Shown here piece after piece: positions 1 through 64,000 of a stretch of DNA of 64,000 nt. The notes under the pieces are model-generated. The model was not told the DNA's origin. It searched no databases and worked only from the letters and a program-made list of their open reading frames with translations. The DNA lies in contig JANXRG010000017.1 of assembly GCA_025353105.1 (NCBI GenBank), positions 1 through 64,000 on the forward strand, in the 5' to 3' direction. The position numbers were made by a program, and so were the translations under genes. This DNA is from Verrucomicrobiota bacterium (GTDB lineage: Bacteria; Verrucomicrobiota; Verrucomicrobiia; Chthoniobacterales; SZAS-18). Each line of letters starts with the position of its first letter. Within the stretch, counting starts at the first letter, position 1.

Positions 1-348
1 ATCCGGCTTCGTTTGCTCAGAGCCACCGAGAGCGAATATCGCTTGTTCGAAACGATCGCGATCCTGTCGCTGGCCGCCCAGGCAACTTACCTCGTGGTGT
101 ACCGCAATCGTGCTTCACCCTATTGGCGGGCGGGGATCACGTTCGTTCCGCTGTTCCTTTGTCTCGGTCCGTCCGTTCTTGCGGAAGAGCTCAACTACCT
201 GCGAGCGTTGCTGCCGATGACGATCGCCTTTCAGATCGAATTGATGCAGGCGACCAACCCGTCGCGCTGGGTCTGGTTTGCCGCGGGAAATCTCGGGTTG
301 GGCTGGGAATTCCATGAGATGCTCGCAAAAATCGTTCACGCGTCATGA
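1..348 (+). CDS. C-terminal part of a membrane protein (cut by window edge)
   Basis: The reading frame is open from the first base, so the gene begins outside the window; about 115 residues are visible. Two hydrophobic stretches are visible, roughly residues 18-32 (ETIAILSLAAQATYLVVY) and 40-58, with charged loops between. I do not recognise the family. Its stop overlaps the start of the next gene by ATGA, so the two are probably cotranslated. Its place at the head of a polysaccharide locus suggests an envelope or glycan role, but that is inference. Confidence 0.6.
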   Translation: MRLRLLRATESEYRLFETIAILSLAAQATYLVVYRNRASPYWRAGITFVPLFLCLGPSVLAEELNYLRALLPMTIAFQIELMQATNPSRWVWFAAGNLGLGWEFHEMLAKIVHAS

Positions 349-1037
349 AACTCTCCGTCGTCATCCCCTGTTTCAACGAGCGGGCCACCCTGCTCGACCT
401 GTTGCGCGCCGTGAAGGCGGGGCCCGTGCAGGATCTCGAGATCATTCTGGTCGATGACGGCTCCACGGACGGCACGCGCGAGATCATCGAGCGCGAGGCG
501 CGCGCTCTGGTGGACCAGGTGATCCTCCATGACCGGAACCGCGGCAAAGGCGCGGCGCTGCGGAGCGGGTTCGCCGCGGCCACCGGCGACGTGGTCATCG
601 TGCAGGACGCGGACCTCGAATACACCCCCGAGGATTACCCGAAGTTGCTCGATCCGATTTTGAAGCGTCGGGCCGACGTCGTTTTCGGCTCGCGCTTCAC
701 CGGCGGCGACGCGCATCGCGTCGTCTATTTTTGGCACATGGTGGGAAATCGTTTCCTGACGCTCCTCTCGAACATGTGCACGAACCTCAACCTCACCGAC
801 ATGGAGACCTGCTACAAAATGTTCCGCCGGGAGATCATCCAGCAGATCACAATCGAGGAGGAGCGGTTCGGGTTCGAGCCCGAGATCACGGCCAAGGTCG
901 CGAAACTTCCCGGCTGCGTGATTTACGAGGTGGGCATCTCGTACTATGGCCGGACCTACGAGGAAGGGAAGAAAATCGGTTGGCGCGACGGCTTCCGCGC
1001 CACCTACGCCATCCTCAAGTACAACCTCTTCCGCTGA
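345..1037 (+). CDS. Glycosyltransferase family 2, polyprenyl-phosphate sugar transferase type
   Basis: A 230-residue soluble GT-A transferase of the DPM1-like GT2 group, which moves a sugar from a nucleotide donor to polyprenyl phosphate or a related acceptor. It begins with SVVIPCFNE, followed by VDDGSTDGT (donor binding) and QDADLEYTPEDY, whose DxD-type acidic cluster would hold the metal ion. Length fits DPM1-like enzymes without the C-terminal membrane domain. The start overlaps the upstream membrane protein by ATGA; that protein could supply the membrane part. The next gene, glf, starts 6 bases after the stop. Sugar and acceptor cannot be read from sequence. Confidence 0.88.
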   Translation: MKLSVVIPCFNERATLLDLLRAVKAGPVQDLEIILVDDGSTDGTREIIEREARALVDQVILHDRNRGKGAALRSGFAAATGDVVIVQDADLEYTPEDYPKLLDPILKRRADVVFGSRFTGGDAHRVVYFWHMVGNRFLTLLSNMCTNLNLTDMETCYKMFRREIIQQITIEEERFGFEPEITAKVAKLPGCVIYEVGISYYGRTYEEGKKIGWRDGFRATYAILKYNLFR

Positions 1038-1043
1038 CGACGC

Positions 1044-2171
1044 GTGCCTTCCTGCGACATCCTCATCGCCGGCTGCGGCTACGCCGGCGCCGTCCTCGCG
1101 GAACGCCTCGCTAGCCAATGCGGGCTGCACTGCCTCGTCGTCGACCGCCGCACACACATCGGCGGCAACGCCTACGACGCGCCCGATGCCGCCGGCGTTC
1201 TGCTCCACACGTACGGGCCGCATTACTTCCGCACGAACTCCCCACGCATCCGGGAATACCTCTCACAATTTACGGAGTGGCATCCGGTGGACTATAAAAT
1301 TCTCTCGTGGGCGGAAGGCCGGTTCTGGCAATTCCCGATCAATCTCAACACCTTCGAACAACTGCTCGGCCGACCCGCCGGCTCGTGCACAAGCGAGGAA
1401 ATGACGGCCACGCTGGCGGAATGGCGCGTGCCGATTGACCTGCCGAAAAACTCCGAGGAGGTCATCGTCTCGCAGGTCGGCTGGCGGCTCTACGAGCTTT
1501 TCTTCAAGAATTACACGCTCAAGCAATGGCGCCGCGACCCGAAGGATCTCGATCCCTCCGTCTGCGGCCGTATTCCCATCCGCACCAATCGTGACGACCG
1601 CTATCTCGCGGAAAACTTCCAAGCCCTGCCGCGCGACGGCTACACTGCGATGTTCCGGCGCATCCTCGATCACCCGAAGATCGAGGTCCGCCTCGGGGTC
1701 GATTACCGAGAAATCCTCCCGCACGCCGGGCACCACCATCTCGTCTACACCGGGATGATCGACGAGTATTTTGACCATCGCTTCGGCGCGCTCCCGTATC
1801 GCTCCCTGCGCTTCGAGCCGGAGACGCTGCCCGTGGAGTATTTCCAGCCGGTAATGCAGGTGAATTATCCCAATGAGCATGACTTCACCCGCATCGTGGA
1901 GATCAAACATGCCACCGGCCAGCGGTTACCGGTGACGACGATCGTTCGCGAATACCCGGCGGACTACGGGCCCGGGAAGGAGGCGTACTATCCGATTCCC
2001 GCACCCGAGGCGCGCGCGCTGTACGAAAAATACGCGGCGCGGGCCGAGCAGGAGCGCGACGTCAGCTTCGTGGGTCGGCTCGCCACGTATCGTTACTACA
2101 ACATGGACCAGGTGGTCGGCATGGCGCTCGCCGAATTCGAAAAACTCCGCCCGAAGTTTTTGCGCACCTGA
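1044..2171 (+). CDS. glf: UDP-galactopyranose mutase
   Basis: A 375-residue flavoprotein that converts UDP-galactopyranose to UDP-galactofuranose. The N-terminus carries the dinucleotide fold (DILIAGCGYAGAVLAERLA) and the GGNAYD stretch typical of Glf. Further Glf-like blocks are GPHYFRTNSPRI, WQFPINLNTF, the KQWRRDPKDLDPSV region and a C-terminal GRLATYRYYNMDQVVG for flavin contact. The start is GTG at 1044, 6 bases after the preceding stop. Its presence implies galactofuranose in the glycan made by this locus. Confidence 0.93.
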   Translation: MPSCDILIAGCGYAGAVLAERLASQCGLHCLVVDRRTHIGGNAYDAPDAAGVLLHTYGPHYFRTNSPRIREYLSQFTEWHPVDYKILSWAEGRFWQFPINLNTFEQLLGRPAGSCTSEEMTATLAEWRVPIDLPKNSEEVIVSQVGWRLYELFFKNYTLKQWRRDPKDLDPSVCGRIPIRTNRDDRYLAENFQALPRDGYTAMFRRILDHPKIEVRLGVDYREILPHAGHHHLVYTGMIDEYFDHRFGALPYRSLRFEPETLPVEYFQPVMQVNYPNEHDFTRIVEIKHATGQRLPVTTIVREYPADYGPGKEAYYPIPAPEARALYEKYAARAEQERDVSFVGRLATYRYYNMDQVVGMALAEFEKLRPKFLRT

Positions 2172-2183
2172 GGCGGCGCCCAG

Positions 2184-2870
2184 TCAAAGCCCCTTCGGCG
2201 GGTCCGGCTTTTTCGGTTTCTCGAGAAAAACGCGCGCGGTCCGACGCAGTCGCGACTTGGCGGCCTCCACTCCGGGCACACTGCTCGTTTCCGGATCGAA
2301 CACGCCTTCCGCCATCATCCGGTGCGCCTCGGGCGAAATCCCGTGGCTGATCCGCAGGCCGTATTTCCGTTTGAGATAGGCCTCCAGCGGCAGCCACTCA
2401 TCGCCCAGCTTCACGCGGTTCGTCCACGCGCAGACGGTGAGCGTTTCCCCCGCCGCGTCGCTGCCGTGCACCTTCGAAAGTTCCACCGACATCACGAGCG
2501 CATACGGAATCACGCCATTTTGTGAAAGCGGCTGCATCCGCGCGCGGTAGGCGACCATGTTCCCGTCTGTCCCCAGCCCCTGCATTTCGAAGACGGCCGT
2601 TTCGCCCGCCAGGCCAAAGACCCGATCCAGAACCTGCGTCACCTGGGGCCGGTCGAGTTCCGCCACGTACTCGAGGTACCGGCCGCCAATGACCTGATCG
2701 ATTTCCTGGGATGCGACAACGCGATTCACGTATCGAATCGTACCCGCGCGATCGATCACCATCAGGAAGTAGTCCGGCGGGCATTCCGCCGAGAACCAGA
2801 CAAATTCCGGATGCGAGAAAAAGGGCGCTTTGGGCTTGGCCCAGGGTGCGTCTTGCGGACCGGTCGGCAT
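2184..2870 (-). CDS. PAS-domain protein with a degenerate C-terminal CxxC-type module
   Basis: The 228-residue protein has a PAS-like sensor region (about residues 33-135): YFLMVIDRAGTIRYVNR, IGGRYLEYV and a conserved C-terminal sheet. The last 90 residues follow the pattern of a short module often found after PAS or receiver domains (CxWCkkIrdd...W..le.Y....d..fSHGiCpeC). Here only the first Cys remains: CAWTNRVKLGDEWLPLEAY then ISHGISPEAH, so metal-binding cysteines are lost. I chose the ATG at 2870 because the PAS region starts soon after; the open frame further upstream is antisense to the divergent GT2 gene. There is no kinase or output domain. Signal and partner are unknown. Confidence 0.75.
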   Translation of the reverse strand: MPTGPQDAPWAKPKAPFFSHPEFVWFSAECPPDYFLMVIDRAGTIRYVNRVVASQEIDQVIGGRYLEYVAELDRPQVTQVLDRVFGLAGETAVFEMQGLGTDGNMVAYRARMQPLSQNGVIPYALVMSVELSKVHGSDAAGETLTVCAWTNRVKLGDEWLPLEAYLKRKYGLRISHGISPEAHRMMAEGVFDPETSSVPGVEAAKSRLRRTARVFLEKPKKPDPPKGL

Positions 2871-3047
2871 AGGACTTGAAATCCAGTTTGTCTCGGGTCG
2901 TCGCGCGCTTGGAGCACGAGACGGCTGGTCATAACAACCGGTACGGGGCGTTTGTGCACGAAAAAAATGCCGGTCTCGGCCGGGGCTCGACGCATATGGC
3001 GCTTGTCGGCAGACGGCTTCACGCGTTATCCAGAGCAAAGCCCGCGC

Positions 3048-3770
3048 ATGGATCACCCCTCTCCGGAACTGTTGGTCGTCCTGCCCGTCTACAACGAGCA
3101 GGCCAGCGTCCGGAAGGTCGCGATCGAGTTCTTTGAGGAAATCGAGAACTGGACGGAGCACTTCGTATTCCTCGCGCTGGACGATGGTTCCACCGATAAC
3201 ACCCCCACCGTGCTCGACCGCCTCCGGATCCAACTGGGGCCGCGTTTCGAGATTCTGCGGCACGCGAACCGAGGCCACGGCCAGACCTGCCTCGCCGGGT
3301 ACCGCGCCGCCGCTGCGCGCGGCATCCCGTTCGTTCTCCAGATCGACTCGGACGGACAATGCGATCCGCAATACTTTTTCCGGTTTTGGCGCCTGCGCGA
3401 ACGTGCGGATGTCATTTACGGGGTGCGCACCAAGCGCGATGACGGCATCCGACGAGTCATCGCGAGCATGGTCCTGCGCGTCTTCCTGCTCGTCGGATTT
3501 CGCGTCCTCTGCCTCGATGCCAACATCCCCTACCGCCTGATGAAGACGGATAAAATCGCGCCGTTTGTCGATCGGATCGGTCCCGACTTCAACCTCGCGA
3601 ACATCGGTCTCGCCGTGGCGCTTAAACGCGCGGCGGGAATCGTCGACGCACACGTGCCGATTCGCTTTCGGGAACGGTACGGCGGCGAGCCGAGCGTGAA
3701 GCTTTCGCTGTTCGGGCGGAAGGCAATGGAACTGTACCGGAACATCCGGCAGATGCTCACTCCGGGCTGA
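3048..3770 (+). CDS. Glycosyltransferase family 2
   Basis: A 240-residue GT2 enzyme: LLVVLPVYNEQASV, LDDGSTDNTP, HANRGHGQTC and IDSDGQCDPQYF, the last carrying the metal-binding DxD. It resembles bacterial DPM1-like enzymes and has a hydrophobic segment near residues 140-165 (VIASMVLRVFLLVGF). The ATG at 3048 is preferred; the frame is open upstream to 2952 but that part is Arg/Pro-rich and unlike GT2. It faces away from the PAS gene across about 180 bases and precedes the epimerase/reductase gene by 55 bases. Confidence 0.87.
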   Translation: MDHPSPELLVVLPVYNEQASVRKVAIEFFEEIENWTEHFVFLALDDGSTDNTPTVLDRLRIQLGPRFEILRHANRGHGQTCLAGYRAAAARGIPFVLQIDSDGQCDPQYFFRFWRLRERADVIYGVRTKRDDGIRRVIASMVLRVFLLVGFRVLCLDANIPYRLMKTDKIAPFVDRIGPDFNLANIGLAVALKRAAGIVDAHVPIRFRERYGGEPSVKLSLFGRKAMELYRNIRQMLTPG

Positions 3771-3825
3771 TTTGCCTGAACTCTCGCTTGCTTGCGAGCC
3801 CGCGCAGAACGAATTTCCGTCCGCC

Positions 3826-4719
3826 ATGATCATACTCCTCGGGGGCACGGGCTATATCGGGCGCGCTTACCAGCGGTTCTTCGAGCGCGGTGGGATTCCC
3901 TTTCGAAGCCTTTCGCGTGATGAAGTGGACTACACGGATCCGGACCGGCTTGCCGCCGGCTTGCGCTATTTCGGCGCGACGTTCGTGATCAACGCGGCGG
4001 GGTACACCGGCAAGCCCAACGTCGATGCCTGCGAGGACCACAAGGCGGACTGCCTCTTCGGCAACGCCGTGGTGCCCGGTCGAATCCGCCTCGCCTGTGA
4101 GACGGTCGGCGTGCCTTGGGGCCAGGTCTCGAGCGGCTGCATTTACAACGGGACCCGGGCGGGTAAGGCGGGATTTACGGAGGACGACGCACCGAATTTC
4201 AGCTTTCGGCACCCGCCCTGCAGCTTTTACAGCGGCACCAAGGCTCTTGGGGAAGAAATTCTCGCGGATGCCGCCCAATGCTATATCTGGCGACTGCGCA
4301 TTCCTTTCAACGAGGTCGATGAATCGCGCAATTACCTCGCCAAAATCATGCGCTACCAACGGCTCGTCGACGCGACCAACTCGCTCTCGCAACTCGACGA
4401 GTTCGTCGGCGCCACTTGGCAACTCTGGCAGCTCCGCGCCCCCTTCGGCATTTACAACGTCACGAATCCCGGCGCGGTCCAGACGCGGGATATCGTCGGG
4501 ATGATCCAGCGCGCGGGCGTGTGCCGGAAGGCCTTCGAATTTTTCGCGGACGAGGCGGAGTTCATGCGCACGGCCGCCCGGACCCCCCGCTCGAATTGCC
4601 TGCTCGACAGTTCCAAGCTGGCGCGCGCCGGCGTTCGGATGACCGGGGTGCACGAGGCCCTCGAAACGGCGCTGCGAAAGTGGTCGAAAGAACCGGTCGC
4701 GGAGGCCGCGCTGGCATGA
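3826..4719 (+). CDS. Nucleotide-rhamnose synthase/epimerase-reductase (NRS/ER, plant UER1-like)
   Basis: A 297-residue NAD(P)-binding short-chain dehydrogenase-type protein, probably turning a nucleotide-4-keto-6-deoxyglucose into the L-rhamnose nucleotide by 3,5-epimerisation and 4-reduction. Seen: GGTGYIG near the N-terminus, VINAAGYTGKPNVDACEDHK (residues 54-73), SSGCIYN (Cys105), YSGTK (Tyr135/Lys139), RNYLAKIMRY (Lys173), YNVTNPG and TPRSNCLLDSSKL. These blocks match my memory of Arabidopsis UER1 (AAGVTGRPNVDWCESHK, TGCIFEY, YSKTK, NFTNPG, PRSNNELD) much better than RmlD. Cys105 and Lys173 fall where I recall the plant epimerase residues. ATG at 3826 is used; an upstream TTG is unlikely. 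It overlaps rmlB by ATGA. Confidence 0.78.
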   Translation: MIILLGGTGYIGRAYQRFFERGGIPFRSLSRDEVDYTDPDRLAAGLRYFGATFVINAAGYTGKPNVDACEDHKADCLFGNAVVPGRIRLACETVGVPWGQVSSGCIYNGTRAGKAGFTEDDAPNFSFRHPPCSFYSGTKALGEEILADAAQCYIWRLRIPFNEVDESRNYLAKIMRYQRLVDATNSLSQLDEFVGATWQLWQLRAPFGIYNVTNPGAVQTRDIVGMIQRAGVCRKAFEFFADEAEFMRTAARTPRSNCLLDSSKLARAGVRMTGVHEALETALRKWSKEPVAEAALA

Positions 4720-5810
4720 CGCGGGCGTTCCTCATCACGGGCGGGGCGGGATTTATCGGTTCGAGCTTCGTCCGCCAGGCGTTGGCGCGCCCAGATGTCC
4801 GGGTCGTGGTGAATCTCGACAAGCTGACCTACGCCGGCCACCTGGAAAACCTCGCCGAAATCGTCGCCGATGCGCACCATCACTTTGTGCGGGGCGACAT
4901 CAACGACCCCGCGCTCGTCGCGCGACTGCTGCGCGAGCACGACGTGGATGTCATCGTCAACTTCGCTGCCGAATCGCACGTCGATCGTTCGATTGATTCG
5001 CCGGAGCCGTTTCTGCAAACCAACGTGCTCGGAACGTTTCGCCTGCTCGAGGCGAGTGCGCGTCATCGCGCCGCGCTACCCCCGGATCGCGCAGCCGCCT
5101 TCCGGCTGCTCCACGTGTCGACCGATGAAGTGTACGGCTCGCTGGAGGCCGGCGCGGCGCCGTTTTCCGAGACGCATCCGCACCGCCCGAACAGCCCGTA
5201 CGCTGCGTCCAAGGCCGGCGCGGATCATCTCGTGCGGGCGTACTTCCACACCTTCGGTCTGCCGGTGCTGACGACGAACTGCTCGAACAACTACGGGCCG
5301 CGTCAGTTCCCGGAAAAATTGATCCCGCTCGCACTACGGAGTGCGCTGGCCGGGCGCCCCATTCCGATTTATGGCGACGGCCGGCAGGTGCGCGACTGGC
5401 TTTTTGTGGAGGATCACTGCGACGCAATCTGGCGCGTGCTCGAGTCCGGCCGACCGGGCGAGACGTACAATATCGGCGGGAGTTGCGAGCGCACAAACGT
5501 CGCGTTGGTGGGGGAAATCTGCGCCGTGCTCGATGCCATTTCGGGGCGGCCCGATCGCAAATCGTATCGCGACCAAATCACGTTCGTGCCCGATCGTCCG
5601 GGCCATGACCGCCGCTACGCCATCGATCACACGAAGATCTCCCGCGAACTCGGCTGGCAGCCGGCGGAATCGCTGGCGACCGGGCTCGAAAAGACCGTGC
5701 GCTGGTACTTGACCAATCCCGTCTGGTGCGACGCCGTGACCCGTTCCTCATTGTACCAGGGGGAACGACTGGGCGTGACAAATCCTGAACCCGCCGCGGC
5801 TCATGCATAA
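4716..5810 (+). CDS. rmlB: dTDP-glucose 4,6-dehydratase
   Basis: A 364-residue extended SDR that converts dTDP-glucose to dTDP-4-keto-6-deoxyglucose. Visible are the NAD-binding [27 protein letters not shown] (typical of RmlB), [12 protein letters not shown], the active-site STDEVYGSL with Thr136-Asp137-Glu138, and [12 protein letters not shown] with Tyr162/Lys166. [17 protein letters not shown] and [12 protein letters not shown] are also family blocks. Start ATG at 4716 overlaps the stop of the epimerase/reductase gene; the frame further upstream is a shadow. Its C-terminus overlaps rmlA by 8 bases. Confidence 0.96.
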
Positions 5811-6681
5811 AGGAATCGTTCTCGCGGGCGGCTCGGGCACGCGGCTGTATCCGCTCACGCGTTCCGTAAGCAAGCAGCTCATGCCGATTTACGACAAACC
5901 GATGGTGTATTACCCGCTCTCGGTCCTGATGCTCGCGGGCATTCGCGACGTGCTGCTGATTTCCACCCCGACAGATTTGCCGCAATTTGAACACCTCCTC
6001 GGTGATGGTTCGGCCTTCGGCATCCGGCTCAGCTACGCGCCGCAACCTTCGCCGGATGGTCTCGCACAGGCCTTCTTGATCGGCGCGGGTTTTCTCGGCG
6101 GCGCGCCGGCCTGCCTCGTCCTCGGCGACAATCTTTTCTACGGGCACACGCTGCCTGATGTCCTTTCGCACGCGGCGCAACGAAGGGCCGGAGCCACGAT
6201 CTTCGGTTATCGCGTCGCCGATCCCACCGCGTATGGAGTCGTGGAGTTTGACGAGTCGGGCCGGGCGATCTCGCTGGAGGAAAAGCCGGCTCATCCCCGC
6301 TCCAGCTACGCGGTGCCGGGTCTTTATTTTTATGACGACACGGTGGTGGAGCGGGCGCGTTCGCTGCGTCCCTCCCCCCGCGGCGAGTTGGAAATCACGG
6401 ACTTGAACCGGCTCTATCTCGCGGAGGGATTGCTCCACGTCGAGCGCCTCGGACGCGGCACCGCCTGGCTCGACACCGGAACCCCCGATGCGCTGCTGCA
6501 GGCGGCAAATTTCATCCAGGCGCTGCAACAGCGGCAGGGCTTGAAGATTGCCTGCCTCGAGGAAATCGCGTGGGAAAACCATTGGATCGATGCGGCCACG
6601 CTGGAGCAGCAGATTACGCGGCTCGGGAAAACGCCGTACGCGGACTACCTGCGGCGTCGCTTGCGCGATGAGACACGCTGA
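5803..6681 (+). CDS. rmlA: Glucose-1-phosphate thymidylyltransferase
   Basis: A 292-residue nucleotidyltransferase that makes dTDP-glucose from dTTP and glucose-1-phosphate. The N-terminal signature [13 protein letters not shown] and [17 protein letters not shown] are nearly invariant in Rml[35 protein letters not shown] and the [14 protein letters not shown] block follow in the expected order. Length is standard. It is the last rml gene here; no rmlC follows. It lies 26 bases before a GT2 gene. Confidence 0.96.
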
Positions 6682-6707
6682 CGAACGAAGCGTCTGCCTT
6701 TGCCGCG

Positions 6708-7649
6708 ATGCCTGACATTTCGATCATCATTCCCGTTTTCAACTGCCTCGATCTGACGCGCGCGTGCGTTGCAAGCCTCGAGGAGACGATTGGACGGCGC
6801 GATGACTTCGAAGTCATTTTTGCCGATGACGCCTCGACGGATGGCACATCCGACTGGCTGAAATCCCTGCCCGCGCCGCGTTATCGTTTTGTCCGCCTCG
6901 AGTCGAACTGCGGCTACGCGGCGGCGAACAACGCGGCCGTGAAGATGGCGCGCGGCCAGTATCTCGTGTTGTTGAATAACGACACCGTGCTTCTTCCCGG
7001 TTGGCTGGAGGCCATGATTCGTGTGTTGGTGCGCGCGCCGTCCGCCGGCGTCGTCGGCAATGTGCAGCGGGAAGCGGAAAGCGGCCTGATCGATCATCTT
7101 GGAGTTTGGTTTACGCTCGGCGGCTATCCCGTCCACGCGGGCCGGGATTTGGCTGTTCCACCCGATGAAGAATATCACGCCTGGCCCGCCGTCACGGCCG
7201 CCTGCTGCGTCATGCGAAGGGATTTTTTCACGCGACTGGGGGGTTTCGATGAAAAGTTTCGGAATAGCTACGAGGACACGGATTTCTGCCTGAAAGCCCG
7301 CGCGGCGGGATTCCGGAATTACGTGGCGAACCGAAGCGTCATTTACCATCACGTCAGTGCCTCGCCGGGCCGGAAGGACAACGATGTCCGGAACTTCGGA
7401 CTCTTCTGGGCACGCTGGGGCGGCATGATTTCCAATTTGATCGAGGCACACCAACAGGCGGAAATTCGCGGGCAGCAACTTTGCCAAATCCACGAGCACC
7501 GGCATCGCGACGGCTGGCGTTACCTTCGCAAGCATGTCTTCCGACCGTGGCGCTACAACGCCACCCGCCTGCGCGAGGCGATGGCGGGAGTCGTTTCGCG
7601 ACTGCCCGCTTCCTCCACGGTGAAACCTGACCCGTTCTTTCGCTTGTGA
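6708..7649 (+). CDS. Glycosyltransferase family 2, rhamnosyltransferase-like
   Basis: A 313-residue GT2 enzyme: ISIIIPVFNCLDLTRAC, FADDASTDGTSDWL, NCGYAAANNAAV and VLLNNDTVLLPGWLEAM, where the second Asp-containing block binds metal. ACCVMRRDFFTRLGGFDE and YEDTDFCLKARAAGFRNYV are typical of O-antigen GT2 enzymes such as WbbL-like rhamnosyltransferases. The C-terminal 80 residues are basic and Trp/His-rich. Its place after rmlA makes dTDP-rhamnose a reasonable donor, but this is inference. It overlaps the next gene (GTGA). Confidence 0.87.
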   Translation: MPDISIIIPVFNCLDLTRACVASLEETIGRRDDFEVIFADDASTDGTSDWLKSLPAPRYRFVRLESNCGYAAANNAAVKMARGQYLVLLNNDTVLLPGWLEAMIRVLVRAPSAGVVGNVQREAESGLIDHLGVWFTLGGYPVHAGRDLAVPPDEEYHAWPAVTAACCVMRRDFFTRLGGFDEKFRNSYEDTDFCLKARAAGFRNYVANRSVIYHHVSASPGRKDNDVRNFGLFWARWGGMISNLIEAHQQAEIRGQQLCQIHEHRHRDGWRYLRKHVFRPWRYNATRLREAMAGVVSRLPASSTVKPDPFFRL

Positions 7650-8866
7650 ACGATTGCCCGCTCATTTACGTCGCCGCCGGGGACACCGCGCGGAATCCCT
7701 CCCGGTCCGGGATTCAGACGACGGTGCGCCGACTTGTCGCTGAGTTGGGCCGTCGCCATCCCGACCGCTCGCGCCTGGCTTTTTGGAACCGACACGCGAA
7801 TACCCTTCATCCGCTGCCTCGACAATTCTCGCTCGGCCTTGCGGCCGAGCCGCTCCGGCACGCACCGACTCTCACGCTCGCACAAAGACTTGCGGCGTTT
7901 CCGGGATGGCTCCCGGGCCGGGCCGATGATCGCATCCCCCTCCATCGCCATCCGCGGCACGCGCGCAACCTGCGCGGAGCATGGCTGCTGCTCCCGGAAC
8001 TGCTCTACGGCGACCGGCGAACGGAGAGATTTGTGGCCTACGCGCATCGCCATGGCATGCGGGTCGCCGCGATCTTCCACGATGCCATTCCGATTCAGCA
8101 TCCGGAGTTCGCCCGGCCCGGACTGACCGCGCTGCATCGGGGCTACATGCGGGAGCTTTCAAAGATCGATTTGCTGCTGCCGACGTCGGAGACTTCGGCG
8201 AGCGCGTGGCGTGACGTGATCAAAGGTGAACGCCTGGCTTCGCCCACGCTGAAGATCGTCCCGCTCGCGGGGGAAATCGCGGGCGTGCCCCGGGTGCTCG
8301 ATCCTCCCGTCCCGCGGACAGGGACGATTCGCGCGCTGTGCGTGTCGACCGTCGAGCCTCGCAAGAATCATCGCACACTTTGCGCGGCGTTGGAGCAAAT
8401 CGCGGCGACCGCCGGTGGGCTGCCCTTTCAAATGGACCTCGTTGGTGCCCCCGATCTGGCCGCACCCGACCTCGAAGCGTTCCTGGCCGCCGCGGAACGG
8501 CGATTCGCCGGCCAACTCCGGTGGCATCGGCGGGTCGATTCCGGGACCCTGCGGCAGCTTTACGAGCAATGCGATTTCACGGTCTATCCTTCCGTCGTGG
8601 AGGGATTCGGCCTGCCCATCATCGAGAGCCTCTGGTTCGCCCGACCCTGCATCTGTGCGAACTTCGGCGTGATGCAAGAGAACGCACACGCGGGCGGATG
8701 TCTCACGGTCGACGTCCGCGACGCGACTGCGCTCGCCGCCGCGATGCACCGTTTGGTTGCCGAACCTGACCTTCGAAATCGCCTGGCCCTTGAAGCGACC
8801 CTCCGTCCGATCCGGACATGGAGCCAGTATGCCGACGAGATTGTTCAGGCACTCGACCGCCATTGA
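7646..8866 (+). CDS. Glycosyltransferase family 4 (GT-B)
   Basis: A 406-residue retaining GT-B transferase. The C-terminal half carries CVSTVEPRKNHRTL, LYEQCDFTVYPSVVEGFGL and PIIESLWFARPCI, containing the EX7E nucleotide-sugar motif. The N-terminal half has the DAIPIQHPEF and LLPTSETSASAWRDV blocks seen in mannosyl/rhamnosyl GT4 enzymes. The start is GTG at 7646, overlapping the upstream GT2 stop. It lies 11 bases before the GT9 gene, so the three transferases are probably one unit. Confidence 0.87.
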   Translation: MNDCPLIYVAAGDTARNPSRSGIQTTVRRLVAELGRRHPDRSRLAFWNRHANTLHPLPRQFSLGLAAEPLRHAPTLTLAQRLAAFPGWLPGRADDRIPLHRHPRHARNLRGAWLLLPELLYGDRRTERFVAYAHRHGMRVAAIFHDAIPIQHPEFARPGLTALHRGYMRELSKIDLLLPTSETSASAWRDVIKGERLASPTLKIVPLAGEIAGVPRVLDPPVPRTGTIRALCVSTVEPRKNHRTLCAALEQIAATAGGLPFQMDLVGAPDLAAPDLEAFLAAAERRFAGQLRWHRRVDSGTLRQLYEQCDFTVYPSVVEGFGLPIIESLWFARPCICANFGVMQENAHAGGCLTVDVRDATALAAAMHRLVAEPDLRNRLALEATLRPIRTWSQYADEIVQALDRH

Positions 8867-8877
8867 TCATTCGCCGC

Positions 8878-9933
8878 ATGCCGCACGAGACGCTCTCCGA
8901 AATTCCCGACGGCGCCATCGTGTTGATTCGGCCGGATCGCGTGGGTGATGCGATTATTGCATCCGCCTGCTTTCCCGCGGTGCGCGAAAAATTTCCCGCC
9001 CGCCCGCTCTACTACCTTGCGCGCGGGGTCATGGCCCCACTCTACGTGGGACATCCGTTGCTGGCGGGCTTTCTGCCGCGGCCCGAGTCGGCGCGCGAGC
9101 TCGTGCAGAAACTCCAGGAGATCCGCACGTCGATTGTCGTGCACCTGCACCCGGATCCGCTCTGCTATCGCGCTGCGTGGACCGCGGGCGTGGAGCAGCG
9201 CATCGGGTACGGCCACTGGCTGGGCTGGACGCTCACGCAGTCGCACCCCGATGACCGCAGCGCCGGGCTGCAGCACGAGCGGGACTACAACTTCGATTTG
9301 CTGGCGCTGCTCGGCATCGAGAATCACGGCGACGCCCGGCCGTCGGTGCATCTGCCGCCGGCCGCCGGCGACACCCTGCGCGACAAGGTTTCCCGCGCCG
9401 GATGGGAAGGCCGCGAACCATACGCGGTCATCAATCCGAGCGCCCATTCTGCGACGCTCCGCTGGCCGCCGGAACGGTTTGCCGCCCTCGCTCAGCGCCT
9501 TCACGCCACGTACGGGTGGCACATCGTCCTGACCAGTGGCGGGGAATCGGATTCTTCCGTGCAGCGGATGCGCGAGGGACTCGAGGGTGCCCCTTGGGTC
9601 ATCGATCTTTCCGGCAAGACGGATCTGGCTGAAACCGGATGGCTGCTGCGCGGCGCACGCCTGCTCGTTGGACGCGACACCGGCACCTCGCACCTCGCCG
9701 CGGCGGTCGAGTGCCCGACGGTCACCATTTTCGGCCGCCTCGAACCAACCTACGGACCGACCCGTTGGGGCGCGCTGACCTCGCCGGGGCGGGGCCGGAT
9801 CGTGGAAACGCCCGTGGTCGAGCGTCAACGCTTCGAAGGCACCCACGCGTTCTGGGCGCGCGGGTTCGATTCGATCACCGTGGATCATGTTTTCGCCGCG
9901 GCGGCGGAACTTGCGTCCGCCAACCATGCGTGA
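8878..9933 (+). CDS. Glycosyltransferase family 9 (heptosyltransferase-like)
   Basis: A 351-residue GT9 protein, the family of ADP-heptose:LPS heptosyltransferases. Seen: VLIRPDRVGDAIIASACFP at the N-terminus, VVHLHPDPLCYRAAW, YAVINPSAHSATLRWPPERF, and LLVGRDTGTSHLAAAVECP followed by TVTIFGRLEPTYGPTRWG, which bind the nucleotide sugar. ATG at 8878 fits the family start; a longer form would overlap the GT4 gene by 49 bases. It ends the + strand polysaccharide block and converges on the exporter operon 22 bases further on. Confidence 0.9.
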   Translation: MPHETLSEIPDGAIVLIRPDRVGDAIIASACFPAVREKFPARPLYYLARGVMAPLYVGHPLLAGFLPRPESARELVQKLQEIRTSIVVHLHPDPLCYRAAWTAGVEQRIGYGHWLGWTLTQSHPDDRSAGLQHERDYNFDLLALLGIENHGDARPSVHLPPAAGDTLRDKVSRAGWEGREPYAVINPSAHSATLRWPPERFAALAQRLHATYGWHIVLTSGGESDSSVQRMREGLEGAPWVIDLSGKTDLAETGWLLRGARLLVGRDTGTSHLAAAVECPTVTIFGRLEPTYGPTRWGALTSPGRGRIVETPVVERQRFEGTHAFWARGFDSITVDHVFAAAAELASANHA

Positions 9934-9955
9934 TGTCCCCGCGCGTTCCGGGCGA

Positions 9956-10687
9956 TCAACCGTGCCAGGCGCTGTCCACGATCAATCCGTCACGCATCGT
10001 GTGAATCCAGTCGCAGGCTTGCGCGATCGCGGGATTGTGCGTGACCAGCAGCAGCGCCTTCCGCTCCCGGTGCACGAGATCCTTCAAGAGCGCAAAGACG
10101 CGGGCCGAATTCGCGGTGTCCAGATTCCCGGTCGGCTCGTCCGCGAGGATTACCGCCGGATCGTTCGCCAGCGCCCGGGCGATGGCCACGCGCTGCTGCT
10201 CTCCACCCGAGAGCGCGCGACTGGAGCGATCGGCCTTGTCGCTCAGCCCCACGGCGTCCAGCAGACCGGCGGCACGCTCGCGCATTTCGCCGTCGGTCGA
10301 GCCACCCAGCCGTCGCATCGGGATCACCACGTTCTCGATCGCCGTGAAATCCTGCAGCAGGAAATGAAACTGAAAGATGAAGCCCAACTCCTCGTTTCGT
10401 CGGGCGGAAAGCAGGTCATCCGAGAGGGTCGCAATCTCTTCCCGTCCGATCCAAAGCGTCCCGGCATCGGGGCGATCAAGCAGCCCCAGGATGTAGAGCA
10501 GCGAGCTCTTCCCGCAGCCGGAGGGTCCGACCACCGCGTGGACCTCGCCCGGATTTATGGCCAGCGAAACCCCGCGCAGGACGTGCACGCGCGATTCGTC
10601 CTCGCCGAGGTACTTCTCCAGCCCATGGCAGGCGAGCGAGGAGGCGGTGTCGTCCATGGGAACGCGGGCGCGCATTGCCTTGGTCAC
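9956..10687 (-). CDS. ABC transporter ATP-binding protein (LolD/MacB type)
   Basis: A 243-residue ATPase subunit: Walker A GPSGCGKSSL, Q-loop FQFHFLLQDFTA, signature ALSGGEQQR, Walker B AVILADEPTGNLD and H-loop LLVTHNP. The GNLD tail and short length are typical of the MacB/LolD/FtsE group, which power mechanotransmission rather than ordinary pumping. GTG at 10687 overlaps the permease stop (GTGA) and is my chosen start; ATGs at 10675 and 10657 are alternatives. It is the last gene of a five-gene exporter operon. Confidence 0.92.
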   Translation of the reverse strand: MTKAMRARVPMDDTASSLACHGLEKYLGEDESRVHVLRGVSLAINPGEVHAVVGPSGCGKSSLLYILGLLDRPDAGTLWIGREEIATLSDDLLSARRNEELGFIFQFHFLLQDFTAIENVVIPMRRLGGSTDGEMRERAAGLLDAVGLSDKADRSSRALSGGEQQRVAIARALANDPAVILADEPTGNLDTANSARVFALLKDLVHRERKALLLVTHNPAIAQACDWIHTMRDGLIVDSAWHG

Positions 10688-11940
10688 TGGCCCGACCCGC
10701 GCAGCGTGGCGACGGGCGCGAGGTTGGCCGCGCGGCGCGCGGGCAGAAAGCTCGCCCCCAACACGGCAATGAAGGCGATCGCCGCCGCGGTGAGATAGTG
10801 CTGCCAGCTCCACGCCACGAGAAACCGGTCCGTGTAGAAAAAGCCCGTGACCTTGATCGGAATGAGGGAAACCAGGTAGGTGAACAACGCGCCCGCCGCG
10901 GCGCCAAGCACGGAGCCGATGGTCGCGACGAGAATGCCCTGCCCGAGAAAGATCACGCTGATGTCGAGTCGGCGGTATCCCATCGAACGGAGGATCGCGA
11001 TCTCGCGGATCTTCTCCATCACCGCCATGGTGAGGGTGTTGAAGATCAGGAATCCGGCGAGCAGGATGATCAGGCTGACGGTGATTCCAGCCGAAAGACG
11101 CAGCGTGGAAAAAATCTGGAGATTGCCCCGCTCGCGCTCCTGCCAGCTTCTCGCGCGGTGTCCGAACAGCCGCTCAAAGTGCGCCGCGATTTCCGGCGCC
11201 CGATCGGGGTCGCGGAGTTTTACGATGATCACGGAGACCAGCCCCGGTTTCTTGAGGAGGCCCTGGGCCGCGCGCTGCTCGATGTAACCGCGCCGCTCGT
11301 CGATGATATTGTTGCCCGTGCGGAAAATGGCGGTCACCGTAAACGTGCGGGGCTTCGGATCCGGGCCGGTCATTTGCACGGTGTCGCCGACCCCCACCTG
11401 CAGTTTATCCGCCAGCAGTGACCCCAGCATGACCCCCGCGCGGCTCGCACGGTAATCCTCGATCCGGCCGGCGATAATCTGGCTGCGGAGCGCGGTCGCC
11501 GCGAGTTGCGCATCGAGGTCGACGCCCTGCACGCTGAGCACCTCGGAGGTAAAATTGCTTCGGATGCCCACGGTGCCCTGCACGACGGGGGCACAGGCGC
11601 TGACGTTCGAAAACTGGCGCGCCACACGCATGATTTCCGCGGCGTTCGTAATGCCCTCATAATATTTCCGCCGCCCCTGGCCCCGACTGCGCATCACGTC
11701 CTCCGCCGCTCGCGCGCCGGCGTCCGAAAAACTTGTGTACCGGCTTTGGAAGCGATCGCTGATGATCACGGCCCCGCTGGTGCCGATAATCGTCTGGATG
11801 AAATAGCGCTCGAAGCCCTGGGTCTGCGCCTGCGTCAGAATGAAGAACGCGACACCGAAGATCACGCCCACGAGACTGAGCGCAAGCGACCGCTTCCGGC
11901 TAACCGTGAAGCGCAGCGCGATGTGAGAGGCCGGGCTCAT
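10684..11940 (-). CDS. ABC transporter permease, FtsX/MacB-LolE fold
   Basis: A 418-residue inner-membrane protein with the type VII ABC topology: one N-terminal membrane helix (about residues 18-36), a large periplasmic domain (40-280), then three helices (about 283-305, 331-361, 381-400). The cytoplasmic segment EKIREIAILRSMGY is the usual coupling helix. Together with the ATPase, the HlyD adaptor and the TolC proteins it should form a MacAB-TolC-like tripartite machine acting on a periplasmic substrate. It is separated from the adaptor gene by a repeat-bearing gap of 117 bases. Confidence 0.9.
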   Translation of the reverse strand: MSPASHIALRFTVSRKRSLALSLVGVIFGVAFFILTQAQTQGFERYFIQTIIGTSGAVIISDRFQSRYTSFSDAGARAAEDVMRSRGQGRRKYYEGITNAAEIMRVARQFSNVSACAPVVQGTVGIRSNFTSEVLSVQGVDLDAQLAATALRSQIIAGRIEDYRASRAGVMLGSLLADKLQVGVGDTVQMTGPDPKPRTFTVTAIFRTGNNIIDERRGYIEQRAAQGLLKKPGLVSVIIVKLRDPDRAPEIAAHFERLFGHRARSWQERERGNLQIFSTLRLSAGITVSLIILLAGFLIFNTLTMAVMEKIREIAILRSMGYRRLDISVIFLGQGILVATIGSVLGAAAGALFTYLVSLIPIKVTGFFYTDRFLVAWSWQHYLTAAAIAFIAVLGASFLPARRAANLAPVATLRGSGQ

Positions 11941-12010
11941 CGCTTCGCTCGAAAACTCGAATTACCAAGGACCAAACGATTGAACAAATCGCCTGCCGCC
12001 ACGGAGCTGA

Positions 12011-12063
12011 TGATTTCGTCCTTCATCATTCGTTCGGGCTTCGTCATTCTGGTCTCGTCATTC
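12011..12063 (-). repeat. Degenerate GAATGACGA direct repeats in the exporter operon
   Basis: Read on the minus strand, this stretch holds GAATGACGA twice (12055-12063 and 12041-12049) plus the variant GAATGATGA (12023-12031), with GACGAAATC after it. The first unit starts in the last sense codon (GAA) of the adaptor gene and includes its stop. I recall similar GAATGACGAA-rich spacers in Verrucomicrobiota intergenic regions. No coding function is evident; it could affect mRNA between adaptor and permease. Confidence 0.55.
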
Positions 12064-13299
12064 GCGGCGAGGGGCGACGCCCGCCGTCTTCTTCACGCTG
12101 TTCACCGTCACCGGGCGGACCCGTTGGCCCGGACGAAACGTGTCCTGATCGGAAACGACGACTTGATCGCCCTCGTTGATGCCCGCCAGGATCTCGACGG
12201 TTTCAAGCCCGCGGTAGCCGGTCTTCAACGTCCGCATTTTGATCACGCCATCCTCGACGATAAAGGCCTGGTCGATCATCAGCGCACGACCCGGAATCAC
12301 GACGGCGTTCTCGCGGCGCGCGATGATGATGTTCATTTCGCCGGTCATCCCGGCGCGAAGATTTTCCGGCGGATTATCGAGGTAAAGCACAACCGTGTAG
12401 CGCTGGCTGTTCGGGTCGGTGCTGGGCAGCACGGTGGACACCTTCGCCGTGAACTCGCGCAGGCTGTACGAGTAGAGCCGCACGTCCGCGCGCATTCCGT
12501 CCTTGATTTCGCCGACATCTTCCTCGTTCACCTGACCCTCGACGTAGGTTTCGCGCGTGGCGACGACAAAGAGCACGTTATTGTTGATGACGAGGTCGCC
12601 ATCCGCCGGATTCACCGTGGTGATGATGCCATCCATCGGCGAGCGGATTTCCGTCTTGCGCAGTTGTTCCTCAAGGCCCGCCACGTTGCTCGTCAGCACA
12701 TCGACACTGCGCTGGAGATCCACGCGCTCCGCCTCGACCGCAGAGGTCAGGCGCTTCACCTCGGCGCGCACGCGCTCAAGTTCGGCGGCCGGAACGCTGT
12801 TGCGCTGCAGGGTCTCGAGACGATCAAGATTGTCCTGCGCCGTCCGCAGCAATTGCGTCGAGGGCGGCCCAAGTTTTTGCCGATCGAGCGATGCCGTCAG
12901 CTCGGTCTGCGCCTGCTTGAGCGTGCGCGTGGTGGCCTCGTCGGCAATCGTCGCCAGCACCTGATCCTTCTTCACGATGAAGCCCACGGAACCGACGCCG
13001 GAGAAAATTCCGTCCGCAAATTTGATGTAACCCGTGTTTTGCGCGCGGATCTCGCGGGTCACCGACGCCTGGATTTTGACCGTGCCATAGACCGCCGCGG
13101 TCGCGGTGCTGCGCACGACCGTGAACACTTCCGCGGGCACGCGGCTGAGTGAGCGATACACCAACCACCCGCCGAGCAGCATCACGGCCCCGAGTGCGAT
13201 CGCGATTCCCTTCCAGAATCGGCCCGTGTCCGCGGGGCGCGGGCGGGCGGGCGATTCGGCCAGGGACGGTGGCGGGGGCATCGGCATTGGGGTTAACAC
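12058..13299 (-). CDS. HlyD/MacA-family periplasmic adaptor protein
   Basis: A 413-residue adaptor. A Pro-rich N-terminus is followed by one membrane anchor (about residues 31-47, IAIALGAVMLLGGWLVY). Then come a beta-barrel/lipoyl half (VKIQASVTREIRAQNTGYI), a long coiled coil (about 125-215, rich in Leu/Gln/Arg/Glu), the second lipoyl half (IRSPMDGIITTVNPADGDLV) and the barrel and membrane-proximal domains (ENLRAGMTGEMNIIIARRE, RALMIDQAFIVEDG). It should bridge the FtsX-type permease and a TolC-like protein. Start GTG at 13299; ATG at 13287 is possible. The next gene upstream ends 36 bases away. Confidence 0.9.
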   Translation of the reverse strand: MLTPMPMPPPPSLAESPARPRPADTGRFWKGIAIALGAVMLLGGWLVYRSLSRVPAEVFTVVRSTATAAVYGTVKIQASVTREIRAQNTGYIKFADGIFSGVGSVGFIVKKDQVLATIADEATTRTLKQAQTELTASLDRQKLGPPSTQLLRTAQDNLDRLETLQRNSVPAAELERVRAEVKRLTSAVEAERVDLQRSVDVLTSNVAGLEEQLRKTEIRSPMDGIITTVNPADGDLVINNNVLFVVATRETYVEGQVNEEDVGEIKDGMRADVRLYSYSLREFTAKVSTVLPSTDPNSQRYTVVLYLDNPPENLRAGMTGEMNIIIARRENAVVIPGRALMIDQAFIVEDGVIKMRTLKTGYRGLETVEILAGINEGDQVVVSDQDTFRPGQRVRPVTVNSVKKTAGVAPRRE

Positions 13300-13335
13300 A
13301 AATTCCCATCCGGGACAAACCGCGCGGGGGTTCCT

Positions 13336-14676
13336 TTACTTTGTCCCGGCCGGCCGGGCGTCCCGCGCCGGCACCAGAACAAACCGCAGATAGCGCCCCG
13401 TAACGCGATCCAATTCCGCAAAGGCATACGCCTGATCCGCCGCGGCAGACACCGCGCCCAGTCGGGCGTCGAGTGCCGAAGTCTCCGCATTGATGAACGC
13501 GACTTGCGACGCGGTTCCAGCCCGCACCTGATCGCTTACCGTGCGCAGAGTGGCCTCGCCCGCGCTCCCCGCGACGGCATACGAGGCGCGCTGGCGTGTG
13601 GTAGCCGACAGGATGGACTGAATCCGCGCCAAGTCGCGTGGGACGTCCGCCTCGGCGCGCGCGAGGGTGATGCGCAGGCTATCCGTGGTCGCCGCGACCG
13701 AGCGCGATTGGCCGGTGACGATCCCATTGTCGATGACCCAGGCGAGGAAGACGCCGTAGCGGAATTCGTTGACCATGTTGCTGTCGATCGAGCGAAGCGC
13801 GTTAGGGTTCGCGCTGGATCTCGCCTTGTTCTGCGGGGGAACGCCCGTGACGCCCACGCGCGCCTCAATCAGCGGATAATACGCGGCCTGGACGATGCGC
13901 TGGTCCTCCTGCGAGGCGTCGATCATCGCGCGGAGGGCCGCGAGATCCGGCCGCCGGGCGAGGGCCTCGGCAGTGAGGGCGCGCAGATCCAGGTTCCCGG
14001 ATGGAACCGCGAGCGATCCACGCGGATCGGGAATCGGCGCCCCGGCGCCGCGACCCATGAGCTGGCGCAACGCCACGAGGCCGCGTCGCTCGGATCCCGC
14101 GGCCTCGGCGAGATCGGGTTCGAGGCCGAGGCGTTGCACGGAGGCCTGGAGTTGCGCCAGCCGCGAAACGAGACCGGCGCGCAGCAGATCGTCCTGCACT
14201 GACTGATTCGTGATCAGTGCCGACTGAATCCCGCGTAACACCTCAGCGGCCTGCCGGCGCGCGAGAATTTGCAGAAATTGCAATCGCGCCGCGTAGAGAC
14301 GTTCGGTGGCGACCTGGTAATAGTTTTGTCGTGCGATGACGACCTCCAGACCGCCGCGCCGGCGCGACGCCGGAATGCCCGCGTCAAACAGCGGTTGCGC
14401 GAGGTCCACATGGCCCACGACGATTTCGGTCGCCCGGCGGCCCGGACCGCGACTGCCCTGATAGCCGAGCGCGGCGTCCGAGCGCAATCGCGGCAGCCCC
14501 CGGGCGTTGAAAACGAGACGCTGGCCGGCCGCTCGTTCGAGGTCGGCACGCGTCGCCGCAATTTCCGGATTGTTCGAAAAGACCTCCTGCAGGCATGCGT
14601 CGAGCGCGATCGGCTCCGCCCCCACCCGGGCGCAGAGAAGCACCGTGGCGAGAAATGCGAGCGACACGAATTTCAT
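13336..14676 (-). CDS. TolC-family outer-membrane efflux protein (second of a tandem pair)
   Basis: A 446-residue protein with a signal peptide (MKFVSLAFLATVLLCARVGA) and the OEP layout: two related halves of long amphipathic helices, with an LDACLQEVFSNNPEIAATRA start and ALARRPDLAALRAMIDASQ beginning the second half. Its start overlaps the stop of the other TolC-like gene (ATGA). It is expected to form the outer-membrane channel of the exporter, alone or with its neighbour. The two proteins share architecture but not obvious close identity by eye. Confidence 0.87.
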   Translation of the reverse strand: MKFVSLAFLATVLLCARVGAEPIALDACLQEVFSNNPEIAATRADLERAAGQRLVFNARGLPRLRSDAALGYQGSRGPGRRATEIVVGHVDLAQPLFDAGIPASRRRGGLEVVIARQNYYQVATERLYAARLQFLQILARRQAAEVLRGIQSALITNQSVQDDLLRAGLVSRLAQLQASVQRLGLEPDLAEAAGSERRGLVALRQLMGRGAGAPIPDPRGSLAVPSGNLDLRALTAEALARRPDLAALRAMIDASQEDQRIVQAAYYPLIEARVGVTGVPPQNKARSSANPNALRSIDSNMVNEFRYGVFLAWVIDNGIVTGQSRSVAATTDSLRITLARAEADVPRDLARIQSILSATTRQRASYAVAGSAGEATLRTVSDQVRAGTASQVAFINAETSALDARLGAVSAAADQAYAFAELDRVTGRYLRFVLVPARDARPAGTK

Positions 14677-16007
14677 TTCCGGTTCGGCTTTGCCGTCGGA
14701 GCGACGACCTTCGGATCGACGGATCCCATGGCCCGCTCGAGGCGGGCAACCGCGTTAAGATATCCGTAACGGCCGGCGAGTTCGAGCAACCGTGCGCGGG
14801 TCAGGTCCACCTGGCCCTGCAAAAGATCGAGCTGGCCCGCGAGCCCCGCGTCGAAATTACCGGTCGCGAGGCGCAACGACTCGTTTGCAAGGTTCGCGTT
14901 CTGGCTTTGACCGCGAATCGTTTCTTCGGCTTGGCGCAAGGACTCCAGCGCGGTGCGCACATCGGTCTCGACGGCAAGCTCGGTGGCCCGCAACACCTGC
15001 CGCGCCGCCGCGCCGCGCGCCTGCACCGCCCGCACGCGGCCGGGCGTGGCCAGACCGTCGAAGAGCGTCCACGTCGCGTTGATCCCGATTGTATAGCCGC
15101 TGAAGTATTCCTTGGAGACGGCGGGATTAGGCTCGCTGAAAAGCTGATAGCCGGCGAATCCGTTGACCTGCGGCCGCGTGCCGGATTTCTCGACGATGGT
15201 CTGCCGTTCGAACACTTCGATATCCAGACGCCGCGCCTCGAGCTCCGGACGCGTGGACATCGCCCGCGCCAGGCAGTCGTTGAGTTCGTAACGCCGGGGC
15301 GTGTAATCCAGCGCTCCGGAGATCACGAAATTCGGGAGCCGCTGGCCCGGCTTCAGCGTCACGCCCATCACTTGGGCCAGCTGCAGGTACGCCGTGGCGC
15401 GGTCGGCCTCGGCCTGATACAACAACGGCCGCTCGTTTGAAAGCGTGACCTGCGCGCGGCTCACGTTCAGCGTGGCGACCGTCCCGGCGCGCAAACGATC
15501 CTGCTGGTCGCGCAACTGGGACTCCAGTAATTGCACCGCCTCCCGCCGCACCCGCGCCGATGCGTCCGCGAACAGGACGCGATAAAACGCGAGCTTCACG
15601 TTCAGCGTCATCGTCTCGATGGCCGCGAGAAAATTCTTTGTCGCGATCTGTTCGCCGGTCCGCGCGATGGCGATGCGCTCGCGCACCGCTCCAGCGGAGT
15701 ACAGACTTTGCGTCAACGAAGCGGAGACAGTGTAGTCCTGCGGCCGGTTCGTGTTGATTCCACCGCTCGTCGCGAGACTCTGTTGGCGTTCCTGAAAATA
15801 ACCGTCGGTGCGCAGCGTCGGGATCGCCCCGGCCCGTGCCGTGGTGATGTTCGCGCGGGCCAGGTCGATCTGCTTGGCCGCGATCTGGGCGTCGGGATTC
15901 TGCTGCCGGGCCAACTCCAGGCAGTCCCGCAGCGAATACCGCAATTCGGCCCCGGCGAGGGTCGCCGGGAGGAGCAGCAGCACGCCAAAGAGAAGTCGGA
16001 ATTGCAT
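14673..16007 (-). CDS. TolC-family outer-membrane efflux protein (first of a tandem pair)
   Basis: A 444-residue protein: signal peptide MQFRLLFGVLLLLPATLAGA, then LRDCLELARQQNPDAQIAAK, the usual first-helix start, and a second half beginning LNDCLARAMSTRPELEARRL. ATG at 16007 is chosen because the signal peptide starts there; the frame upstream to 16079 is Arg/Pro-rich. It heads the exporter operon and faces the oxoamine synthase gene across 92 bases, which must hold promoters for both directions. Confidence 0.88.
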   Translation of the reverse strand: MQFRLLFGVLLLLPATLAGAELRYSLRDCLELARQQNPDAQIAAKQIDLARANITTARAGAIPTLRTDGYFQERQQSLATSGGINTNRPQDYTVSASLTQSLYSAGAVRERIAIARTGEQIATKNFLAAIETMTLNVKLAFYRVLFADASARVRREAVQLLESQLRDQQDRLRAGTVATLNVSRAQVTLSNERPLLYQAEADRATAYLQLAQVMGVTLKPGQRLPNFVISGALDYTPRRYELNDCLARAMSTRPELEARRLDIEVFERQTIVEKSGTRPQVNGFAGYQLFSEPNPAVSKEYFSGYTIGINATWTLFDGLATPGRVRAVQARGAAARQVLRATELAVETDVRTALESLRQAEETIRGQSQNANLANESLRLATGNFDAGLAGQLDLLQGQVDLTRARLLELAGRYGYLNAVARLERAMGSVDPKVVAPTAKPNRK

Positions 16008-16099
16008 GAAAATGCGCTGCAGAAGGGGAACCGCGGTAGATAGTGGGCGCCCGCGCGGTTGACTAGCGATAAATTTCAACCAGCGTCGCCGACCGTCTG

Positions 16100-17329
16100 A
16101 TGCTGAAATCCTTTAATCGCCTCTTTGAAAAGACAAAGCCGATCGCGGATCGCTGCCGGGGCGACGCCGCGACCAAGCTCCGACTGAAGTTTTCGCCGTA
16201 CTATCACGTCATCGAGACCCAGGGTGAGGGCATGGAAATGACCGAGCGTGGGGGGCGTCCGACGGTCATGATGTGCAGCAACGAATACCTCGGCCTCAGC
16301 CGCCATCCCGACGTCCAGCGCGCCGCGCAGGAAGCCATCGACAAGTGGGGCACGAGCCCGTGTGGCTCCCGCCTGGCCAACGGCACGCGCGCCTACCATC
16401 TCGAACTCGAGGAGGAACTCGCCGCGTTTCTCGGCAAGGAAGCGTGTCACGTCAGCGTCGCGGGCTACATGGCGCAGCTCTCCGTCCTCTCCGCGATCGC
16501 ACAGCGAAAGGACGCCATTATCGTCGACAAGAGCATCCATGCGTCGCTCTGGGACGGCGCGCGCCTGAGCGGCGCTGACATCGAGCGTTTCACGCACCAG
16601 GACATGGCCTCATTGCGCGCGTTGCTCGAGGAACTCGAGCCGGCCCAGGCCAAAGTCGTCGTGATCGACGGCGTCTATTCGATGGAGGGTCACATCGCAA
16701 ACCTGCCGGAAATTTGCGAGCTTTGCGACCAGCACGGCGCATTTCTCGTCCTCGACGATTGCCACGGCTTCGGCGTCCTCGGTCGGGAGGGCCGCGGCAC
16801 GGCAGATCATTTCGGGCTCGCCGATCGCGTCGAACTCATCACCGGAAGCTTTTCCAAATCGCTCGCCAGCACCGGCGGATACATCGCGGGAGACCGCGCG
16901 TTTGTGGAATTCCTGCGCTCGTCGAGCCAGCAAATCATTTTTAGCGCCGCCCTCGCGCCCGCGGCGACTGCCACCGCGCTCGCCAGCCTCCGCGTCATGC
17001 AGCGCGAGCCCGAGCACATCGCAAAACTGTGGGAAAACACACGCTATTATCAAGCCATGTTGCAGGCGCTCGGCCTCGACATCTGGGAAAGCCCCACGCC
17101 CGCCGTTCCCATCGTGATCGGCGACAAGGAGCGCTGTTACTTCTTCTGGAAATCCCTCATGGATCAGGGATTTTTCACGGTGATGTCGATTTCGCCCGGC
17201 GTGCCCGCCGGCAAGGACATGATTCGCACCGCCATCTCGTCGCTCCACACCCGGGAGCAGCTCGACCGATTCGGCGACGCGTTGAAAATCGCGATCAAAA
17301 AATCCGGCTACCGGCCGATGGCCGCCTGA
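16100..17329 (+). CDS. Alpha-oxoamine synthase family enzyme (serine palmitoyltransferase/KBL-like)
   Basis: A 409-residue PLP enzyme of fold type I that condenses an amino acid with an acyl thioester. Seen: CSNEYLGLSRHPDV, SRLANGTRAYHLELEEELA, VDKSIHASLWDG, DDCHGFGVLGREGRG (PLP ring region; DDCH instead of the usual DEAH) and GSFSKSLASTGGY with Lys253 as the PLP lysine. The SFSK...GG form is closer to serine palmitoyltransferases than to BioF. It lies divergent from the exporter operon and converges with a GT4 gene (22-base overlap). A role in sphingolipid-like base synthesis is plausible but unproven; CqsA-like or BioF-like activity is the alternative. Confidence 0.82.
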   Translation: MLKSFNRLFEKTKPIADRCRGDAATKLRLKFSPYYHVIETQGEGMEMTERGGRPTVMMCSNEYLGLSRHPDVQRAAQEAIDKWGTSPCGSRLANGTRAYHLELEEELAAFLGKEACHVSVAGYMAQLSVLSAIAQRKDAIIVDKSIHASLWDGARLSGADIERFTHQDMASLRALLEELEPAQAKVVVIDGVYSMEGHIANLPEICELCDQHGAFLVLDDCHGFGVLGREGRGTADHFGLADRVELITGSFSKSLASTGGYIAGDRAFVEFLRSSSQQIIFSAALAPAATATALASLRVMQREPEHIAKLWENTRYYQAMLQALGLDIWESPTPAVPIVIGDKERCYFFWKSLMDQGFFTVMSISPGVPAGKDMIRTAISSLHTREQLDRFGDALKIAIKKSGYRPMAA

Positions 17330-18570
17330 CCGCGCATCGCGGCCGCCAGCTTCGCCGTGTTTCTTGCGGCGAGAAAATTCTCGACGACCCATTGGTGGGC
17401 GTTGATCCGAATTCGTTCGCGCAACGCGGAATCGTTGACCAGGCGGACAATCGCGTCGGCGAGTGCCACCGAATCATGGGGATCAGCGATCAGGCCCGTC
17501 TTTTCGTGCGCGACCGCCTCCGCCGCGCCGCCACCCGGACTGCTGATGACGCAAAGACCGTGCGCCATCGCTTCGGGAATCACGTTCGGCAGCCCGTCGC
17601 GGTCGCCTTCCGCATCCACGACGCCGGTGTGGAGAAGAACATCCGACTCGTCATACGCGCTCTGCACGTCCGCGGGCGCCATCGCGCCTTCCAACGTGAC
17701 ACCGGAGCCCAGGTCGAGTTCGCCGATGCGAGATTCGAGTCGCGTCCGTTCCGGTCCCTCGCCGATGATCCGCAGCCGCGCATCGATCCCGCGCTGGCGT
17801 AACTCGGCGCACGCCGCGAGTTGCAGAGCATGCCCCTTCTTTTCCACCAGGCGGCCCACCGACAACAGTCGCACATTTTTCGAATCGATCGCCGCCGCGG
17901 GTCGGAGCGGCGCGAGATCCGTCAATCCACGTCGCGCGAGAATGATCTCGGCCGTCCGATCCGGAAAACGCTGCTGGATCGACTCGACATTGGCCTGGGT
18001 CGTGGTGTGGACAAAGCGCGCAAGGCAAAGCTTGTGCGGCAGCAGCGGATCGCCGCCGTGCCGGTAAAGATCGTAGGCGTGTGCCCCAAAACTGAACGGT
18101 TTTCCCAACAGCGCCGAAAGCGCCAGCGCGGTGGTCGCCGGCGCCGTCGCCCAGGCGCCGTGCAGCCAGTCGACATCCTCGCCGTGCTCGGCTCGCGCGC
18201 GAAACTCAGCGGCTTTCCCGAGCGCAAAGACCCCGCCCCAAATCGTCATGAACCAACCCTCGGCATCGCTGGGTCGATGCCGCCAGACCGCGCGGATCCC
18301 GCTCCAGACGAGACGCGGATTCCGCAGCGCCGCAAAAGACGCCCCCGCGCAAATCGAAAGAAATCTGCAACGCAGGATGCGTGGTCCATCCGGTGCGGCC
18401 GGCTCACGGTTGCCCCAGTCCCACAACGGATGCACCTCAACCTCGAGTCCGTGGCCCATCACGCCGCGCATCTCGCGGTCGATGAACGTCTGCGTGAGCA
18501 GCGGATAACGCATCACGAAATACGCGACGCGACGCGACGGCGCGGGGGATGCGGCGGAATCGGGGTTCAC
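17308..18570 (-). CDS. Glycosyltransferase family 4
   Basis: A 420-residue GT-B transferase. The N-terminus has VAYFVMRYPLLTQTFIDREM, typical of colanic-acid WcaL-like transferases. Later blocks are LLSVGRLVEKKGHALQLAAC, LRIIGEGPERTRLE and DGLPNVIPEAMAHGLCVISS, containing the EX7E-type motif. The start is GTG at 18570, overlapping the stop of the acetyltransferase gene (GTGA). Its 3' end overlaps the convergent oxoamine synthase gene by 22 bases. Confidence 0.87.
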   Translation of the reverse strand: MNPDSAASPAPSRRVAYFVMRYPLLTQTFIDREMRGVMGHGLEVEVHPLWDWGNREPAAPDGPRILRCRFLSICAGASFAALRNPRLVWSGIRAVWRHRPSDAEGWFMTIWGGVFALGKAAEFRARAEHGEDVDWLHGAWATAPATTALALSALLGKPFSFGAHAYDLYRHGGDPLLPHKLCLARFVHTTTQANVESIQQRFPDRTAEIILARRGLTDLAPLRPAAAIDSKNVRLLSVGRLVEKKGHALQLAACAELRQRGIDARLRIIGEGPERTRLESRIGELDLGSGVTLEGAMAPADVQSAYDESDVLLHTGVVDAEGDRDGLPNVIPEAMAHGLCVISSPGGGAAEAVAHEKTGLIADPHDSVALADAIVRLVNDSALRERIRINAHQWVVENFLAARNTAKLAAAMRGQAAIGR

Positions 18571-18974
18571 AGGCGTTTGCCCAGGCTGATGACTTCATCC
18601 ACCGCGTAGCCGAGATGCCGGTAGAACGCGACCACGGCTTCGTTTACCGATCGGACCTGGAGATTTATTTTCGGACAGCCCAGGGCGCGGAGCGAATCCT
18701 CCGCCGCCAACATCAGCGCGCGCCCCACGCCGTGGCGCTGCGCATCGGGGTCCACCGCGAGGTAATTGATCCAGCCGCGATGGCCCTCGTACCCGGCCAT
18801 GACGGTGCCGACGACGGTGCCGTCCAGTTCACCCACGAAAAACAGCTCCGGCTGCCAGCTTCTCTTCAATGCGATGTCGCGCACCGGATCATTCCGCGGC
18901 CCATCGAGACCGCAACGCTGCCAGAGCGCGACCACGGCTCTCTCATCGGCGGATTCGAAGCGGCGGATGTTCAT
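18567..18974 (-). CDS. ypeA: GNAT acetyltransferase, YpeA-like
   Basis: A 135-residue N-acetyltransferase. The order MNIRRFESADE, LWQRCGLDGPRNDP, VVGTVMAGYEGHRGWINYLA, the acetyl-CoA loop QRHGVGRALM, GCPKINLQVRSVN and a final VISLGKRL all match the E. coli YpeA pattern as I remember it. Substrate is unknown for this group. It sits between two glycosyltransferase genes on the same strand, 8 bases after the upstream one and overlapping the downstream one, so it may act in the same glycan pathway. Confidence 0.82.
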   Translation of the reverse strand: MNIRRFESADERAVVALWQRCGLDGPRNDPVRDIALKRSWQPELFFVGELDGTVVGTVMAGYEGHRGWINYLAVDPDAQRHGVGRALMLAAEDSLRALGCPKINLQVRSVNEAVVAFYRHLGYAVDEVISLGKRL

Positions 18975-18982
18975 CGAGATCG

Positions 18983-20032
18983 CTAGGCGGAAACTAACTG
19001 GCGGACGCGTTCCACCACCTGTGCCGTGCCGTCGAAAGTCTTGCCGGCAAGATTGGAACGATACTCGTCGAGCTGCGATTCAAACGCGCGCAGAACCCGG
19101 GCGCTGGGCTGGCTCGAGGTGAAGTAATCGCCGTAACCGAGCGCGCGGATGTGCGCCGCGTTGAGAAACTGTTCGAAGAGCATGGGCACGGGAAAACAAA
19201 GGACGGGCTTGCCGTAGTGCAACGCCTCGCAGACCAAATTGTGACCCCCATTCGTCACGGCATACGCGCAGGTCGCGAGATCCTCGAGGATGCGGCGGTC
19301 GTCGTACGGCCGGAAGACGAGATTGCCGTCGCGCGTTTCGTGCTGGGGATTAAAGCCGTACACGCGCACCTCGCGCCCGCAGCCGCGGAGCATTTCCACG
19401 ATCGCCCGCGAGGTCGAGCTCGTCTGGTAGCACAGTACGTGATCGCCCGCCTGCGATCCAATCTGCGTCACGATCCAACGCAACACCGGCGGCAGTAATT
19501 CATCCGTCCGGCCGGCGCGCAGCGGCGGATGGTAGAATGAGACGATGAGATTCTTCTTCGTCCGATCGAAAAGCAGCCGGTCGCTGCCGTAGGCCAGCGC
19601 ATGGGACAATCGCTGGCCGGCCGGCACGTCGTATTCGCACGCGACGAGCAGATGTGAGTGATCGATCGACACGCATTCGAGTCCCGCCGCCGCGCTGGCA
19701 AACGGCAGAAAAAATTCGCGGTCGCACAGCGCGACCGTGGGTTTCCAGGATTTGATCAGGGCGCGGATCTCCCGCTTCACTTGTGGAATCTCCGCGAGGC
19801 GGGCCGCGATTTGCCCAGCGGCGCGGACGATGGAGACGCGGCCCTTATGGTGCGCGGCGGTGCGGAGGACGGGGACCTCGAGGCAGGGAAACTTCCCGGC
19901 GACCGCCGCCGGAACGTGGCCGCCGCCGACAAAATGGAGCTCGTGCTCCTCCGCAAGGCGCGACGCGATGGCGAGCGAGCGCATGATGTGCCCGTGCGTA
20001 TTGCCCATTACGCCGTAGAGGATTCTCGCCAT
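18983..20032 (-). CDS. GT-B glycosyltransferase, MurG/UGT-like
   Basis: A 349-residue transferase with a glycine-rich N-terminus (ILYGVMGNTHGHIMRSLAIA) and a nucleotide-sugar site at the end (TNGGHNLVCEALHYGKPVL then PVPMLFEQFLNAAHI), the pattern of glycosyltransferases related to MurG and UDP-glucuronosyltransferases. Catalytic detail and acceptor are not evident. It leads the three-gene unit with the acetyltransferase and GT4 genes and is divergent from the 20069 gene (36-base gap). Confidence 0.8.
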   Translation of the reverse strand: MARILYGVMGNTHGHIMRSLAIASRLAEEHELHFVGGGHVPAAVAGKFPCLEVPVLRTAAHHKGRVSIVRAAGQIAARLAEIPQVKREIRALIKSWKPTVALCDREFFLPFASAAAGLECVSIDHSHLLVACEYDVPAGQRLSHALAYGSDRLLFDRTKKNLIVSFYHPPLRAGRTDELLPPVLRWIVTQIGSQAGDHVLCYQTSSTSRAIVEMLRGCGREVRVYGFNPQHETRDGNLVFRPYDDRRILEDLATCAYAVTNGGHNLVCEALHYGKPVLCFPVPMLFEQFLNAAHIRALGYGDYFTSSQPSARVLRAFESQLDEYRSNLAGKTFDGTAQVVERVRQLVSA

Positions 20033-20068
20033 TCGCGGTATGAATCACCGGTAACGCCCCGGCCGACC

Positions 20069-20539
20069 ATGAAAAAATACCGCCGACTTCAAACCGCGCT
20101 CGCCGCGTTGGTGGTCGGCACGTTTGCGCTCGGCCTGGTCAGCGCGGTCCGTCCCGGCGGCGAAATCTACCCTTTTGCCTCGTGGTTTTTGTTCTCCCTC
20201 GTGCCGCAGCGGGTGACTTCCTACGAGATTCGCGTGCACGCGTGGGGCGAGCGGGAATTCGATCCACCGAAGCCGTTGATTGAGGTCGGCGGCCTCGTGC
20301 GCAGTCCGCAATCCTCGCTGGTGTATCAGCTCGTGCAGCGGTTTGGCCGGGCCGTTGAATCCGGAAATCAGGCGGACCGGGACAACGCGTGGCGGCTGCT
20401 CCAAGCGACGTTTTCGTCGTCCGTCGACCTGCGCTATGACCTGGTAAAACTCTCGTACGATCCGATGGAGCGCGCTCGAGGGGCACGAATCGAACGAACC
20501 GTCCTGGAAGCGAGCGATCGGGACCGCAAGAACCCATGA
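20069..20539 (+). CDS. Hypothetical membrane-anchored protein
   Basis: A 156-residue protein with one N-terminal membrane segment (about residues 8-27, TALAALVVGTFALGLVSAV), a second weakly hydrophobic stretch (about 33-50) and a polar remainder. I do not recognise the family. ATG at 20069 is preferred over upstream frames, which are antisense to the glycosyltransferase gene. It overlaps the next gene by ATGA, a polytopic membrane protein, so the two probably act together. Confidence 0.6.
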   Translation: MKKYRRLQTALAALVVGTFALGLVSAVRPGGEIYPFASWFLFSLVPQRVTSYEIRVHAWGEREFDPPKPLIEVGGLVRSPQSSLVYQLVQRFGRAVESGNQADRDNAWRLLQATFSSSVDLRYDLVKLSYDPMERARGARIERTVLEASDRDRKNP

Positions 20540-21555
20540 ACCCCTTGCTCCACCAAATTTGTCGGCGCTTGCGGCGCACGCCACGACCCAGCGCAGGCGG
20601 CACGTTCGAATCCATCGCAACGCGGACCGCGCACGCGCAGACGCTGGTGCGCGCCTTCTATGCCTATCTTCTTTTCCTCGCGGCGTTCAGCATCCCGGAG
20701 TTCGGCAGCCTGGCGCAACCGCGCGAACTCAGCCTGCTCTGGCCGGTCGCATGGATCGATGCCGTGGAGCCGATCCGGGGCATTCGCTTCGTGACCGGCT
20801 TCTTTCTCGCCGCCAGTCTCGCGGGTGCCATCTGGCCCGGACCGCGCCTGCTGCGGGTGGCCGCGTTTGTCGGGCTGCTCTGCTTCGTGGCGCTGAAAAA
20901 CTCTGAAGGCAAGATCGGCCACAGCCTGCACCTGCCCGTCCTTGTCGCGCTCGCGTTTGTCTTTCTGCCGCAGGGTTGGCAGCGCCCCGATGCCTCGCGT
21001 CTCATCCGGATGTCGCTGCTCCAGGTTTTCGCGGCGACGCAGGTCCTCCTCCTCCTCACGTACACCATGTCGGGCCTCGGCAAGCTGGGGGGAGGGCTCT
21101 ACGAATGGTTCAGTGGCCAGGCCCATCCGTTCCAAATTGATGGATTTTCCCGAATCGTGGCCGAGCGATTGCTGCAAACCAACTCCAGCAGCGTCCTCGG
21201 GCGGTGGATTATCGACCATCCATGGCTCGGCTGGCCGCTTCTTCCTGGAGCCATCTACTTGCAAACGACCTCGGTCATCGCCGCGTTCCGGCCCTCCCTC
21301 CACCGGTGGTGGGGCGTCGCGCTAATTGTTTTTCACGTGGGCAACGCCTTCATTCTGACCATTTACTTCCCGCACAGCATCTTCCTGCTCGGCTTGTTCC
21401 TCCTGGCGTCGCCCTTTGCGCCGGCGGGCTTTGACGCGCGACAAATTCTGGCGGATTTACCGATTCTATCTGTGTTCTCGCGGGTTACATCCTGGCATTC
21501 CATGGTCCCGGTAACAGCACCCACCAGCAGGAACATCGACGGGTCGGCGCGATAG
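20536..21555 (+). CDS. Polytopic membrane protein, possibly HTTM-like
   Basis: A 339-residue protein with about seven or eight hydrophobic segments (for example YAYLLFLAAFSIPEF, FVTGFFLAASLAGAIW, LLQVFAATQVLLLLTYTM, FILTIYFPHSIFLLGLFLL). The ...YTMSGLGKL... and late WWGVALIVFHVGNAFI pattern recall HTTM/vitamin-K carboxylase-like membrane domains, but the match is weak. It is cotranslated with the gene before it and lies 23 bases before the MGDG-synthase-like transferase. Function unknown; lipid or envelope modification is a guess from context. Confidence 0.6.
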   Translation: MNPLLHQICRRLRRTPRPSAGGTFESIATRTAHAQTLVRAFYAYLLFLAAFSIPEFGSLAQPRELSLLWPVAWIDAVEPIRGIRFVTGFFLAASLAGAIWPGPRLLRVAAFVGLLCFVALKNSEGKIGHSLHLPVLVALAFVFLPQGWQRPDASRLIRMSLLQVFAATQVLLLLTYTMSGLGKLGGGLYEWFSGQAHPFQIDGFSRIVAERLLQTNSSSVLGRWIIDHPWLGWPLLPGAIYLQTTSVIAAFRPSLHRWWGVALIVFHVGNAFILTIYFPHSIFLLGLFLLASPFAPAGFDARQILADLPILSVFSRVTSWHSMVPVTAPTSRNIDGSAR

Positions 21556-21578
21556 AAAGTTATTGTCCCTATTTTCGC

Positions 21579-22835
21579 ATGCGCGTTTTGATTCTCACCT
21601 CCAGCACGGGCGGCGGCCACAACATGCGGGCCCGATCCTTTATTGAATGGGCGCGGCTCGAGCGGCCCCAGCGATTGCACGTGAAGATGCACAAGGCACT
21701 CGAGAGCACGAACGAGCTCCTGGCGTTCGGCGTGCGCGCGTACAACTGGATTCAGCGGACCTATCCAGGACTGCACAACGTCTATTTCAACCTGCTCGAG
21801 GTTGCCGCGCCGTGCGATCGGCCCGCGAAGATTTTCGGGCAGGATCGCTTCCGTCGCGTGCTTGATGAGGAGGAGCCCGATCTTGTGCTGAGCGTGCACG
21901 GCTTCCTGAACCACGGATTTTTCGATCTCGCTCGGCGGCATTTACCCGATGTCCGTTGCGTCACGTACTGCGGCGAATTATTTGGCCGCTACGGGTTCAG
22001 CCGGCATTGGGTGAATCCGAGCGCGGATCTTTTCGTCGGGGCGGTGGAGGAAACCTGCGCGCGGGCCCGCGAGTTGGGCATGCCGGAGGAAGCGTCCATG
22101 GTCGGCGGCTTCCTGCTGCATCCGGCGTTTTACCAGGCGCCGCAAACCATCGCCGAACGCCGGCATTTCCTCGGCGCGAATCTCGCGCTCGACCCCGATC
22201 GCTTCACGCTGCTGTTGTCCACGGGCGAGCACGGGGCCAATAATCACATCGCGCTGCTCACGTCTCTGCGCGACCGCCTCGCCGCGCCTCTGCAGGGTCG
22301 ACTCCAGGTCATCGCGCTTTGCGGCCGCTCCGACGAAACATTCCAAAGCGTGCGCGCGTGGGCCCAAGCGAACCAGCAATTTGCCGTTCGTCCCCTGCCT
22401 TACGCCGACAGCTTCCACATGTCACGCCTGCTGCAATGCGCGAACGCCGTGGTCGTCCGGCCCGGCACCGGCAGCACCAGCGAAGCCATCCAGACCGGCT
22501 GCCCGATTGTCTTCAACGGCATTGGCGGCTTCATGCCGCAGGAGCGCATCACGCTGCGTTATGCGCGCCGCCGCGGTTTCTCGTCGGAAGTGGAGGAAGC
22601 CGGCGATCTGCCGCCGATTCTCACGCCGTGGCTCGAGGACGCGGATGATCTCGGCTATCACGGCAAGCGCGAATGCATGATCGCCGCGCGGCCCAGGCAG
22701 CATCCGCTGGACATTCTTTCCGCCGTGATAAATACACCCCAACGCGGGCCCCGGTCCGAGCCGATGGCGGAGGCCGCCGAGCGCCCCCTGCCCATCAACG
22801 GCGCGGCCGCGGACCCGTCTGCCGCACTGGGCTAA
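21579..22835 (+). CDS. Processive diacylglycerol glycosyltransferase-like (MGDG synthase family)
   Basis: A 418-residue GT28-type enzyme. The N-terminus VLILTSSTGGGHNMRARSF is the GGGH membrane-lipid acceptor block of MGDG synthases and UgtP. The C-terminal donor site is VVVRPGTGSTSEAIQTGCP then IVFNGIGGFMPQE, again typical. These enzymes add galactose or glucose to diacylglycerol at the inner membrane face. The last 40 residues are low-complexity and probably disordered. It is followed by SCP2-like and aminotransferase genes, which fits a lipid pathway. Confidence 0.85.
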   Translation: MRVLILTSSTGGGHNMRARSFIEWARLERPQRLHVKMHKALESTNELLAFGVRAYNWIQRTYPGLHNVYFNLLEVAAPCDRPAKIFGQDRFRRVLDEEEPDLVLSVHGFLNHGFFDLARRHLPDVRCVTYCGELFGRYGFSRHWVNPSADLFVGAVEETCARARELGMPEEASMVGGFLLHPAFYQAPQTIAERRHFLGANLALDPDRFTLLLSTGEHGANNHIALLTSLRDRLAAPLQGRLQVIALCGRSDETFQSVRAWAQANQQFAVRPLPYADSFHMSRLLQCANAVVVRPGTGSTSEAIQTGCPIVFNGIGGFMPQERITLRYARRRGFSSEVEEAGDLPPILTPWLEDADDLGYHGKRECMIAARPRQHPLDILSAVINTPQRGPRSEPMAEAAERPLPINGAAADPSAALG

Positions 22836-22880
22836 CGCCGGCTTTCCGCACGCCGGAAACTCGCGCATGTTGCAGACGTG

Positions 22881-23675
22881 ATGCGCGCCGGAAACGAAAT
22901 GCTGCTCTGCCGCCTGCACCTGCATGCCGTGCTGCCAGCGCTCGAAGCGCTCTCCCGCCTGGTCCCGCAAGCCCGCGACGCGGTCGCGGGCGCGAATTTT
23001 GCGCTCGGCCTGCGCGTCGCGGATGGACCATCAGCGATGGTTACGGCCGCGGACGGCGTGTTGCGCGTCGAGCCGGCCCTTGCCTCGCGCGGCGGCGCGG
23101 TGCTGTATTTTTTCCGGCCGCGGCATCTCAACGCCATCTTTCTGCAGCGCGTGGCGATGCCGCCCCTGCCGGTGCGCGGTTGGTTGCGGTTCGCGAAGCT
23201 GCGACCCTTCCTGCGCCTCGCCAAGGTGCTCGATGCGACCCTCCAGCCGGCCGAGCCTGCGCTCGCGGACGACGAATTCCGGCGGCGTCATTTGCTGCTT
23301 TCGTTTCAGGTCGCGCTGCGAGCCGTGCCGATCGTCGCCCGCGAGGATCCGCTCGCAATGCGGGCGCTGAAATCGACGCCGCCCGGACTGCTCACAATTC
23401 GTATTCCCAATCTCGAATTTGTCGCATGGGTCGAATGGCGGAACGGGGTCTTGCGCAGCGAACTCGGCGAGCCGCCCAGCGCGGCCGATGCCATCGTGAC
23501 CGTGCGCGACGAGGAGACCGCGCGCCTTCTCGTGGCCGGCCAGCTCGATCCGCAGGCGGCCCTTGGGCTGGGTCGCGTGCGAGTCGACGGCCTGATTCCG
23601 CTCGCGGATGGACTCGATGTGTTGCTGCATCGTGTGGAATCGTATCTTGGGGCCCCCGCCCGCGCCCGCTCATGA
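22881..23675 (+). CDS. SCP2-like lipid-binding protein (tentative)
   Basis: A 264-residue soluble protein without catalytic motifs I can name. The C-terminal part (PSAADAIVTVRDEETARLLV, then DPQAALGLGRVRVDGLIPLA) follows the SCP2 sterol-carrier pattern, in which a hydrophobic cavity holds lipid. The middle region, with VLYFFRPRHLNAIFL, resembles SCP2-containing proteins of lipid clusters. GTG (22878) and ATG (22881) are adjacent; I took the ATG. It overlaps the aminotransferase gene by ATGA. A lipid-carrier role is inference. Confidence 0.5.
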   Translation: MRAGNEMLLCRLHLHAVLPALEALSRLVPQARDAVAGANFALGLRVADGPSAMVTAADGVLRVEPALASRGGAVLYFFRPRHLNAIFLQRVAMPPLPVRGWLRFAKLRPFLRLAKVLDATLQPAEPALADDEFRRRHLLLSFQVALRAVPIVAREDPLAMRALKSTPPGLLTIRIPNLEFVAWVEWRNGVLRSELGEPPSAADAIVTVRDEETARLLVAGQLDPQAALGLGRVRVDGLIPLADGLDVLLHRVESYLGAPARARS

Positions 23676-24904
23676 ACCGCCCTGACTTCTCGAAATCCGC
23701 CGCGCTCTTCGCCCGCGCCTTGCAGGTGATTCCCGGCGGGATCTACGGGCACACGAGTCCAGCGCTGGCACTTCCCGGCACGTCACCTTATTACGCCGCG
23801 CGCGCCGAGGGCTGCCGCTATTGGGATGTCGACGGCAACGAGTTCTTGGACTTCATGTGCGCGTACGGGCCCATCGTCCTCGGCTACAATCACCCGGAGG
23901 TCGAGGAAGCCGCCGCGAGGCAGGCGCGCGACGGAAACTGCTTCAATCATCCCACCGGGTTGATGGTCCAGCTGGCGGAGCGGCTTGTTTCGCTCGTCGA
24001 TTTTGCGTCGTGGGCGGTCTTTGGGAAGAATGGTGCCGACATGACAACTTGGTGCGTGCAGGTCGCGCGCGAGCATACGGAAGCAAAGAAGATCCTCAGG
24101 GTCGCCGGCGCTTATCACGGGTCGCACGCGTGGTGCAGCCCGGGCCACGGCGGCTGGATCGATGAGGATCGCGCGCACGTCCATGCGTTTCCCTGGAACG
24201 ATCTCGACGCCTTTCGCGATCTCGTGAAGAAACATCGCGGGGAAATCGCCGGGGTCATCACCACGGCGTTCCACCATCCCGCCTTTGGCGATTCCGTGAT
24301 GGCGGCGCCAGGGTTTCTGCGCGGGATCCAGGAAACCTGCCGCGCCGAAGGGATTGTGTTCATCCTTGACGACGTGCGATCCGGCTTTCGCCTGCATCTT
24401 GGCGGATCGCATCGCGTTCTGGATTTCGAGCCCGATCTGGTCTGCTTCTGCAAAGCGCTCGCCAATGGACACCCAATTTCCGCCGCGCTGGGTCGCAAAG
24501 AATTGCAACCCGCGGCGGGCCGCGTTTTTCTTACAGGCAGTTATTGGAACAGCGCTGTCCCTATGGCGGCAGCTCTTTCGACGCTGATCGTCATCGAACG
24601 CGATGGGGTGATTGAGCGCATTGGGAAGGTCGGCGCGCAGCTGCGCGAAGGCTTTGTCAAGGCCGCCGCGAAACACGCGTTGCCGATTCGCTACACCGGC
24701 CACGATTCAATGCCGTTTATGTCGTTTGGGGACGAAACGAATTTCTTGCGCAGCCAGGTTTTCTGCCGCGAAATGATGCAGTGCGGCGTGTTTCTGCATC
24801 CGCATCACAACTGGTTCCTCTGCGCCGCCCACGAGTCGCACGACATCGCCCAGGCGCTGGCGGCCGTCGATGACGCCATGGCCGCGGCGAAGGCGGCGTT
24901 CTGA
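23672..24904 (+). CDS. Class III aminotransferase, glutamate-1-semialdehyde aminomutase-like
   Basis: A 410-residue PLP enzyme. VIPGGIYGHTSPAL, YWDVDGNEFLDFMCAYGP and YNHPEVEEAA are the family N-terminus; VFGKNGADMTTW, GAYHGSHAWCSP and FILDDVRSGFRLHLGG (Asp binding the PLP nitrogen) follow; the PLP lysine is in VCFCKALANGHPISA. Its resemblance is to HemL, but context (GT28-like and SCP2-like genes, overlapping start) suggests an aminotransferase on a lipid or sugar substrate, not haem synthesis. The long open frame upstream of 23672 is a shadow. Confidence 0.85.
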   Translation: MNRPDFSKSAALFARALQVIPGGIYGHTSPALALPGTSPYYAARAEGCRYWDVDGNEFLDFMCAYGPIVLGYNHPEVEEAAARQARDGNCFNHPTGLMVQLAERLVSLVDFASWAVFGKNGADMTTWCVQVAREHTEAKKILRVAGAYHGSHAWCSPGHGGWIDEDRAHVHAFPWNDLDAFRDLVKKHRGEIAGVITTAFHHPAFGDSVMAAPGFLRGIQETCRAEGIVFILDDVRSGFRLHLGGSHRVLDFEPDLVCFCKALANGHPISAALGRKELQPAAGRVFLTGSYWNSAVPMAAALSTLIVIERDGVIERIGKVGAQLREGFVKAAAKHALPIRYTGHDSMPFMSFGDETNFLRSQVFCREMMQCGVFLHPHHNWFLCAAHESHDIAQALAAVDDAMAAAKAAF

Positions 24905-24932
24905 CGCAGCGACTTTTCCGTTGGCAAACGCA

Positions 24933-25373
24933 ATGAACCCAAGACCACTTCGGACTTTGCTCTTGGCACTGGCGCTTGTCACAAACGCGATTGCCGGCGA
25001 TGCCCAAAGAAGCGATGCCAGCCTGGCCGCCGGACTACTTGGAACATGGGAGGCCCCGAAACGTCACGGTTCAAAGAAAATCGTCGTCCAATCGACCTAT
25101 ACCAAAGATGGCCTTGTCGTGGGGTTTACGACGTCGGCGGCAAGATACCCGGACGGCACGACAAAGGAGATTAGAATTAGGGTTAGCGCTCGTTGGAAAG
25201 TCCAAGACGGCGTCCTGTTCGTATCTGACTACAAGACCGAACCTCCCGGTCTCACGCCGAAAGGCTGGGCGCAACGATATAAGATTCTTTCACTCGGGGC
25301 AGACATGGTCTTGTTCCGGGCCCTTAGTGACGGCTCCGAGCAGTATCGGCGGAGAACGAAGCCAAATAGGTGA
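24933..25373 (+). CDS. Small secreted hypothetical protein
   Basis: A 146-residue protein with a likely signal peptide (MNPRPLRTLLLALALVTNAIAG). The mature part begins SLAAGLLGTWEAPK and is rich in short beta-type segments, a pattern seen in lipocalin-like or stress-related periplasmic proteins (LLGTWE... then ARWKVQDGVLFVSDY). Family not recognised. ATG at 24933 lies 28 bases after the aminotransferase stop. AT content is somewhat higher than in its neighbours, so it may be a more recent arrival. Confidence 0.62.
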   Translation: MNPRPLRTLLLALALVTNAIAGDAQRSDASLAAGLLGTWEAPKRHGSKKIVVQSTYTKDGLVVGFTTSAARYPDGTTKEIRIRVSARWKVQDGVLFVSDYKTEPPGLTPKGWAQRYKILSLGADMVLFRALSDGSEQYRRRTKPNR

Positions 25374-25783
25374 GATGTACCTAATGGGACAGACCGGGTG
25401 CGACTTCGACGATTCGCGCCGACGTTGCCGCGGCGGCCATTCATTTCACCCAAAATACCGAGGGTTTGGCAAACCCGGGAAATACTTCCCCTCTATCCGG
25501 AGCGTCCCGGCAGCGACGCGTTGAAGGCTCGCCAGCAGCGAAGCAGATGCACCAACGGACCTTCTCTTTGCGAGATCGTGGCCTTTGGAGTGCGGTTGTC
25601 TGCTACCGCTTTTCGGACGGAACGTATTCAACCGAGGAAAACTCCAGTCTTCGAAAATCGGCCTTTGTTTCGGCCCACCGTTATCTGCGCCGCCAAGCCC
25701 TGACGGAGCAAGCTCCGTTGCCCAAAACGGAGGCAGGCCTCCGCACTCCATAGGCGTCAGTCGATCAACTCGACGAGATCCGG
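25374..25783. other. Non-coding gap with a repeat element
   Basis: This 410-base gap separates convergent genes and has no credible coding frame; short open frames in it are spurious products of the repeat described at 25586-25750. The first 200 bases show nothing I can name. No terminator with a T-run is visible. Confidence 0.6.
25586..25750. repeat. Paired REP-like inverted repeat with internal hairpins
   Basis: The left arm (25586-25620) begins TGGAGTGCGG and carries GCGGTtgtctgctACCGC; the right arm (25715-25750), read in reverse complement, begins TGGAGTGCGG and carries CGGAGGcctgCCTCCG. Both arms continue into a similar T-rich/GG tail. A further perfect hairpin, ACGGAGC-aa-GCTCCGT, lies at 25702-25717. 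Two palindromic units in opposite orientation are the build of a bacterial BIME/REP pair. I recall the TGGAGTGCGG...CCTGC...CCGC unit as common between Verrucomicrobiota genes, where it creates false open frames. Confidence 0.65.
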
Positions 25784-26587
25784 TCAGCGCTCGCGCTGCC
25801 CATAATGGCGCAGAAGGATGCGCTCCATCCATCGGGCGGGAAGAATCCTCTCGGCCAGCGGCGCGAGGCGCGCTTGCAAAAAATCGCCGATGACCCTCAT
25901 GGGCGGGGCATCGGACGCGCCGACCAGCCGGCAGATTTCCGCGCCAACGAGCTCCGGGCCGGGTGCTGCCTTCATGCTTGTGACCATTGCCTCCCAGGCG
26001 GCGCGCGGTCGTCCGTCCGGCGGCGGTTGCATCACGTCGTTGAAGTGGGTTTGGATGTCGCCCGGCTGGAGATCCACGATTCGGACTCCGCTGCCGGCGA
26101 GTTCAAGCCGGAGCGTCGCCGTGAGCGATGCGAGCGCGGCCTTCGCGGCGGAATACGGTGCCATGTACGGAATGGGCAGTCGCGCCGCGAGCGAGGTGAC
26201 GTTAATGAGCAAACCGCGTTTCTCGCGGAGATCCGGGAGCGCAAGTTGAATGAGCTGGAGCGGCCCAAAGAAGAGCGTTTCAAACTGCAGACGCACTTTT
26301 TCGATCGACACATCCGCGATCGACTCAAACCACCCATCACCCGCGTTGTTGATTACAATCTCGAAACCCCCGCTTTCGGCTTTTGCTCGGGTCCAGGCCG
26401 CGTGAATCGAACCCGGCTGGTTCAGTGAAAGTTCGAGTGGATGAAAATTCGAGAGGTCGGCCGGCAGGCGTTTGATTTCGCGCGACGTACCCCAGACTTC
26501 GCATCCCGCCAAACACAATGCCCGCGCCGTGGCGAGACCAATGCCCGCGCTTGCGCCCGTGAGGAGAACGCGAGTTCGTGAGCCCAT
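25784..26587 (-). CDS. Short-chain dehydrogenase/reductase (SDR)
   Basis: A 267-residue classical SDR: cofactor loop LLTGASAGIGLATARAL, FEIVINNAGDG, the catalytic Ser in NVTSLAARLPIPYM and Tyr/Lys in APYSAAKAALASLT. It ends with a hydrophobic/basic stretch (RILPARWMERILLRH). It is the last gene of a unit with a ketoacyl synthase and an ACP-dehydratase fusion, so reduction of a 3-ketoacyl-ACP (a FabG-like job) or of a lipid ketone is likely. ATG at 26587; the frame upstream is antisense shadow. Confidence 0.87.
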   Translation of the reverse strand: MGSRTRVLLTGASAGIGLATARALCLAGCEVWGTSREIKRLPADLSNFHPLELSLNQPGSIHAAWTRAKAESGGFEIVINNAGDGWFESIADVSIEKVRLQFETLFFGPLQLIQLALPDLREKRGLLINVTSLAARLPIPYMAPYSAAKAALASLTATLRLELAGSGVRIVDLQPGDIQTHFNDVMQPPPDGRPRAAWEAMVTSMKAAPGPELVGAEICRLVGASDAPPMRVIGDFLQARLAPLAERILPARWMERILLRHYGQRER

Positions 26588-26610
26588 GGGATGTGAACCT
26601 TGAGCCGCGC

Positions 26611-27891
26611 TCAAGCCGCGCGCGCGCCGTCTGCCCACCGTTGCAGCACAATCGAAACATTCGCCCCGCCGAATCCACTCGAATTGTTCAGCGCAATCGT
26701 CGGCGCCGCGTCGACCGGCTTCGTCACGATCGAGACCCCTTCGCACATCGGATCCAATTCCGTGATCTTCGCGGAGATCGGCGTGAAGCCTTCGTGCAAC
26801 GCCAGGCAGCAAAACGCTGATTCCATCGCGCCCGCAAGCGAGAGGCCGTGCCCAGTCAAGCTCTTCGTGCTACTCACCAGCGGTCCGGTACCCGCCGGAA
26901 AGACCTTCTTGATCGCCTCGATTTCCGCGCGGTCGCCGAACTCCGTCGCGGTGGCGTGCGCGTTGAGATAGTCGACGTCGCCGGCGGTGATTTGCGCGTC
27001 GGTCAACGCTAGTTCCATCGCGCGCGCGAGCCCGCTGCCTTCCGGATCGGGCGCGAGCACGTTGTAGCCGTCCGACGCCTGGCCCCATCCGGTCACCTCA
27101 GCGTAAATGGTCGGCGCGACCCGTTGTCGCGCGTGTTCGAGTTGCTCCACGACCAGGACCGTGGCGCCGCCTGTGCCGACAAACCCGTCACGTTTCTGGT
27201 CGAACGCGCGTGGCGCAAGATCGGGATCGGTCTGCGGGCTGAGGGCGCGAATGCCGGCGAAGGGCAGGATGTTGAATTTGTTGCAGTCTTCCGCGCCCAC
27301 GACGAAGACAATTTTTTGCCGGCCATCGCGAATCAGATCGAGGGCGGCGCCCAGCGAATGCGCGGAAGATGCACACGCGCTGGAAAATCCGAGCGACGCG
27401 CCCTTGATGTGAAACGCGGGCACGAGGTTCACGTAGAGCGAGCCCGGAATGCCATTGATGATGCCCATGGGCGGGCAGCGCTGCACGCCGCGTGTGACCA
27501 TGGCGTGGAGATTTTCGTAAGCCATCCACATCGAGCCGCCGGAGGCGCACATCAGGCCCGTGTCCACGTTGGACACGAGCGCGGGCGGCAAGCCGGCATC
27601 TGTGATCGCCTCCTGCATCGCGAACCACGCATAGAGCGAATTAGGCGACATCGGCCGTAATGTCTCGCGGGGAATCTTCTGCGTGGACGGATACTTCCAG
27701 TCCTCGAATTCCGCGGTTGGAAAATCAAATCCTTTGATCGTGCCGGCGAGTTTGATCGGGGCTTTGATCACCTCGAACTCGGGAAACACGGCAATGCCAT
27801 GGCGACCGGCCCGCAGATTCGCGCTGACCTCGGGACGGCTGTTGCCGATGCTCGTGATGAAGCCCAGGCCCGTGACAACGGCGCGATGCAT
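26611..27891 (-). CDS. Beta-ketoacyl-ACP synthase (FabF-like)
   Basis: A 426-residue condensing enzyme of the thiolase fold. Start VVTGLGFITSIGNSRPEV; nucleophile Cys173 in FSSACASSAHS; first catalytic His in YLNAHATATEFGD; and STKSLTGHGLSLAG with the Lys and second His. The last block departs from the usual TGHxLGAAG, and the LGFSSACASSAHS context differs from FabF (TACATGAH), so this is probably a dedicated synthase rather than the housekeeping FabF. It lies 23 bases upstream of the SDR and 90 downstream of the ACP-dehydratase gene. Confidence 0.88.
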   Translation of the reverse strand: MHRAVVTGLGFITSIGNSRPEVSANLRAGRHGIAVFPEFEVIKAPIKLAGTIKGFDFPTAEFEDWKYPSTQKIPRETLRPMSPNSLYAWFAMQEAITDAGLPPALVSNVDTGLMCASGGSMWMAYENLHAMVTRGVQRCPPMGIINGIPGSLYVNLVPAFHIKGASLGFSSACASSAHSLGAALDLIRDGRQKIVFVVGAEDCNKFNILPFAGIRALSPQTDPDLAPRAFDQKRDGFVGTGGATVLVVEQLEHARQRVAPTIYAEVTGWGQASDGYNVLAPDPEGSGLARAMELALTDAQITAGDVDYLNAHATATEFGDRAEIEAIKKVFPAGTGPLVSSTKSLTGHGLSLAGAMESAFCCLALHEGFTPISAKITELDPMCEGVSIVTKPVDAAPTIALNNSSGFGGANVSIVLQRWADGARAA

Positions 27892-27981
27892 ATGATGATT
27901 CGAAGCAATGTGAGCGGTGCCCGGCGGGCCGGGTTCCGACCGCCATAAGGAAACACCCCGCGGCGCGGAGTGCCAACCAAA

Positions 27982-28923
27982 TCAGACCTTCACGACTTCG
28001 ACGTGGCCATTCAGGCCCGCCACCGACGCCGGCACCGGTGCCTCGAAGCCGCGCTCGCGCGCTTCGACCAGTTGCTCCGCTTGTTCGGCGATGCCCGCGC
28101 CAAACGCGAGCATGAGGCGGCTCACTTCCGCCACGCGATGTCCATTGCACTTTACCGCGCCTTTGAAAATTGCCAGGGGCTCGCGCACACGATCCACTTC
28201 CACCGTCATTTCCAGCAGGTCGCCCGGCTTGGCGCGACGATAAAAATGCGCTTCTTCCATCGAGGCAAAGACGACGTCGGTCTTGGCATCGACGTCCTTA
28301 CCGGCCACGGACTCAAGAATCCAAAGGCAACCCGCCTGACCCAGCGCTTCGAAGACGATGCTCGCTGGGAAAACCGGATGATCCTTGAAGTGCCCTTCGA
28401 GAAAATATTCATCGCCGCGCACTAAATATTTGGCGTGGATAATCTTATCTTCAATCATTGCCTCGTCGAGAAAGAGGAAGGGCGGTTGTTGGGGCAGAAT
28501 GGTGACGATTTCCTCGCGATTGTAGTGACGGATCAATTCTTCGGATCCGTTCGAATCGCCGCCTCCACCGCTGAGTTTCCGCGCGATAAAACTTTTCACT
28601 TCGCCGAGCGTGCGAATGGAGCGCAGCTCCTCGTTCTCAATGCTGATCCCGAGTGTCTCCTCGATCGACAGCACGATCTCCAGCATGGTGAGCGAATCGA
28701 CGCCGAGATCTTTGATCAGCTCCGTCGCATCGCCGGCATCGGCGAGTTTCATGGGCGACTCCGGCGGCATGTGTCGCTCGATGATCCCGTAGACGATCGT
28801 GGGAACTTCTTCGGCATCGCCCGTTTGGCGAAAACGAACGGCGGCTTCGATTGTGGCGGGACTGCAGCGCTTCAGGGCGGTGCGCAGTTCCTGGACTTGT
28901 TCTTCGGTGAACGGAGATGACAT
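27982..28923 (-). CDS. Acyl carrier protein fused to a FabZ-like 3-hydroxyacyl-ACP dehydratase
   Basis: A 313-residue two-domain protein. Residues about 40-118 are an ACP with LIKDLGVDSLTMLEIVL, where Ser77 should receive phosphopantetheine. After a Gly-rich linker (about 118-128) comes a hot-dog dehydratase: LPQQPPFLFLDEA, FLEGHFKDHPVFPASIVFE and LGQAG, with His178 and Glu192 spaced 14 residues as in FabZ. The usual GHFP is GHFK. Carrier and dehydratase on one chain suggest channelling. ATG at 28923 heads the operon; the 190-base gap to the divergent GT4 gene must contain its promoter. Confidence 0.88.
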   Translation of the reverse strand: MSSPFTEEQVQELRTALKRCSPATIEAAVRFRQTGDAEEVPTIVYGIIERHMPPESPMKLADAGDATELIKDLGVDSLTMLEIVLSIEETLGISIENEELRSIRTLGEVKSFIARKLSGGGGDSNGSEELIRHYNREEIVTILPQQPPFLFLDEAMIEDKIIHAKYLVRGDEYFLEGHFKDHPVFPASIVFEALGQAGCLWILESVAGKDVDAKTDVVFASMEEAHFYRRAKPGDLLEMTVEVDRVREPLAIFKGAVKCNGHRVAEVSRLMLAFGAGIAEQAEQLVEARERGFEAPVPASVAGLNGHVEVVKV

Positions 28924-29113
28924 CAGCTTGCAGTTTCGGTGAGGGAAGAATAATGCACGGTTTGCCCTGTCTGGCGACCCACAAAGATCGTCGAAATGCG
29001 GCCCAAAGGAATTACCAAATGCAGCAACGTTCGCGCCGCTTCCGCACGAGAATGCATCTTTCAATCTTGAACCCGCGTCACCACGCCCGCGTTGTGATCA
29101 ATTCGAGGAAATC

Positions 29114-30259
29114 GTGACGGGAATGATTTATTTCGTCACCCATGAATTCGCGCCGTTCCGGGGGGGCGGGGCTACTTATGTTCAGGAAGTGGCGCGCGCC
29201 GCGGCTAATCTCGGCTATCCGATTCAGGTCATCGCGCCCGATTATGGACAGACGTTTCACGCCTCGGATGCAGAGCTGCCGTACCGGATCGAACGGGTCC
29301 CTTGCGATGGACGCCTGACGCCGGCGGGGATTTGGTCGCTCGCGCGCGCGCTCGCACAGCGCCGCGAGGCCCTCCGGAATTCGCCCGTTGTCCTGCTCAG
29401 CGTCGGGGCCCACATGGCGATGATGTCATTCATCCTGTTTTCTGGCAGACGATGGTCGCGACCGGTGATCGCCCTTTTTCACGGTTCGGAAGTCCTGCGA
29501 TTCCGGAAGCATCCGTTTTGGCGCCACGTCGCCGCACGGGTGTTTCCGTCGACAAAGCCCGCGTGCTCATCGCATTACGTCGAGCACCTTCTTCGTGAGA
29601 ACGAACTCTACCCGCGGGAAACGCCGTTCCTACTCGCACCGTGTGCCTGTCCGTCGGCCGTCGTGGCATCGGCGCGGTCAGTCGGCGATGCCCGTTGTCC
29701 GAATCCGGCGGGGTTTAGACTTCTCACCCTCGCGCGATTGCACCCGCGCAAGGGCCAGCATCTCACCGCCCGCGCCCTCGGATTGTTGCCCCACTCCGCC
29801 AGGAAACGCGTGCGATACGAGATCGTCGGTGATGGTACCGCGGCCTATCGTCGGGTGGTCGAGCGAGCCTGCGTCGCCGCCGGCATCGACTTCACGATTC
29901 GGAGCGCCGTGCCGCCCGAAGAATTGACGGCGGTCTACTCTGCCTGTGACGCGTACATCATGACCAGCGTGGCCTTGCCGAACAGCGTCGAAGGTTTTGG
30001 CATCACCTATTTGGAGGCATCCATCCACGGGCGTCCAGTCATCGCATTCCGGACAGGCGGAGTCGAAGAGGCGGTCGTGGATGGTGAAACCGGCCTGGTT
30101 GTTCCCGAGGGCGATCTTCCCGGGGTGGTCAACGCGGTGCTCCGCCTAATGGACGACCCTGCGCTTGCGGCGAGATTGGGTCAGAAGGGACGTGAATTTG
30201 CCGCGGGATTCCACTGGGAAACTGCCGCGCGAGTGCTTTGCGAGGCGGCGCTCTCCTAG
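29114..30259 (+). CDS. Glycosyltransferase family 4
   Basis: A 381-residue GT-B transferase. N-terminal [19 protein letters not shown] is the glycine-rich acceptor loop; [36 protein letters not shown], and [20 protein letters not shown] with the EX7E-type site follow. GTG at 29114 is preferred because GAGGA lies 4 bases before it; ATG at 29123 is the alternative. It is divergent from the acyl-synthesis unit and converges with mnmG (4-base overlap of the ends). Confidence 0.87.
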
Positions 30260-32142
30260 GCTGGCGGGTTGGGCGCCCTGCGAAGTGCCCGGCCTTCCAG
30301 CCAGACCGACAGCAGCGCGACGTCCGCCGGCGTGATCCCGCTGATTCGACCGGCCTGCCCGAGCGTTGTGGGCGAAACCCGGTCAAACTTTTGGCGCGCT
30401 TCGTGCCGAAGACCGACCACGGTCACGTACTCCAGGCCCGCGGGAATCGGCCGATCGTCGTCGCGACCAGATCGCCGGACCTCCTCCTCCTGCCGCCGGA
30501 TGTAGCCCTCGTACCGGAGGTCTGTCGTGACCATCTCCCACAGGGCCGGCGAAAATTGGGCCCGCCATTCGCCGGGAAGGCCAGTGGGTTGTGCGTCTGG
30601 CCGCTTCAGCCAATGCGAGAGACGGACCCCCTCGTAGGAGACTGCGTTGACAAGGGTACGCAGGGAGGCCAGCTGACTGCGCTTTCGCTCGAATCCCTGC
30701 CACTGCTCGTCGCCCACGAGGCCGACCTCGCGGCCACGCGCTGTCAGGCGCAGGTCCGCGTTGTCGTGGCGCAGCAGCAATCGATGCTCCGCCCGGCTTG
30801 TAAACATCCGGTACGGTTCGTCGACCCCCCGCGTCACGAGGTCGTCGATCAGGACGCCGATGTAAGATTCGGCCCGCGAAAGCACGAACGGCTCGCCCCC
30901 GCGAGCGCGCAAAGCGGCATTCGCACCGGCCATCAGGCCCTGGGCGGCAGCCTCCTCGTAGCCGGAAGTGCCGTTGATTTGCCCGGCAAAATACATTCCC
31001 ACGATCCGCTTGGTCTCCAGCGTCGGTTGAAGCTGGGTGGGCGGGCAATAGTCGTATTCGACCGCATAGCCCGGTCGCAGAATCTCGGCGTTTTGCAGGC
31101 CCGGTACCGTGCGGACGAACGCGTATTGAACCTCGTAGGGCAGGCTCGTCGACACCCCATTGACGTAATATTCATTGGTATGCCGACCTTCCGGCTCCAG
31201 AAAGAGCTGGTGGGAGCTTTTCTCGGCAAATTTGACGATCTTATCCTCAATGGACGGGCAATAACGGGGTCCGAGGCCCTCAATCCGCCCCGAATACATG
31301 GGTGAACGGTGCAAATTATCCCGGATGATGGCGTGTGTTTCCGGTGTCGTAGCCGTGATATGGCAATCCAATTGTTCCACGTGGAACACCCCGTCCCCAA
31401 CCCAATTCAGGGTAAAGAGGTCCCCGGGACGCCGTTCCGCCAGTTCCCAAGTCCGGAAAGTGAAAGGACTCGGCGGCTGGTCGCCGGTCTGAGGCTCACA
31501 CTGGGAAAAGTCGATCGAGCGCCCATTGAGTCGGCAGGGCGTTCCGGTCTTGAACCGGCCGATCTCGAAGCCGAGGTCCCGCAGGCTATCGCTCAAGGTG
31601 GAGGCAGCATCCCCCATTCGCCCTCCCGCGGTGTTCTGGCCGCCCACATGCAGGAGACCGCGCATAAAGGTGCCGGTGGTGATGACTACCGACTTCGACC
31701 GGACCCGCAGGCCAAGGTTTGTTTCGACACCGACGACGTGATCTCCCTCGACAAGAATCCGGAGTGCGTTCCCCTGATGCAAATCCAGATTCGGCTGGCG
31801 CTCGCACACGGCCTTCAGCCGGAACTGGTACGCCTTCTTGTCGCACTGCGCGCGCGGCGATCGCACGCTCGGTCCGCGCGAAGCGTTGAGCATCCGAAAC
31901 TGGATACCCGTCGCGTCGGCATTCAGACCCATGATTCCACCGAGCGCGTCAATCTCGCGGACCATGTGTCCCTTGGCCTGACCGCCGATGGCGGGGTTGC
32001 ACGACATCTGGCCGATTGTGTCCAGGCTCTGCGTCAGCATCAGCGTCGAGGCACCCATCCGCGCCGCGGCCAGTGCGGCTTCAACGCCGGCGTGACCCGC
32101 GCCGATTACCAGGACGTCGTAGGATTTTGGTAGCGTGAACAT
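30256..32142 (-). CDS. mnmG: tRNA uridine-5-carboxymethylaminomethyl modification enzyme MnmG (GidA)
   Basis: A 628-residue FAD protein that with MnmE modifies wobble U34 of certain tRNAs. The N-terminus has [39 protein letters not shown] and the Cys-bearing [20 protein letters not shown] are invariant blocks, followed by [14 protein letters not shown]. Length is normal. The gene encloses a 16-base palindrome at 31373-31388 that reads FHVEQ in frame, and a related palindrome sits 74 bases upstream of its start. mnmE, rsmG, parA and parB are not in the window. Confidence 0.96.
31373..31388. promoter_or_regulatory. parS-like ParB-binding palindrome inside mnmG
   Basis: TGTTCCACGTGGAACA is a perfect 16-base palindrome. 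It differs from the classical parS consensus TGTTTCACGTGAAACA by one symmetric change in each arm, a change found in natural parS sites. It lies within the mnmG coding frame, where it encodes Phe-His-Val-Glu-Gln. Chromosomal parS sites cluster near oriC and often near gidA. Binding here is inferred from sequence alone. Confidence 0.7.
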
Positions 32143-32215
32143 GAGACGCGACCCCGGCGGTCGCGGCCAGAAAGTGATCCGCTTTCCGCATTACTTCAAT
32201 GCTCGCGTCACCGAA

Positions 32216-32229
32216 GTTCCACGTGGAAC
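32216..32229. promoter_or_regulatory. parS-like palindrome upstream of mnmG
   Basis: GTTCCACGTGGAAC is a perfect 14-base palindrome, identical to the core of the site inside mnmG, 840 bases away; the outer T and A are missing. It lies in the 156-base divergent gap between mnmG and the 32299 gene, so ParB bound here could also affect both promoters. Confidence 0.65.
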
Positions 32230-32298
32230 GCCTTCCCGATTGCTCCTGAGAAATTTCGCTATTTGCATAATGGGAGGTGGGCGTTCAAAGTCGGCGTC

Positions 32299-32892
32299 AT
32301 GTCTTTCTGGCCGGCCACTGTCTTGATTCTGCTCGCCGTTGTCTCGCGTCTCGCGCCGATTTGGCTCGGGGATGCCTGGCCGTTCCACTTCAACGCGATG
32401 ACCGCCGTGGCACTCTGCGGCGCGGCGTATCTTCCCAGCCGGTGGGCGCTGCTGATTCCGATCGGCGCGTTGGGCCTGTCTGACGTCATCCTCAACGCCC
32501 ATTACGGCGCGTCGCTCTATGATCCGCAGATGCTCGTGCGCTACGCGTGCCTGTTTGCGATCGCGGGGGCCGGCCGGTGGATCGCGCAACGCGGGTGGCG
32601 GCCGTTCGACCTCATCGGCGGTTCGCTCGCGAGCTCGACATTCTTCTATCTCGTGACGAACACGGTCTGCTGGGCCACGACCCCTGCATACCCCCCGGGG
32701 GTATCCGGCTGGGGGCAGGCGTTGACGATCGGGCTGCCCGGTTATCCGCCGACATACGCGTTTTTCCGGACGTCGCTGATCGGCGATTTGCTCTTCGTCG
32801 GATTGTTCATGGGCTGTGCCCGACTCGGCGCACGCCTGGCGCCACCAGCGGCGTCCCCCACCGTCCCGGAAGTCGCCGTGGCGGGAAAGTAA
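32299..32892 (+). CDS. Small polytopic membrane protein, DUF6580-like
   Basis: A 197-residue protein with about five membrane segments: PATVLILLAVVSRLAPIW, NAMTAVALCGAAYL, WALLIPIGALGLSDVIL, LVRYACLFAIAGAG and the final LIGDLLFVGLFMGCA. The early PFHFNAMTAVALCGAAYLPS and late LPGYPPTYAFFRTSLIGDLL match the DUF6580 pattern as I recall it. ECF-type S-component-like transporters look similar. ATG at 32299 has no clear ribosome site; an in-frame TTG at 32263 is less likely. It is 59 bases before pdhA and may share its transcript. Confidence 0.72.
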   Translation: MSFWPATVLILLAVVSRLAPIWLGDAWPFHFNAMTAVALCGAAYLPSRWALLIPIGALGLSDVILNAHYGASLYDPQMLVRYACLFAIAGAGRWIAQRGWRPFDLIGGSLASSTFFYLVTNTVCWATTPAYPPGVSGWGQALTIGLPGYPPTYAFFRTSLIGDLLFVGLFMGCARLGARLAPPAASPTVPEVAVAGK

Positions 32893-32951
32893 ACGCCCAG
32901 CCCGCCGCAATCATCCGCGGCCGCAGTCTCGATTTTCCGCCTCCACCCCCT

Positions 32952-33986
32952 ATGGACAAATCTCAAAAAAAGCGAAGTGAGTTGAAGCTTCTGTACGACA
33001 TGCTGGCGATCCGGCGCTTCGAGGAGAAGGCCCAGCAGCAATATCAGATGCAGAAGATCGGCGGATTCCTGCACCTGTACATCGGGCAGGAGGCGGTGGC
33101 GGTCGGATCGGTCGCCGGCTGCCGTCCGGAGGATTACCTCATCACGGCATACCGCGACCACGGTCACGCGCTGGCCCGCGGGATGGGCATGAATGAATGC
33201 ATGGCGGAGATCTTCGGCAAGGCCACCGGCTGCTCCAAGGGCCTCGGCGGCTCGATGCATTACTTCGACAAGAAAAACAACATGATGGGCGGCCACGCCA
33301 TCGTCGGCGGCCACATCCCGCTTGCCGCCGGTCTCGGCTTCGCGAGCAAGTACCGCGGCGAGGACCGCGTCACGCTATGCTACATGGGCGACGGCGCGAT
33401 CAACATCGGCTCCTTCCATGAGGCGTTGAACATGGCCGGCCTGTGGAAGCTGCCCGTAATTTTCGTCTGCGAGAACAACCAATTCGCGATGGGCACCGCC
33501 GCGGGACGTTCGAATCCGCTCAAGGAAATCGTCGACCGCGGCGCCGGCTACGCGATGCCGTCGCTCGTCATGGATGGCATGGACGTGCGCGCGGTGCGTG
33601 ACACGATCGGCGACGTCTGCGCGAAAATCCGGAAGTCCCCGGAGCCATATTGGATCGAGTGCCGCACGTATCGTTACCGCGGTCACTCGATGTCGGATCC
33701 CGCGACCTACCGCACGAAGGAGGAGCTGGAGAAGCACAAGAAGGATGATCCGATTACGAACTTCTCCACCACGTTGCTGAAAGAGGGCGTCCTCACCGAG
33801 GAGGAGTACAAGAAAATGGACGCCGAGGTGAAGGCGCTCGCCGCGGAGAGCGTGGCGTTCGCGGAGTCGAGCCCGGAGCCGCCGCTGGAGGATTTGCACA
33901 AGTACACGCTCCCGCCGCTGAACCCCGATTATCAGCCGGTCGCGACCACCCCCGAAATCGCGAAACAGAACCCATTTAATTGCTAG
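32952..33986 (+). CDS. pdhA: Pyruvate dehydrogenase E1 component, alpha subunit
   Basis: A 344-residue thiamine-diphosphate enzyme subunit of the alpha2beta2 type. MLAIRRFEEKAQQQYQ begins the fold; GGSMHYFDKKNNMMGGHAIV and the ThDP/Mg motif YMGDGAINIGSFHEALNMAG with VCENNQFAMGT are diagnostic; ECRTYRYRGHSMSDPATYR is the phosphorylation-loop region. The four PDH genes follow in order alpha, beta, E2, E3. The start is preceded by a pyrimidine-rich stretch and no Shine-Dalgarno. Confidence 0.96.
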   Translation: MDKSQKKRSELKLLYDMLAIRRFEEKAQQQYQMQKIGGFLHLYIGQEAVAVGSVAGCRPEDYLITAYRDHGHALARGMGMNECMAEIFGKATGCSKGLGGSMHYFDKKNNMMGGHAIVGGHIPLAAGLGFASKYRGEDRVTLCYMGDGAINIGSFHEALNMAGLWKLPVIFVCENNQFAMGTAAGRSNPLKEIVDRGAGYAMPSLVMDGMDVRAVRDTIGDVCAKIRKSPEPYWIECRTYRYRGHSMSDPATYRTKEELEKHKKDDPITNFSTTLLKEGVLTEEEYKKMDAEVKALAAESVAFAESSPEPPLEDLHKYTLPPLNPDYQPVATTPEIAKQNPFNC

Positions 33987-33995
33987 CCACGGCTT

Positions 33996-34994
33996 ATGAC
34001 GCTGCGCGAAATTACCTATCGTCAGGCCTTGAACGAGGCGCTCGCCGAGGAACTCGAGCGGGATCAAAACGTCTTCCTCATGGGCGAGGAGGTCGCCCAG
34101 TACAATGGCGCCTATAAAATCAGCCAAGGGCTGCTCGAGCGCTTCGGGCCCAAGCGTGTGATCGACGCGCCCATCGCCGAGGCCGGCTTTGCGGGCATCG
34201 GCATCGGGGCCGCCATGGTCGGGCTTCGACCGATCGTCGAATTCATGACGTTCAGCTTTTCCCTCGTCGCGTTTGACCAGGTGGCGAACAACGCACCCAA
34301 CATCATGACGATGTCGGGCGGACAATTTCACGCGCCCATCGTCTTCCGCGGCCCGAACGGCCCGGCGCACCAGCTTGGCGCGACGCACATGCACGCGACG
34401 GAATGTCTGTACGCTAATTTCCCGGGGTTGAAGATCGTCGTCCCGGCCACGCCGCGTGACGCAAAGGGGCTGCTGAAGTCCGCCGTGCGCGACGAGGCCC
34501 CGGTTCTGGTACTGGAGGTCGAGATGCTCTACGCATTCAAGGGCATGGTCGAGCCGCCCATGCCGGAATTCGATCTGCTCGTCCCCATCGGCAAGGCCAG
34601 CGTCGCGCGCGAAGGGAGCGATGTGACCATCCTCAGTTACGGCCGCACGGTGCCGATGGCGCTGCACGCCGCCGAACAGATCGAAAAGGAACACGGCATC
34701 CATGCCGAGGTCATCGACCTCCGCTCGATCAAGCCGCTCGATCTCGAGACAATTCTGAATTCGGTCACCAAGACGCATCGCGTGGTCGTTGCCGAGCAGG
34801 ACCGGCCGTTCTGCGGAATCGGCGCCGAACTCACCTTCCAGATTCAGCAGCACATCTTCGACGAGCTCGACGCCCCCGTCGCCCGCGTGGCGCAGGAGGA
34901 GGTGGCGGTGCCCTACAATGAGGCACTCGAGCATGCGATGCTGCCCAACGAGGAAAAGATCGTCGCGGCCGTCCGCGCGACCTGCGGAGTATAA
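33996..34994 (+). CDS. pdhB: Pyruvate dehydrogenase E1 component, beta subunit
   Basis: A 332-residue partner of the alpha subunit; together they decarboxylate pyruvate and pass the acetyl group to E2 lipoate. REITYRQALNEALAEELER, FLMGEEVAQYNGAYKISQGL, DAPIAEAGFAGIGIGAAM and the late EVIDLRSIKPLDLETI are standard E1-beta blocks, and GPNGPAHQLGATHMHATE is the PDH form. Starts 9 bases after pdhA. Confidence 0.96.
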   Translation: MTLREITYRQALNEALAEELERDQNVFLMGEEVAQYNGAYKISQGLLERFGPKRVIDAPIAEAGFAGIGIGAAMVGLRPIVEFMTFSFSLVAFDQVANNAPNIMTMSGGQFHAPIVFRGPNGPAHQLGATHMHATECLYANFPGLKIVVPATPRDAKGLLKSAVRDEAPVLVLEVEMLYAFKGMVEPPMPEFDLLVPIGKASVAREGSDVTILSYGRTVPMALHAAEQIEKEHGIHAEVIDLRSIKPLDLETILNSVTKTHRVVVAEQDRPFCGIGAELTFQIQQHIFDELDAPVARVAQEEVAVPYNEALEHAMLPNEEKIVAAVRATCGV

Positions 34995-35033
34995 TCTTTC
35001 GTTTCGACCCCAATCCCTCGACCTTCTCCCGCC

Positions 35034-36365
35034 ATGGCTGACATCACGATGCCCAAACTGAGCGACACGATGACCGAGGGCACGCTCGTGAAGTGGAAGA
35101 AGAAAGTCGGCGACAAGGTCGAGAGCGGCGAGGTCATCGCGGAAGTCGAAACCGACAAGGCCACCATGGAAATGGAGTCCTTCGACGAGGGAATCCTGAC
35201 GGAAATCTACGTCCAGGAAGGACAGAAGGTCGAAATCGGACAACGCATTGCGCGCATCGGTGACGCCTCGAGCCCCGCGCCGAAAACGGCCACCCCCGCG
35301 GCGCCGTCCACTCAATCTCCTGCCGCGCCCGCGGCGACTCCCGCCACCCCCGCGGCGCCGTCCACTCAAACGACTCCGGTGCCTGCCTCAAGTCCCGCCG
35401 CACCCGCGCCTGGCCCCGCTGCAACAAAGCCCGCCGACGGCGCGCGCGTGAAAGCTTCACCGCTCGCCAAGAAGGTGGCCGCGAGCAAAGGCATCGATCT
35501 GTCCGCCATCGTTGGTTCAGGTCCGGGCGGGCGCATTCTCGAAAAGGACGTCATGGCCTCGACCGCCACCGTCAGCGTCGCGAAACCCGCGGCGGCGCCG
35601 GTCTACGCCGCAGCCCCGATGGTCGCGCCCGTCGCCGCGCCGAGTCGCACGGCAGCCGGCGTAGCGCCCGCGCTCGCCGATCGCCGCGTGCCGCTCACCG
35701 GCATGCGCAAGGCCATCGCCGACCGCCTGCTCATCTCCAAGACGCAAATCCCCCATTTCTACCTGCACGTCGAAGTCGACGCCGGCCCGCTGATGAAGAT
35801 CCGCGCCGAGATCAACCAGGCCGCCGGCGAAGGCGGAAACAAGATCAGCGTCAACGACCTGATCCTCAAGGCGACCATCGCCGCAATCGCGAAAAATCCA
35901 AAGACCAACGCGTCCTTCGACGGCGACGCCATCGCCGAATACGAACGGATCAATCTCGCCGTCGCCGTCGCCGTGGACGAAGGGCTCGTCACGCCGGTTA
36001 TCCGCGACGCGCGTCTGCGTTCGCTCACCGACATCAGCCTGACGGTGAAAGATCTCGCCGCGCGCGCCCGAACGAAAAAACTCAAGCCCGAGGAATACCA
36101 GGGCGGCACGTTCACGGTTTCGAATCTCGGCAGCTACGGGATCGATCAGTTCGACGCGATCATTAATCCACCGCAGTCCGTCATTTTGTCGGTTGGCCGC
36201 GTGATGAAGCAGCCGGTCGTGACCGAGGCGGGTGAACTCGCGGTTGGTGAACGCCTGAACCTCGGGGTGAGCTGCGACCACCGCGTCGTCGACGGCGCGA
36301 TCGGCGCCGCCTTCCTCGCGTCGCTGAAATCCTTGATCGAGAACCCCGTGACGATGCTGGTGTAG
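35034..36365 (+). CDS. pdhC: Pyruvate dehydrogenase E2 (dihydrolipoamide acetyltransferase)
   Basis: A 443-residue core enzyme. One lipoyl domain (about residues 1-80) carries the attachment lysine in VETDKATMEME. A long Ala/Pro/Thr linker (about 82-140) includes a 27-base direct repeat coding for ATPAAPSTQ-type units. The E1/E3-binding domain follows (about 140-178, ASPLAKKVAASKGIDLSAI, GSGPGGRILEKDV), then the acyltransferase domain (about 218-443) with the active-site SCDHRVVDGAIGA near the end. Starts 39 bases after pdhB; the leader is pyrimidine-rich. Confidence 0.95.
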   Translation: MADITMPKLSDTMTEGTLVKWKKKVGDKVESGEVIAEVETDKATMEMESFDEGILTEIYVQEGQKVEIGQRIARIGDASSPAPKTATPAAPSTQSPAAPAATPATPAAPSTQTTPVPASSPAAPAPGPAATKPADGARVKASPLAKKVAASKGIDLSAIVGSGPGGRILEKDVMASTATVSVAKPAAAPVYAAAPMVAPVAAPSRTAAGVAPALADRRVPLTGMRKAIADRLLISKTQIPHFYLHVEVDAGPLMKIRAEINQAAGEGGNKISVNDLILKATIAAIAKNPKTNASFDGDAIAEYERINLAVAVAVDEGLVTPVIRDARLRSLTDISLTVKDLAARARTKKLKPEEYQGGTFTVSNLGSYGIDQFDAIINPPQSVILSVGRVMKQPVVTEAGELAVGERLNLGVSCDHRVVDGAIGAAFLASLKSLIENPVTMLV

Positions 36366-36466
36366 CAAAGAGTCGAGACCTTTCCTGTTTGGCCCCGGCA
36401 TCCATGAATCCGAACGCGCGTCCCGATTGACCCTCTGGCGCTTGACCCTCGATCTTCTCCCTCTCC

Positions 36467-37849
36467 ATGCACTACGACCTACTCGTCATCGGCGGCGGAC
36501 CGGCTGGATATGTCGGCGGCATTCGCGCGGCGCAGCTCGGCAAGAAAGTGGGCTGCGTGGAAATGGATCGCGCCGGCGGCACGTGCCTGAATTGGGGCTG
36601 CATTCCAACCAAGTCGCTGCTGAAAAACGCGGAGCTCTATCACACGATGTCCCAGCGTGCCGCAGAGTACGGCCTCAAGTTTGACAAGCTGACGTACGAT
36701 TGGGAAAAGATCATCGGCCGCAGTCGCACCGTGGCCGGCAAACTGGCTGGAGGCGTTGAATTTCTTTTCAAGAAAAACAAGATCGATTACCTGCGCGGTG
36801 AAGCGTCGTTCAAGGACGGTCGGAAGGTGATCGTCAAGGCCGCCGACGGCTCGACACAGGAACACACGGGCGACAAGATTCTGATCGCCACCGGCACAGT
36901 GTCCCGCCAGCTCCCCGACTTTGCGTTCGATGGCAAGACGATCATTGGCAGCAAGGCCGCCATGACGCTGCCGAAGCAGCCGGAGAGTATAATCATCCTT
37001 GGTGCCGGCGCGATCGGCGTGGAGTTCGCGTATTTCTTCAACGCCTTCGGCACCAAAGTGACGCTCATCGAGATGCTCCCGCGCATCTTGCCGGTCGAGG
37101 ACGAGGAGGTCAGCGCCCTGCTGGAACGCAGCTACAGCAAGAGTGGAATCAAGGTGCTCACCGGCGCGAAGGTGGTCGAACAAAAGCTCACGAAGAAAGG
37201 CGTTCAGGTCACGCTCGAGGGCAAGGACGGCAAGCCCGGTGAATCCATCGAGGGCGAGGTGCTTCTCGTGGCGATCGGCGTGTCACCGGTCATCCCGCCG
37301 GGCCTGAAGCTCGATCTCGATCGCGGCTTCATCAAGACCGACGCGCACTACCAGACCAACGTGCTAAACGTCTTTGCGGCGGGCGACATCATCGGTCCGC
37401 CGTGGCTGGCGCACGTGGCGAGCTGGGAGGCGATCCAAGCGGTGGAAGGCATGTTTGCCGGCCACACGCCGAAGAAGATCGAGATTTTCCCCGGCTGCAC
37501 CTATTGTCAGCCGCAGGTCGCGAGCATCGGCCTGACCGAGCGCGCGGCGAAGGAGAAGGGCCTGAAATACAAGGTCGGGAAATTCCCGTTTTCCGCGAGC
37601 GGCAAGGCGCTTGCGGTGGGCGACAGCGAGGGCTTTGTGAAGCTCATCTTCCGCGAGCCGCACGGCGAAATCCTGGGCGCCCACATCATCGGCAACGAAG
37701 CCACCGAGCTGATCGCCGAGATGGGCCTGGCCATCACGCTCGAAGCGACGCACGAGGAAATCGAAGCCACCATCCACGCCCACCCGACACTGAGCGAGGC
37801 GATCCATGAGGCCAACGGCGCAGCGTATGGGTTGGCCATCCACATTTAG
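36467..37849 (+). CDS. lpdA: Dihydrolipoamide dehydrogenase (E3)
   Basis: A 460-residue FAD disulfide reductase that reoxidises E2 dihydrolipoamide with NAD. FAD site VIGGGPAGYVGGIRAAQLG; redox pair in GGTCLNWGCIPTKSLL; NAD site ILGAGAIGVEFAYFF; second FAD contact VFAAGDIIGPPWLAH; catalytic His in IHAHPTLSEAIHEA. Ends the PDH operon; starts about 100 bases after E2, behind a leader resembling that of E2. Confidence 0.96.
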   Translation: MHYDLLVIGGGPAGYVGGIRAAQLGKKVGCVEMDRAGGTCLNWGCIPTKSLLKNAELYHTMSQRAAEYGLKFDKLTYDWEKIIGRSRTVAGKLAGGVEFLFKKNKIDYLRGEASFKDGRKVIVKAADGSTQEHTGDKILIATGTVSRQLPDFAFDGKTIIGSKAAMTLPKQPESIIILGAGAIGVEFAYFFNAFGTKVTLIEMLPRILPVEDEEVSALLERSYSKSGIKVLTGAKVVEQKLTKKGVQVTLEGKDGKPGESIEGEVLLVAIGVSPVIPPGLKLDLDRGFIKTDAHYQTNVLNVFAAGDIIGPPWLAHVASWEAIQAVEGMFAGHTPKKIEIFPGCTYCQPQVASIGLTERAAKEKGLKYKVGKFPFSASGKALAVGDSEGFVKLIFREPHGEILGAHIIGNEATELIAEMGLAITLEATHEEIEATIHAHPTLSEAIHEANGAAYGLAIHI

Positions 37850-37853
37850 TCAG

Positions 37854-38467
37854 GTGAAAAAATCAACGAGGAAAACCCCCAAGCCTGCAGCGCCAACGCG
37901 GTCCGCAGCGAAGCCGTCGACTCCGGCCGGGCGCATGAGCGATGACGCCGTGAAGCGCGCCACTGGCCACGACTGGGGGACACATGGTTTGGCCAGCTCG
38001 ACCGCGCTGGCGCCGCCCAGCTCGATCACAAATCGATCGCCACCCCTGTCGGCGAAAAATACGGCGCCGCCCCCTGGTGGTCCCAGACGATCGCCGGCAC
38101 GTACGAGCGGGCGCGAGGCCTGCGCGTAAGACACCAGGTGTGGGACGGATCATTCTCCGCGAACCCAAGCAAGACGATTGCGCCGCCGCTCGCGAAATTG
38201 TACGCCGCGTGGACGAATGCACGGCAGCGGGCGAAATGGCTGCCCGGCGGGTCCATGAAGATAAGCACGGCGACCGAAAACAAATCGTTGAGGGCAACCT
38301 GGGATGAAGGCCCGAGCCGCTTGAGCGTGGGTTTCCTCACCCGGGGTGCGGACAAATCCAATGTCGCCCTCGGACATGAGAATCTGCCGGATCTACGTTC
38401 GGTGGCGATGATGAAGGCCTATTGGATTCCAGGGTTGGAGCGATTGAAGGCGTTACTGGAGCGGTAG
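37854..38467 (+). pseudogene. Frameshifted DUF4287/SRPBCC-type protein
   Basis: Two frames together encode one familiar protein. The first, from GTG at 37854, gives a Lys/Pro-rich tail and MSDDAVKRATGHDWG; the second, from about 37984 on, gives TWFGQLDRAGAAQLDHKSIA, YGAAPWWSQTIAGTYERARG and, to the end, KTIAPPLAKLYAAWTNARQR, TRLSVGF-type and VAMMKAYWIPGLERLKALL blocks. This is the DUF4287 domain plus an AHSA1-like tail as I remember it. The frame is lost near 37977-37986, where ACACA stands in place of ACA: two extra bases. It is either a real disruption or a sequencing error. It follows lpdA by 4 bases. Confidence 0.72.
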
Positions 38468-38672
38468 GACCAAGGCGGAGCGCGGCCTTTTATGTTCGAA
38501 TTCGCTGGTCGGACCGGTTTCGTCGAGATTCTGCGGGCTGTCGATTAACATCCGGAATACCGGCAGCATCGCCATCCAGCCCGTGCCGTTGCTCTGTCCG
38601 GCCGAGGGGAGATTCAACGTTTCCGATTCCGCAATGGTCGGGCATGTTATGCTGGCGCTGTCGTCCATGCCT

Positions 38673-40112
38673 ATGAACTCCCGTCTCCTGCTGCCGTTTC
38701 TCGCCGCCGCTCTGGTCGCGACTCCATTGTTGTCCGCTTCGGGTCTCGCACAGTCTTCAGATCGGCGCGCCATCGGGCCCGACACCATCGTCGTGTTGCC
38801 TGTTTCCGGTGAAATCACCAAGGCGACCCACATATTTCTCCGTCGGGCCCTGAAAACAGCGGAGCGCGCCAACGCTAAAGCCGTGATTCTCGAGATGGAC
38901 ACGTACGGCGGCGACCTCGCCGCCACGAGCGACATCCAGAAGGCTCTGCTCTCCGTGAAGGTACCCACTTACACGTTCATCAATACGAACGCCGGTAGCG
39001 CCGGAGCACTCATCAGTATTGCAACGAAACAAATCTGGATGGCGCCAGTTAGCACGATCGGTGCGGCGGCCCCAGTAAGCGGCGGCGGGCAGGACCTCGA
39101 GAACACGATGCGCGAAAAAGTGACGTCCTATTTCTCCGCCCGGGCGCGGTCGATCGCTGAACAGCAGGGCCACAATCCCGACATCGCCGAGGCGTTCATG
39201 AACAAAGAGAAAGAGGTCAAGATCGGCGACGAGATCATCAACCCAAAAGGAACTTTGCTGACACTCAGCGCGAACAGCGCGGCGCGTTGGATCAACGGTA
39301 AACCCGTCCTCGCCCAAGGCATTGCGACCTCGCTCGCCGATCTCGCGAAGCAGGCAGGCATCGACGCGCCGATGATCACGATCGAGCCGACCGGCTTCGA
39401 GAAAATGGCGCAGATCATCGCGTCGCTCGCGCCGCTCTTTCTGCTCGGCGGACTCGTTTGCGCCTACCTCGAATTCAAGATCCCCGGCGCCACGCTGCCA
39501 GGCGTTCTGGCGGTGGTCTTCTTCGGATTGTTTTTTGGCGGGCATTACCTCGCTGGCCTCGCGGGTTTCGAGATTATCGCGCTTTTCCTCCTCGGCGTGA
39601 TGCTCATCCTCGTCGAGCTGGTGTTTTTCCCCGGCGTCATCCTGCCCGCGGTGATTGGCGCCGGCCTGATGCTCGTCGCCATTGTTCTCGCCATGGCCGA
39701 TCGCTATCCGAACCAGCCCTTGCTGCCGTCGCTCGATCAATTGGCCCTTCCGCTCATTAATCTTGGTCTCGCCCTCGCTTTCGCCGCCCTCGCGATCACA
39801 ATTCTCATGTCGATGTTGCCCAAGACTTCGATGTATCGTCGCTTCGTGCTCGCCGCCGCCGTGGAAGGAGGCTCCGCCGGACCCTTGGTAGCCGCCGGCA
39901 GCGTACTGAGCGGCCTCGGCCTCGGCCTGACCGGCGTGACGCGCACACCGCTGCATCCCGCGGGCAAGGCCCAGTTCGGCGACACCATCGTGGATGTGGT
40001 GAGCGAAGGCGGCTTTGTCGAAACGGGTGTCGAAGTGCGCATCGAACAGATCGAAGGCGCCCGCGTGATGGTGGCAACCAAGCGCGCCGCGGCGCCGGAT
40101 GTGCGGGGGTGA
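38673..40112 (+). CDS. NfeD-type membrane serine protease
   Basis: A 479-residue protein: signal peptide (about residues 1-27), a ClpP-like periplasmic protease domain with VILEMDTYGGDL and the Ser109 site in NAGSAGALISIA (a Lys near 149 in REKVTSYFSARA fits the Ser-Lys dyad), four to five membrane helices (about 245-400), and a C-terminal OB-fold NfeD domain. Long NfeD proteins cleave stomatin-like partners; no stomatin gene is beside it. Two ATGs (38667, 38673) are possible starts. The 200 bases before it hold no gene. Confidence 0.88.
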   Translation: MNSRLLLPFLAAALVATPLLSASGLAQSSDRRAIGPDTIVVLPVSGEITKATHIFLRRALKTAERANAKAVILEMDTYGGDLAATSDIQKALLSVKVPTYTFINTNAGSAGALISIATKQIWMAPVSTIGAAAPVSGGGQDLENTMREKVTSYFSARARSIAEQQGHNPDIAEAFMNKEKEVKIGDEIINPKGTLLTLSANSAARWINGKPVLAQGIATSLADLAKQAGIDAPMITIEPTGFEKMAQIIASLAPLFLLGGLVCAYLEFKIPGATLPGVLAVVFFGLFFGGHYLAGLAGFEIIALFLLGVMLILVELVFFPGVILPAVIGAGLMLVAIVLAMADRYPNQPLLPSLDQLALPLINLGLALAFAALAITILMSMLPKTSMYRRFVLAAAVEGGSAGPLVAAGSVLSGLGLGLTGVTRTPLHPAGKAQFGDTIVDVVSEGGFVETGVEVRIEQIEGARVMVATKRAAAPDVRG

Positions 40113-40178
40113 CGCAATGGAATCAACCGCGCGGGTGGCCTTAGGAGGTCAACTCTTGAGTCCACAGAACCGGCGGCA

Positions 40179-41138
40179 TCACTCGACCCAGATTCGTCCG
40201 GCGCGACGGCGGACGTGCCGGCCGGAGGGAAGGTTGACCTTGGCGGGATGGCCCTGCGCGTCGGAATCGAGCAGGCTCCGCATGGCTTCGACCTCCGCGT
40301 ACCCGGCTGAAATGCCCCGCTGCTCCAACCAAGCACGGAGCAGCCGTCGCTGCCTGGCCAACGGCGCCGCACAAATCATCTTCACCGGCAACTCCGCCGG
40401 CAGTGCGTCAATCTCGGCGCGCAGCAGCGCATTCATCCAGTCCTCCTCCGCCCCCAGCAGTTCCGCCGCGCGCCAAATCGCCGGCTTCACCTCGCGGCCG
40501 AGCTGACGCGCGAGCGCCGGCAGGATGGCCTGCCGGATCCGATTGCGGGTGTGCGCGCGATCCGCATTCGAAGCATCCTCGCGCCAGCGAATACGGCGTT
40601 CCGCGATCCACGAGTCGAGCTCCCGCCGCCAGACGCCGAGCAGCGGCCGAAGCACGGTGAGCGCTCCACGCCTCGAGACCGGCCGCATTCCCGCCAGTCC
40701 CGCGCGACCCGCCCCGCGCAGGAGATGAAAGAGGAAGGTCTCAACCTGATCATCGGCCTGGTGCGCAAGAAAGAGAGAGGTCACCCGCTCGCGGCGCGCA
40801 ACCCGCGCAAAAAAATCGTGCCGGGCGTCGCGGGCGGCGGTCTCGACGGAAATTCCGTGCCCGGTAGCACGCGTGGCGACATCGATGCGCTCCAGCACGC
40901 ACCGCAGGTTCAGCGTGGCCGCAAGTCGCGCCACGAAGCGCGCGTCGTCCCGCGCCGCGCGGCCCCGCAGGCCGTGATCAAGGTGGCAGACGATGAGCTT
41001 GCGATATCCGCGCTCGACGAGCAGATGAAGCAGCGCGACGGAATCACACCCGCCGGAGACGCCGACGAGGTACCGCCGGCGCACGGGACAGGCGCGCAGA
41101 TGCTCCTCAACGCCTGTTAGCCAACGCGGTGGATTCAC
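40179..41138 (-). CDS. tilS: tRNA(Ile)-lysidine synthase
   Basis: A 319-residue N-type ATP pyrophosphatase that attaches lysine to C34 of the AUA-reading tRNA-Ile. The P-loop is VGVSGGCDSVALLHL; CHLDHGLRGRAARDDARFV, HQADDQVETFLFHLLRGAG and DASNADRAHTRNRIRQAILP are diagnostic TilS blocks. The length fits the short form. The start is GTG at 41138. It converges with the NfeD gene. Confidence 0.93.
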   Translation of the reverse strand: MNPPRWLTGVEEHLRACPVRRRYLVGVSGGCDSVALLHLLVERGYRKLIVCHLDHGLRGRAARDDARFVARLAATLNLRCVLERIDVATRATGHGISVETAARDARHDFFARVARRERVTSLFLAHQADDQVETFLFHLLRGAGRAGLAGMRPVSRRGALTVLRPLLGVWRRELDSWIAERRIRWREDASNADRAHTRNRIRQAILPALARQLGREVKPAIWRAAELLGAEEDWMNALLRAEIDALPAELPVKMICAAPLARQRRLLRAWLEQRGISAGYAEVEAMRSLLDSDAQGHPAKVNLPSGRHVRRRAGRIWVE

Positions 41139-41180
41139 CCGCCGATTCTATCGGACGCCCGCCGCGAGCGCATCTCTCAA

Positions 41181-41975
41181 TCACGCACCGGGTGCCGCGA
41201 TCGGATCGACCGCCCACCTGCACGGATAAGTTTGCGAAACGCAGCAGAATCCGCGTCGCTCGAGAATCGGCCGGCTGGTCGGCAGCGCGTCCACGAAAAG
41301 AATTTCCACGCCGCGTTCGCGCGCCTCGGCCCCGCGGGCGGCCACCAGCGCCGTGTAGAGGCCATGACCACGAAACTCCTCGAGCGTCGAACCGCCAAAC
41401 AGTCCCGCAAAATGACTTCCCGGGCGAAAGTCCATACGAGCACACGCGACCGGCTTTCCTTCCACATACCCCACGTAATAACTGGCCTCGTCCGGATGCT
41501 CGAGAAAGCGGAGGCGAGAATCGACGTGTGGCGCTGCCCCGTACTCCGGCCAAACGATCCGCTCAACCGCGAGGTAGTCCTCGAATTCCGCGATCGTGTT
41601 CATCCGCCGCACGGCGATGGAGCCCGATGCGGGATCGACCCGCGCCACCAAATCGCGCGTTGGGAGCGCGAGAAACGCCTCGACCGGACCAATCTGGAAT
41701 CCGCGGGCCGCGAGCCGTTGCCGGAGATCCGCCGGTTGATCGTGATCGTAAACCTTCCACTCGAAGCTGCAGCCCAGCGACTCGAAATATGCGATCTCAG
41801 CGTCCATCGCGTGATCCATTTCGGCCGGCTCGTGTGCCGACCAGGCGATCCAGCCCCATCCGCCGGCGAGCGGGATCGATCGCGTGAGCCGTTCCGTCTG
41901 CTCGAGTCGATATCCCGCCTGGCCAAGCGTTCGCCGCTCGTCGTCGAAGAGCGCGAGGATTTCCCGCGGGCTCAT
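41181..41975 (-). CDS. GNAT-family acetyltransferase
   Basis: A 264-residue protein with a variable N-terminal half and a C-terminal GNAT fold: YYVGYVEGKPVACARMDF, then FAGLFGGSTLEEFRGHGLY with the acetyl-CoA loop and a late VDALPTSRPILERRGF. Substrate is unknown. ATG at 41975 is used; an open frame further up overlaps the next gene. It lies 7 bases after the DUF1232-like gene and 42 before tilS. Confidence 0.8.
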   Translation of the reverse strand: MSPREILALFDDERRTLGQAGYRLEQTERLTRSIPLAGGWGWIAWSAHEPAEMDHAMDAEIAYFESLGCSFEWKVYDHDQPADLRQRLAARGFQIGPVEAFLALPTRDLVARVDPASGSIAVRRMNTIAEFEDYLAVERIVWPEYGAAPHVDSRLRFLEHPDEASYYVGYVEGKPVACARMDFRPGSHFAGLFGGSTLEEFRGHGLYTALVAARGAEARERGVEILFVDALPTSRPILERRGFCCVSQTYPCRWAVDPIAAPGA

Positions 41976-41982
41976 GCGTTCT

Positions 41983-42393
41983 TCACGCGAGAACGCGCAA
42001 TTCTTTCCAGGGCAACTTGAGCCCCTTCGCGTACGGCTCGAGGACGGAAGCACCGCGCCGCATCACCGCTTGCACGATGACGGCGTCATCGAGTTTTCCG
42101 ATGCGTGGAATGCGATCCGGGATCACGTCGACCCTCCGGTGAAAATAGCGCACCGCGAACGCGGCCTCGAGAAACGTGTCGCCCGCATTCTCGCGCGAGA
42201 GCACGCCGCCATAAACGTCTTCCACAAAATGGCAGAGCAACTCAACCTGCGCGGGCAGGTTCGGGAATTGATCGGGCAACTCGGCGGTCGCGACTTCGAC
42301 ACGCACGAGCGGAATCGCCCGCACGGCGTCCTCGATTTCCGCGGCGGTGAGAGCCCGCGCGGAGTCGCCGATGTAAACGTCGAGCTGGTTCAT
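41983..42393 (-). CDS. Small protein with DUF1232/YkvA-like C-terminus
   Basis: A 136-residue protein. Near the end VRYFHRRVDVIPDRIPRIGK and LDDAVIVQAVM follow the DUF1232 pattern (Y...P.DlIPd.iP.iG.lDD). The N-terminal part is acidic and unlike that family. There is no clear membrane helix. Function unknown. Confidence 0.6.
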   Translation of the reverse strand: MNQLDVYIGDSARALTAAEIEDAVRAIPLVRVEVATAELPDQFPNLPAQVELLCHFVEDVYGGVLSRENAGDTFLEAAFAVRYFHRRVDVIPDRIPRIGKLDDAVIVQAVMRRGASVLEPYAKGLKLPWKELRVLA

Positions 42394-42459
42394 GGGGTCA
42401 AGTCAGACAAGACTACCGCCGCCGCGGCGCGGCGGAAGCTCGAAGTTCGAAGGAACGGA

Positions 42460-42590
42460 TGAAATGGGAGAAAGAAAAGAGCGTTCAAAGGGGCTCGATT
42501 TTGAACTTTCCGTGCTTTCCCCTCTTAAACTTTGTTCGAGTTTCGAGTTTGAACCTTCGAGTTTGGGCTCCCCCAATCCGGGCCGGCCGG
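42460..42590. repeat. AT-richer spacer with TTCGAGTTT repeats
   Basis: Between serS and the DUF1232-like gene the sequence drops in GC and carries TTCGAGTTT three times (42535-42543, 42542-42550, 42556-42564), plus TTCAAAG/TTGAACTTT variants nearby. No coding frame looks real. It is downstream of serS on the minus strand. Confidence 0.45.
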
Positions 42591-42596
42591 GCGGAG

Positions 42597-43874
42597 CTAG
42601 TCCCGGATCTCCGCCGCGCCGAAATACGGCTGCAGGGCCGCCGGAAGATGGACGCTGCCATCCGCGCGCTGGCCGCTCTCCAGGATCGCCACATACAAAC
42701 GCGCCAACGCGGTGCCGCTGCCGTTGAGCGTGTGGCAGAAGCGATTCTTCCCCTCCGCGTCCTTGTACCGAAGGCTCATCCGGCGCGCCTGATAGTCCGC
42801 AAAATTCGAACAGCTCGAAACCTCCAGAAACGCGTTTTGCCCGGGGGCCCAGACCTCGATGTCATACGTTTTCGTCGAACCGAAGCCGAGATCGCCCGCG
42901 CAAAGCTCAATCGTTCGATACGGCAAGCCAAGAAGCTGCAGCGCTTTTTCCGCATCCGCGGTCAGCGCGTCCAGTTCCGCCATGCTATTCTCGGGCAGGC
43001 AGATTTTCACAAGCTCCACCTTGTCGAATTGATGCATACGAATAAGTCCGCGCGTGCCGATGCCCGCCGCGCCGGCCTCGCTGCGAAAACACGGCGTGTA
43101 AGCCGCGTACTTGATCGGCAGTTGCGCGAGCGCGACGATTTCCTCGCGGTGCAGATTCGTGACCGGCACCTCCGCGGTCGGCACAAGATAGAGGTCGTCG
43201 CGTTCGCAGTAGTATTGCTGGTCCGCGAATTTGGGCAGCTGCGTCGTGCCGACCAAGGCCTCGGGTTTGACCAGAAAAGGCACGCCGACCTCCGTGTAGC
43301 CGTGCTCGCGCGTGTGCAGGTCGAGCAGGAAGTTAATCAAAGCCCGCTCGAGTCGCGCGCCCTTGCCGGTGTAAACGACAAAGCCCGCGCCGCTGAGCTT
43401 GGTGGCCCGCTCGAAATCGAGCAGATCCAAGGCTGCACCAACTTCGATGTGGCTCTTCGGCGTGAACTCGAATATCGGCTTGATGCCCCACTCGCGGACG
43501 ACCGGATTGTCCTCCGCCGAGCGGCCCGGCGGACAGGCGTCGTGCGGTACATTCGGCGTTTGTAGCAGCATCTCGCGTTGCCCGGCATCGGCGGCGGTGG
43601 CTTCCGTGTCGAATTCGGCGATTCGCTCGCCCATCGCGCGCACCTCGGCCGAGGCGGCCGTGATATCCTCGCCCTTGGCTTTGCGCGCCCCAAGTTCCTT
43701 GCTCACCCGGTTGCGCTCGGCCTTTAGCCCCTGCGCCTCGGTCTCCGCGTGGCGGCGGCGCTCGTCGAAGGCGAGAATCTTCGCGACTGTTTCGCTGGCC
43801 GTCGCGTCGCCGCGCGCGGCCAGGCGTTCGGCAATGAAAGCGGGTCGTTCGCGGATGAGTCGGATATCAAGCAT
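42597..43874 (-). CDS. serS: Seryl-tRNA synthetase
   Basis: A 425-residue class II synthetase. The N-terminal coiled-coil arm (about residues 30-100: ILAFDERRRHAETEAQGLKA) precedes the catalytic core. Motif 2 is CFRSEAGAAGIGTRGLIR followed by MHQFDKVELVKI; the serine/ATP site EVSSCSNFADYQARRMSLRY and motif 3 HTLNGSGTALARLYVAILE are complete. Standard length. Confidence 0.96.
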   Translation of the reverse strand: MLDIRLIRERPAFIAERLAARGDATASETVAKILAFDERRRHAETEAQGLKAERNRVSKELGARKAKGEDITAASAEVRAMGERIAEFDTEATAADAGQREMLLQTPNVPHDACPPGRSAEDNPVVREWGIKPIFEFTPKSHIEVGAALDLLDFERATKLSGAGFVVYTGKGARLERALINFLLDLHTREHGYTEVGVPFLVKPEALVGTTQLPKFADQQYYCERDDLYLVPTAEVPVTNLHREEIVALAQLPIKYAAYTPCFRSEAGAAGIGTRGLIRMHQFDKVELVKICLPENSMAELDALTADAEKALQLLGLPYRTIELCAGDLGFGSTKTYDIEVWAPGQNAFLEVSSCSNFADYQARRMSLRYKDAEGKNRFCHTLNGSGTALARLYVAILESGQRADGSVHLPAALQPYFGAAEIRD

Positions 43875-44022
43875 GGCGGCGGGAAAAGGGGCGCCATCCT
43901 AGCACAGGACACCATTAAATTGTAGCGATGCCGTGCTGGAATCCCGGTGCATTTCGCACGCGGCCATTCGCGGGGTTCGACCTCAGCAACGTTCCCAGCC
44001 CTTCGCACGGGCCGCCTCAAAC

Positions 44023-44049
44023 GCGGGTGCCGTCCAAAACGGCACCCGC
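44023..44049 (-). terminator. Hairpin after the TonB-domain gene
   Basis: An 11-base-pair perfect stem, GCGGGTGCCGT with ACGGCACCCGC, closes a 5-base loop. It lies 19 bases beyond the stop of the minus-strand TonB-domain gene. Only a short GTTT follows on that strand, so it is a hairpin terminator without a strong U-run. Confidence 0.55.
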
Positions 44050-44068
44050 CATCATGCTCCTACCGTTA

Positions 44069-44554
44069 CTAGGATCCAGCGGTCCATTCCCTCGGGCGGC
44101 CCCGGATGAGCTTCACGCCCGACCAAGTCGAGCGATTCGAAACGTCTGCAACCTTGAAGGTCAACGGCACTTCGTCCGTCCAAGCGGATGGAACCCCATT
44201 GGGTGACATCGTCTTGTATTGCATCGCCTTCGCGAATTGGACCGCGGCTTTGTCGATTCTCGCATCGCCGCTGGACTTGGCGACCTCGACATTCTCGAGC
44301 TTGCCATTCTGACTGACGAAGACCCGCACGGTGGCCGAACCTTCAATCCCAGCGCGCCGAAGCGCGGCCGGATAAACGTCGTCGGCGACTTTGGACACTG
44401 GGTAGAAACCCTGGCCCTTCATCGCCGTCGGCAATTGTTCAAAGTTGCGCGTGACCATTCTGCCATCCGGACCGGCCCATGCCGATGGAAGGCCCAACAG
44501 CGCCGCGGCCCCTGCGGCGAGTACCCGACCGCCCCAACGCATATGCGTATTCAT
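44069..44554 (-). CDS. TonB C-terminal domain protein
   Basis: A 161-residue secreted protein: signal-type N-terminus (RWGGRVLAAGAAALLGLPSAWA), then the TonB_C fold VYPAALRRAGIEGSATVRVF, VSQNGKLENVEVAKSSGDAR, IDKAAVQFAKAMQY. There is no membrane anchor or Pro-rich spanner, so it is not a full energy transducer; it may be a periplasmic TonB-like protein. A related, damaged copy lies directly upstream on the same strand. Confidence 0.8.
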   Translation of the reverse strand: MNTHMRWGGRVLAAGAAALLGLPSAWAGPDGRMVTRNFEQLPTAMKGQGFYPVSKVADDVYPAALRRAGIEGSATVRVFVSQNGKLENVEVAKSSGDARIDKAAVQFAKAMQYKTMSPNGVPSAWTDEVPLTFKVADVSNRSTWSGVKLIRGRPREWTAGS

Positions 44555-44651
44555 AACAGGGCAGTTTGCCAGAAAGGCGGCCCGATTGTCGAGAGGCTAA
44601 TCGCCTGGTGAGCATAAGTAAGCTAATCGCCCGCTGGGCATTCTGGCGCAC

Positions 44652-45038
44652 CTACTTCGCCGACGGCTTGAAATCCACCGAGTAATCGAAGAACCAGGCG
44701 GCCGGCTTGCGGTGCACGCGATAGGGCGAGAACTTGAAGCTCTTTTCCGCAAATGTCACCGCGGCCTGATCGAGGGCATCGCTGCCGCTCGACTTCGTGA
44801 CCTCGGTCTTGTCGAGCTTGCCGTCCTTGTTCACATAGACCCGAAGGGTCGTCATGCCCTACGGCTTGGGGTGGGCATTGGCCAACGCGGCTGGATAAAC
44901 CGGCTTCGGCAGCTTGCTCACTACGGCGGAGTTCATTTCCGCACCGGCCGGGAGGTAGTTGCCGTCCTGGGCCAGGGCGCTGAAGGCGAAGTAAAGCGCA
45001 AGCGCGAGGTTGGCAATGCCGACGAAGGGGAATTTCAT
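44652..45038 (-). pseudogene. TonB C-terminal domain protein with an in-frame amber codon
   Basis: From ATG at 45038 one frame encodes a signal peptide (MKFPFVGIANLALALYFAFS), SKLPKPVYPAALANAHPKP, then TAG at 44859-44861, then GMTTLRVYVNKDGKLDKTEV and SSGSDALDQAAVTFAEKSF to the stop at 44652. Both sides belong to the same TonB_C domain as the neighbour (VYPAAL...TVRVFVSQNGKLENVEV). The frame is otherwise intact over 128 codons, so damage is recent, or the codon is read through, or the base is an error. Confidence 0.75.
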
Positions 45039-45134
45039 GGCGTGATGGAAGCGACTTTGGGCGTGAAATCGATCCCGGAATTGCAGTGCCTTTCAGGATG
45101 GTCTTACCTCTTTTCCAACAAGAAACCTGTCCCT

Positions 45135-45272
45135 TCATAGATCTCCCTTTGTCGACCCTACTTGCCGCAGCGATCGATGAATGCGTCCGGGTCCTTCGCG
45201 TCGAATCCGAGACCTGATGACCGACGCAGGCATCGCCAGCCAGACCGCTAAGATTGCAATTCTCCCGATCAT
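45135..45272 (-). CDS. Possible small secreted peptide after gcvP (doubtful)
   Basis: An ATG 7 bases after the gcvP stop opens a 45-codon frame starting MIGRIAILAVWLAMPASV, a signal-like stretch, then an Arg-rich tail. In another frame the same DNA ends GLGFDAKDPDAFIDRCGK-stop, which looks more like real protein, so the gene may be frameshifted. No family recognised. Confidence 0.25.
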   Translation of the reverse strand: MIGRIAILAVWLAMPASVIRSRIRREGPGRIHRSLRQVGSTKGDL

Positions 45273-45279
45273 TTTGCGG

Positions 45280-48252
<2,973 letters not shown>

Positions 48253-48358
48253 TCGTCGAACTTAGGACGCGCGCCCGTCGAGGCAAGCCGTGTCGCTTTC
48301 TTAACAAAGTCATTCCAACGCGCTGGTCTGAATTTTACACCCCAACAGACATCGACCC

Positions 48359-48994
48359 ATGAATCCCAAGAAAACTGCGCTCGTTCTCGTCGAATTCCAA
48401 AACGACTTCACCACCGAAGGAGGCGCGCTCCATGACGCGGTAAAAAGCGTGATGGAATCCACCAACATGCTCACCCATGCCGCGGAAACGGTGAAGCAGG
48501 CCCGCGCGCTCGGCGTCACGATCGTGCATTCCCCCATCATGTTCGCCAAGGGCTATCAGGAAATCACGTCGCATCCGTACGGCATCCTCAAGGGCGTTGT
48601 CGACACCAACGCGTTTGTGAAGGGCGAGTGGGGTGCGGAGATTTGCGACGCGCTCAAGCCACAGGCGGGCGACATCATCGTCGAGGGCAAGCGCGGTCTC
48701 GATGCATTTGCGTCCACGAATCTTGATTTTATCCTGCGCAGTCGTGGCCTGGACCAGATGGCGGTGTGCGGCTTCCTGACCAATTGCTGCGTGGAGAGCA
48801 CGATGCGCACGGGTTACGAACGAGGGTATCAGGTCGTGACGATCAAGGACTGCACGGCCGCGACCAGCCAGGCGGAACACGACGCCGCGCACAAGTTCAC
48901 GTATCCGATGTTCTCCCGGCCGATGGATCACGACGAATTTCTCGCCGCTTTGCAGGGGGCGTCGACCGCCGGCGATTCCAGCCGCAGTGATTGA
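48359..48994 (+). CDS. Isochorismatase-like cysteine hydrolase
   Basis: A 211-residue hydrolase with the family triad: Asp16 in VEFQNDF, Lys111 in EGKRGLDAF and Cys144 in TNCCVEST. The family cleaves amides or enol ethers (nicotinamidase, N-carbamoyl hydrolases, isochorismatase); the substrate here cannot be told. It is a single gene between gcvP (divergent, 106 bases) and a convergent GYF-domain gene. Confidence 0.88.
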   Translation: MNPKKTALVLVEFQNDFTTEGGALHDAVKSVMESTNMLTHAAETVKQARALGVTIVHSPIMFAKGYQEITSHPYGILKGVVDTNAFVKGEWGAEICDALKPQAGDIIVEGKRGLDAFASTNLDFILRSRGLDQMAVCGFLTNCCVESTMRTGYERGYQVVTIKDCTAATSQAEHDAAHKFTYPMFSRPMDHDEFLAALQGASTAGDSSRSD

Positions 48995-49034
48995 GTGCCG
49001 AGGGGCGCTTTCCCGCGCATCTCGTCGTCTTAGG

Positions 49035-49358
49035 CTACTTGCCCTTGGGCGGATCGCTCTGCTTTCCCTTCGCCAGCTTGATCGACGACACGCGCCGGAA
49101 GGACGACGCGCTGGGATCGCCGCGCGGAGCCGGGCTCGGCGCCGGCGACGTTCGCGCGGGAGGTGCCATTCCCGTCGTTTTGGCTGCTGCCTCCAGCATG
49201 GCGGGAAATTCCGACAGGGGCATCCAAGCAGCCATGCCATTCTGAAAAAACTTACGATCCGGGGTGACATCTCCCAGGGCCAGCATGCGGGTGACCTGCT
49301 CCGCGGCAAAGAGACTTACGCCCCAGCCCTGAATCCAAACCGGCTTGCTCGCGTCCAT
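49035..49358 (-). CDS. Small GYF_2-domain-like protein
   Basis: A 107-residue protein. Residues 5-55 (KPVWIQGWGVSLFAAEQVTR, MLALGDVTPDRKFFQNGMAA, WMPLSEFP) match the GYF_2 pattern of an initial W(Y/I), a G-x-G turn, ...G.v.pd..v...G...W.pl.e.p. The rest is Pro/Ser/Lys-rich and disordered. GYF_2 domains are thought to bind proline-rich or membrane partners. ATG at 49358 is used. Confidence 0.65.
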   Translation of the reverse strand: MDASKPVWIQGWGVSLFAAEQVTRMLALGDVTPDRKFFQNGMAAWMPLSEFPAMLEAAAKTTGMAPPARTSPAPSPAPRGDPSASSFRRVSSIKLAKGKQSDPPKGK

Positions 49359-49492
49359 GAGACGTTCTACAGCACATCCCCGGCCAAAATCGACGGCGCG
49401 TGGTAAGGAGAATCGGCTGGTCCACAAGCGGATGGATTTTTGGGCGCCGCCGCCGCTTGTTTTGCCATTGAGTTAGGGATAACGCGGCCCAC

Positions 49493-52400
49493 CTAATTCT
49501 TCTTCGGATACGGGGGCACGGGCGGGAGGTCTTTGCCCTTCGTCTTGAGCTCCTCGAGGATAACCTCGATGCCCTTGTCGAGCTGCTGATCCTCGCCCTT
49601 GAATTCGCGGGCGGGATCGTTGTCGACGACGATGTCCGGTTCAACGCCATGGCCTTCCATGACCCAGTCCTTACCGTCCTTGGCGTAGGGCGCGAACTCG
49701 GGTCGGTTGAGATAGCCGCCGTCCGTCAGCGGCAGTGAGCCGCGAATCCCCACCACGCCTCCCCAGCTACGCTTGCCGATCAGCTTGCCCATTCCGAGGG
49801 CTTTGAAACGAAACGGGAAAATGTCGCCGTCGGACGCGGAGAATTCATCCATCAGCGCGGTCACGGGTCCCACGAGCATGTCGGATGGATTCGGCCGCGG
49901 GACGCTGTTCCGGGAAATGTTGATCATGACGAGCTCGCGGCGCAAACGTTCGATGATCATCGGCGAGACGTTGCCCCCCCCGTTGCCTCGCACGTCAATG
50001 ATGAGCGCCTTCTTGCGGATTTGCGGATAGAACCGGCGCGCGAATTCGTTCAGGCCCGGGCGCCCCATGTCGGGGATATGCACGTAGCCCACCTTGCCGC
50101 CGGTCTTCTTGGAAACGTAGTCGATGTTGTGCTGCACCCAGGCGTTGTAGTAAAGCGCCGCCTCGTCCGCGATGGGCACAACGGTGACTTCGCGCGAGCC
50201 CGCGTCCATTGGCTTGGAGTTCACCTTCAATGTCACCTGCTTGCCGGCCGTGTCGACAAGCGCATCGAACATATTCTCCAGCTTGTCGACCGGGTGTCCG
50301 TTGATCGCGAGAATGTAATCTCCCTCCTTCACGTTCACGCCGATTTCGGTCAGCGGAGAGCGCGCCTTGGGGTTCCAATTTTCGCCGGGAAGTATCTTGT
50401 CCACGCGATAGAATTTTGTCGCGGGGTCGCGCAAAAACTGCGCGCCGAGCAAACCGAGCTTGATGCGCGGAAACTCGGGTCGATCGCCGCCACCGACGTA
50501 GGCGTGGCCGATATTCAGCTCCGCAATCATCTCGCCAATGAGATAGGACAAGTCGTTGCGATGATTCACATACGGCAAGAGGGCGGCGTATTTTTCGCGC
50601 ATCGCCGGCCAGTCGACGCCGTGCATGTTTGGCGCGTAGAAAAAGTCGCGCATCTGCCGCCAACTCTCGTTGAAGATCTGTTTCCACTCCGCCCGGTGAT
50701 CCAGGCGCATGTCCATCCCCTCGAGCTTCAGCTTGTCCTTAAGCTCAATCTTTGCCTTCGGCAGTTCGATGAGCGCGTACTCTTTCTTCGACCGAACCAG
50801 CATCTTCTTGCCGTCCGCCGTAATTTCGTACGCGTCAAAGCGGCCCAGATCGGTCTCCTTTCGCTCCTTGAGGTCGTAAAACGCGAGGGTCCGGCCCGGC
50901 GTGGCGTCCGGCGCGGCGCTGTCGTCAACATCGTCGCCCACCGTGTTGCGAAGATAGAAAATTTTCTCGCCCACGGTTTGGATCGAATCATAGTTCGCTG
51001 GCGCGATCGGGAGTGCGACCAGTCGGTCCTTGAGGCCGTCCTCGTCGACTTTCACGACCACCGGCTTCTTGGGTTTCGCCTCCTTCTTATCGTCCTTGCC
51101 GTCGCCCGCCTTGTCATCTTTAGCGTCCGGTTTCTTTTCGTCTTTCTTCCCGTCTTCTTTCTTTTCGTCCCGGGCAATTTCCACTTCGTCGCTCTTCGGC
51201 TTGAGCGGTGAATCGGTGTCCTTCGCCAGGGTAACGGCGTAGACGCGCTCCATGTCGCGATAGACGTGATTGAATTCCGTCAGCCCGTAGATTGCCCGGA
51301 AATCGCGACTCGACGTGAAGAGCAGATACTTGCCGTCGTCGCTGAACGCCGGTGCGCCTGACTCATACCAACCGTCGGTCACCTCGATCTTCTTTTTCCC
51401 CTCGAGTGAATACATCCACACCTTGGAAAGCGACTCCTCCTCGGGCCGCGTGTACGCGATCCATTTGCTGTCCGGCGACCAAGCGTACTCGCGAATTTCG
51501 AAAAGGTTGTCCTTGTCGACTTCCGTGACGGCCTTTGTCTCCAAGTCGACAAAGCGAAGTCGCTGCAAGCGATCGCTCCATGCGAGCTTTTTCGAATCGG
51601 GCGACCACAGCGGTCGATAATAGTATGTGTCCGCCTTGGTGGTGAGTTGCCCCGGGGCGCCCTTGCCGTCCTGCGGGCACACCCAGATTTCGGTCTCGCC
51701 GCTTTCGTCGGAAACATAGGCGATCCATTTTCCGTCGGGCGACCAAACCGCGTCGCGTTCATGAACGCCGGTCGAGTTCGTCAGATTCCGGATCGGGCCG
51801 TCCTTGAGGGGCGCCGTGAAGATTTCGCCCCGCGCTCCAACCACCACGCGTTTGCCGTCAGGCGATGGATGAACGCTGGTGATCGACTTGGCGGCATCGA
51901 TGGTCGCGGGCCGGCCACCCAGAAAATCCTCATGAATCGTGATCGGCACCTGGCGCGCTTTTTCCGTCGCAAGATCGAAATGCCAGATATAGCCGGCCTG
52001 CTCGAAGACGATGCCGCCCTTGCCGAGGGAAGGGAACTTGACGTCGTAGTCCTTGTACATCGTGTGTTGGGCCGTCTTCTTCGTCGCCAGATCGTAGCTG
52101 AAGAGGTTCAGGTGGCCGTCGCGATCGGAGAGAAAATAGATTTTGTTGTTTGGCGCCCACATCGGAATGATGTCCTGCGACTCGTGGTTCGTGATGTTCT
52201 CGAGCGCGCCGGTCTTGAAGTCGAAGATCCAGATGTCATCCGCCATGCCGCCGCGGTAGCGCTTCCACGTCCGGAACTCGCGGAACACGCGGTTGTACGC
52301 CATTTTCGAGTCATCCGGAGAGAACGAGACGAATCCGCCCCGCGGCACCGGAAGTTGCTGCGGGAGTTCGGCGTTGAGATCCACCGTGTAGAGCTGGCCG

Positions 52401-52879
52401 TTGAAGTCGTTGAAGGTCCGCATGCGCGAACGGAAGGCGATTTCCGGCTTCGTGTTCTTCCACGCCATCACCAGGTTGTTCGGGCCCATGCGATCCGACA
52501 CGTCATCGCGCCCGAGCGTGGCCGTGAACGTCAGCCGCTTGGGTTCGCCGCCTTCCGCGGGCATGACGCTCACCTCGGTGTTGCCGTCGTATTGCGCGGT
52601 GAATGCGAGCATCGTGCCATCCGCTGAGAACCGCGGAAAAGTGTTGTAGCCGGTGGTTGACGTAAGTCGCCGCGCGGTGCCGCCATCCAGACCGACCGTG
52701 TAAAGATTCCCCGCGTAGCCAAAGACGATTTGCGAACCGTTGGTTGCCGGAAAACGCAGGAGGCGCGTCTGATTCGGCTGGGCTTCAGGCGTAGCCGCCT
52801 GGGCGGGCCGCGTGGTGGCGGAGAGGATGATCGCGAGGAACGCGGAGAAGAACGGGCGCATGATTTGGGGGTTGGCCAT
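49493..52879 (-). CDS. Tricorn-type S41 protease with beta-propellers
   Basis: A 1128-residue secreted protease: signal peptide (MRPFFSAFLAIILSATTRPAQA, if started at the ATG at 52861), two TolB/WD-like propeller regions (about residues 40-290 and 330-540; repeats such as AVWSPDGKWIAYVSDESG), a Lys/Asp-rich linker (about 560-610), a C1 domain, a PDZ domain (about 855-925) and the S41 core with DVRGNGGGNVSP and nucleophile Ser in DEFSASDGD. It degrades oligopeptides or unfolded proteins in the periplasm. It has no operon partner. Confidence 0.93.
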   Translation of the reverse strand: MANPQIMRPFFSAFLAIILSATTRPAQAATPEAQPNQTRLLRFPATNGSQIVFGYAGNLYTVGLDGGTARRLTSTTGYNTFPRFSADGTMLAFTAQYDGNTEVSVMPAEGGEPKRLTFTATLGRDDVSDRMGPNNLVMAWKNTKPEIAFRSRMRTFNDFNGQLYTVDLNAELPQQLPVPRGGFVSFSPDDSKMAYNRVFREFRTWKRYRGGMADDIWIFDFKTGALENITNHESQDIIPMWAPNNKIYFLSDRDGHLNLFSYDLATKKTAQHTMYKDYDVKFPSLGKGGIVFEQAGYIWHFDLATEKARQVPITIHEDFLGGRPATIDAAKSITSVHPSPDGKRVVVGARGEIFTAPLKDGPIRNLTNSTGVHERDAVWSPDGKWIAYVSDESGETEIWVCPQDGKGAPGQLTTKADTYYYRPLWSPDSKKLAWSDRLQRLRFVDLETKAVTEVDKDNLFEIREYAWSPDSKWIAYTRPEEESLSKVWMYSLEGKKKIEVTDGWYESGAPAFSDDGKYLLFTSSRDFRAIYGLTEFNHVYRDMERVYAVTLAKDTDSPLKPKSDEVEIARDEKKEDGKKDEKKPDAKDDKAGDGKDDKKEAKPKKPVVVKVDEDGLKDRLVALPIAPANYDSIQTVGEKIFYLRNTVGDDVDDSAAPDATPGRTLAFYDLKERKETDLGRFDAYEITADGKKMLVRSKKEYALIELPKAKIELKDKLKLEGMDMRLDHRAEWKQIFNESWRQMRDFFYAPNMHGVDWPAMREKYAALLPYVNHRNDLSYLIGEMIAELNIGHAYVGGGDRPEFPRIKLGLLGAQFLRDPATKFYRVDKILPGENWNPKARSPLTEIGVNVKEGDYILAINGHPVDKLENMFDALVDTAGKQVTLKVNSKPMDAGSREVTVVPIADEAALYYNAWVQHNIDYVSKKTGGKVGYVHIPDMGRPGLNEFARRFYPQIRKKALIIDVRGNGGGNVSPMIIERLRRELVMINISRNSVPRPNPSDMLVGPVTALMDEFSASDGDIFPFRFKALGMGKLIGKRSWGGVVGIRGSLPLTDGGYLNRPEFAPYAKDGKDWVMEGHGVEPDIVVDNDPAREFKGEDQQLDKGIEVILEELKTKGKDLPPVPPYPKKN

Positions 52880-52933
52880 AGTGGCGAAGCGCGGCGTCGG
52901 CGCCAGTGGAATCGTGCGCGGGCCGGGGCTGCG

Positions 52934-53527
52934 CTACCCGCCAGAATTGCTCAATTTCCGCAGCGTCCGCGGTGGGATCTCGCCGCGCCAGATGCGCATC
53001 GACCAGGCAACATCGTCGTTCAACTTTGCGGGATCTCGATCGACGCGTCGTGGAGACCGCGCGATCACCCAAAGTCGAACCATTTCTTCCTCCGACAGCT
53101 CTGCGGGCATCTTGCCGAAGTACTTTTCGGCACCAAAAGCCAGCCCCCCGCCATCAAGGAAACCCGTTCGACTCCAAACCAAGGCCGCCCGTTCGCGTTC
53201 GGTGGTCTGGAAGGGAATCAAAATCGTCTGCGCCATATTGCGCAGATGCCAATCGCCTTTTGGGTCGTCCTGGTCATGAATTGCCCAGATCACTTGTCGA
53301 GCCGCCCAGGCATTGGCATGGAATCGACCGTCCAGCCTTGCATGAACCACAACTGCCAAAGCGGGAATGGCAACCTCCTCCGGCGCGATCGCGTTGATAA
53401 CGCGGCGAACGTCTGTCGTGCTCTCAGAGTAACGGTAAACTAACCCCGCCACCACCAGCAGTGGCAGTCCAACGAAAACCGCCGCAAATATCAGGAACAA
53501 CCGCCAGAGGTTCCGCCGAATGATCAC
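52934..53527 (-). CDS. Membrane-anchored protein with a degenerate GT51 (transglycosylase)-like region
   Basis: A 197-residue protein with one membrane helix (about residues 8-30, WRLFLIFAAVFVGLPLLVVAGL). The segment GGGLAFGAEKYFGKMPAELS then EEEMVRLWVIARSPRRVDRD follows the C-lobe pattern of GT51 peptidoglycan glycosyltransferases (YFGK...L...E...L..I...P...). The catalytic N-lobe motif (ED..F..H.G) is absent, so enzymatic activity is unlikely. The start is GTG at 53527. Confidence 0.62.
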   Translation of the reverse strand: MIIRRNLWRLFLIFAAVFVGLPLLVVAGLVYRYSESTTDVRRVINAIAPEEVAIPALAVVVHARLDGRFHANAWAARQVIWAIHDQDDPKGDWHLRNMAQTILIPFQTTERERAALVWSRTGFLDGGGLAFGAEKYFGKMPAELSEEEMVRLWVIARSPRRVDRDPAKLNDDVAWSMRIWRGEIPPRTLRKLSNSGG

Positions 53528-53559
53528 GCAACCAGTGTATCACGTTTCGCAATGGCTTT

Positions 53560-53586
53560 GTAGCCGGCCTCGCTGGCGCCGGCTAC
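53560..53586. repeat. Perfect 9-bp-stem palindrome (REP-like)
   Basis: GTAGCCGGC and GCCGGCTAC pair around a 9-base loop. It stands just before the TGTCATCC inverted repeat in the gene-free gap between the GT51-like gene and gcvH. On the minus strand it is downstream of gcvH but lacks a U-run, so it is a repeat unit rather than a classical terminator. Confidence 0.55.
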
Positions 53587-53589
53587 GAT

Positions 53590-53720
53590 TGTCATCCTGA
53601 GCGAGCGGAGCGAGTCGAATGGCCTCTTGCTGCCACTCGGTGCGGTTTACGCTGCGCACTTTGCGTCTTCACACGAGCCAGAAAGCAGTATGAGGTCCCT
53701 CGACTTCGCTCGGGATGACA
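53590..53720. repeat. Intergenic inverted repeat with TGTCATCC ends
   Basis: The left end TGTCATCCtGAGCGA is matched in reverse complement by the right end (TGTCATCCcGAGCGA), and both run on into GAGTCGA/AGTCGAG and a CCTC block. The element is about 131 bases long and has no open frame of note. Such TGTCAT(C/T)C(T/C)GAGCGA elements are scattered through many bacterial genomes; mobility by a helper transposase is possible but not shown. Confidence 0.6.
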
Positions 53721-53773
53721 AATCTTACCAAAGCGCCGGGAGCTCGCGTTCCACCTGGCCTGCCAGCGATGTC

Positions 53774-54148
53774 CTACCCGCCGATCTGCGCCTTGTATGC
53801 GGCAGCGTCCATCAAAGTTGACGCCTCGCCGGAGGCATCCAGCTTCAGCTTGAACATCCAGCCCTCGCCAAACGCATCGGTGTTCACCAGCGACGCCTGG
53901 TCGACCAGCGCGCCATTCACCTCGATGACCTCGCCACTCGCGGGCGAATAGATGTCACTCGCCGCCTTGACCGATTCCACCACCGCGATCGTTTCGCCAG
54001 CCTTCACCTTGCGGCCCACTTTCGGCAAATCGACGAAAACCACATCCGACAATTCCGATTGCGCGTGGTCCGTGATCCCCACCACGCCGTCAGCCGGCCG
54101 GAGCCACTCGTGGGATTTCGCATAGCGGAGATTCTCGGGGACATTCAT
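53774..54148 (-). CDS. gcvH: Glycine cleavage system H protein
   Basis: A 124-residue lipoyl carrier. KSHEWLRPADGVVGITDHA at the start, then VFVDLPKVGRKVKAGETIAV and VESVKAASDIYSPASGEV, where Lys61 carries lipoate. ATG at 54148 gives the standard length. It accepts the aminomethyl group from GcvP (encoded 5.5 kb downstream on the same strand). The 290 bases upstream have no gene; I looked for a glycine riboswitch and did not find one. Confidence 0.95.
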   Translation of the reverse strand: MNVPENLRYAKSHEWLRPADGVVGITDHAQSELSDVVFVDLPKVGRKVKAGETIAVVESVKAASDIYSPASGEVIEVNGALVDQASLVNTDAFGEGWMFKLKLDASGEASTLMDAAAYKAQIGG

Positions 54149-54439
54149 GGGATTAGGAGATCGCAGATTCGGGGTGCGCGAAATGATCGACAATGTCGGC
54201 CGCTCGACCAATTCTTTTTTCAACCGCCGAGTTGTTCGCGCTCTCTGATGACTTCGGTTTTATTTTTGAAACCTCAATCCTTCATCATAAGGGTGCCAAT
54301 AACTTGATGGTGGGATCGCCTTGCCGCTCGCAACGTGCCACGGACGCGCATTTTGGCACCTGAAGAAGCTGCGAGTAACCGGCCGGTGACTTGCCAAACT
54401 TGCGGCCGTGCTAACAACCATGCGGTTACGGGAAGTTGT
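54149..54439. other. Gene-free gap upstream of gcvH
   Basis: No credible coding frame or RNA gene is visible. An 8-base inverted repeat (GGTGCCAA near 54291, TTGGCACC near 54353) and a T-rich stretch around 54250 are the only structure. It should hold the gcvH promoter, and rnc ends at its other side on the same strand. Confidence 0.4.
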
Positions 54440-55186
54440 TCACGCGTTGCTCGCGGTATTGTCGGGCGGCTGTGCTTTCATTTCCGCAACCGCGTGGCCG
54501 GGTGTTGGTTCCCAGCGTCGAGACGCCAAAGCCTCGCGTGCGGCGTCCGCCTCCGCCTGCTTCTTGCTTTTGCCGCAACCAGACCCGAGATCGAGGCCTT
54601 CCCAACACACTTTTGCTTCAAAGGCGCGCTCGTGGTCGGGACCGGATTCCGTAATGATCTCGTACGTCGGGCTGCGCGGGGAGATCGCCTGCAGGAGTTC
54701 CTGCAGTTCGCCCTTGGGATTCGCCTCGTCGGGATTCTGAAGGATGGCCTGCAGCACCTGACTCGACTCACGCAGCGCAAATTGCCGCGCCACCTCGAAG
54801 CCGCCGTCCAGGTACATCGCGCCGATCAAAGCCTCGAAAGTGTTTGCCAGAATCGACGCGCGTTTACGTCCGCCCGTCGCCTCCTCACCCCGGCCCATCA
54901 TGATGAACGGGCCCAGGCCAAGTTCGGCCGCGCGGTCCTTCAAGCCCTCACGGGACACGAGTCGCGCGCGCAGTTTTGTCAGTTGTCCTTCCGCGGCCCC
55001 CGGGAAAAGCTGGAAGAGATGCTCCGTGAAAACGAGTTGCAGCACGGCGTCGCCTAGAAACTCCAGACGCTGGTTGTCGAAATGAGGCTGCTTTGTTTCA
55101 AAACCGAGGCTGGGATGTGTCAGCGCTTCCGCCAACAGCAGAGTGTTTCGAAACTTATACCCAATGCGGGTTTCCAGCGGGCTCAT
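54440..55186 (-). CDS. rnc: Ribonuclease III
   Basis: A 248-residue double-strand-specific RNase. The signature FDNQRLEFLGDAVLQLVFTE carries the acidic active-site residues, and FEALIGAMYLDGG the second set. A dsRNA-binding domain follows (about residues 163-235: NPKGELQELLQAI ... GKSKKQAEADAAREAL). The C-terminus is short and disordered. Starts with ATG at 55186, 80 bases after the aminopeptidase stop. Confidence 0.94.
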   Translation of the reverse strand: MSPLETRIGYKFRNTLLLAEALTHPSLGFETKQPHFDNQRLEFLGDAVLQLVFTEHLFQLFPGAAEGQLTKLRARLVSREGLKDRAAELGLGPFIMMGRGEEATGGRKRASILANTFEALIGAMYLDGGFEVARQFALRESSQVLQAILQNPDEANPKGELQELLQAISPRSPTYEIITESGPDHERAFEAKVCWEGLDLGSGCGKSKKQAEADAAREALASRRWEPTPGHAVAEMKAQPPDNTASNA

Positions 55187-55266
55187 GCGACATCAGAAGC
55201 AAGCGGTCACTTATCCACGTTTATTCCCAGTCTGTTCACCGGCGGTCACGTCCTTGAAATTTACAT

Positions 55267-56382
55267 TCACGCCAGGTTCTCGGGATTGAGCGCGGCGAGC
55301 GGGCCATCGATAAAGCGGCCGTCCTTCCGGATCAGTTCGCTGTCGAGAAAGATTTCGCCGCCGCCGTAGTCGGGGCGCTGGATGTTGACCATGTCCCAAT
55401 GCACCTGGCTGCGGTTGCCGTTGTCGGCTTCTTCGTAGGCTTGGCCGGGCGTAAAGTGGAAGGATCCGGAAATTTTCTCGTCGAAAAGGATGTCGCGCAT
55501 CGGCTGGAGAATGTGCGGATTAAACGCGAGCGAGAATTCTCCGATGTACCGCGCACCCTCGTCGGAATCGAGGACCTCGTTCAGCTTGTCGGTCAGTCCG
55601 CCGGCGGCCTCGCCGCGCACGACCTTGCCCTTCTGGAACTCGAGTTTGATACCGTCGAAGTTCGTGCCGAGATAAATGGTCGGCGCGTTAAAGGAGATCG
55701 TGCCCTCCACCGAGTCGCGCACGGGGCAGGTAAAGACCTCGCCGTCGGGGATGTTGTGCGATCCGCCGCAGGCGATCGACTTGATCCCCTTGATGCTGAA
55801 TTTGAGATCCGTGCCGGGGCCCCTGATGTGCACCTTGTCGGCGCGCTCGAGCCGAGCCTTGAGGGCGGCCATCCCGGGTTCCATTTTTGAATAGTCGAGC
55901 GTGCACACACGAAAGTAAAAATCCTCGAACTGCTCGGTGCTCATGCCGGCCTGCTGCGCCATCGCGGACGACGGCCAACGGAGCACGCACCACTTCGTCT
56001 TGCGCACGCGGTAGTCGGTGACGGGACGCATCGATTTCATGACCAGCTTCATCCGCTCGCTCGGCACGTCGGACATTTCGGTGATATTGTGACTGCCGCG
56101 CACGGCGATATAGGCCTGCATTTTCTGCATGCGGGCGAGTTCGAGTTCGGCCTGAACATCGTATTGCGCCGCTTCCGCCTCACGGGCGAGTTCGCGTGAG
56201 ATGCGGCCGTGGTTGATCTGCACATAGGGCAGCGCTCCGCCCGCCCGCGCGGCGCGAATGAGCGCCACCGTCATCGCCTCGGGGATGTCGTACGAATCAA
56301 TCAGCACACGTTCGCCGGGCTGAAGCTTGGTCGAGAAATTCGTGAGCAGTTTAGCGAGTTGGTCGTAGCGAGGGTCAGACAT
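55267..56382 (-). CDS. M29-family metalloaminopeptidase
   Basis: A 371-residue peptidase of the AmpS/AmpII family with paired metals. The N-terminal part has [20 protein letters not shown]; the C-terminal half has the metal-ligand blocks [39 protein letters not shown] and [22 protein letters not shown] at 56382 gives the family length; upstream open sequence is shadow. It lies 13 bases after the RDD gene. Confidence 0.88.
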
Positions 56383-56395
56383 AACGTGGTCGGAT

Positions 56396-57226
56396 CTAGG
56401 GTGAAGGCGCCACGATAGCGCGCTTCGCGGGCGACGCGAGCCCCGAGGGCTGGAAGACGATCCCGACGACATTGCGCACGTAAGCTTCATCGGAAAGATC
56501 GGCCACGACCTCGTCGGGGTAAGGCACGATGGCCTTCAACTGCGCCGCGAGTTCGCGAAATATTTCCACGCGCGGTTCGGGATCGAGCTGTTCGCGCCGA
56601 AGTAACGCGCGCAACGCCACGGCGGCGACCGCGGGCGGCACCCGCTGGCGAAGCCGGGCCGCCAAAACGTGATTCTCGCTCAGGGAGTTGAATTTGAAGT
56701 GCAGCCCGAGCGCCGCGACGTCCGGCAGGCGCTCATCGGGCAGCCGGACCACGACGGTTCCGGCGGCGAGATCGCCGAGTCGCTGACCGCGCCGGCTGAG
56801 CAGGCAAACCACGCCGCCCACCAGATAAAATCCCGGCAGTACGTCCACCGCACGCAGGAGGTTGCGCATCATCACCTGGCTGAAACGCAAACGCAGTCCG
56901 GTGGCGTCCATCACGCGCAGCCGCAGGAGTCGTTTGCCGAGCGTCTGGCCGCGCCAGAGCCATTCGCAGGCGATGCCGTACGCCATGGGCACGACAAAAT
57001 ACGCGATCAGCATGCTGGCGTTGGCGAGGTCCGGGCTGACAAGCCCGAACACCACGAGAACTTTGCCGAGCAGAGAACAGATGGCGTAGTAAACGGCCAC
57101 ATCGATCGCCAGCGCGTAAAAGCGCGAGAGCGGCCCCGCCAGCGGCAGGGCGAAATCGACGCCCTCGGGCAAGCGAATCACGAGTGAATTCGTCCGGCCG
57201 GCGGAGAGTGAGGCGGGTGCGCTCAT
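56396..57226 (-). CDS. RDD-family membrane protein
   Basis: A 276-residue protein. Residues about 27-160 form the RDD domain with three membrane helices: [20 protein letters not shown] carries the Arg-Asp pattern in derived form, then [20 protein letters not shown], a canonical RDD block, and [20 protein letters not shown]. The C-terminal 100 residues are soluble. It overlaps the SpoIIM-like gene by ATGA and ends the MoxR operon. Confidence 0.85.
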
Positions 57227-58239
57227 GGCGTGGCTGCCACTGGGTCTTTCGAGCGGCCGGAGAATCCGAGGAACAGAATGAGGTTCACGAGTTGCACGGC
57301 GCCGAAGGCAATCTTCACGCCGTACGGCAGCACCGGCGCGTGATATTGCGAGAGGAAGGCCTCGATGATGCCGGCCCAGACGAGCATCACGGCGACGCCG
57401 CCGATGAGCGTCGCGAGATCCGGCAGGATGGCCTTTAATCGTCGCGAGAAAGGGACGCGCCGGCCCCAGCCGATGACCGCGCGCGCGAGCAAGAGACCGC
57501 CCTGCCCGGCGACAAGAATGGCCGGGATTTCGATGGATCCATGCGGTAGCAACCACGCGGCGAGAAACGTGCCCTCCCCGGCGGCCAGATAATCGAAGCA
57601 GATGCCGCCGAGCATCACGCCGTTGTAAAAGAGCACGACGACCGTCCCGAGGCCCCACGTAAGGCCGAGGGCGAGCGCGGTGATCGAGACTCTGATGTTG
57701 TTTGCCATGAGGTGTGCCGAGAAGGACGCCTTCCTTCCGCCGAGATCCCGGCCCCCGCGCTGTTCCTCATGGGCGACACGCTTGTTCGGATCCATTTCGC
57801 CGTGCCCGTACGGCAGAAGCGCCTGCTTTGCCTCGGGGTCTCGCGCCACGGCGAATCCGCCGAGTGCGCACCCGACCACCGTAATCAGGAGCGAGATCCA
57901 AAACGCCCCGATGTGCCGGCGAAAAGTGCGCGGAAACGTTCGCATCAGCCAGTCGTACGGGCGCCAGCGCGAGTCCCCGGCCTCGCGCGCCGAATGCAGT
58001 TCCGCGTAGGCCCGCGCGACCAGGCCATCGAGCCGCTTGCGCACCTCTGGCTCCGCGGAAAACGTCGTCAACCGGGCGAGATCCGACGCGGCGCGCTGAT
58101 AAAGGTAATAGAAACGCTGCGCCTCACCAAGATCCGCGAAGCCGCGCGCGGGGTTCGAGTCCAAATTCTTGAGCGTCGATTCCAGCTCGTCCCAATGCGG
58201 TCGCGCCGACGCCGTGAATTTTTCGAGATCGAGGATCAT
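57223..58239 (-). CDS. SpoIIM-like (stage II sporulation protein M family) membrane protein
   Basis: A 338-residue protein with a cytoplasmic helical start (residues 1-110) and five or so membrane helices (HIGAFWISLLITVVGCALGG, ISITALALGLTWGLGTVVVL, LAAWLLPHGSIEIPAILVAG, and more). LPHGSIEIPAI is the SpoIIM family signature. In non-sporulating bacteria it typically partners RDD and MoxR/DUF58 genes, exactly as here. Role in the complex is unknown. Confidence 0.87.
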   Translation of the reverse strand: MILDLEKFTASARPHWDELESTLKNLDSNPARGFADLGEAQRFYYLYQRAASDLARLTTFSAEPEVRKRLDGLVARAYAELHSAREAGDSRWRPYDWLMRTFPRTFRRHIGAFWISLLITVVGCALGGFAVARDPEAKQALLPYGHGEMDPNKRVAHEEQRGGRDLGGRKASFSAHLMANNIRVSITALALGLTWGLGTVVVLFYNGVMLGGICFDYLAAGEGTFLAAWLLPHGSIEIPAILVAGQGGLLLARAVIGWGRRVPFSRRLKAILPDLATLIGGVAVMLVWAGIIEAFLSQYHAPVLPYGVKIAFGAVQLVNLILFLGFSGRSKDPVAATP

Positions 58240-58249
58240 GCGGTCTTGG

Positions 58250-59680
58250 TCAGATCAATTGCCGGGCCTTCACCTCAAGGTACCGATTAACGAGTTGCGC
58301 GGTCATGCGCTCCTGGTCGAGCAGCGAAAATTTCACGCCGATGCGACGCAGGGCTTCGCCGGTTTCGTGCAGTTGCCGCCAGCGCAGATGCCCACCCAGG
58401 CGGGCATACAGCGCCCGCGTGTCGCCGACCGGCGAATGCGTTGGGTCCTCGGTGAAGAGCGGCCGGGCTTCCGGTGGTCGAACCATCGGCACGAGCACAA
58501 GATGCTGCCGGCTCAGCAGTCCGATGTTGCGCACGAACGACTCGGCCAACACCGGATCATCGAGCGAAGTCAGCACGACGAGCAACGCCCGCTTGCGCAG
58601 CGTCACGCGCAGGAACGCGCAGAGTTCGCCGAAGTCGGGACTCACCATCCGCGGCTCGACCGTGAACAGCGCCTCGCGCACCGCTTGATGATGCGCAACC
58701 CCGCCGCGCGCGCGCAGGAAATTATCCACGCGATCCGCGAACGTCACGAGGCCGAAGAAATCGCCTTGGCGCGCCGCCACATCGCCGAGGAGCATGGCCG
58801 ACGCAATCGTGCGTTCGAGCGTGGTCGGCGGCGCAGACTCCAGCGCCACGAGATCCGCGTCGTCCAGCGCGGTCTGCGTGCGAACCGTCGCAGCCGGTTT
58901 CGCGCCGGGTCCGGCGGTGAGTGGAGCGAGCCGCGCGCTGAGGCGGGACGTGTCGAGCACGACGTACACTTCCTGGGTGCGCTCGATTTGGTAGACCCGC
59001 GTGATGGGCTTGCGCCGGCGCGCCGTGGCTTTCCAATGAATGTCCTCGGGCGAATCGCCGGAGACATACTCGCGCAGTTTTTCGAATTCGCGTCCCTTGC
59101 CGACCTGCCGCCGTTTGCGGATTCCATCGCTGCCGCGCGGCAGAAACATGGCCGCGATCTGTCGTCGTTCGACGCGCAGATCCGGATAGACCCGGAGTTC
59201 GAGTTCGATTGGAAAATTCTCCCGCCGCGCCCACAACCCGAACGGCGACGGCGACTCCAGAAAAATCCGGGCGAGCGAAAATTTTCCCCGACGCCGCGCC
59301 AGCAACGGCCAATCCCAGCGCACGACCGGACTTGCGGCCGGCAACGCGACAGTGGCAGCATCCGGCTCCGCCTTGATTTCCGGCGGAAACGAAAACCCCA
59401 CGCGCACGGTGGAGGCAGGCGCCTTTTCGCCTCGCACGAACGTGAGCGGCAGCAGGCCCTCACGCTCCTTGGCCAGCCGCACGAGTGCCGGGGTCTGCAC
59501 CCGAATTCCGCTGGCCGAGCGTGCGGCGAGCCCGGCATCCACCAACGCCAGGAGCCCGACCAGACCGATTCCGGAGAGGGCGAGCGCGGCCGCGTCCGGC
59601 GCCAGACCGGCCACCGCCGCGAGCGGAACGGCGACCAGACCCACCAACCAGAGCAGCGATGATCGGGGCGCGATGCGCAT
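58250..59680 (-). CDS. DUF58 protein with VWA-like domain
   Basis: A 476-residue protein: two N-terminal membrane helices (about residues 7-50), a beta-rich region, then the DUF58 motif LREYVSGDSPEDIHWKATAR, RRKPITRVYQ and a VWA-like start VYVVLDTSRL. DUF58 proteins act with MoxR ATPases, probably as their VWA-type substrates or adaptors. It lies 9 bases after the MoxR gene. Confidence 0.9.
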   Translation of the reverse strand: MRIAPRSSLLWLVGLVAVPLAAVAGLAPDAAALALSGIGLVGLLALVDAGLAARSASGIRVQTPALVRLAKEREGLLPLTFVRGEKAPASTVRVGFSFPPEIKAEPDAATVALPAASPVVRWDWPLLARRRGKFSLARIFLESPSPFGLWARRENFPIELELRVYPDLRVERRQIAAMFLPRGSDGIRKRRQVGKGREFEKLREYVSGDSPEDIHWKATARRRKPITRVYQIERTQEVYVVLDTSRLSARLAPLTAGPGAKPAATVRTQTALDDADLVALESAPPTTLERTIASAMLLGDVAARQGDFFGLVTFADRVDNFLRARGGVAHHQAVREALFTVEPRMVSPDFGELCAFLRVTLRKRALLVVLTSLDDPVLAESFVRNIGLLSRQHLVLVPMVRPPEARPLFTEDPTHSPVGDTRALYARLGGHLRWRQLHETGEALRRIGVKFSLLDQERMTAQLVNRYLEVKARQLI

Positions 59681-59689
59681 GGTGATGGA

Positions 59690-60655
59690 TCAACGTGGCA
59701 CCGCGACGCGCTCAAGGATTTGCGCGACCGCCGCGGCGCTATCGAGCCCTTCCAATTCAAATTCCGGGCGCAGGACGAGTCGATGTTCGAGGACCGGCCG
59801 CGCGAGCGAGCGCAGATCATCCGGCGTGACGAAGTCGCGACCCGAGAGCGCCGCCAGCGCACGGCCCGCGAGCAGCAGCGCGAGCGTGGCGCGGGGTCCC
59901 GCGCCGACCAGCACCGCCTCGTGCGCGCGGGTCGTGCGGACGAGATCCACCGCATAGGCGACGAGTTCCTCACGCACAGCCATGCCTTGCAACGTCGCCC
60001 GCAGCGCCGTGAGGGTCGCGGCGTCGACGACGGGCCGCACCGCGCCGGCCGCCAGCGTGACCTCCGGCGAGTTCGGCCCGAGCACGCGCTGGGCGAGGTG
60101 GTACTCGTCCTCGCGCGACGGATACGACATCGTGATCTTGAACAGAAAACGATCGCGCTGCGCCTCGGGCAGGGGGTATGTACCTTCCGACTCGACGGGA
60201 TTTTGGGTGGCGAAGACGGTAAAATTCGCCGGCAACGCGTAGGTGTGTCGGTCGATGCTGACGAGGCGTTCCTGCATCGCCTGCAGGAGGGCGGACTGGG
60301 TCTTGGCCGGCGCGCGATTGATTTCGTCGGCCAGCAGAAACGTCGTGAACACCGGCCCGGGAACGAACATGAATTCGTTTTTGCCCAGATCGAAGATGTT
60401 CGTGCCCGTGATGTCGGCGGGCATCAAGTCGGGCGTGAACTGAATGCGGTTGAAATCGCAGCCGAGCACATGCGCGAGCGTGCGGACGAGCAGCGTCTTG
60501 GCCACGCCAGGCACGCCCTCGACGAGGGCGTGCTGGTTCGTGACGATGGCGATGAGCGCCATGTCGATCACATCGGTCTGGCCGATGATGACTTTGCTTA
60601 CTTCGGCGCGGGCCAGCGCGAGGACATGTTTGAGTAGTTCGAGTGGTTCGGACAT
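59690..60655 (-). CDS. MoxR-family AAA+ ATPase
   Basis: A 321-residue ATPase: Walker A LVEGVPGVAKTLLVRTLA, Walker B FTTFLLADEINRAPAKTQSA, sensor 1 FTVFATQNPVESEGTYPLP and sensor 2 region GAGPRATLALLLAGRALA. MoxR proteins are chaperone-like ATPases that activate or assemble envelope or metal enzymes with VWA partners. ATG at 60655 is used; the frame above it overlaps the DUF4350 gene. Confidence 0.94.
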   Translation of the reverse strand: MSEPLELLKHVLALARAEVSKVIIGQTDVIDMALIAIVTNQHALVEGVPGVAKTLLVRTLAHVLGCDFNRIQFTPDLMPADITGTNIFDLGKNEFMFVPGPVFTTFLLADEINRAPAKTQSALLQAMQERLVSIDRHTYALPANFTVFATQNPVESEGTYPLPEAQRDRFLFKITMSYPSREDEYHLAQRVLGPNSPEVTLAAGAVRPVVDAATLTALRATLQGMAVREELVAYAVDLVRTTRAHEAVLVGAGPRATLALLLAGRALAALSGRDFVTPDDLRSLARPVLEHRLVLRPEFELEGLDSAAAVAQILERVAVPR

Positions 60656-60666
60656 GGGCGGGGCGA

Positions 60667-62070
60667 TCAGGTGGGGTGATTCTTTTCCGGCTGTAACGCG
60701 ACGCGCATGGCGCGATAGGCCGCGGCGGGATCCTTTTCCAAACCGAAAGCGGAAAGAATCTCGGACAATCGTTTCATGCGCTCGGGCGTCGGCCGCCGCC
60801 GGCCATCGAGACCGCCCGCGGCGTGCCGCCATTGGTCATAACACAATTGCGGAAGCTGCGCGGGACCAACCGCGCGGCGCAGAAGGCTTGGCAGGCCCGC
60901 GTCGGCCGCGAGCCCGGCCTGAGGCGGCGCGCCCTCCGCACCCGGATCGGACGGCGGCGGCACGAGTGGCGCGGTATTTTTCCAAATGTAGAGCAGCGCC
61001 AACGCAAGAAACGCAAAGACTACGCCGGTCAGCTGGTAGCGATGCACAAACGTCATCAGGCTGGGATTTTCCCGCGTGCCGTGCATCTGCTCGTCGAACA
61101 CCACGCGGCGCGCATCGCCCAGCAACCACGCGAGCGCGGATGGATTCGCCTCCTTGAACAGCGCCTCGTTGCTCAGGAAATACGTATCCGACGCCAGGAT
61201 CAGTTTTCCCGCGCCGAAGTCGCGTTCCGCGAGCACCGGCTGGCGGCTGCGCGAATACATCACACGCCACAACGGCTGCTCGCTGGCCGCCAGCTCGAAG
61301 TCGAGCGCGGAATGCCACGGCAGCGAATCCTTGCCCGTCTCCGCGGCGAACGCGGGGAAGGCCGGCCGGACTACCAGGCCGCCCGTGCCGTCGCTCTTCG
61401 GATCGGACGCTTTCTTTTCCACCCGTCGAAAATCGATGCCCCAGCGTTGCGCCAGGGTCTTCTCCCGTTCCGCGACCCTCTTCATCAGCTCTTCGATCGT
61501 CGATTCGCCGTCTTTCTTTTTGTCATCGCCGGCGGGCGGCGCCGCCCCCGGAGCATTGTCGCGAGCCCGTGGTTTCGGGTCGCGCGATTTTGATTTTTCC
61601 GGATTCGACCCGGGTTTCGTCTTGCGGTCATCGCCGTCGATTTTCCCGTCCGGTTTCCGCTCGCCCGGTGAGGCGTCGATTGCCAGAAACGCCAGCACCA
61701 CCCGCGCGCCGGCTCGCGCCGCCCGCTCAATCGCTTCCACGCGCGCCGGTGTCCCGAAGTGGTTCCAGTCGGCCGGATTCTCGCCGAGAAGGAAAACCGT
61801 GGTGTGCGCCAGGTCGTTGGTCCGTCCATCGGGTTCCATCGCGAGGCGATCGAGCGGACGGAAGTGGCGTTCGACGCGCACGGGACGGCCGGGCAGATTT
61901 TCCAGCGCGGCAAAGAGTGCCTTGGCGCCGACGGGATCCGCGCGAAACGTCGAGGACGGTGGATAGACGTCGCCTTCGCCCATGCGCAGGGCGAGCAGGC
62001 TGTACAAGGCCGCGGCAAAGGCCGCCGCGAGACCGGCGGCGATGATCCAGTGGGGGAAGCGCGCTCTCAT
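60667..62070 (-). CDS. DUF4350-like membrane protein
   Basis: A 467-residue protein with an N-terminal membrane helix (about residues 6-26), a DUF4350-type periplasmic or soluble domain (VYPPSSTFRADPVGAKALFA, then TVFLLGENPADW), a disordered charged linker (about 135-195), AGKLILASDTYFLSNEALF and a second helix (about 365-385, VFAFLALALLYIWK). The S-x-F-x-G-x-x-A-L start is a family sign. It sits between DUF4129 and MoxR genes, as is usual for this operon type. Confidence 0.78.
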   Translation of the reverse strand: MRARFPHWIIAAGLAAAFAAALYSLLALRMGEGDVYPPSSTFRADPVGAKALFAALENLPGRPVRVERHFRPLDRLAMEPDGRTNDLAHTTVFLLGENPADWNHFGTPARVEAIERAARAGARVVLAFLAIDASPGERKPDGKIDGDDRKTKPGSNPEKSKSRDPKPRARDNAPGAAPPAGDDKKKDGESTIEELMKRVAEREKTLAQRWGIDFRRVEKKASDPKSDGTGGLVVRPAFPAFAAETGKDSLPWHSALDFELAASEQPLWRVMYSRSRQPVLAERDFGAGKLILASDTYFLSNEALFKEANPSALAWLLGDARRVVFDEQMHGTRENPSLMTFVHRYQLTGVVFAFLALALLYIWKNTAPLVPPPSDPGAEGAPPQAGLAADAGLPSLLRRAVGPAQLPQLCYDQWRHAAGGLDGRRRPTPERMKRLSEILSAFGLEKDPAAAYRAMRVALQPEKNHPT

Positions 62071-62077
62071 GCGGGAT

Positions 62078-63787
62078 TCACGCGGCTTGAACCGGAGGCG
62101 GCGACAGCGGCGCAGTAAGCGGGTGTTGCTGTCGCTCAAATTCCGCGAGAACTTCGGGCCCCGCGACGTGCTGGCCATACCAACTGCGTTCGAAAAGCTG
62201 AATGCAATCGCCGAACGCAGGTGGCCAATCCGGATGCTGTCGCGCGCGTCGCATCAACTCGGCGTGATAATCGCGGTTGGACTTGTGTCGCGCGATCGAG
62301 ATCACGCCCTGGCTCGCGAGTCCGGCGAGCGTCCCAAGGAACAGCGCGCGCAGGGCGAGTCGATATTCCCCTTTCGCGGCGAGTTCCCGCGCCAGGCGCA
62401 ACCATTCGTTTTCCGGGAGTTGCGACGCGAGTACATCGTCGCCCGTCAGATCCGTCACGGCGGATTCCGGGGGAGCCACGCCGGGCAGTGCGGTCGCCGC
62501 GCGGCGTCTTCCGCGCCATTGGCGAACGCCGACGAACAGGGCCGCCCCAAGGGTCGCGGCGAGCAGGAAATAGAGCGCAGTCTCCGCGCCGGAAAGCGCG
62601 CCCAGACTCCAACCCGCTCCCGGTTCCGGTCCGGGATTCGACCGCGGATTCGTGATCCGGCGCAGCCAGTCACGAAAATCCTGATACCAGATTGTGATCT
62701 TCTTGCGCACCCGCGAAAATAAATCGCCGATCCGATCGAAGAACCGTTCCACCGGCCCCTTCGGGACGTCGGCTTTGGGTGCGATCAGGCTGCGCGGCAT
62801 GCGCCACGCGAATTCGCGCCGCTCAAACACGTCCTTCAATGATCGCTCAATTTCGGCGGGAGCGACGCGCGGAGACGGCGGCGCGTCGGACGACGCGGCA
62901 AAGGAACAAGGAGGAAGCAAGAAGAAGGAAATCAGAATGAGGGCGCGAACGATGGTCGCTGCAGTCCCGGGCAAATTTTTCTTCCTTGTTCCTTCTTCCT
63001 TGTTCCTTCTCTCGCTAAGCACGGCGAGCAGGTCCCTTCCGTCGTGCACGGAGCGGGCGTGGAAACAACGCACGACGTAGTAGGCAAGCGTCAGCGGATT
63101 GAGGCAAAGGTGCGCGACGGCGAGCGCGACGGCGAAAAAGGTGGAGTTCAGGATAAAGGCGGTCGGGCTCATGGAGAAACTCGATTCCAAACCGGTGAAG
63201 ATCCGGATCAATTCCGGGAGCGATGCGCCGATGATGAAAATATTGAGGAAAACAAAAAGACCGAACGCGTTGATCAGCAGCAACGCCATGAAATTCTGCT
63301 TCGGCCACAGGCCCGCGAGATCCTTCGCCCGGCGATAAGCGACCGCGGGCTCGAGGGTGCCGTCGCCGAACATCGCGAGTTGATGATAAAAAGCGCAGGT
63401 CCACGCGAAGGGCAGACCCAACAGCGCGGCCAGCGGGAGGGCGATCAATTTCGTTGGCTGCCATGCACCCTGGAGATACGCAAGCCGGCGGATTCTCGAC
63501 CAGGTCCAGGCGGGGCGCGCCCCGCGGGCTGCGTGTGCGAGCAGTTCCGAGGAGGCCGCCGACTGCCAGCATTTCATCCACGCGTAGAGCAACGTCATGC
63601 CCAGCGCCGCCTCGATGAGATGGTCCTCGGCCTGCACGTTTCGGCTCATGTCGGCCCAGAAGAACAGGAACCCCAGCAGGAAGGGGATCGTCCCCGCGAG
63701 ATAAAGCGTGATGAGGCGCGCCGGCGCCGTGCGCAAGAGGTGCACGGCCTCCTCAAGGTATTCGAGCGCGGGACGGGCGGGAATCAT
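62078..63787 (-). CDS. Membrane protein joined to a DUF4129 protein
   Basis: A 569-residue frame that looks like two proteins end to end. Residues 1-255 form a polytopic membrane protein (helices near 24-46, 115-132, 165-200, 210-230). Residues 279-298 (IVRALILISFFLLPPCSFAA) read like a signal peptide, after which comes a standard secreted DUF4129 protein: EIERSLKDVFERREFAW, a membrane helix (about 410-425), and AKGEYRLALRALFLGTLAGL with SNRDYHAELM and ERSWYG. The join (SERRNKEEGTRKK) is coded by tandem repeats. No ATG or GTG stands at the second signal peptide; a TTG codes residue 272. Confidence 0.8.
   Translation of the reverse strand: MIPARPALEYLEEAVHLLRTAPARLITLYLAGTIPFLLGFLFFWADMSRNVQAEDHLIEAALGMTLLYAWMKCWQSAASSELLAHAARGARPAWTWSRIRRLAYLQGAWQPTKLIALPLAALLGLPFAWTCAFYHQLAMFGDGTLEPAVAYRRAKDLAGLWPKQNFMALLLINAFGLFVFLNIFIIGASLPELIRIFTGLESSFSMSPTAFILNSTFFAVALAVAHLCLNPLTLAYYVVRCFHARSVHDGRDLLAVLSERRNKEEGTRKKNLPGTAATIVRALILISFFLLPPCSFAASSDAPPSPRVAPAEIERSLKDVFERREFAWRMPRSLIAPKADVPKGPVERFFDRIGDLFSRVRKKITIWYQDFRDWLRRITNPRSNPGPEPGAGWSLGALSGAETALYFLLAATLGAALFVGVRQWRGRRRAATALPGVAPPESAVTDLTGDDVLASQLPENEWLRLARELAAKGEYRLALRALFLGTLAGLASQGVISIARHKSNRDYHAELMRRARQHPDWPPAFGDCIQLFERSWYGQHVAGPEVLAEFERQQHPLTAPLSPPPVQAA
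62981..63008. repeat. Tandem 14-base repeat at the join of the fused gene
   Basis: CTTCCTTGTTCCTT occurs twice in perfect tandem. An inverted copy of its core (AAGGAACAAGG) lies at 62900-62910, so the segment coding the internal signal peptide is bracketed by inverted repeats. The sequence resembles intergenic repeats more than coding DNA. Confidence 0.7.
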
Positions 63788-64000
63788 TTGCCGGCTTCCT
63801 CCCAGATTGTCCCGTCGTGAAAGCTCGAGGGCGCGCGCACGAGAAAAAGTCCGACAAGATAAAAAGCAAACCAGAGCAAGGCGAGGGCGGCGGCGAGTCG
63901 TGCCGCGGCCAGCGTGGAGGCCGGAAGATTGCGCGCGCTCTTCGCTTGGCCGCGGTTAGCGGTCAACTTGCGGAGGCACGACGCGCACATGACGCGCCCG
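63784..64000 (-). CDS. Small membrane protein, possibly cut by window edge
   Basis: From ATG at 63990 the frame gives 68 residues: a CASC pair at the start, a basic stretch and one membrane helix (about residues 29-51, AARLAAALALLWFAFYLVGLF). The frame is also open up to the window end (Gly-Arg-Val before Met), so the gene may begin outside. It overlaps the next gene by ATGA and is the most upstream visible member of the MoxR operon. Not recognised. Confidence 0.5.
   Translation of the reverse strand, partial: GRVMCASCLRKLTANRGQAKSARNLPASTLAAARLAAALALLWFAFYLVGLFLVRAPSSFHDGTIWEEAGK

Follow-up and report, generated by a model that had tools for sequence, protein, structure and literature searches.

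Proteobacterial serine palmitoyltransferases (SPTs) need a dedicated acyl carrier protein (ACP) and prefer the acyl chains that AasR loads onto it (PMC9386255), and Spt-like genes have been turning up in many phyla, Verrucomicrobiota included (PMC11334938). The closest described systems are the aasR-cerR-acpR-spt (+cerS) loci of Caulobacter and E. coli BL21, the latter comprising a fatty acyl-AMP ligase, an epimerase, an ACP, and an SPT, with YghO nearby. Judged from its position, YghO is presumably the orthologue of the ceramide synthase CerS, a reading supported by the YghO homologues that adjoin SPT in other Verrucomicrobiota. The window analyzed here is a stretch of 64,000 nucleotides from a Verrucomicrobiota genome. 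It holds a cluster that resembles the Caulobacter and BL21 loci in combining an SPT-type alpha-oxoamine synthase (AOS) with a dedicated ACP and a reductase, and in having genes for envelope transport and for enzymes of sugar or head-group addition. It differs from them in that AasR and CerR gave no convincing match within the 64-kb window and CerS was not found in the genome, while in their place the cluster has a FabB-like ketosynthase (KS), an SDR reductase, and a dehydratase (DH) fused to the ACP, and its AOS belongs to a distinct deep clade. The KS, ACP-DH, and SDR genes are read here, with moderate confidence, as supplying the acyl chains in a Verrucomicrobiota gene cluster that would make a sphingoid-type lipid bearing sugars.

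The trio (25784-28923) forms a three-gene minus-strand operon encoding the SDR reductase, the FabB-like KS, and the ACP fused to a FabZ-type dehydratase (Table 1). An initial annotation had claimed such an operon at this place, and its coordinates and activities agreed with the open reading frames and with the Pfam matches, which were ketoacyl-synt N and C for the KS, PP-binding and a FabA-like hotdog for ACP-DH, and adh_short for the SDR; NCBIfam agreed with Pfam on the activities. The reading frames are free of internal stops and are separated by 90 bp (ACP-DH to KS) and 23 bp (KS to SDR), and alignment with solved structures and relatives showed complete catalytic residues in all three proteins. 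The top structure matches of the KS were KAS I (FabB) enzymes, with which it shares the active site. Unlike FabB, it has the motif TGHGLSLAG and a cluster context of its own, and it lies in a Verrucomicrobiota KS clade apart from both FabB and FabF with full support. The motifs had been described as altered. That holds for TGHGLSLAG in the KS and GHFK in the dehydratase, which differ from E. coli, but not for SSACASSAH, which is the ordinary FabB active-site motif (SSACATSAH in E. coli FabB) and therefore not altered. In the alignment, TGHGLSLAG and GHFK were common to most members of the KS and dehydratase clades across the phylum, and they are clade signatures.

Table 1. Features of the cluster in the window.
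Feature	Position	Strand	Composition, residues, and basis
Exporter block beside AOS	9956-16007	-	ABC ATPase, LolC-like permease, periplasmic adaptor, two TolC-type outer-membrane proteins
AOS, serine-palmitoyltransferase-like	16100-17329	+	Profile, structure, tree, co-occurrence
GT4a, GT4 glycosyltransferase	17308-18570	-	Adjoins AOS in window and other families
Small GNAT acetyltransferase	18567-18974	-	Passes PRK03624
MJ1255-type glycosyltransferase	18983-20032	-	Pfam Glyco_trans_1_3, 204 bits; synteny
Small conserved protein, 156 aa	20069-20539	+	N-terminal hydrophobic segment; orthologues by eye in L073, L055, L089
w20, conserved protein, probably membrane, 339 aa	20536-21555	+	Alignment A2
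MGDG/UgtP-like glycosyltransferase	21579-22835	+	Kept in cluster in other orders
SCP2-fold lipid-carrier protein (predicted)	22878-23675	+	Profile against PDB SCP2, 3.5e-5; AlphaFold, Foldseek
Class III aminotransferase, GSA-aminomutase-like	23672-24904	+	PLP lysine present; kept in f1, G131, and G210 clusters
SDR reductase	25784-26587	-	TGASAGIG, NNAG, S-Y-K catalytic residues; adh_short 122 bits, alignment
KS, FabB-like beta-ketoacyl-ACP synthase	26611-27891	-	Cys-His-Lys-His intact; Pfam, NCBIfam, alignment, tree
ACP-DH	27982-28923	-	ACP (DSL phosphopantetheine site) and FabZ-type dehydratase (GHF His, EALGQ Glu); Pfam, alignment
GT4b, GT4 glycosyltransferase	29114-30259	+	Divergent from trio; synteny kept across class; Pfam, synteny

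The ACP domain of the fusion carries the DSL motif and resembles AcpR only weakly (E about 1e-4). The SDR is a putative ketoreductase and/or 3-keto-sphingoid reductase by sequence; it scored 120 bits against the 3-ketodihydrosphingosine reductase model NF049977 (cut-off 400), with other SDR families scoring equal or higher. In the dehydratase domain, FabZ models were best, and the model search gave no FabA match. A role in making unsaturated fatty acids, as in FabA/FabB or FabN/FabO systems, would fit the KS scoring highest against KAS I structures, but it is very improbable for the trio, as the dehydratase has the FabZ-type Glu, the genome has fatty-acid desaturases, and the set, which most of the phylum lacks, is linked with glycosyltransferases and the AOS. 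The FabA/FabB type was rejected on the first two of these points.

At 3.72 Mb and 97.6% completeness, the genome holds fatty-acid synthesis genes beyond the trio. The initial annotation had proposed a dedicated, non-housekeeping unit, to be abandoned if these were the only fab genes in the genome. A separate FabF on contig C89 passes TIGR03150 and a separate LpxC-FabZ on C15 passes PRK13188, which removes that objection for the KS and the DH, and housekeeping FAS II was ruled out as the role of the trio. Other KS or KS-like genes lie on C99, C10, and C119. On C99 (12000-25000; L041), a FabF-like KS has a flavoprotein of the geranylgeranyl-reductase family on one side and a protein of 164 aa, SRPBCC-like by eye, on the other; this is possibly another specialised unit. 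The region on C10 (18000-36000; L042) is an aryl-polyene (APE)-like cluster with a KS, a KS-like second subunit, an ACP, a flavin halogenase-like protein, an MMPL protein fused to an acyltransferase, a FabZ-like protein, and an AMP ligase. The combination of KS, DH, KR, and ACP is the chemistry of APE clusters, and the trio has all four, in line with the earlier suggestion of an aryl-polyene-like product. The window cluster is, however, without the AMP ligase, chain-length factor, MMPL exporter, and acyltransferase that such a pathway has and that are found on C10; the trio is therefore not the aryl-polyene locus of this genome, and it is extremely unlikely that it makes an aryl polyene or a similar polyene.

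The gene set around the trio is wider than first described and spans at least 16100 to 30259. The adjoining GT4 gene was found as annotated. The neighbor called MGDG-synthase-like does resemble diglucosyl-diacylglycerol synthases, though its score of 24.4 bits narrowly misses the 25-bit cut-off of Pfam. A repeat had been reported between the two blocks; the segment tested (25540-25775) occurs just once in the genome. The AlphaFold model of the SCP2-fold protein had a pLDDT of 88, and Foldseek matched it to SCP2/UbiJ. Neither w20 nor the small protein adjoining it had a convincing match in Pfam or PDB, and scans for tRNA and Rfam families were uninformative. Next to the exporter block, the window (345-9933) holds UDP-galactopyranose mutase, rml-type, GT2, and heptosyltransferase-like genes.

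The AOS has the conserved PLP Lys, His stack, Asp/His, and Arg. Its best profile was the Bacteroidota SPT model NF047600 (396 bits, below the equivalog cut-off of 640), and its best structure was the Sphingobacterium SPT 3a2b (324 bits). In trees, it fell together with the SPTs, and the split from KBL/BioF had full support; it sat on a long stem, away from the KBL and BioF-like enzymes of its own genome. The sulfonolipid synthase SulA/CapA of Bacteroidota is also an AOS that uses acyl-ACP; its diagnostic residue is Lys281, where SPT-type enzymes have Ala (PMC9304779). The window AOS has Ala283 at this position, the whole sampled AOS clade has Ala there in the alignment, and identity with SulA was ruled out on this residue.

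No match to a YghO-type ceramide synthase was found in the genome at E<=1e-8. Such genes do occur in other families of the order, where a canonical SPT and a YghO-type CerS were adjacent in 7/7 genomes checked (G011, G013, G014, G023, G030, G038, and G045), and ordinary ceramide synthesis therefore probably exists in Verrucomicrobiota. That canonical SPT belongs to the same enzyme superfamily as the window AOS (about 40% identity), and the window genome has neither it nor its CerS neighbor. The AOS clade showed no tie to CerS (overlap in 5 of 45 genomes, p = 0.18). FemAB-like GNATs on C107 and C1 were considered as ceramide synthases and ruled out, since blastp showed no similarity to YghO. 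A fatty-acid desaturase lies beside one or two FemAB/GNAT-like proteins on C107 (22760-25260; L176) and on C16 of the genome G003 (L177), an arrangement that is kept in the family and could serve lipid N-acylation or modification. A plasmid search for SPT gave no lead.

Among 57 close genomes, the fusion was confined to the window's own family (6 of its 7 genomes), and KS orthologues were present in all seven genomes of that family, with 57%-identical ones in family f8. A scan of genome contigs with the fusion protein brought up a single true relative, L045, which seems to be identical with the G003 record, plus Flavobacteriia FabZ matches. A KS of the trio clade was found in 53 of 388 Verrucomicrobiota genomes and an ACP and/or DH match in 49. 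Removal of four genomes with a match to one domain gave 45 genomes with the ACP-DH pair, a few of which have adjoining unfused ACP and DH. The unit is thus present in about 12% of the sampled genomes and missing from most of the phylum. The AOS was also found in 45 of the 388 genomes; both occurred together in 43, with two singletons each way (Fisher 3e-52, a statistic that ignores phylogeny). The ACP-DH pair was present without an AOS of this clade in G172 and G216, and G001 has the trio genes and no AOS orthologue. The distance from AOS to KS was below 20 kb in 23 of 39 genomes; the two were on different contigs in 12 and truly distant in 4.

Families f1, f17, f19, and f21 keep the gene order, and in them the AOS adjoins GT4a or lies close to it. 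The order in the window's family is GT (MJ1255), w20, MGDG-like GT, SCP2-like protein, aminotransferase, SDR, KS, ACP-DH, and GT4. The core in f17 is GT4b, ACP-DH, KS, SDR, MGDG-like GT, and GT4a, followed by an AOS orthologous to that of the window (54-57% identity). The complete set was found in G131, a one-contig genome of another family (f19), where 13 kb separate the AOS from the KS; the contig is GC-rich, and cluster genes were placed on it by tblastn mapping. In f1, the neighbor of the AOS is a tripartite exporter block of LolCDE-like ABC, adaptor, and TolC genes; synteny of the exporter with the AOS was seen in L094 and L164, and the ABC and adaptor part accompanies the AOS in the f17 genome G340. 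At L072 (G001 C42:2631-7455), where the AOS is absent, the KS and SDR directly adjoin two TolC genes that take the place of ACP-DH, which links the trio to the exporter block. These comparisons bore out the earlier view of a dedicated acyl unit tied to glycosyltransferases, as the trio was linked with GT4 genes and the MGDG-synthase-like gene. As a reading of the product, that view stood for the acyl unit and the glycosyltransferases and fell for the aryl polyene, and it had missed the SPT-like AOS, which is the best pointer to the kind of product.

Relatives of the trio genes were also seen in other settings. Unfused ACP, dehydratase, and KS genes stand in a row at L128, L129, L135, and L130 (f22; DH-KS in f26) with no glycosyltransferases or AOS close by, and the fusion may have arisen from such an arrangement. 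A second member of the KS clade, accompanied by an ACP only, was found at L120, L121, L125, L127, L132, and L167, mostly in genomes with the full cluster. The KS clade therefore also does other jobs, as these relatives have no GT or AOS nearby.

Two other readings of the neighborhood were weighed. The trio may make a special acyl chain (e.g., hydroxy or unsaturated) for a glycolipid or LPS-like glycan, with the AOS belonging to a separate neighboring pathway. Glycosyltransferases are the nearest neighbors of the trio everywhere, the rml-type, glf, and heptosyltransferase-like genes lie at 1-10 kb of the window, and the trio and AOS are apart in G001 and on separate contigs in several f1 assemblies other than that of the window. 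This separation of roles is nevertheless unlikely, as two unrelated pathways would hardly account for the co-occurrence in 43 of 45 genomes or for the proximity of AOS and GT4a in several families. The aminotransferase raises a further option, a beta-amino fatty acid pathway in which the beta-ketoacyl-ACP made by the KS would be converted to beta-aminoacyl-ACP by the GSA-AM-like class III enzyme. A GSA-AM-like aminotransferase of this kind acts on a beta-ketoacyl chain in MycA of mycosubtilin synthesis, giving the beta-aminoacyl product. The gene is syntenic in f1, G131, and G210, and the G210 cluster, with AOS, KS, ACP, and SDR, has no dehydratase. However, no aminotransferase was seen in the f17 clusters, which keep the KS, ACP-DH, SDR, GTs, and AOS, and this option is given a slim chance.

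The trio travels across the phylum with an SPT relative, glycosyltransferases, and, in some families, an exporter, and the cluster therefore probably makes an unusual glycosylated sphingolipid-like molecule by an undescribed route. Gene content, intact residues, linkage, and co-occurrence were observed, and from these we infer the substrates, the step order, and the product. First, the KS would condense an acyl chain from housekeeping fatty-acid synthesis with malonate on the private ACP domain, leaving the chain two carbons longer and on that ACP, and would thus stand in for the AasR of Proteobacteria. The SDR (or housekeeping FabG) would then reduce the beta-ketone and the fused dehydratase would remove water, followed by enoyl reduction in trans or by none; the cluster has no enoyl reductase, so the chain could arrive at the AOS saturated (with a reductase acting in trans) or as the 2-enoyl form. 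In the third step, the AOS would join the acyl-ACP to an amino acid (serine is the probable one) in a condensation that yields a 3-keto-2-amino lipid. The ketone would then be reduced, possibly by the same SDR, because 3-ketodihydrosphingosine reductases such as BT_0972 are SDRs (PMC9278070). The glycosyltransferases would add sugars, the SCP2-fold protein would carry the lipid, and the ABC-adaptor-TolC system would export it. Points against this pathway are the AOS score under the SPT cut-off and its long stem, the missing CerS, the lack of a convincing AasR or CerR match in the window, the deviating genomes G001, G172, G216, and G210, the placement of AOS and trio on separate contigs in the other f1 genomes, and the KS relatives seen in other settings. 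A more specific version, given a rather small chance, is that the AOS uses the trans-2-enoyl chain on the private ACP directly, so that the position-4 double bond would be set at condensation and not by a later desaturase, and that the base is glycosylated without N-acylation. If true, this would be a sphingolipid class made without a ceramide synthase.

No description of a KS/SPT cluster of this kind was found in the literature searched (most subscription journals lay outside it). The complete cluster is present in one-contig genomes, and it points to another route of acyl supply, in which a FabB-like KS would directly extend the chain while it is bound to a private fusion of ACP and dehydratase. 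As an SPT-like enzyme occurs in this lineage without any known ceramide synthase, SPT counts alone would misname its lipids.
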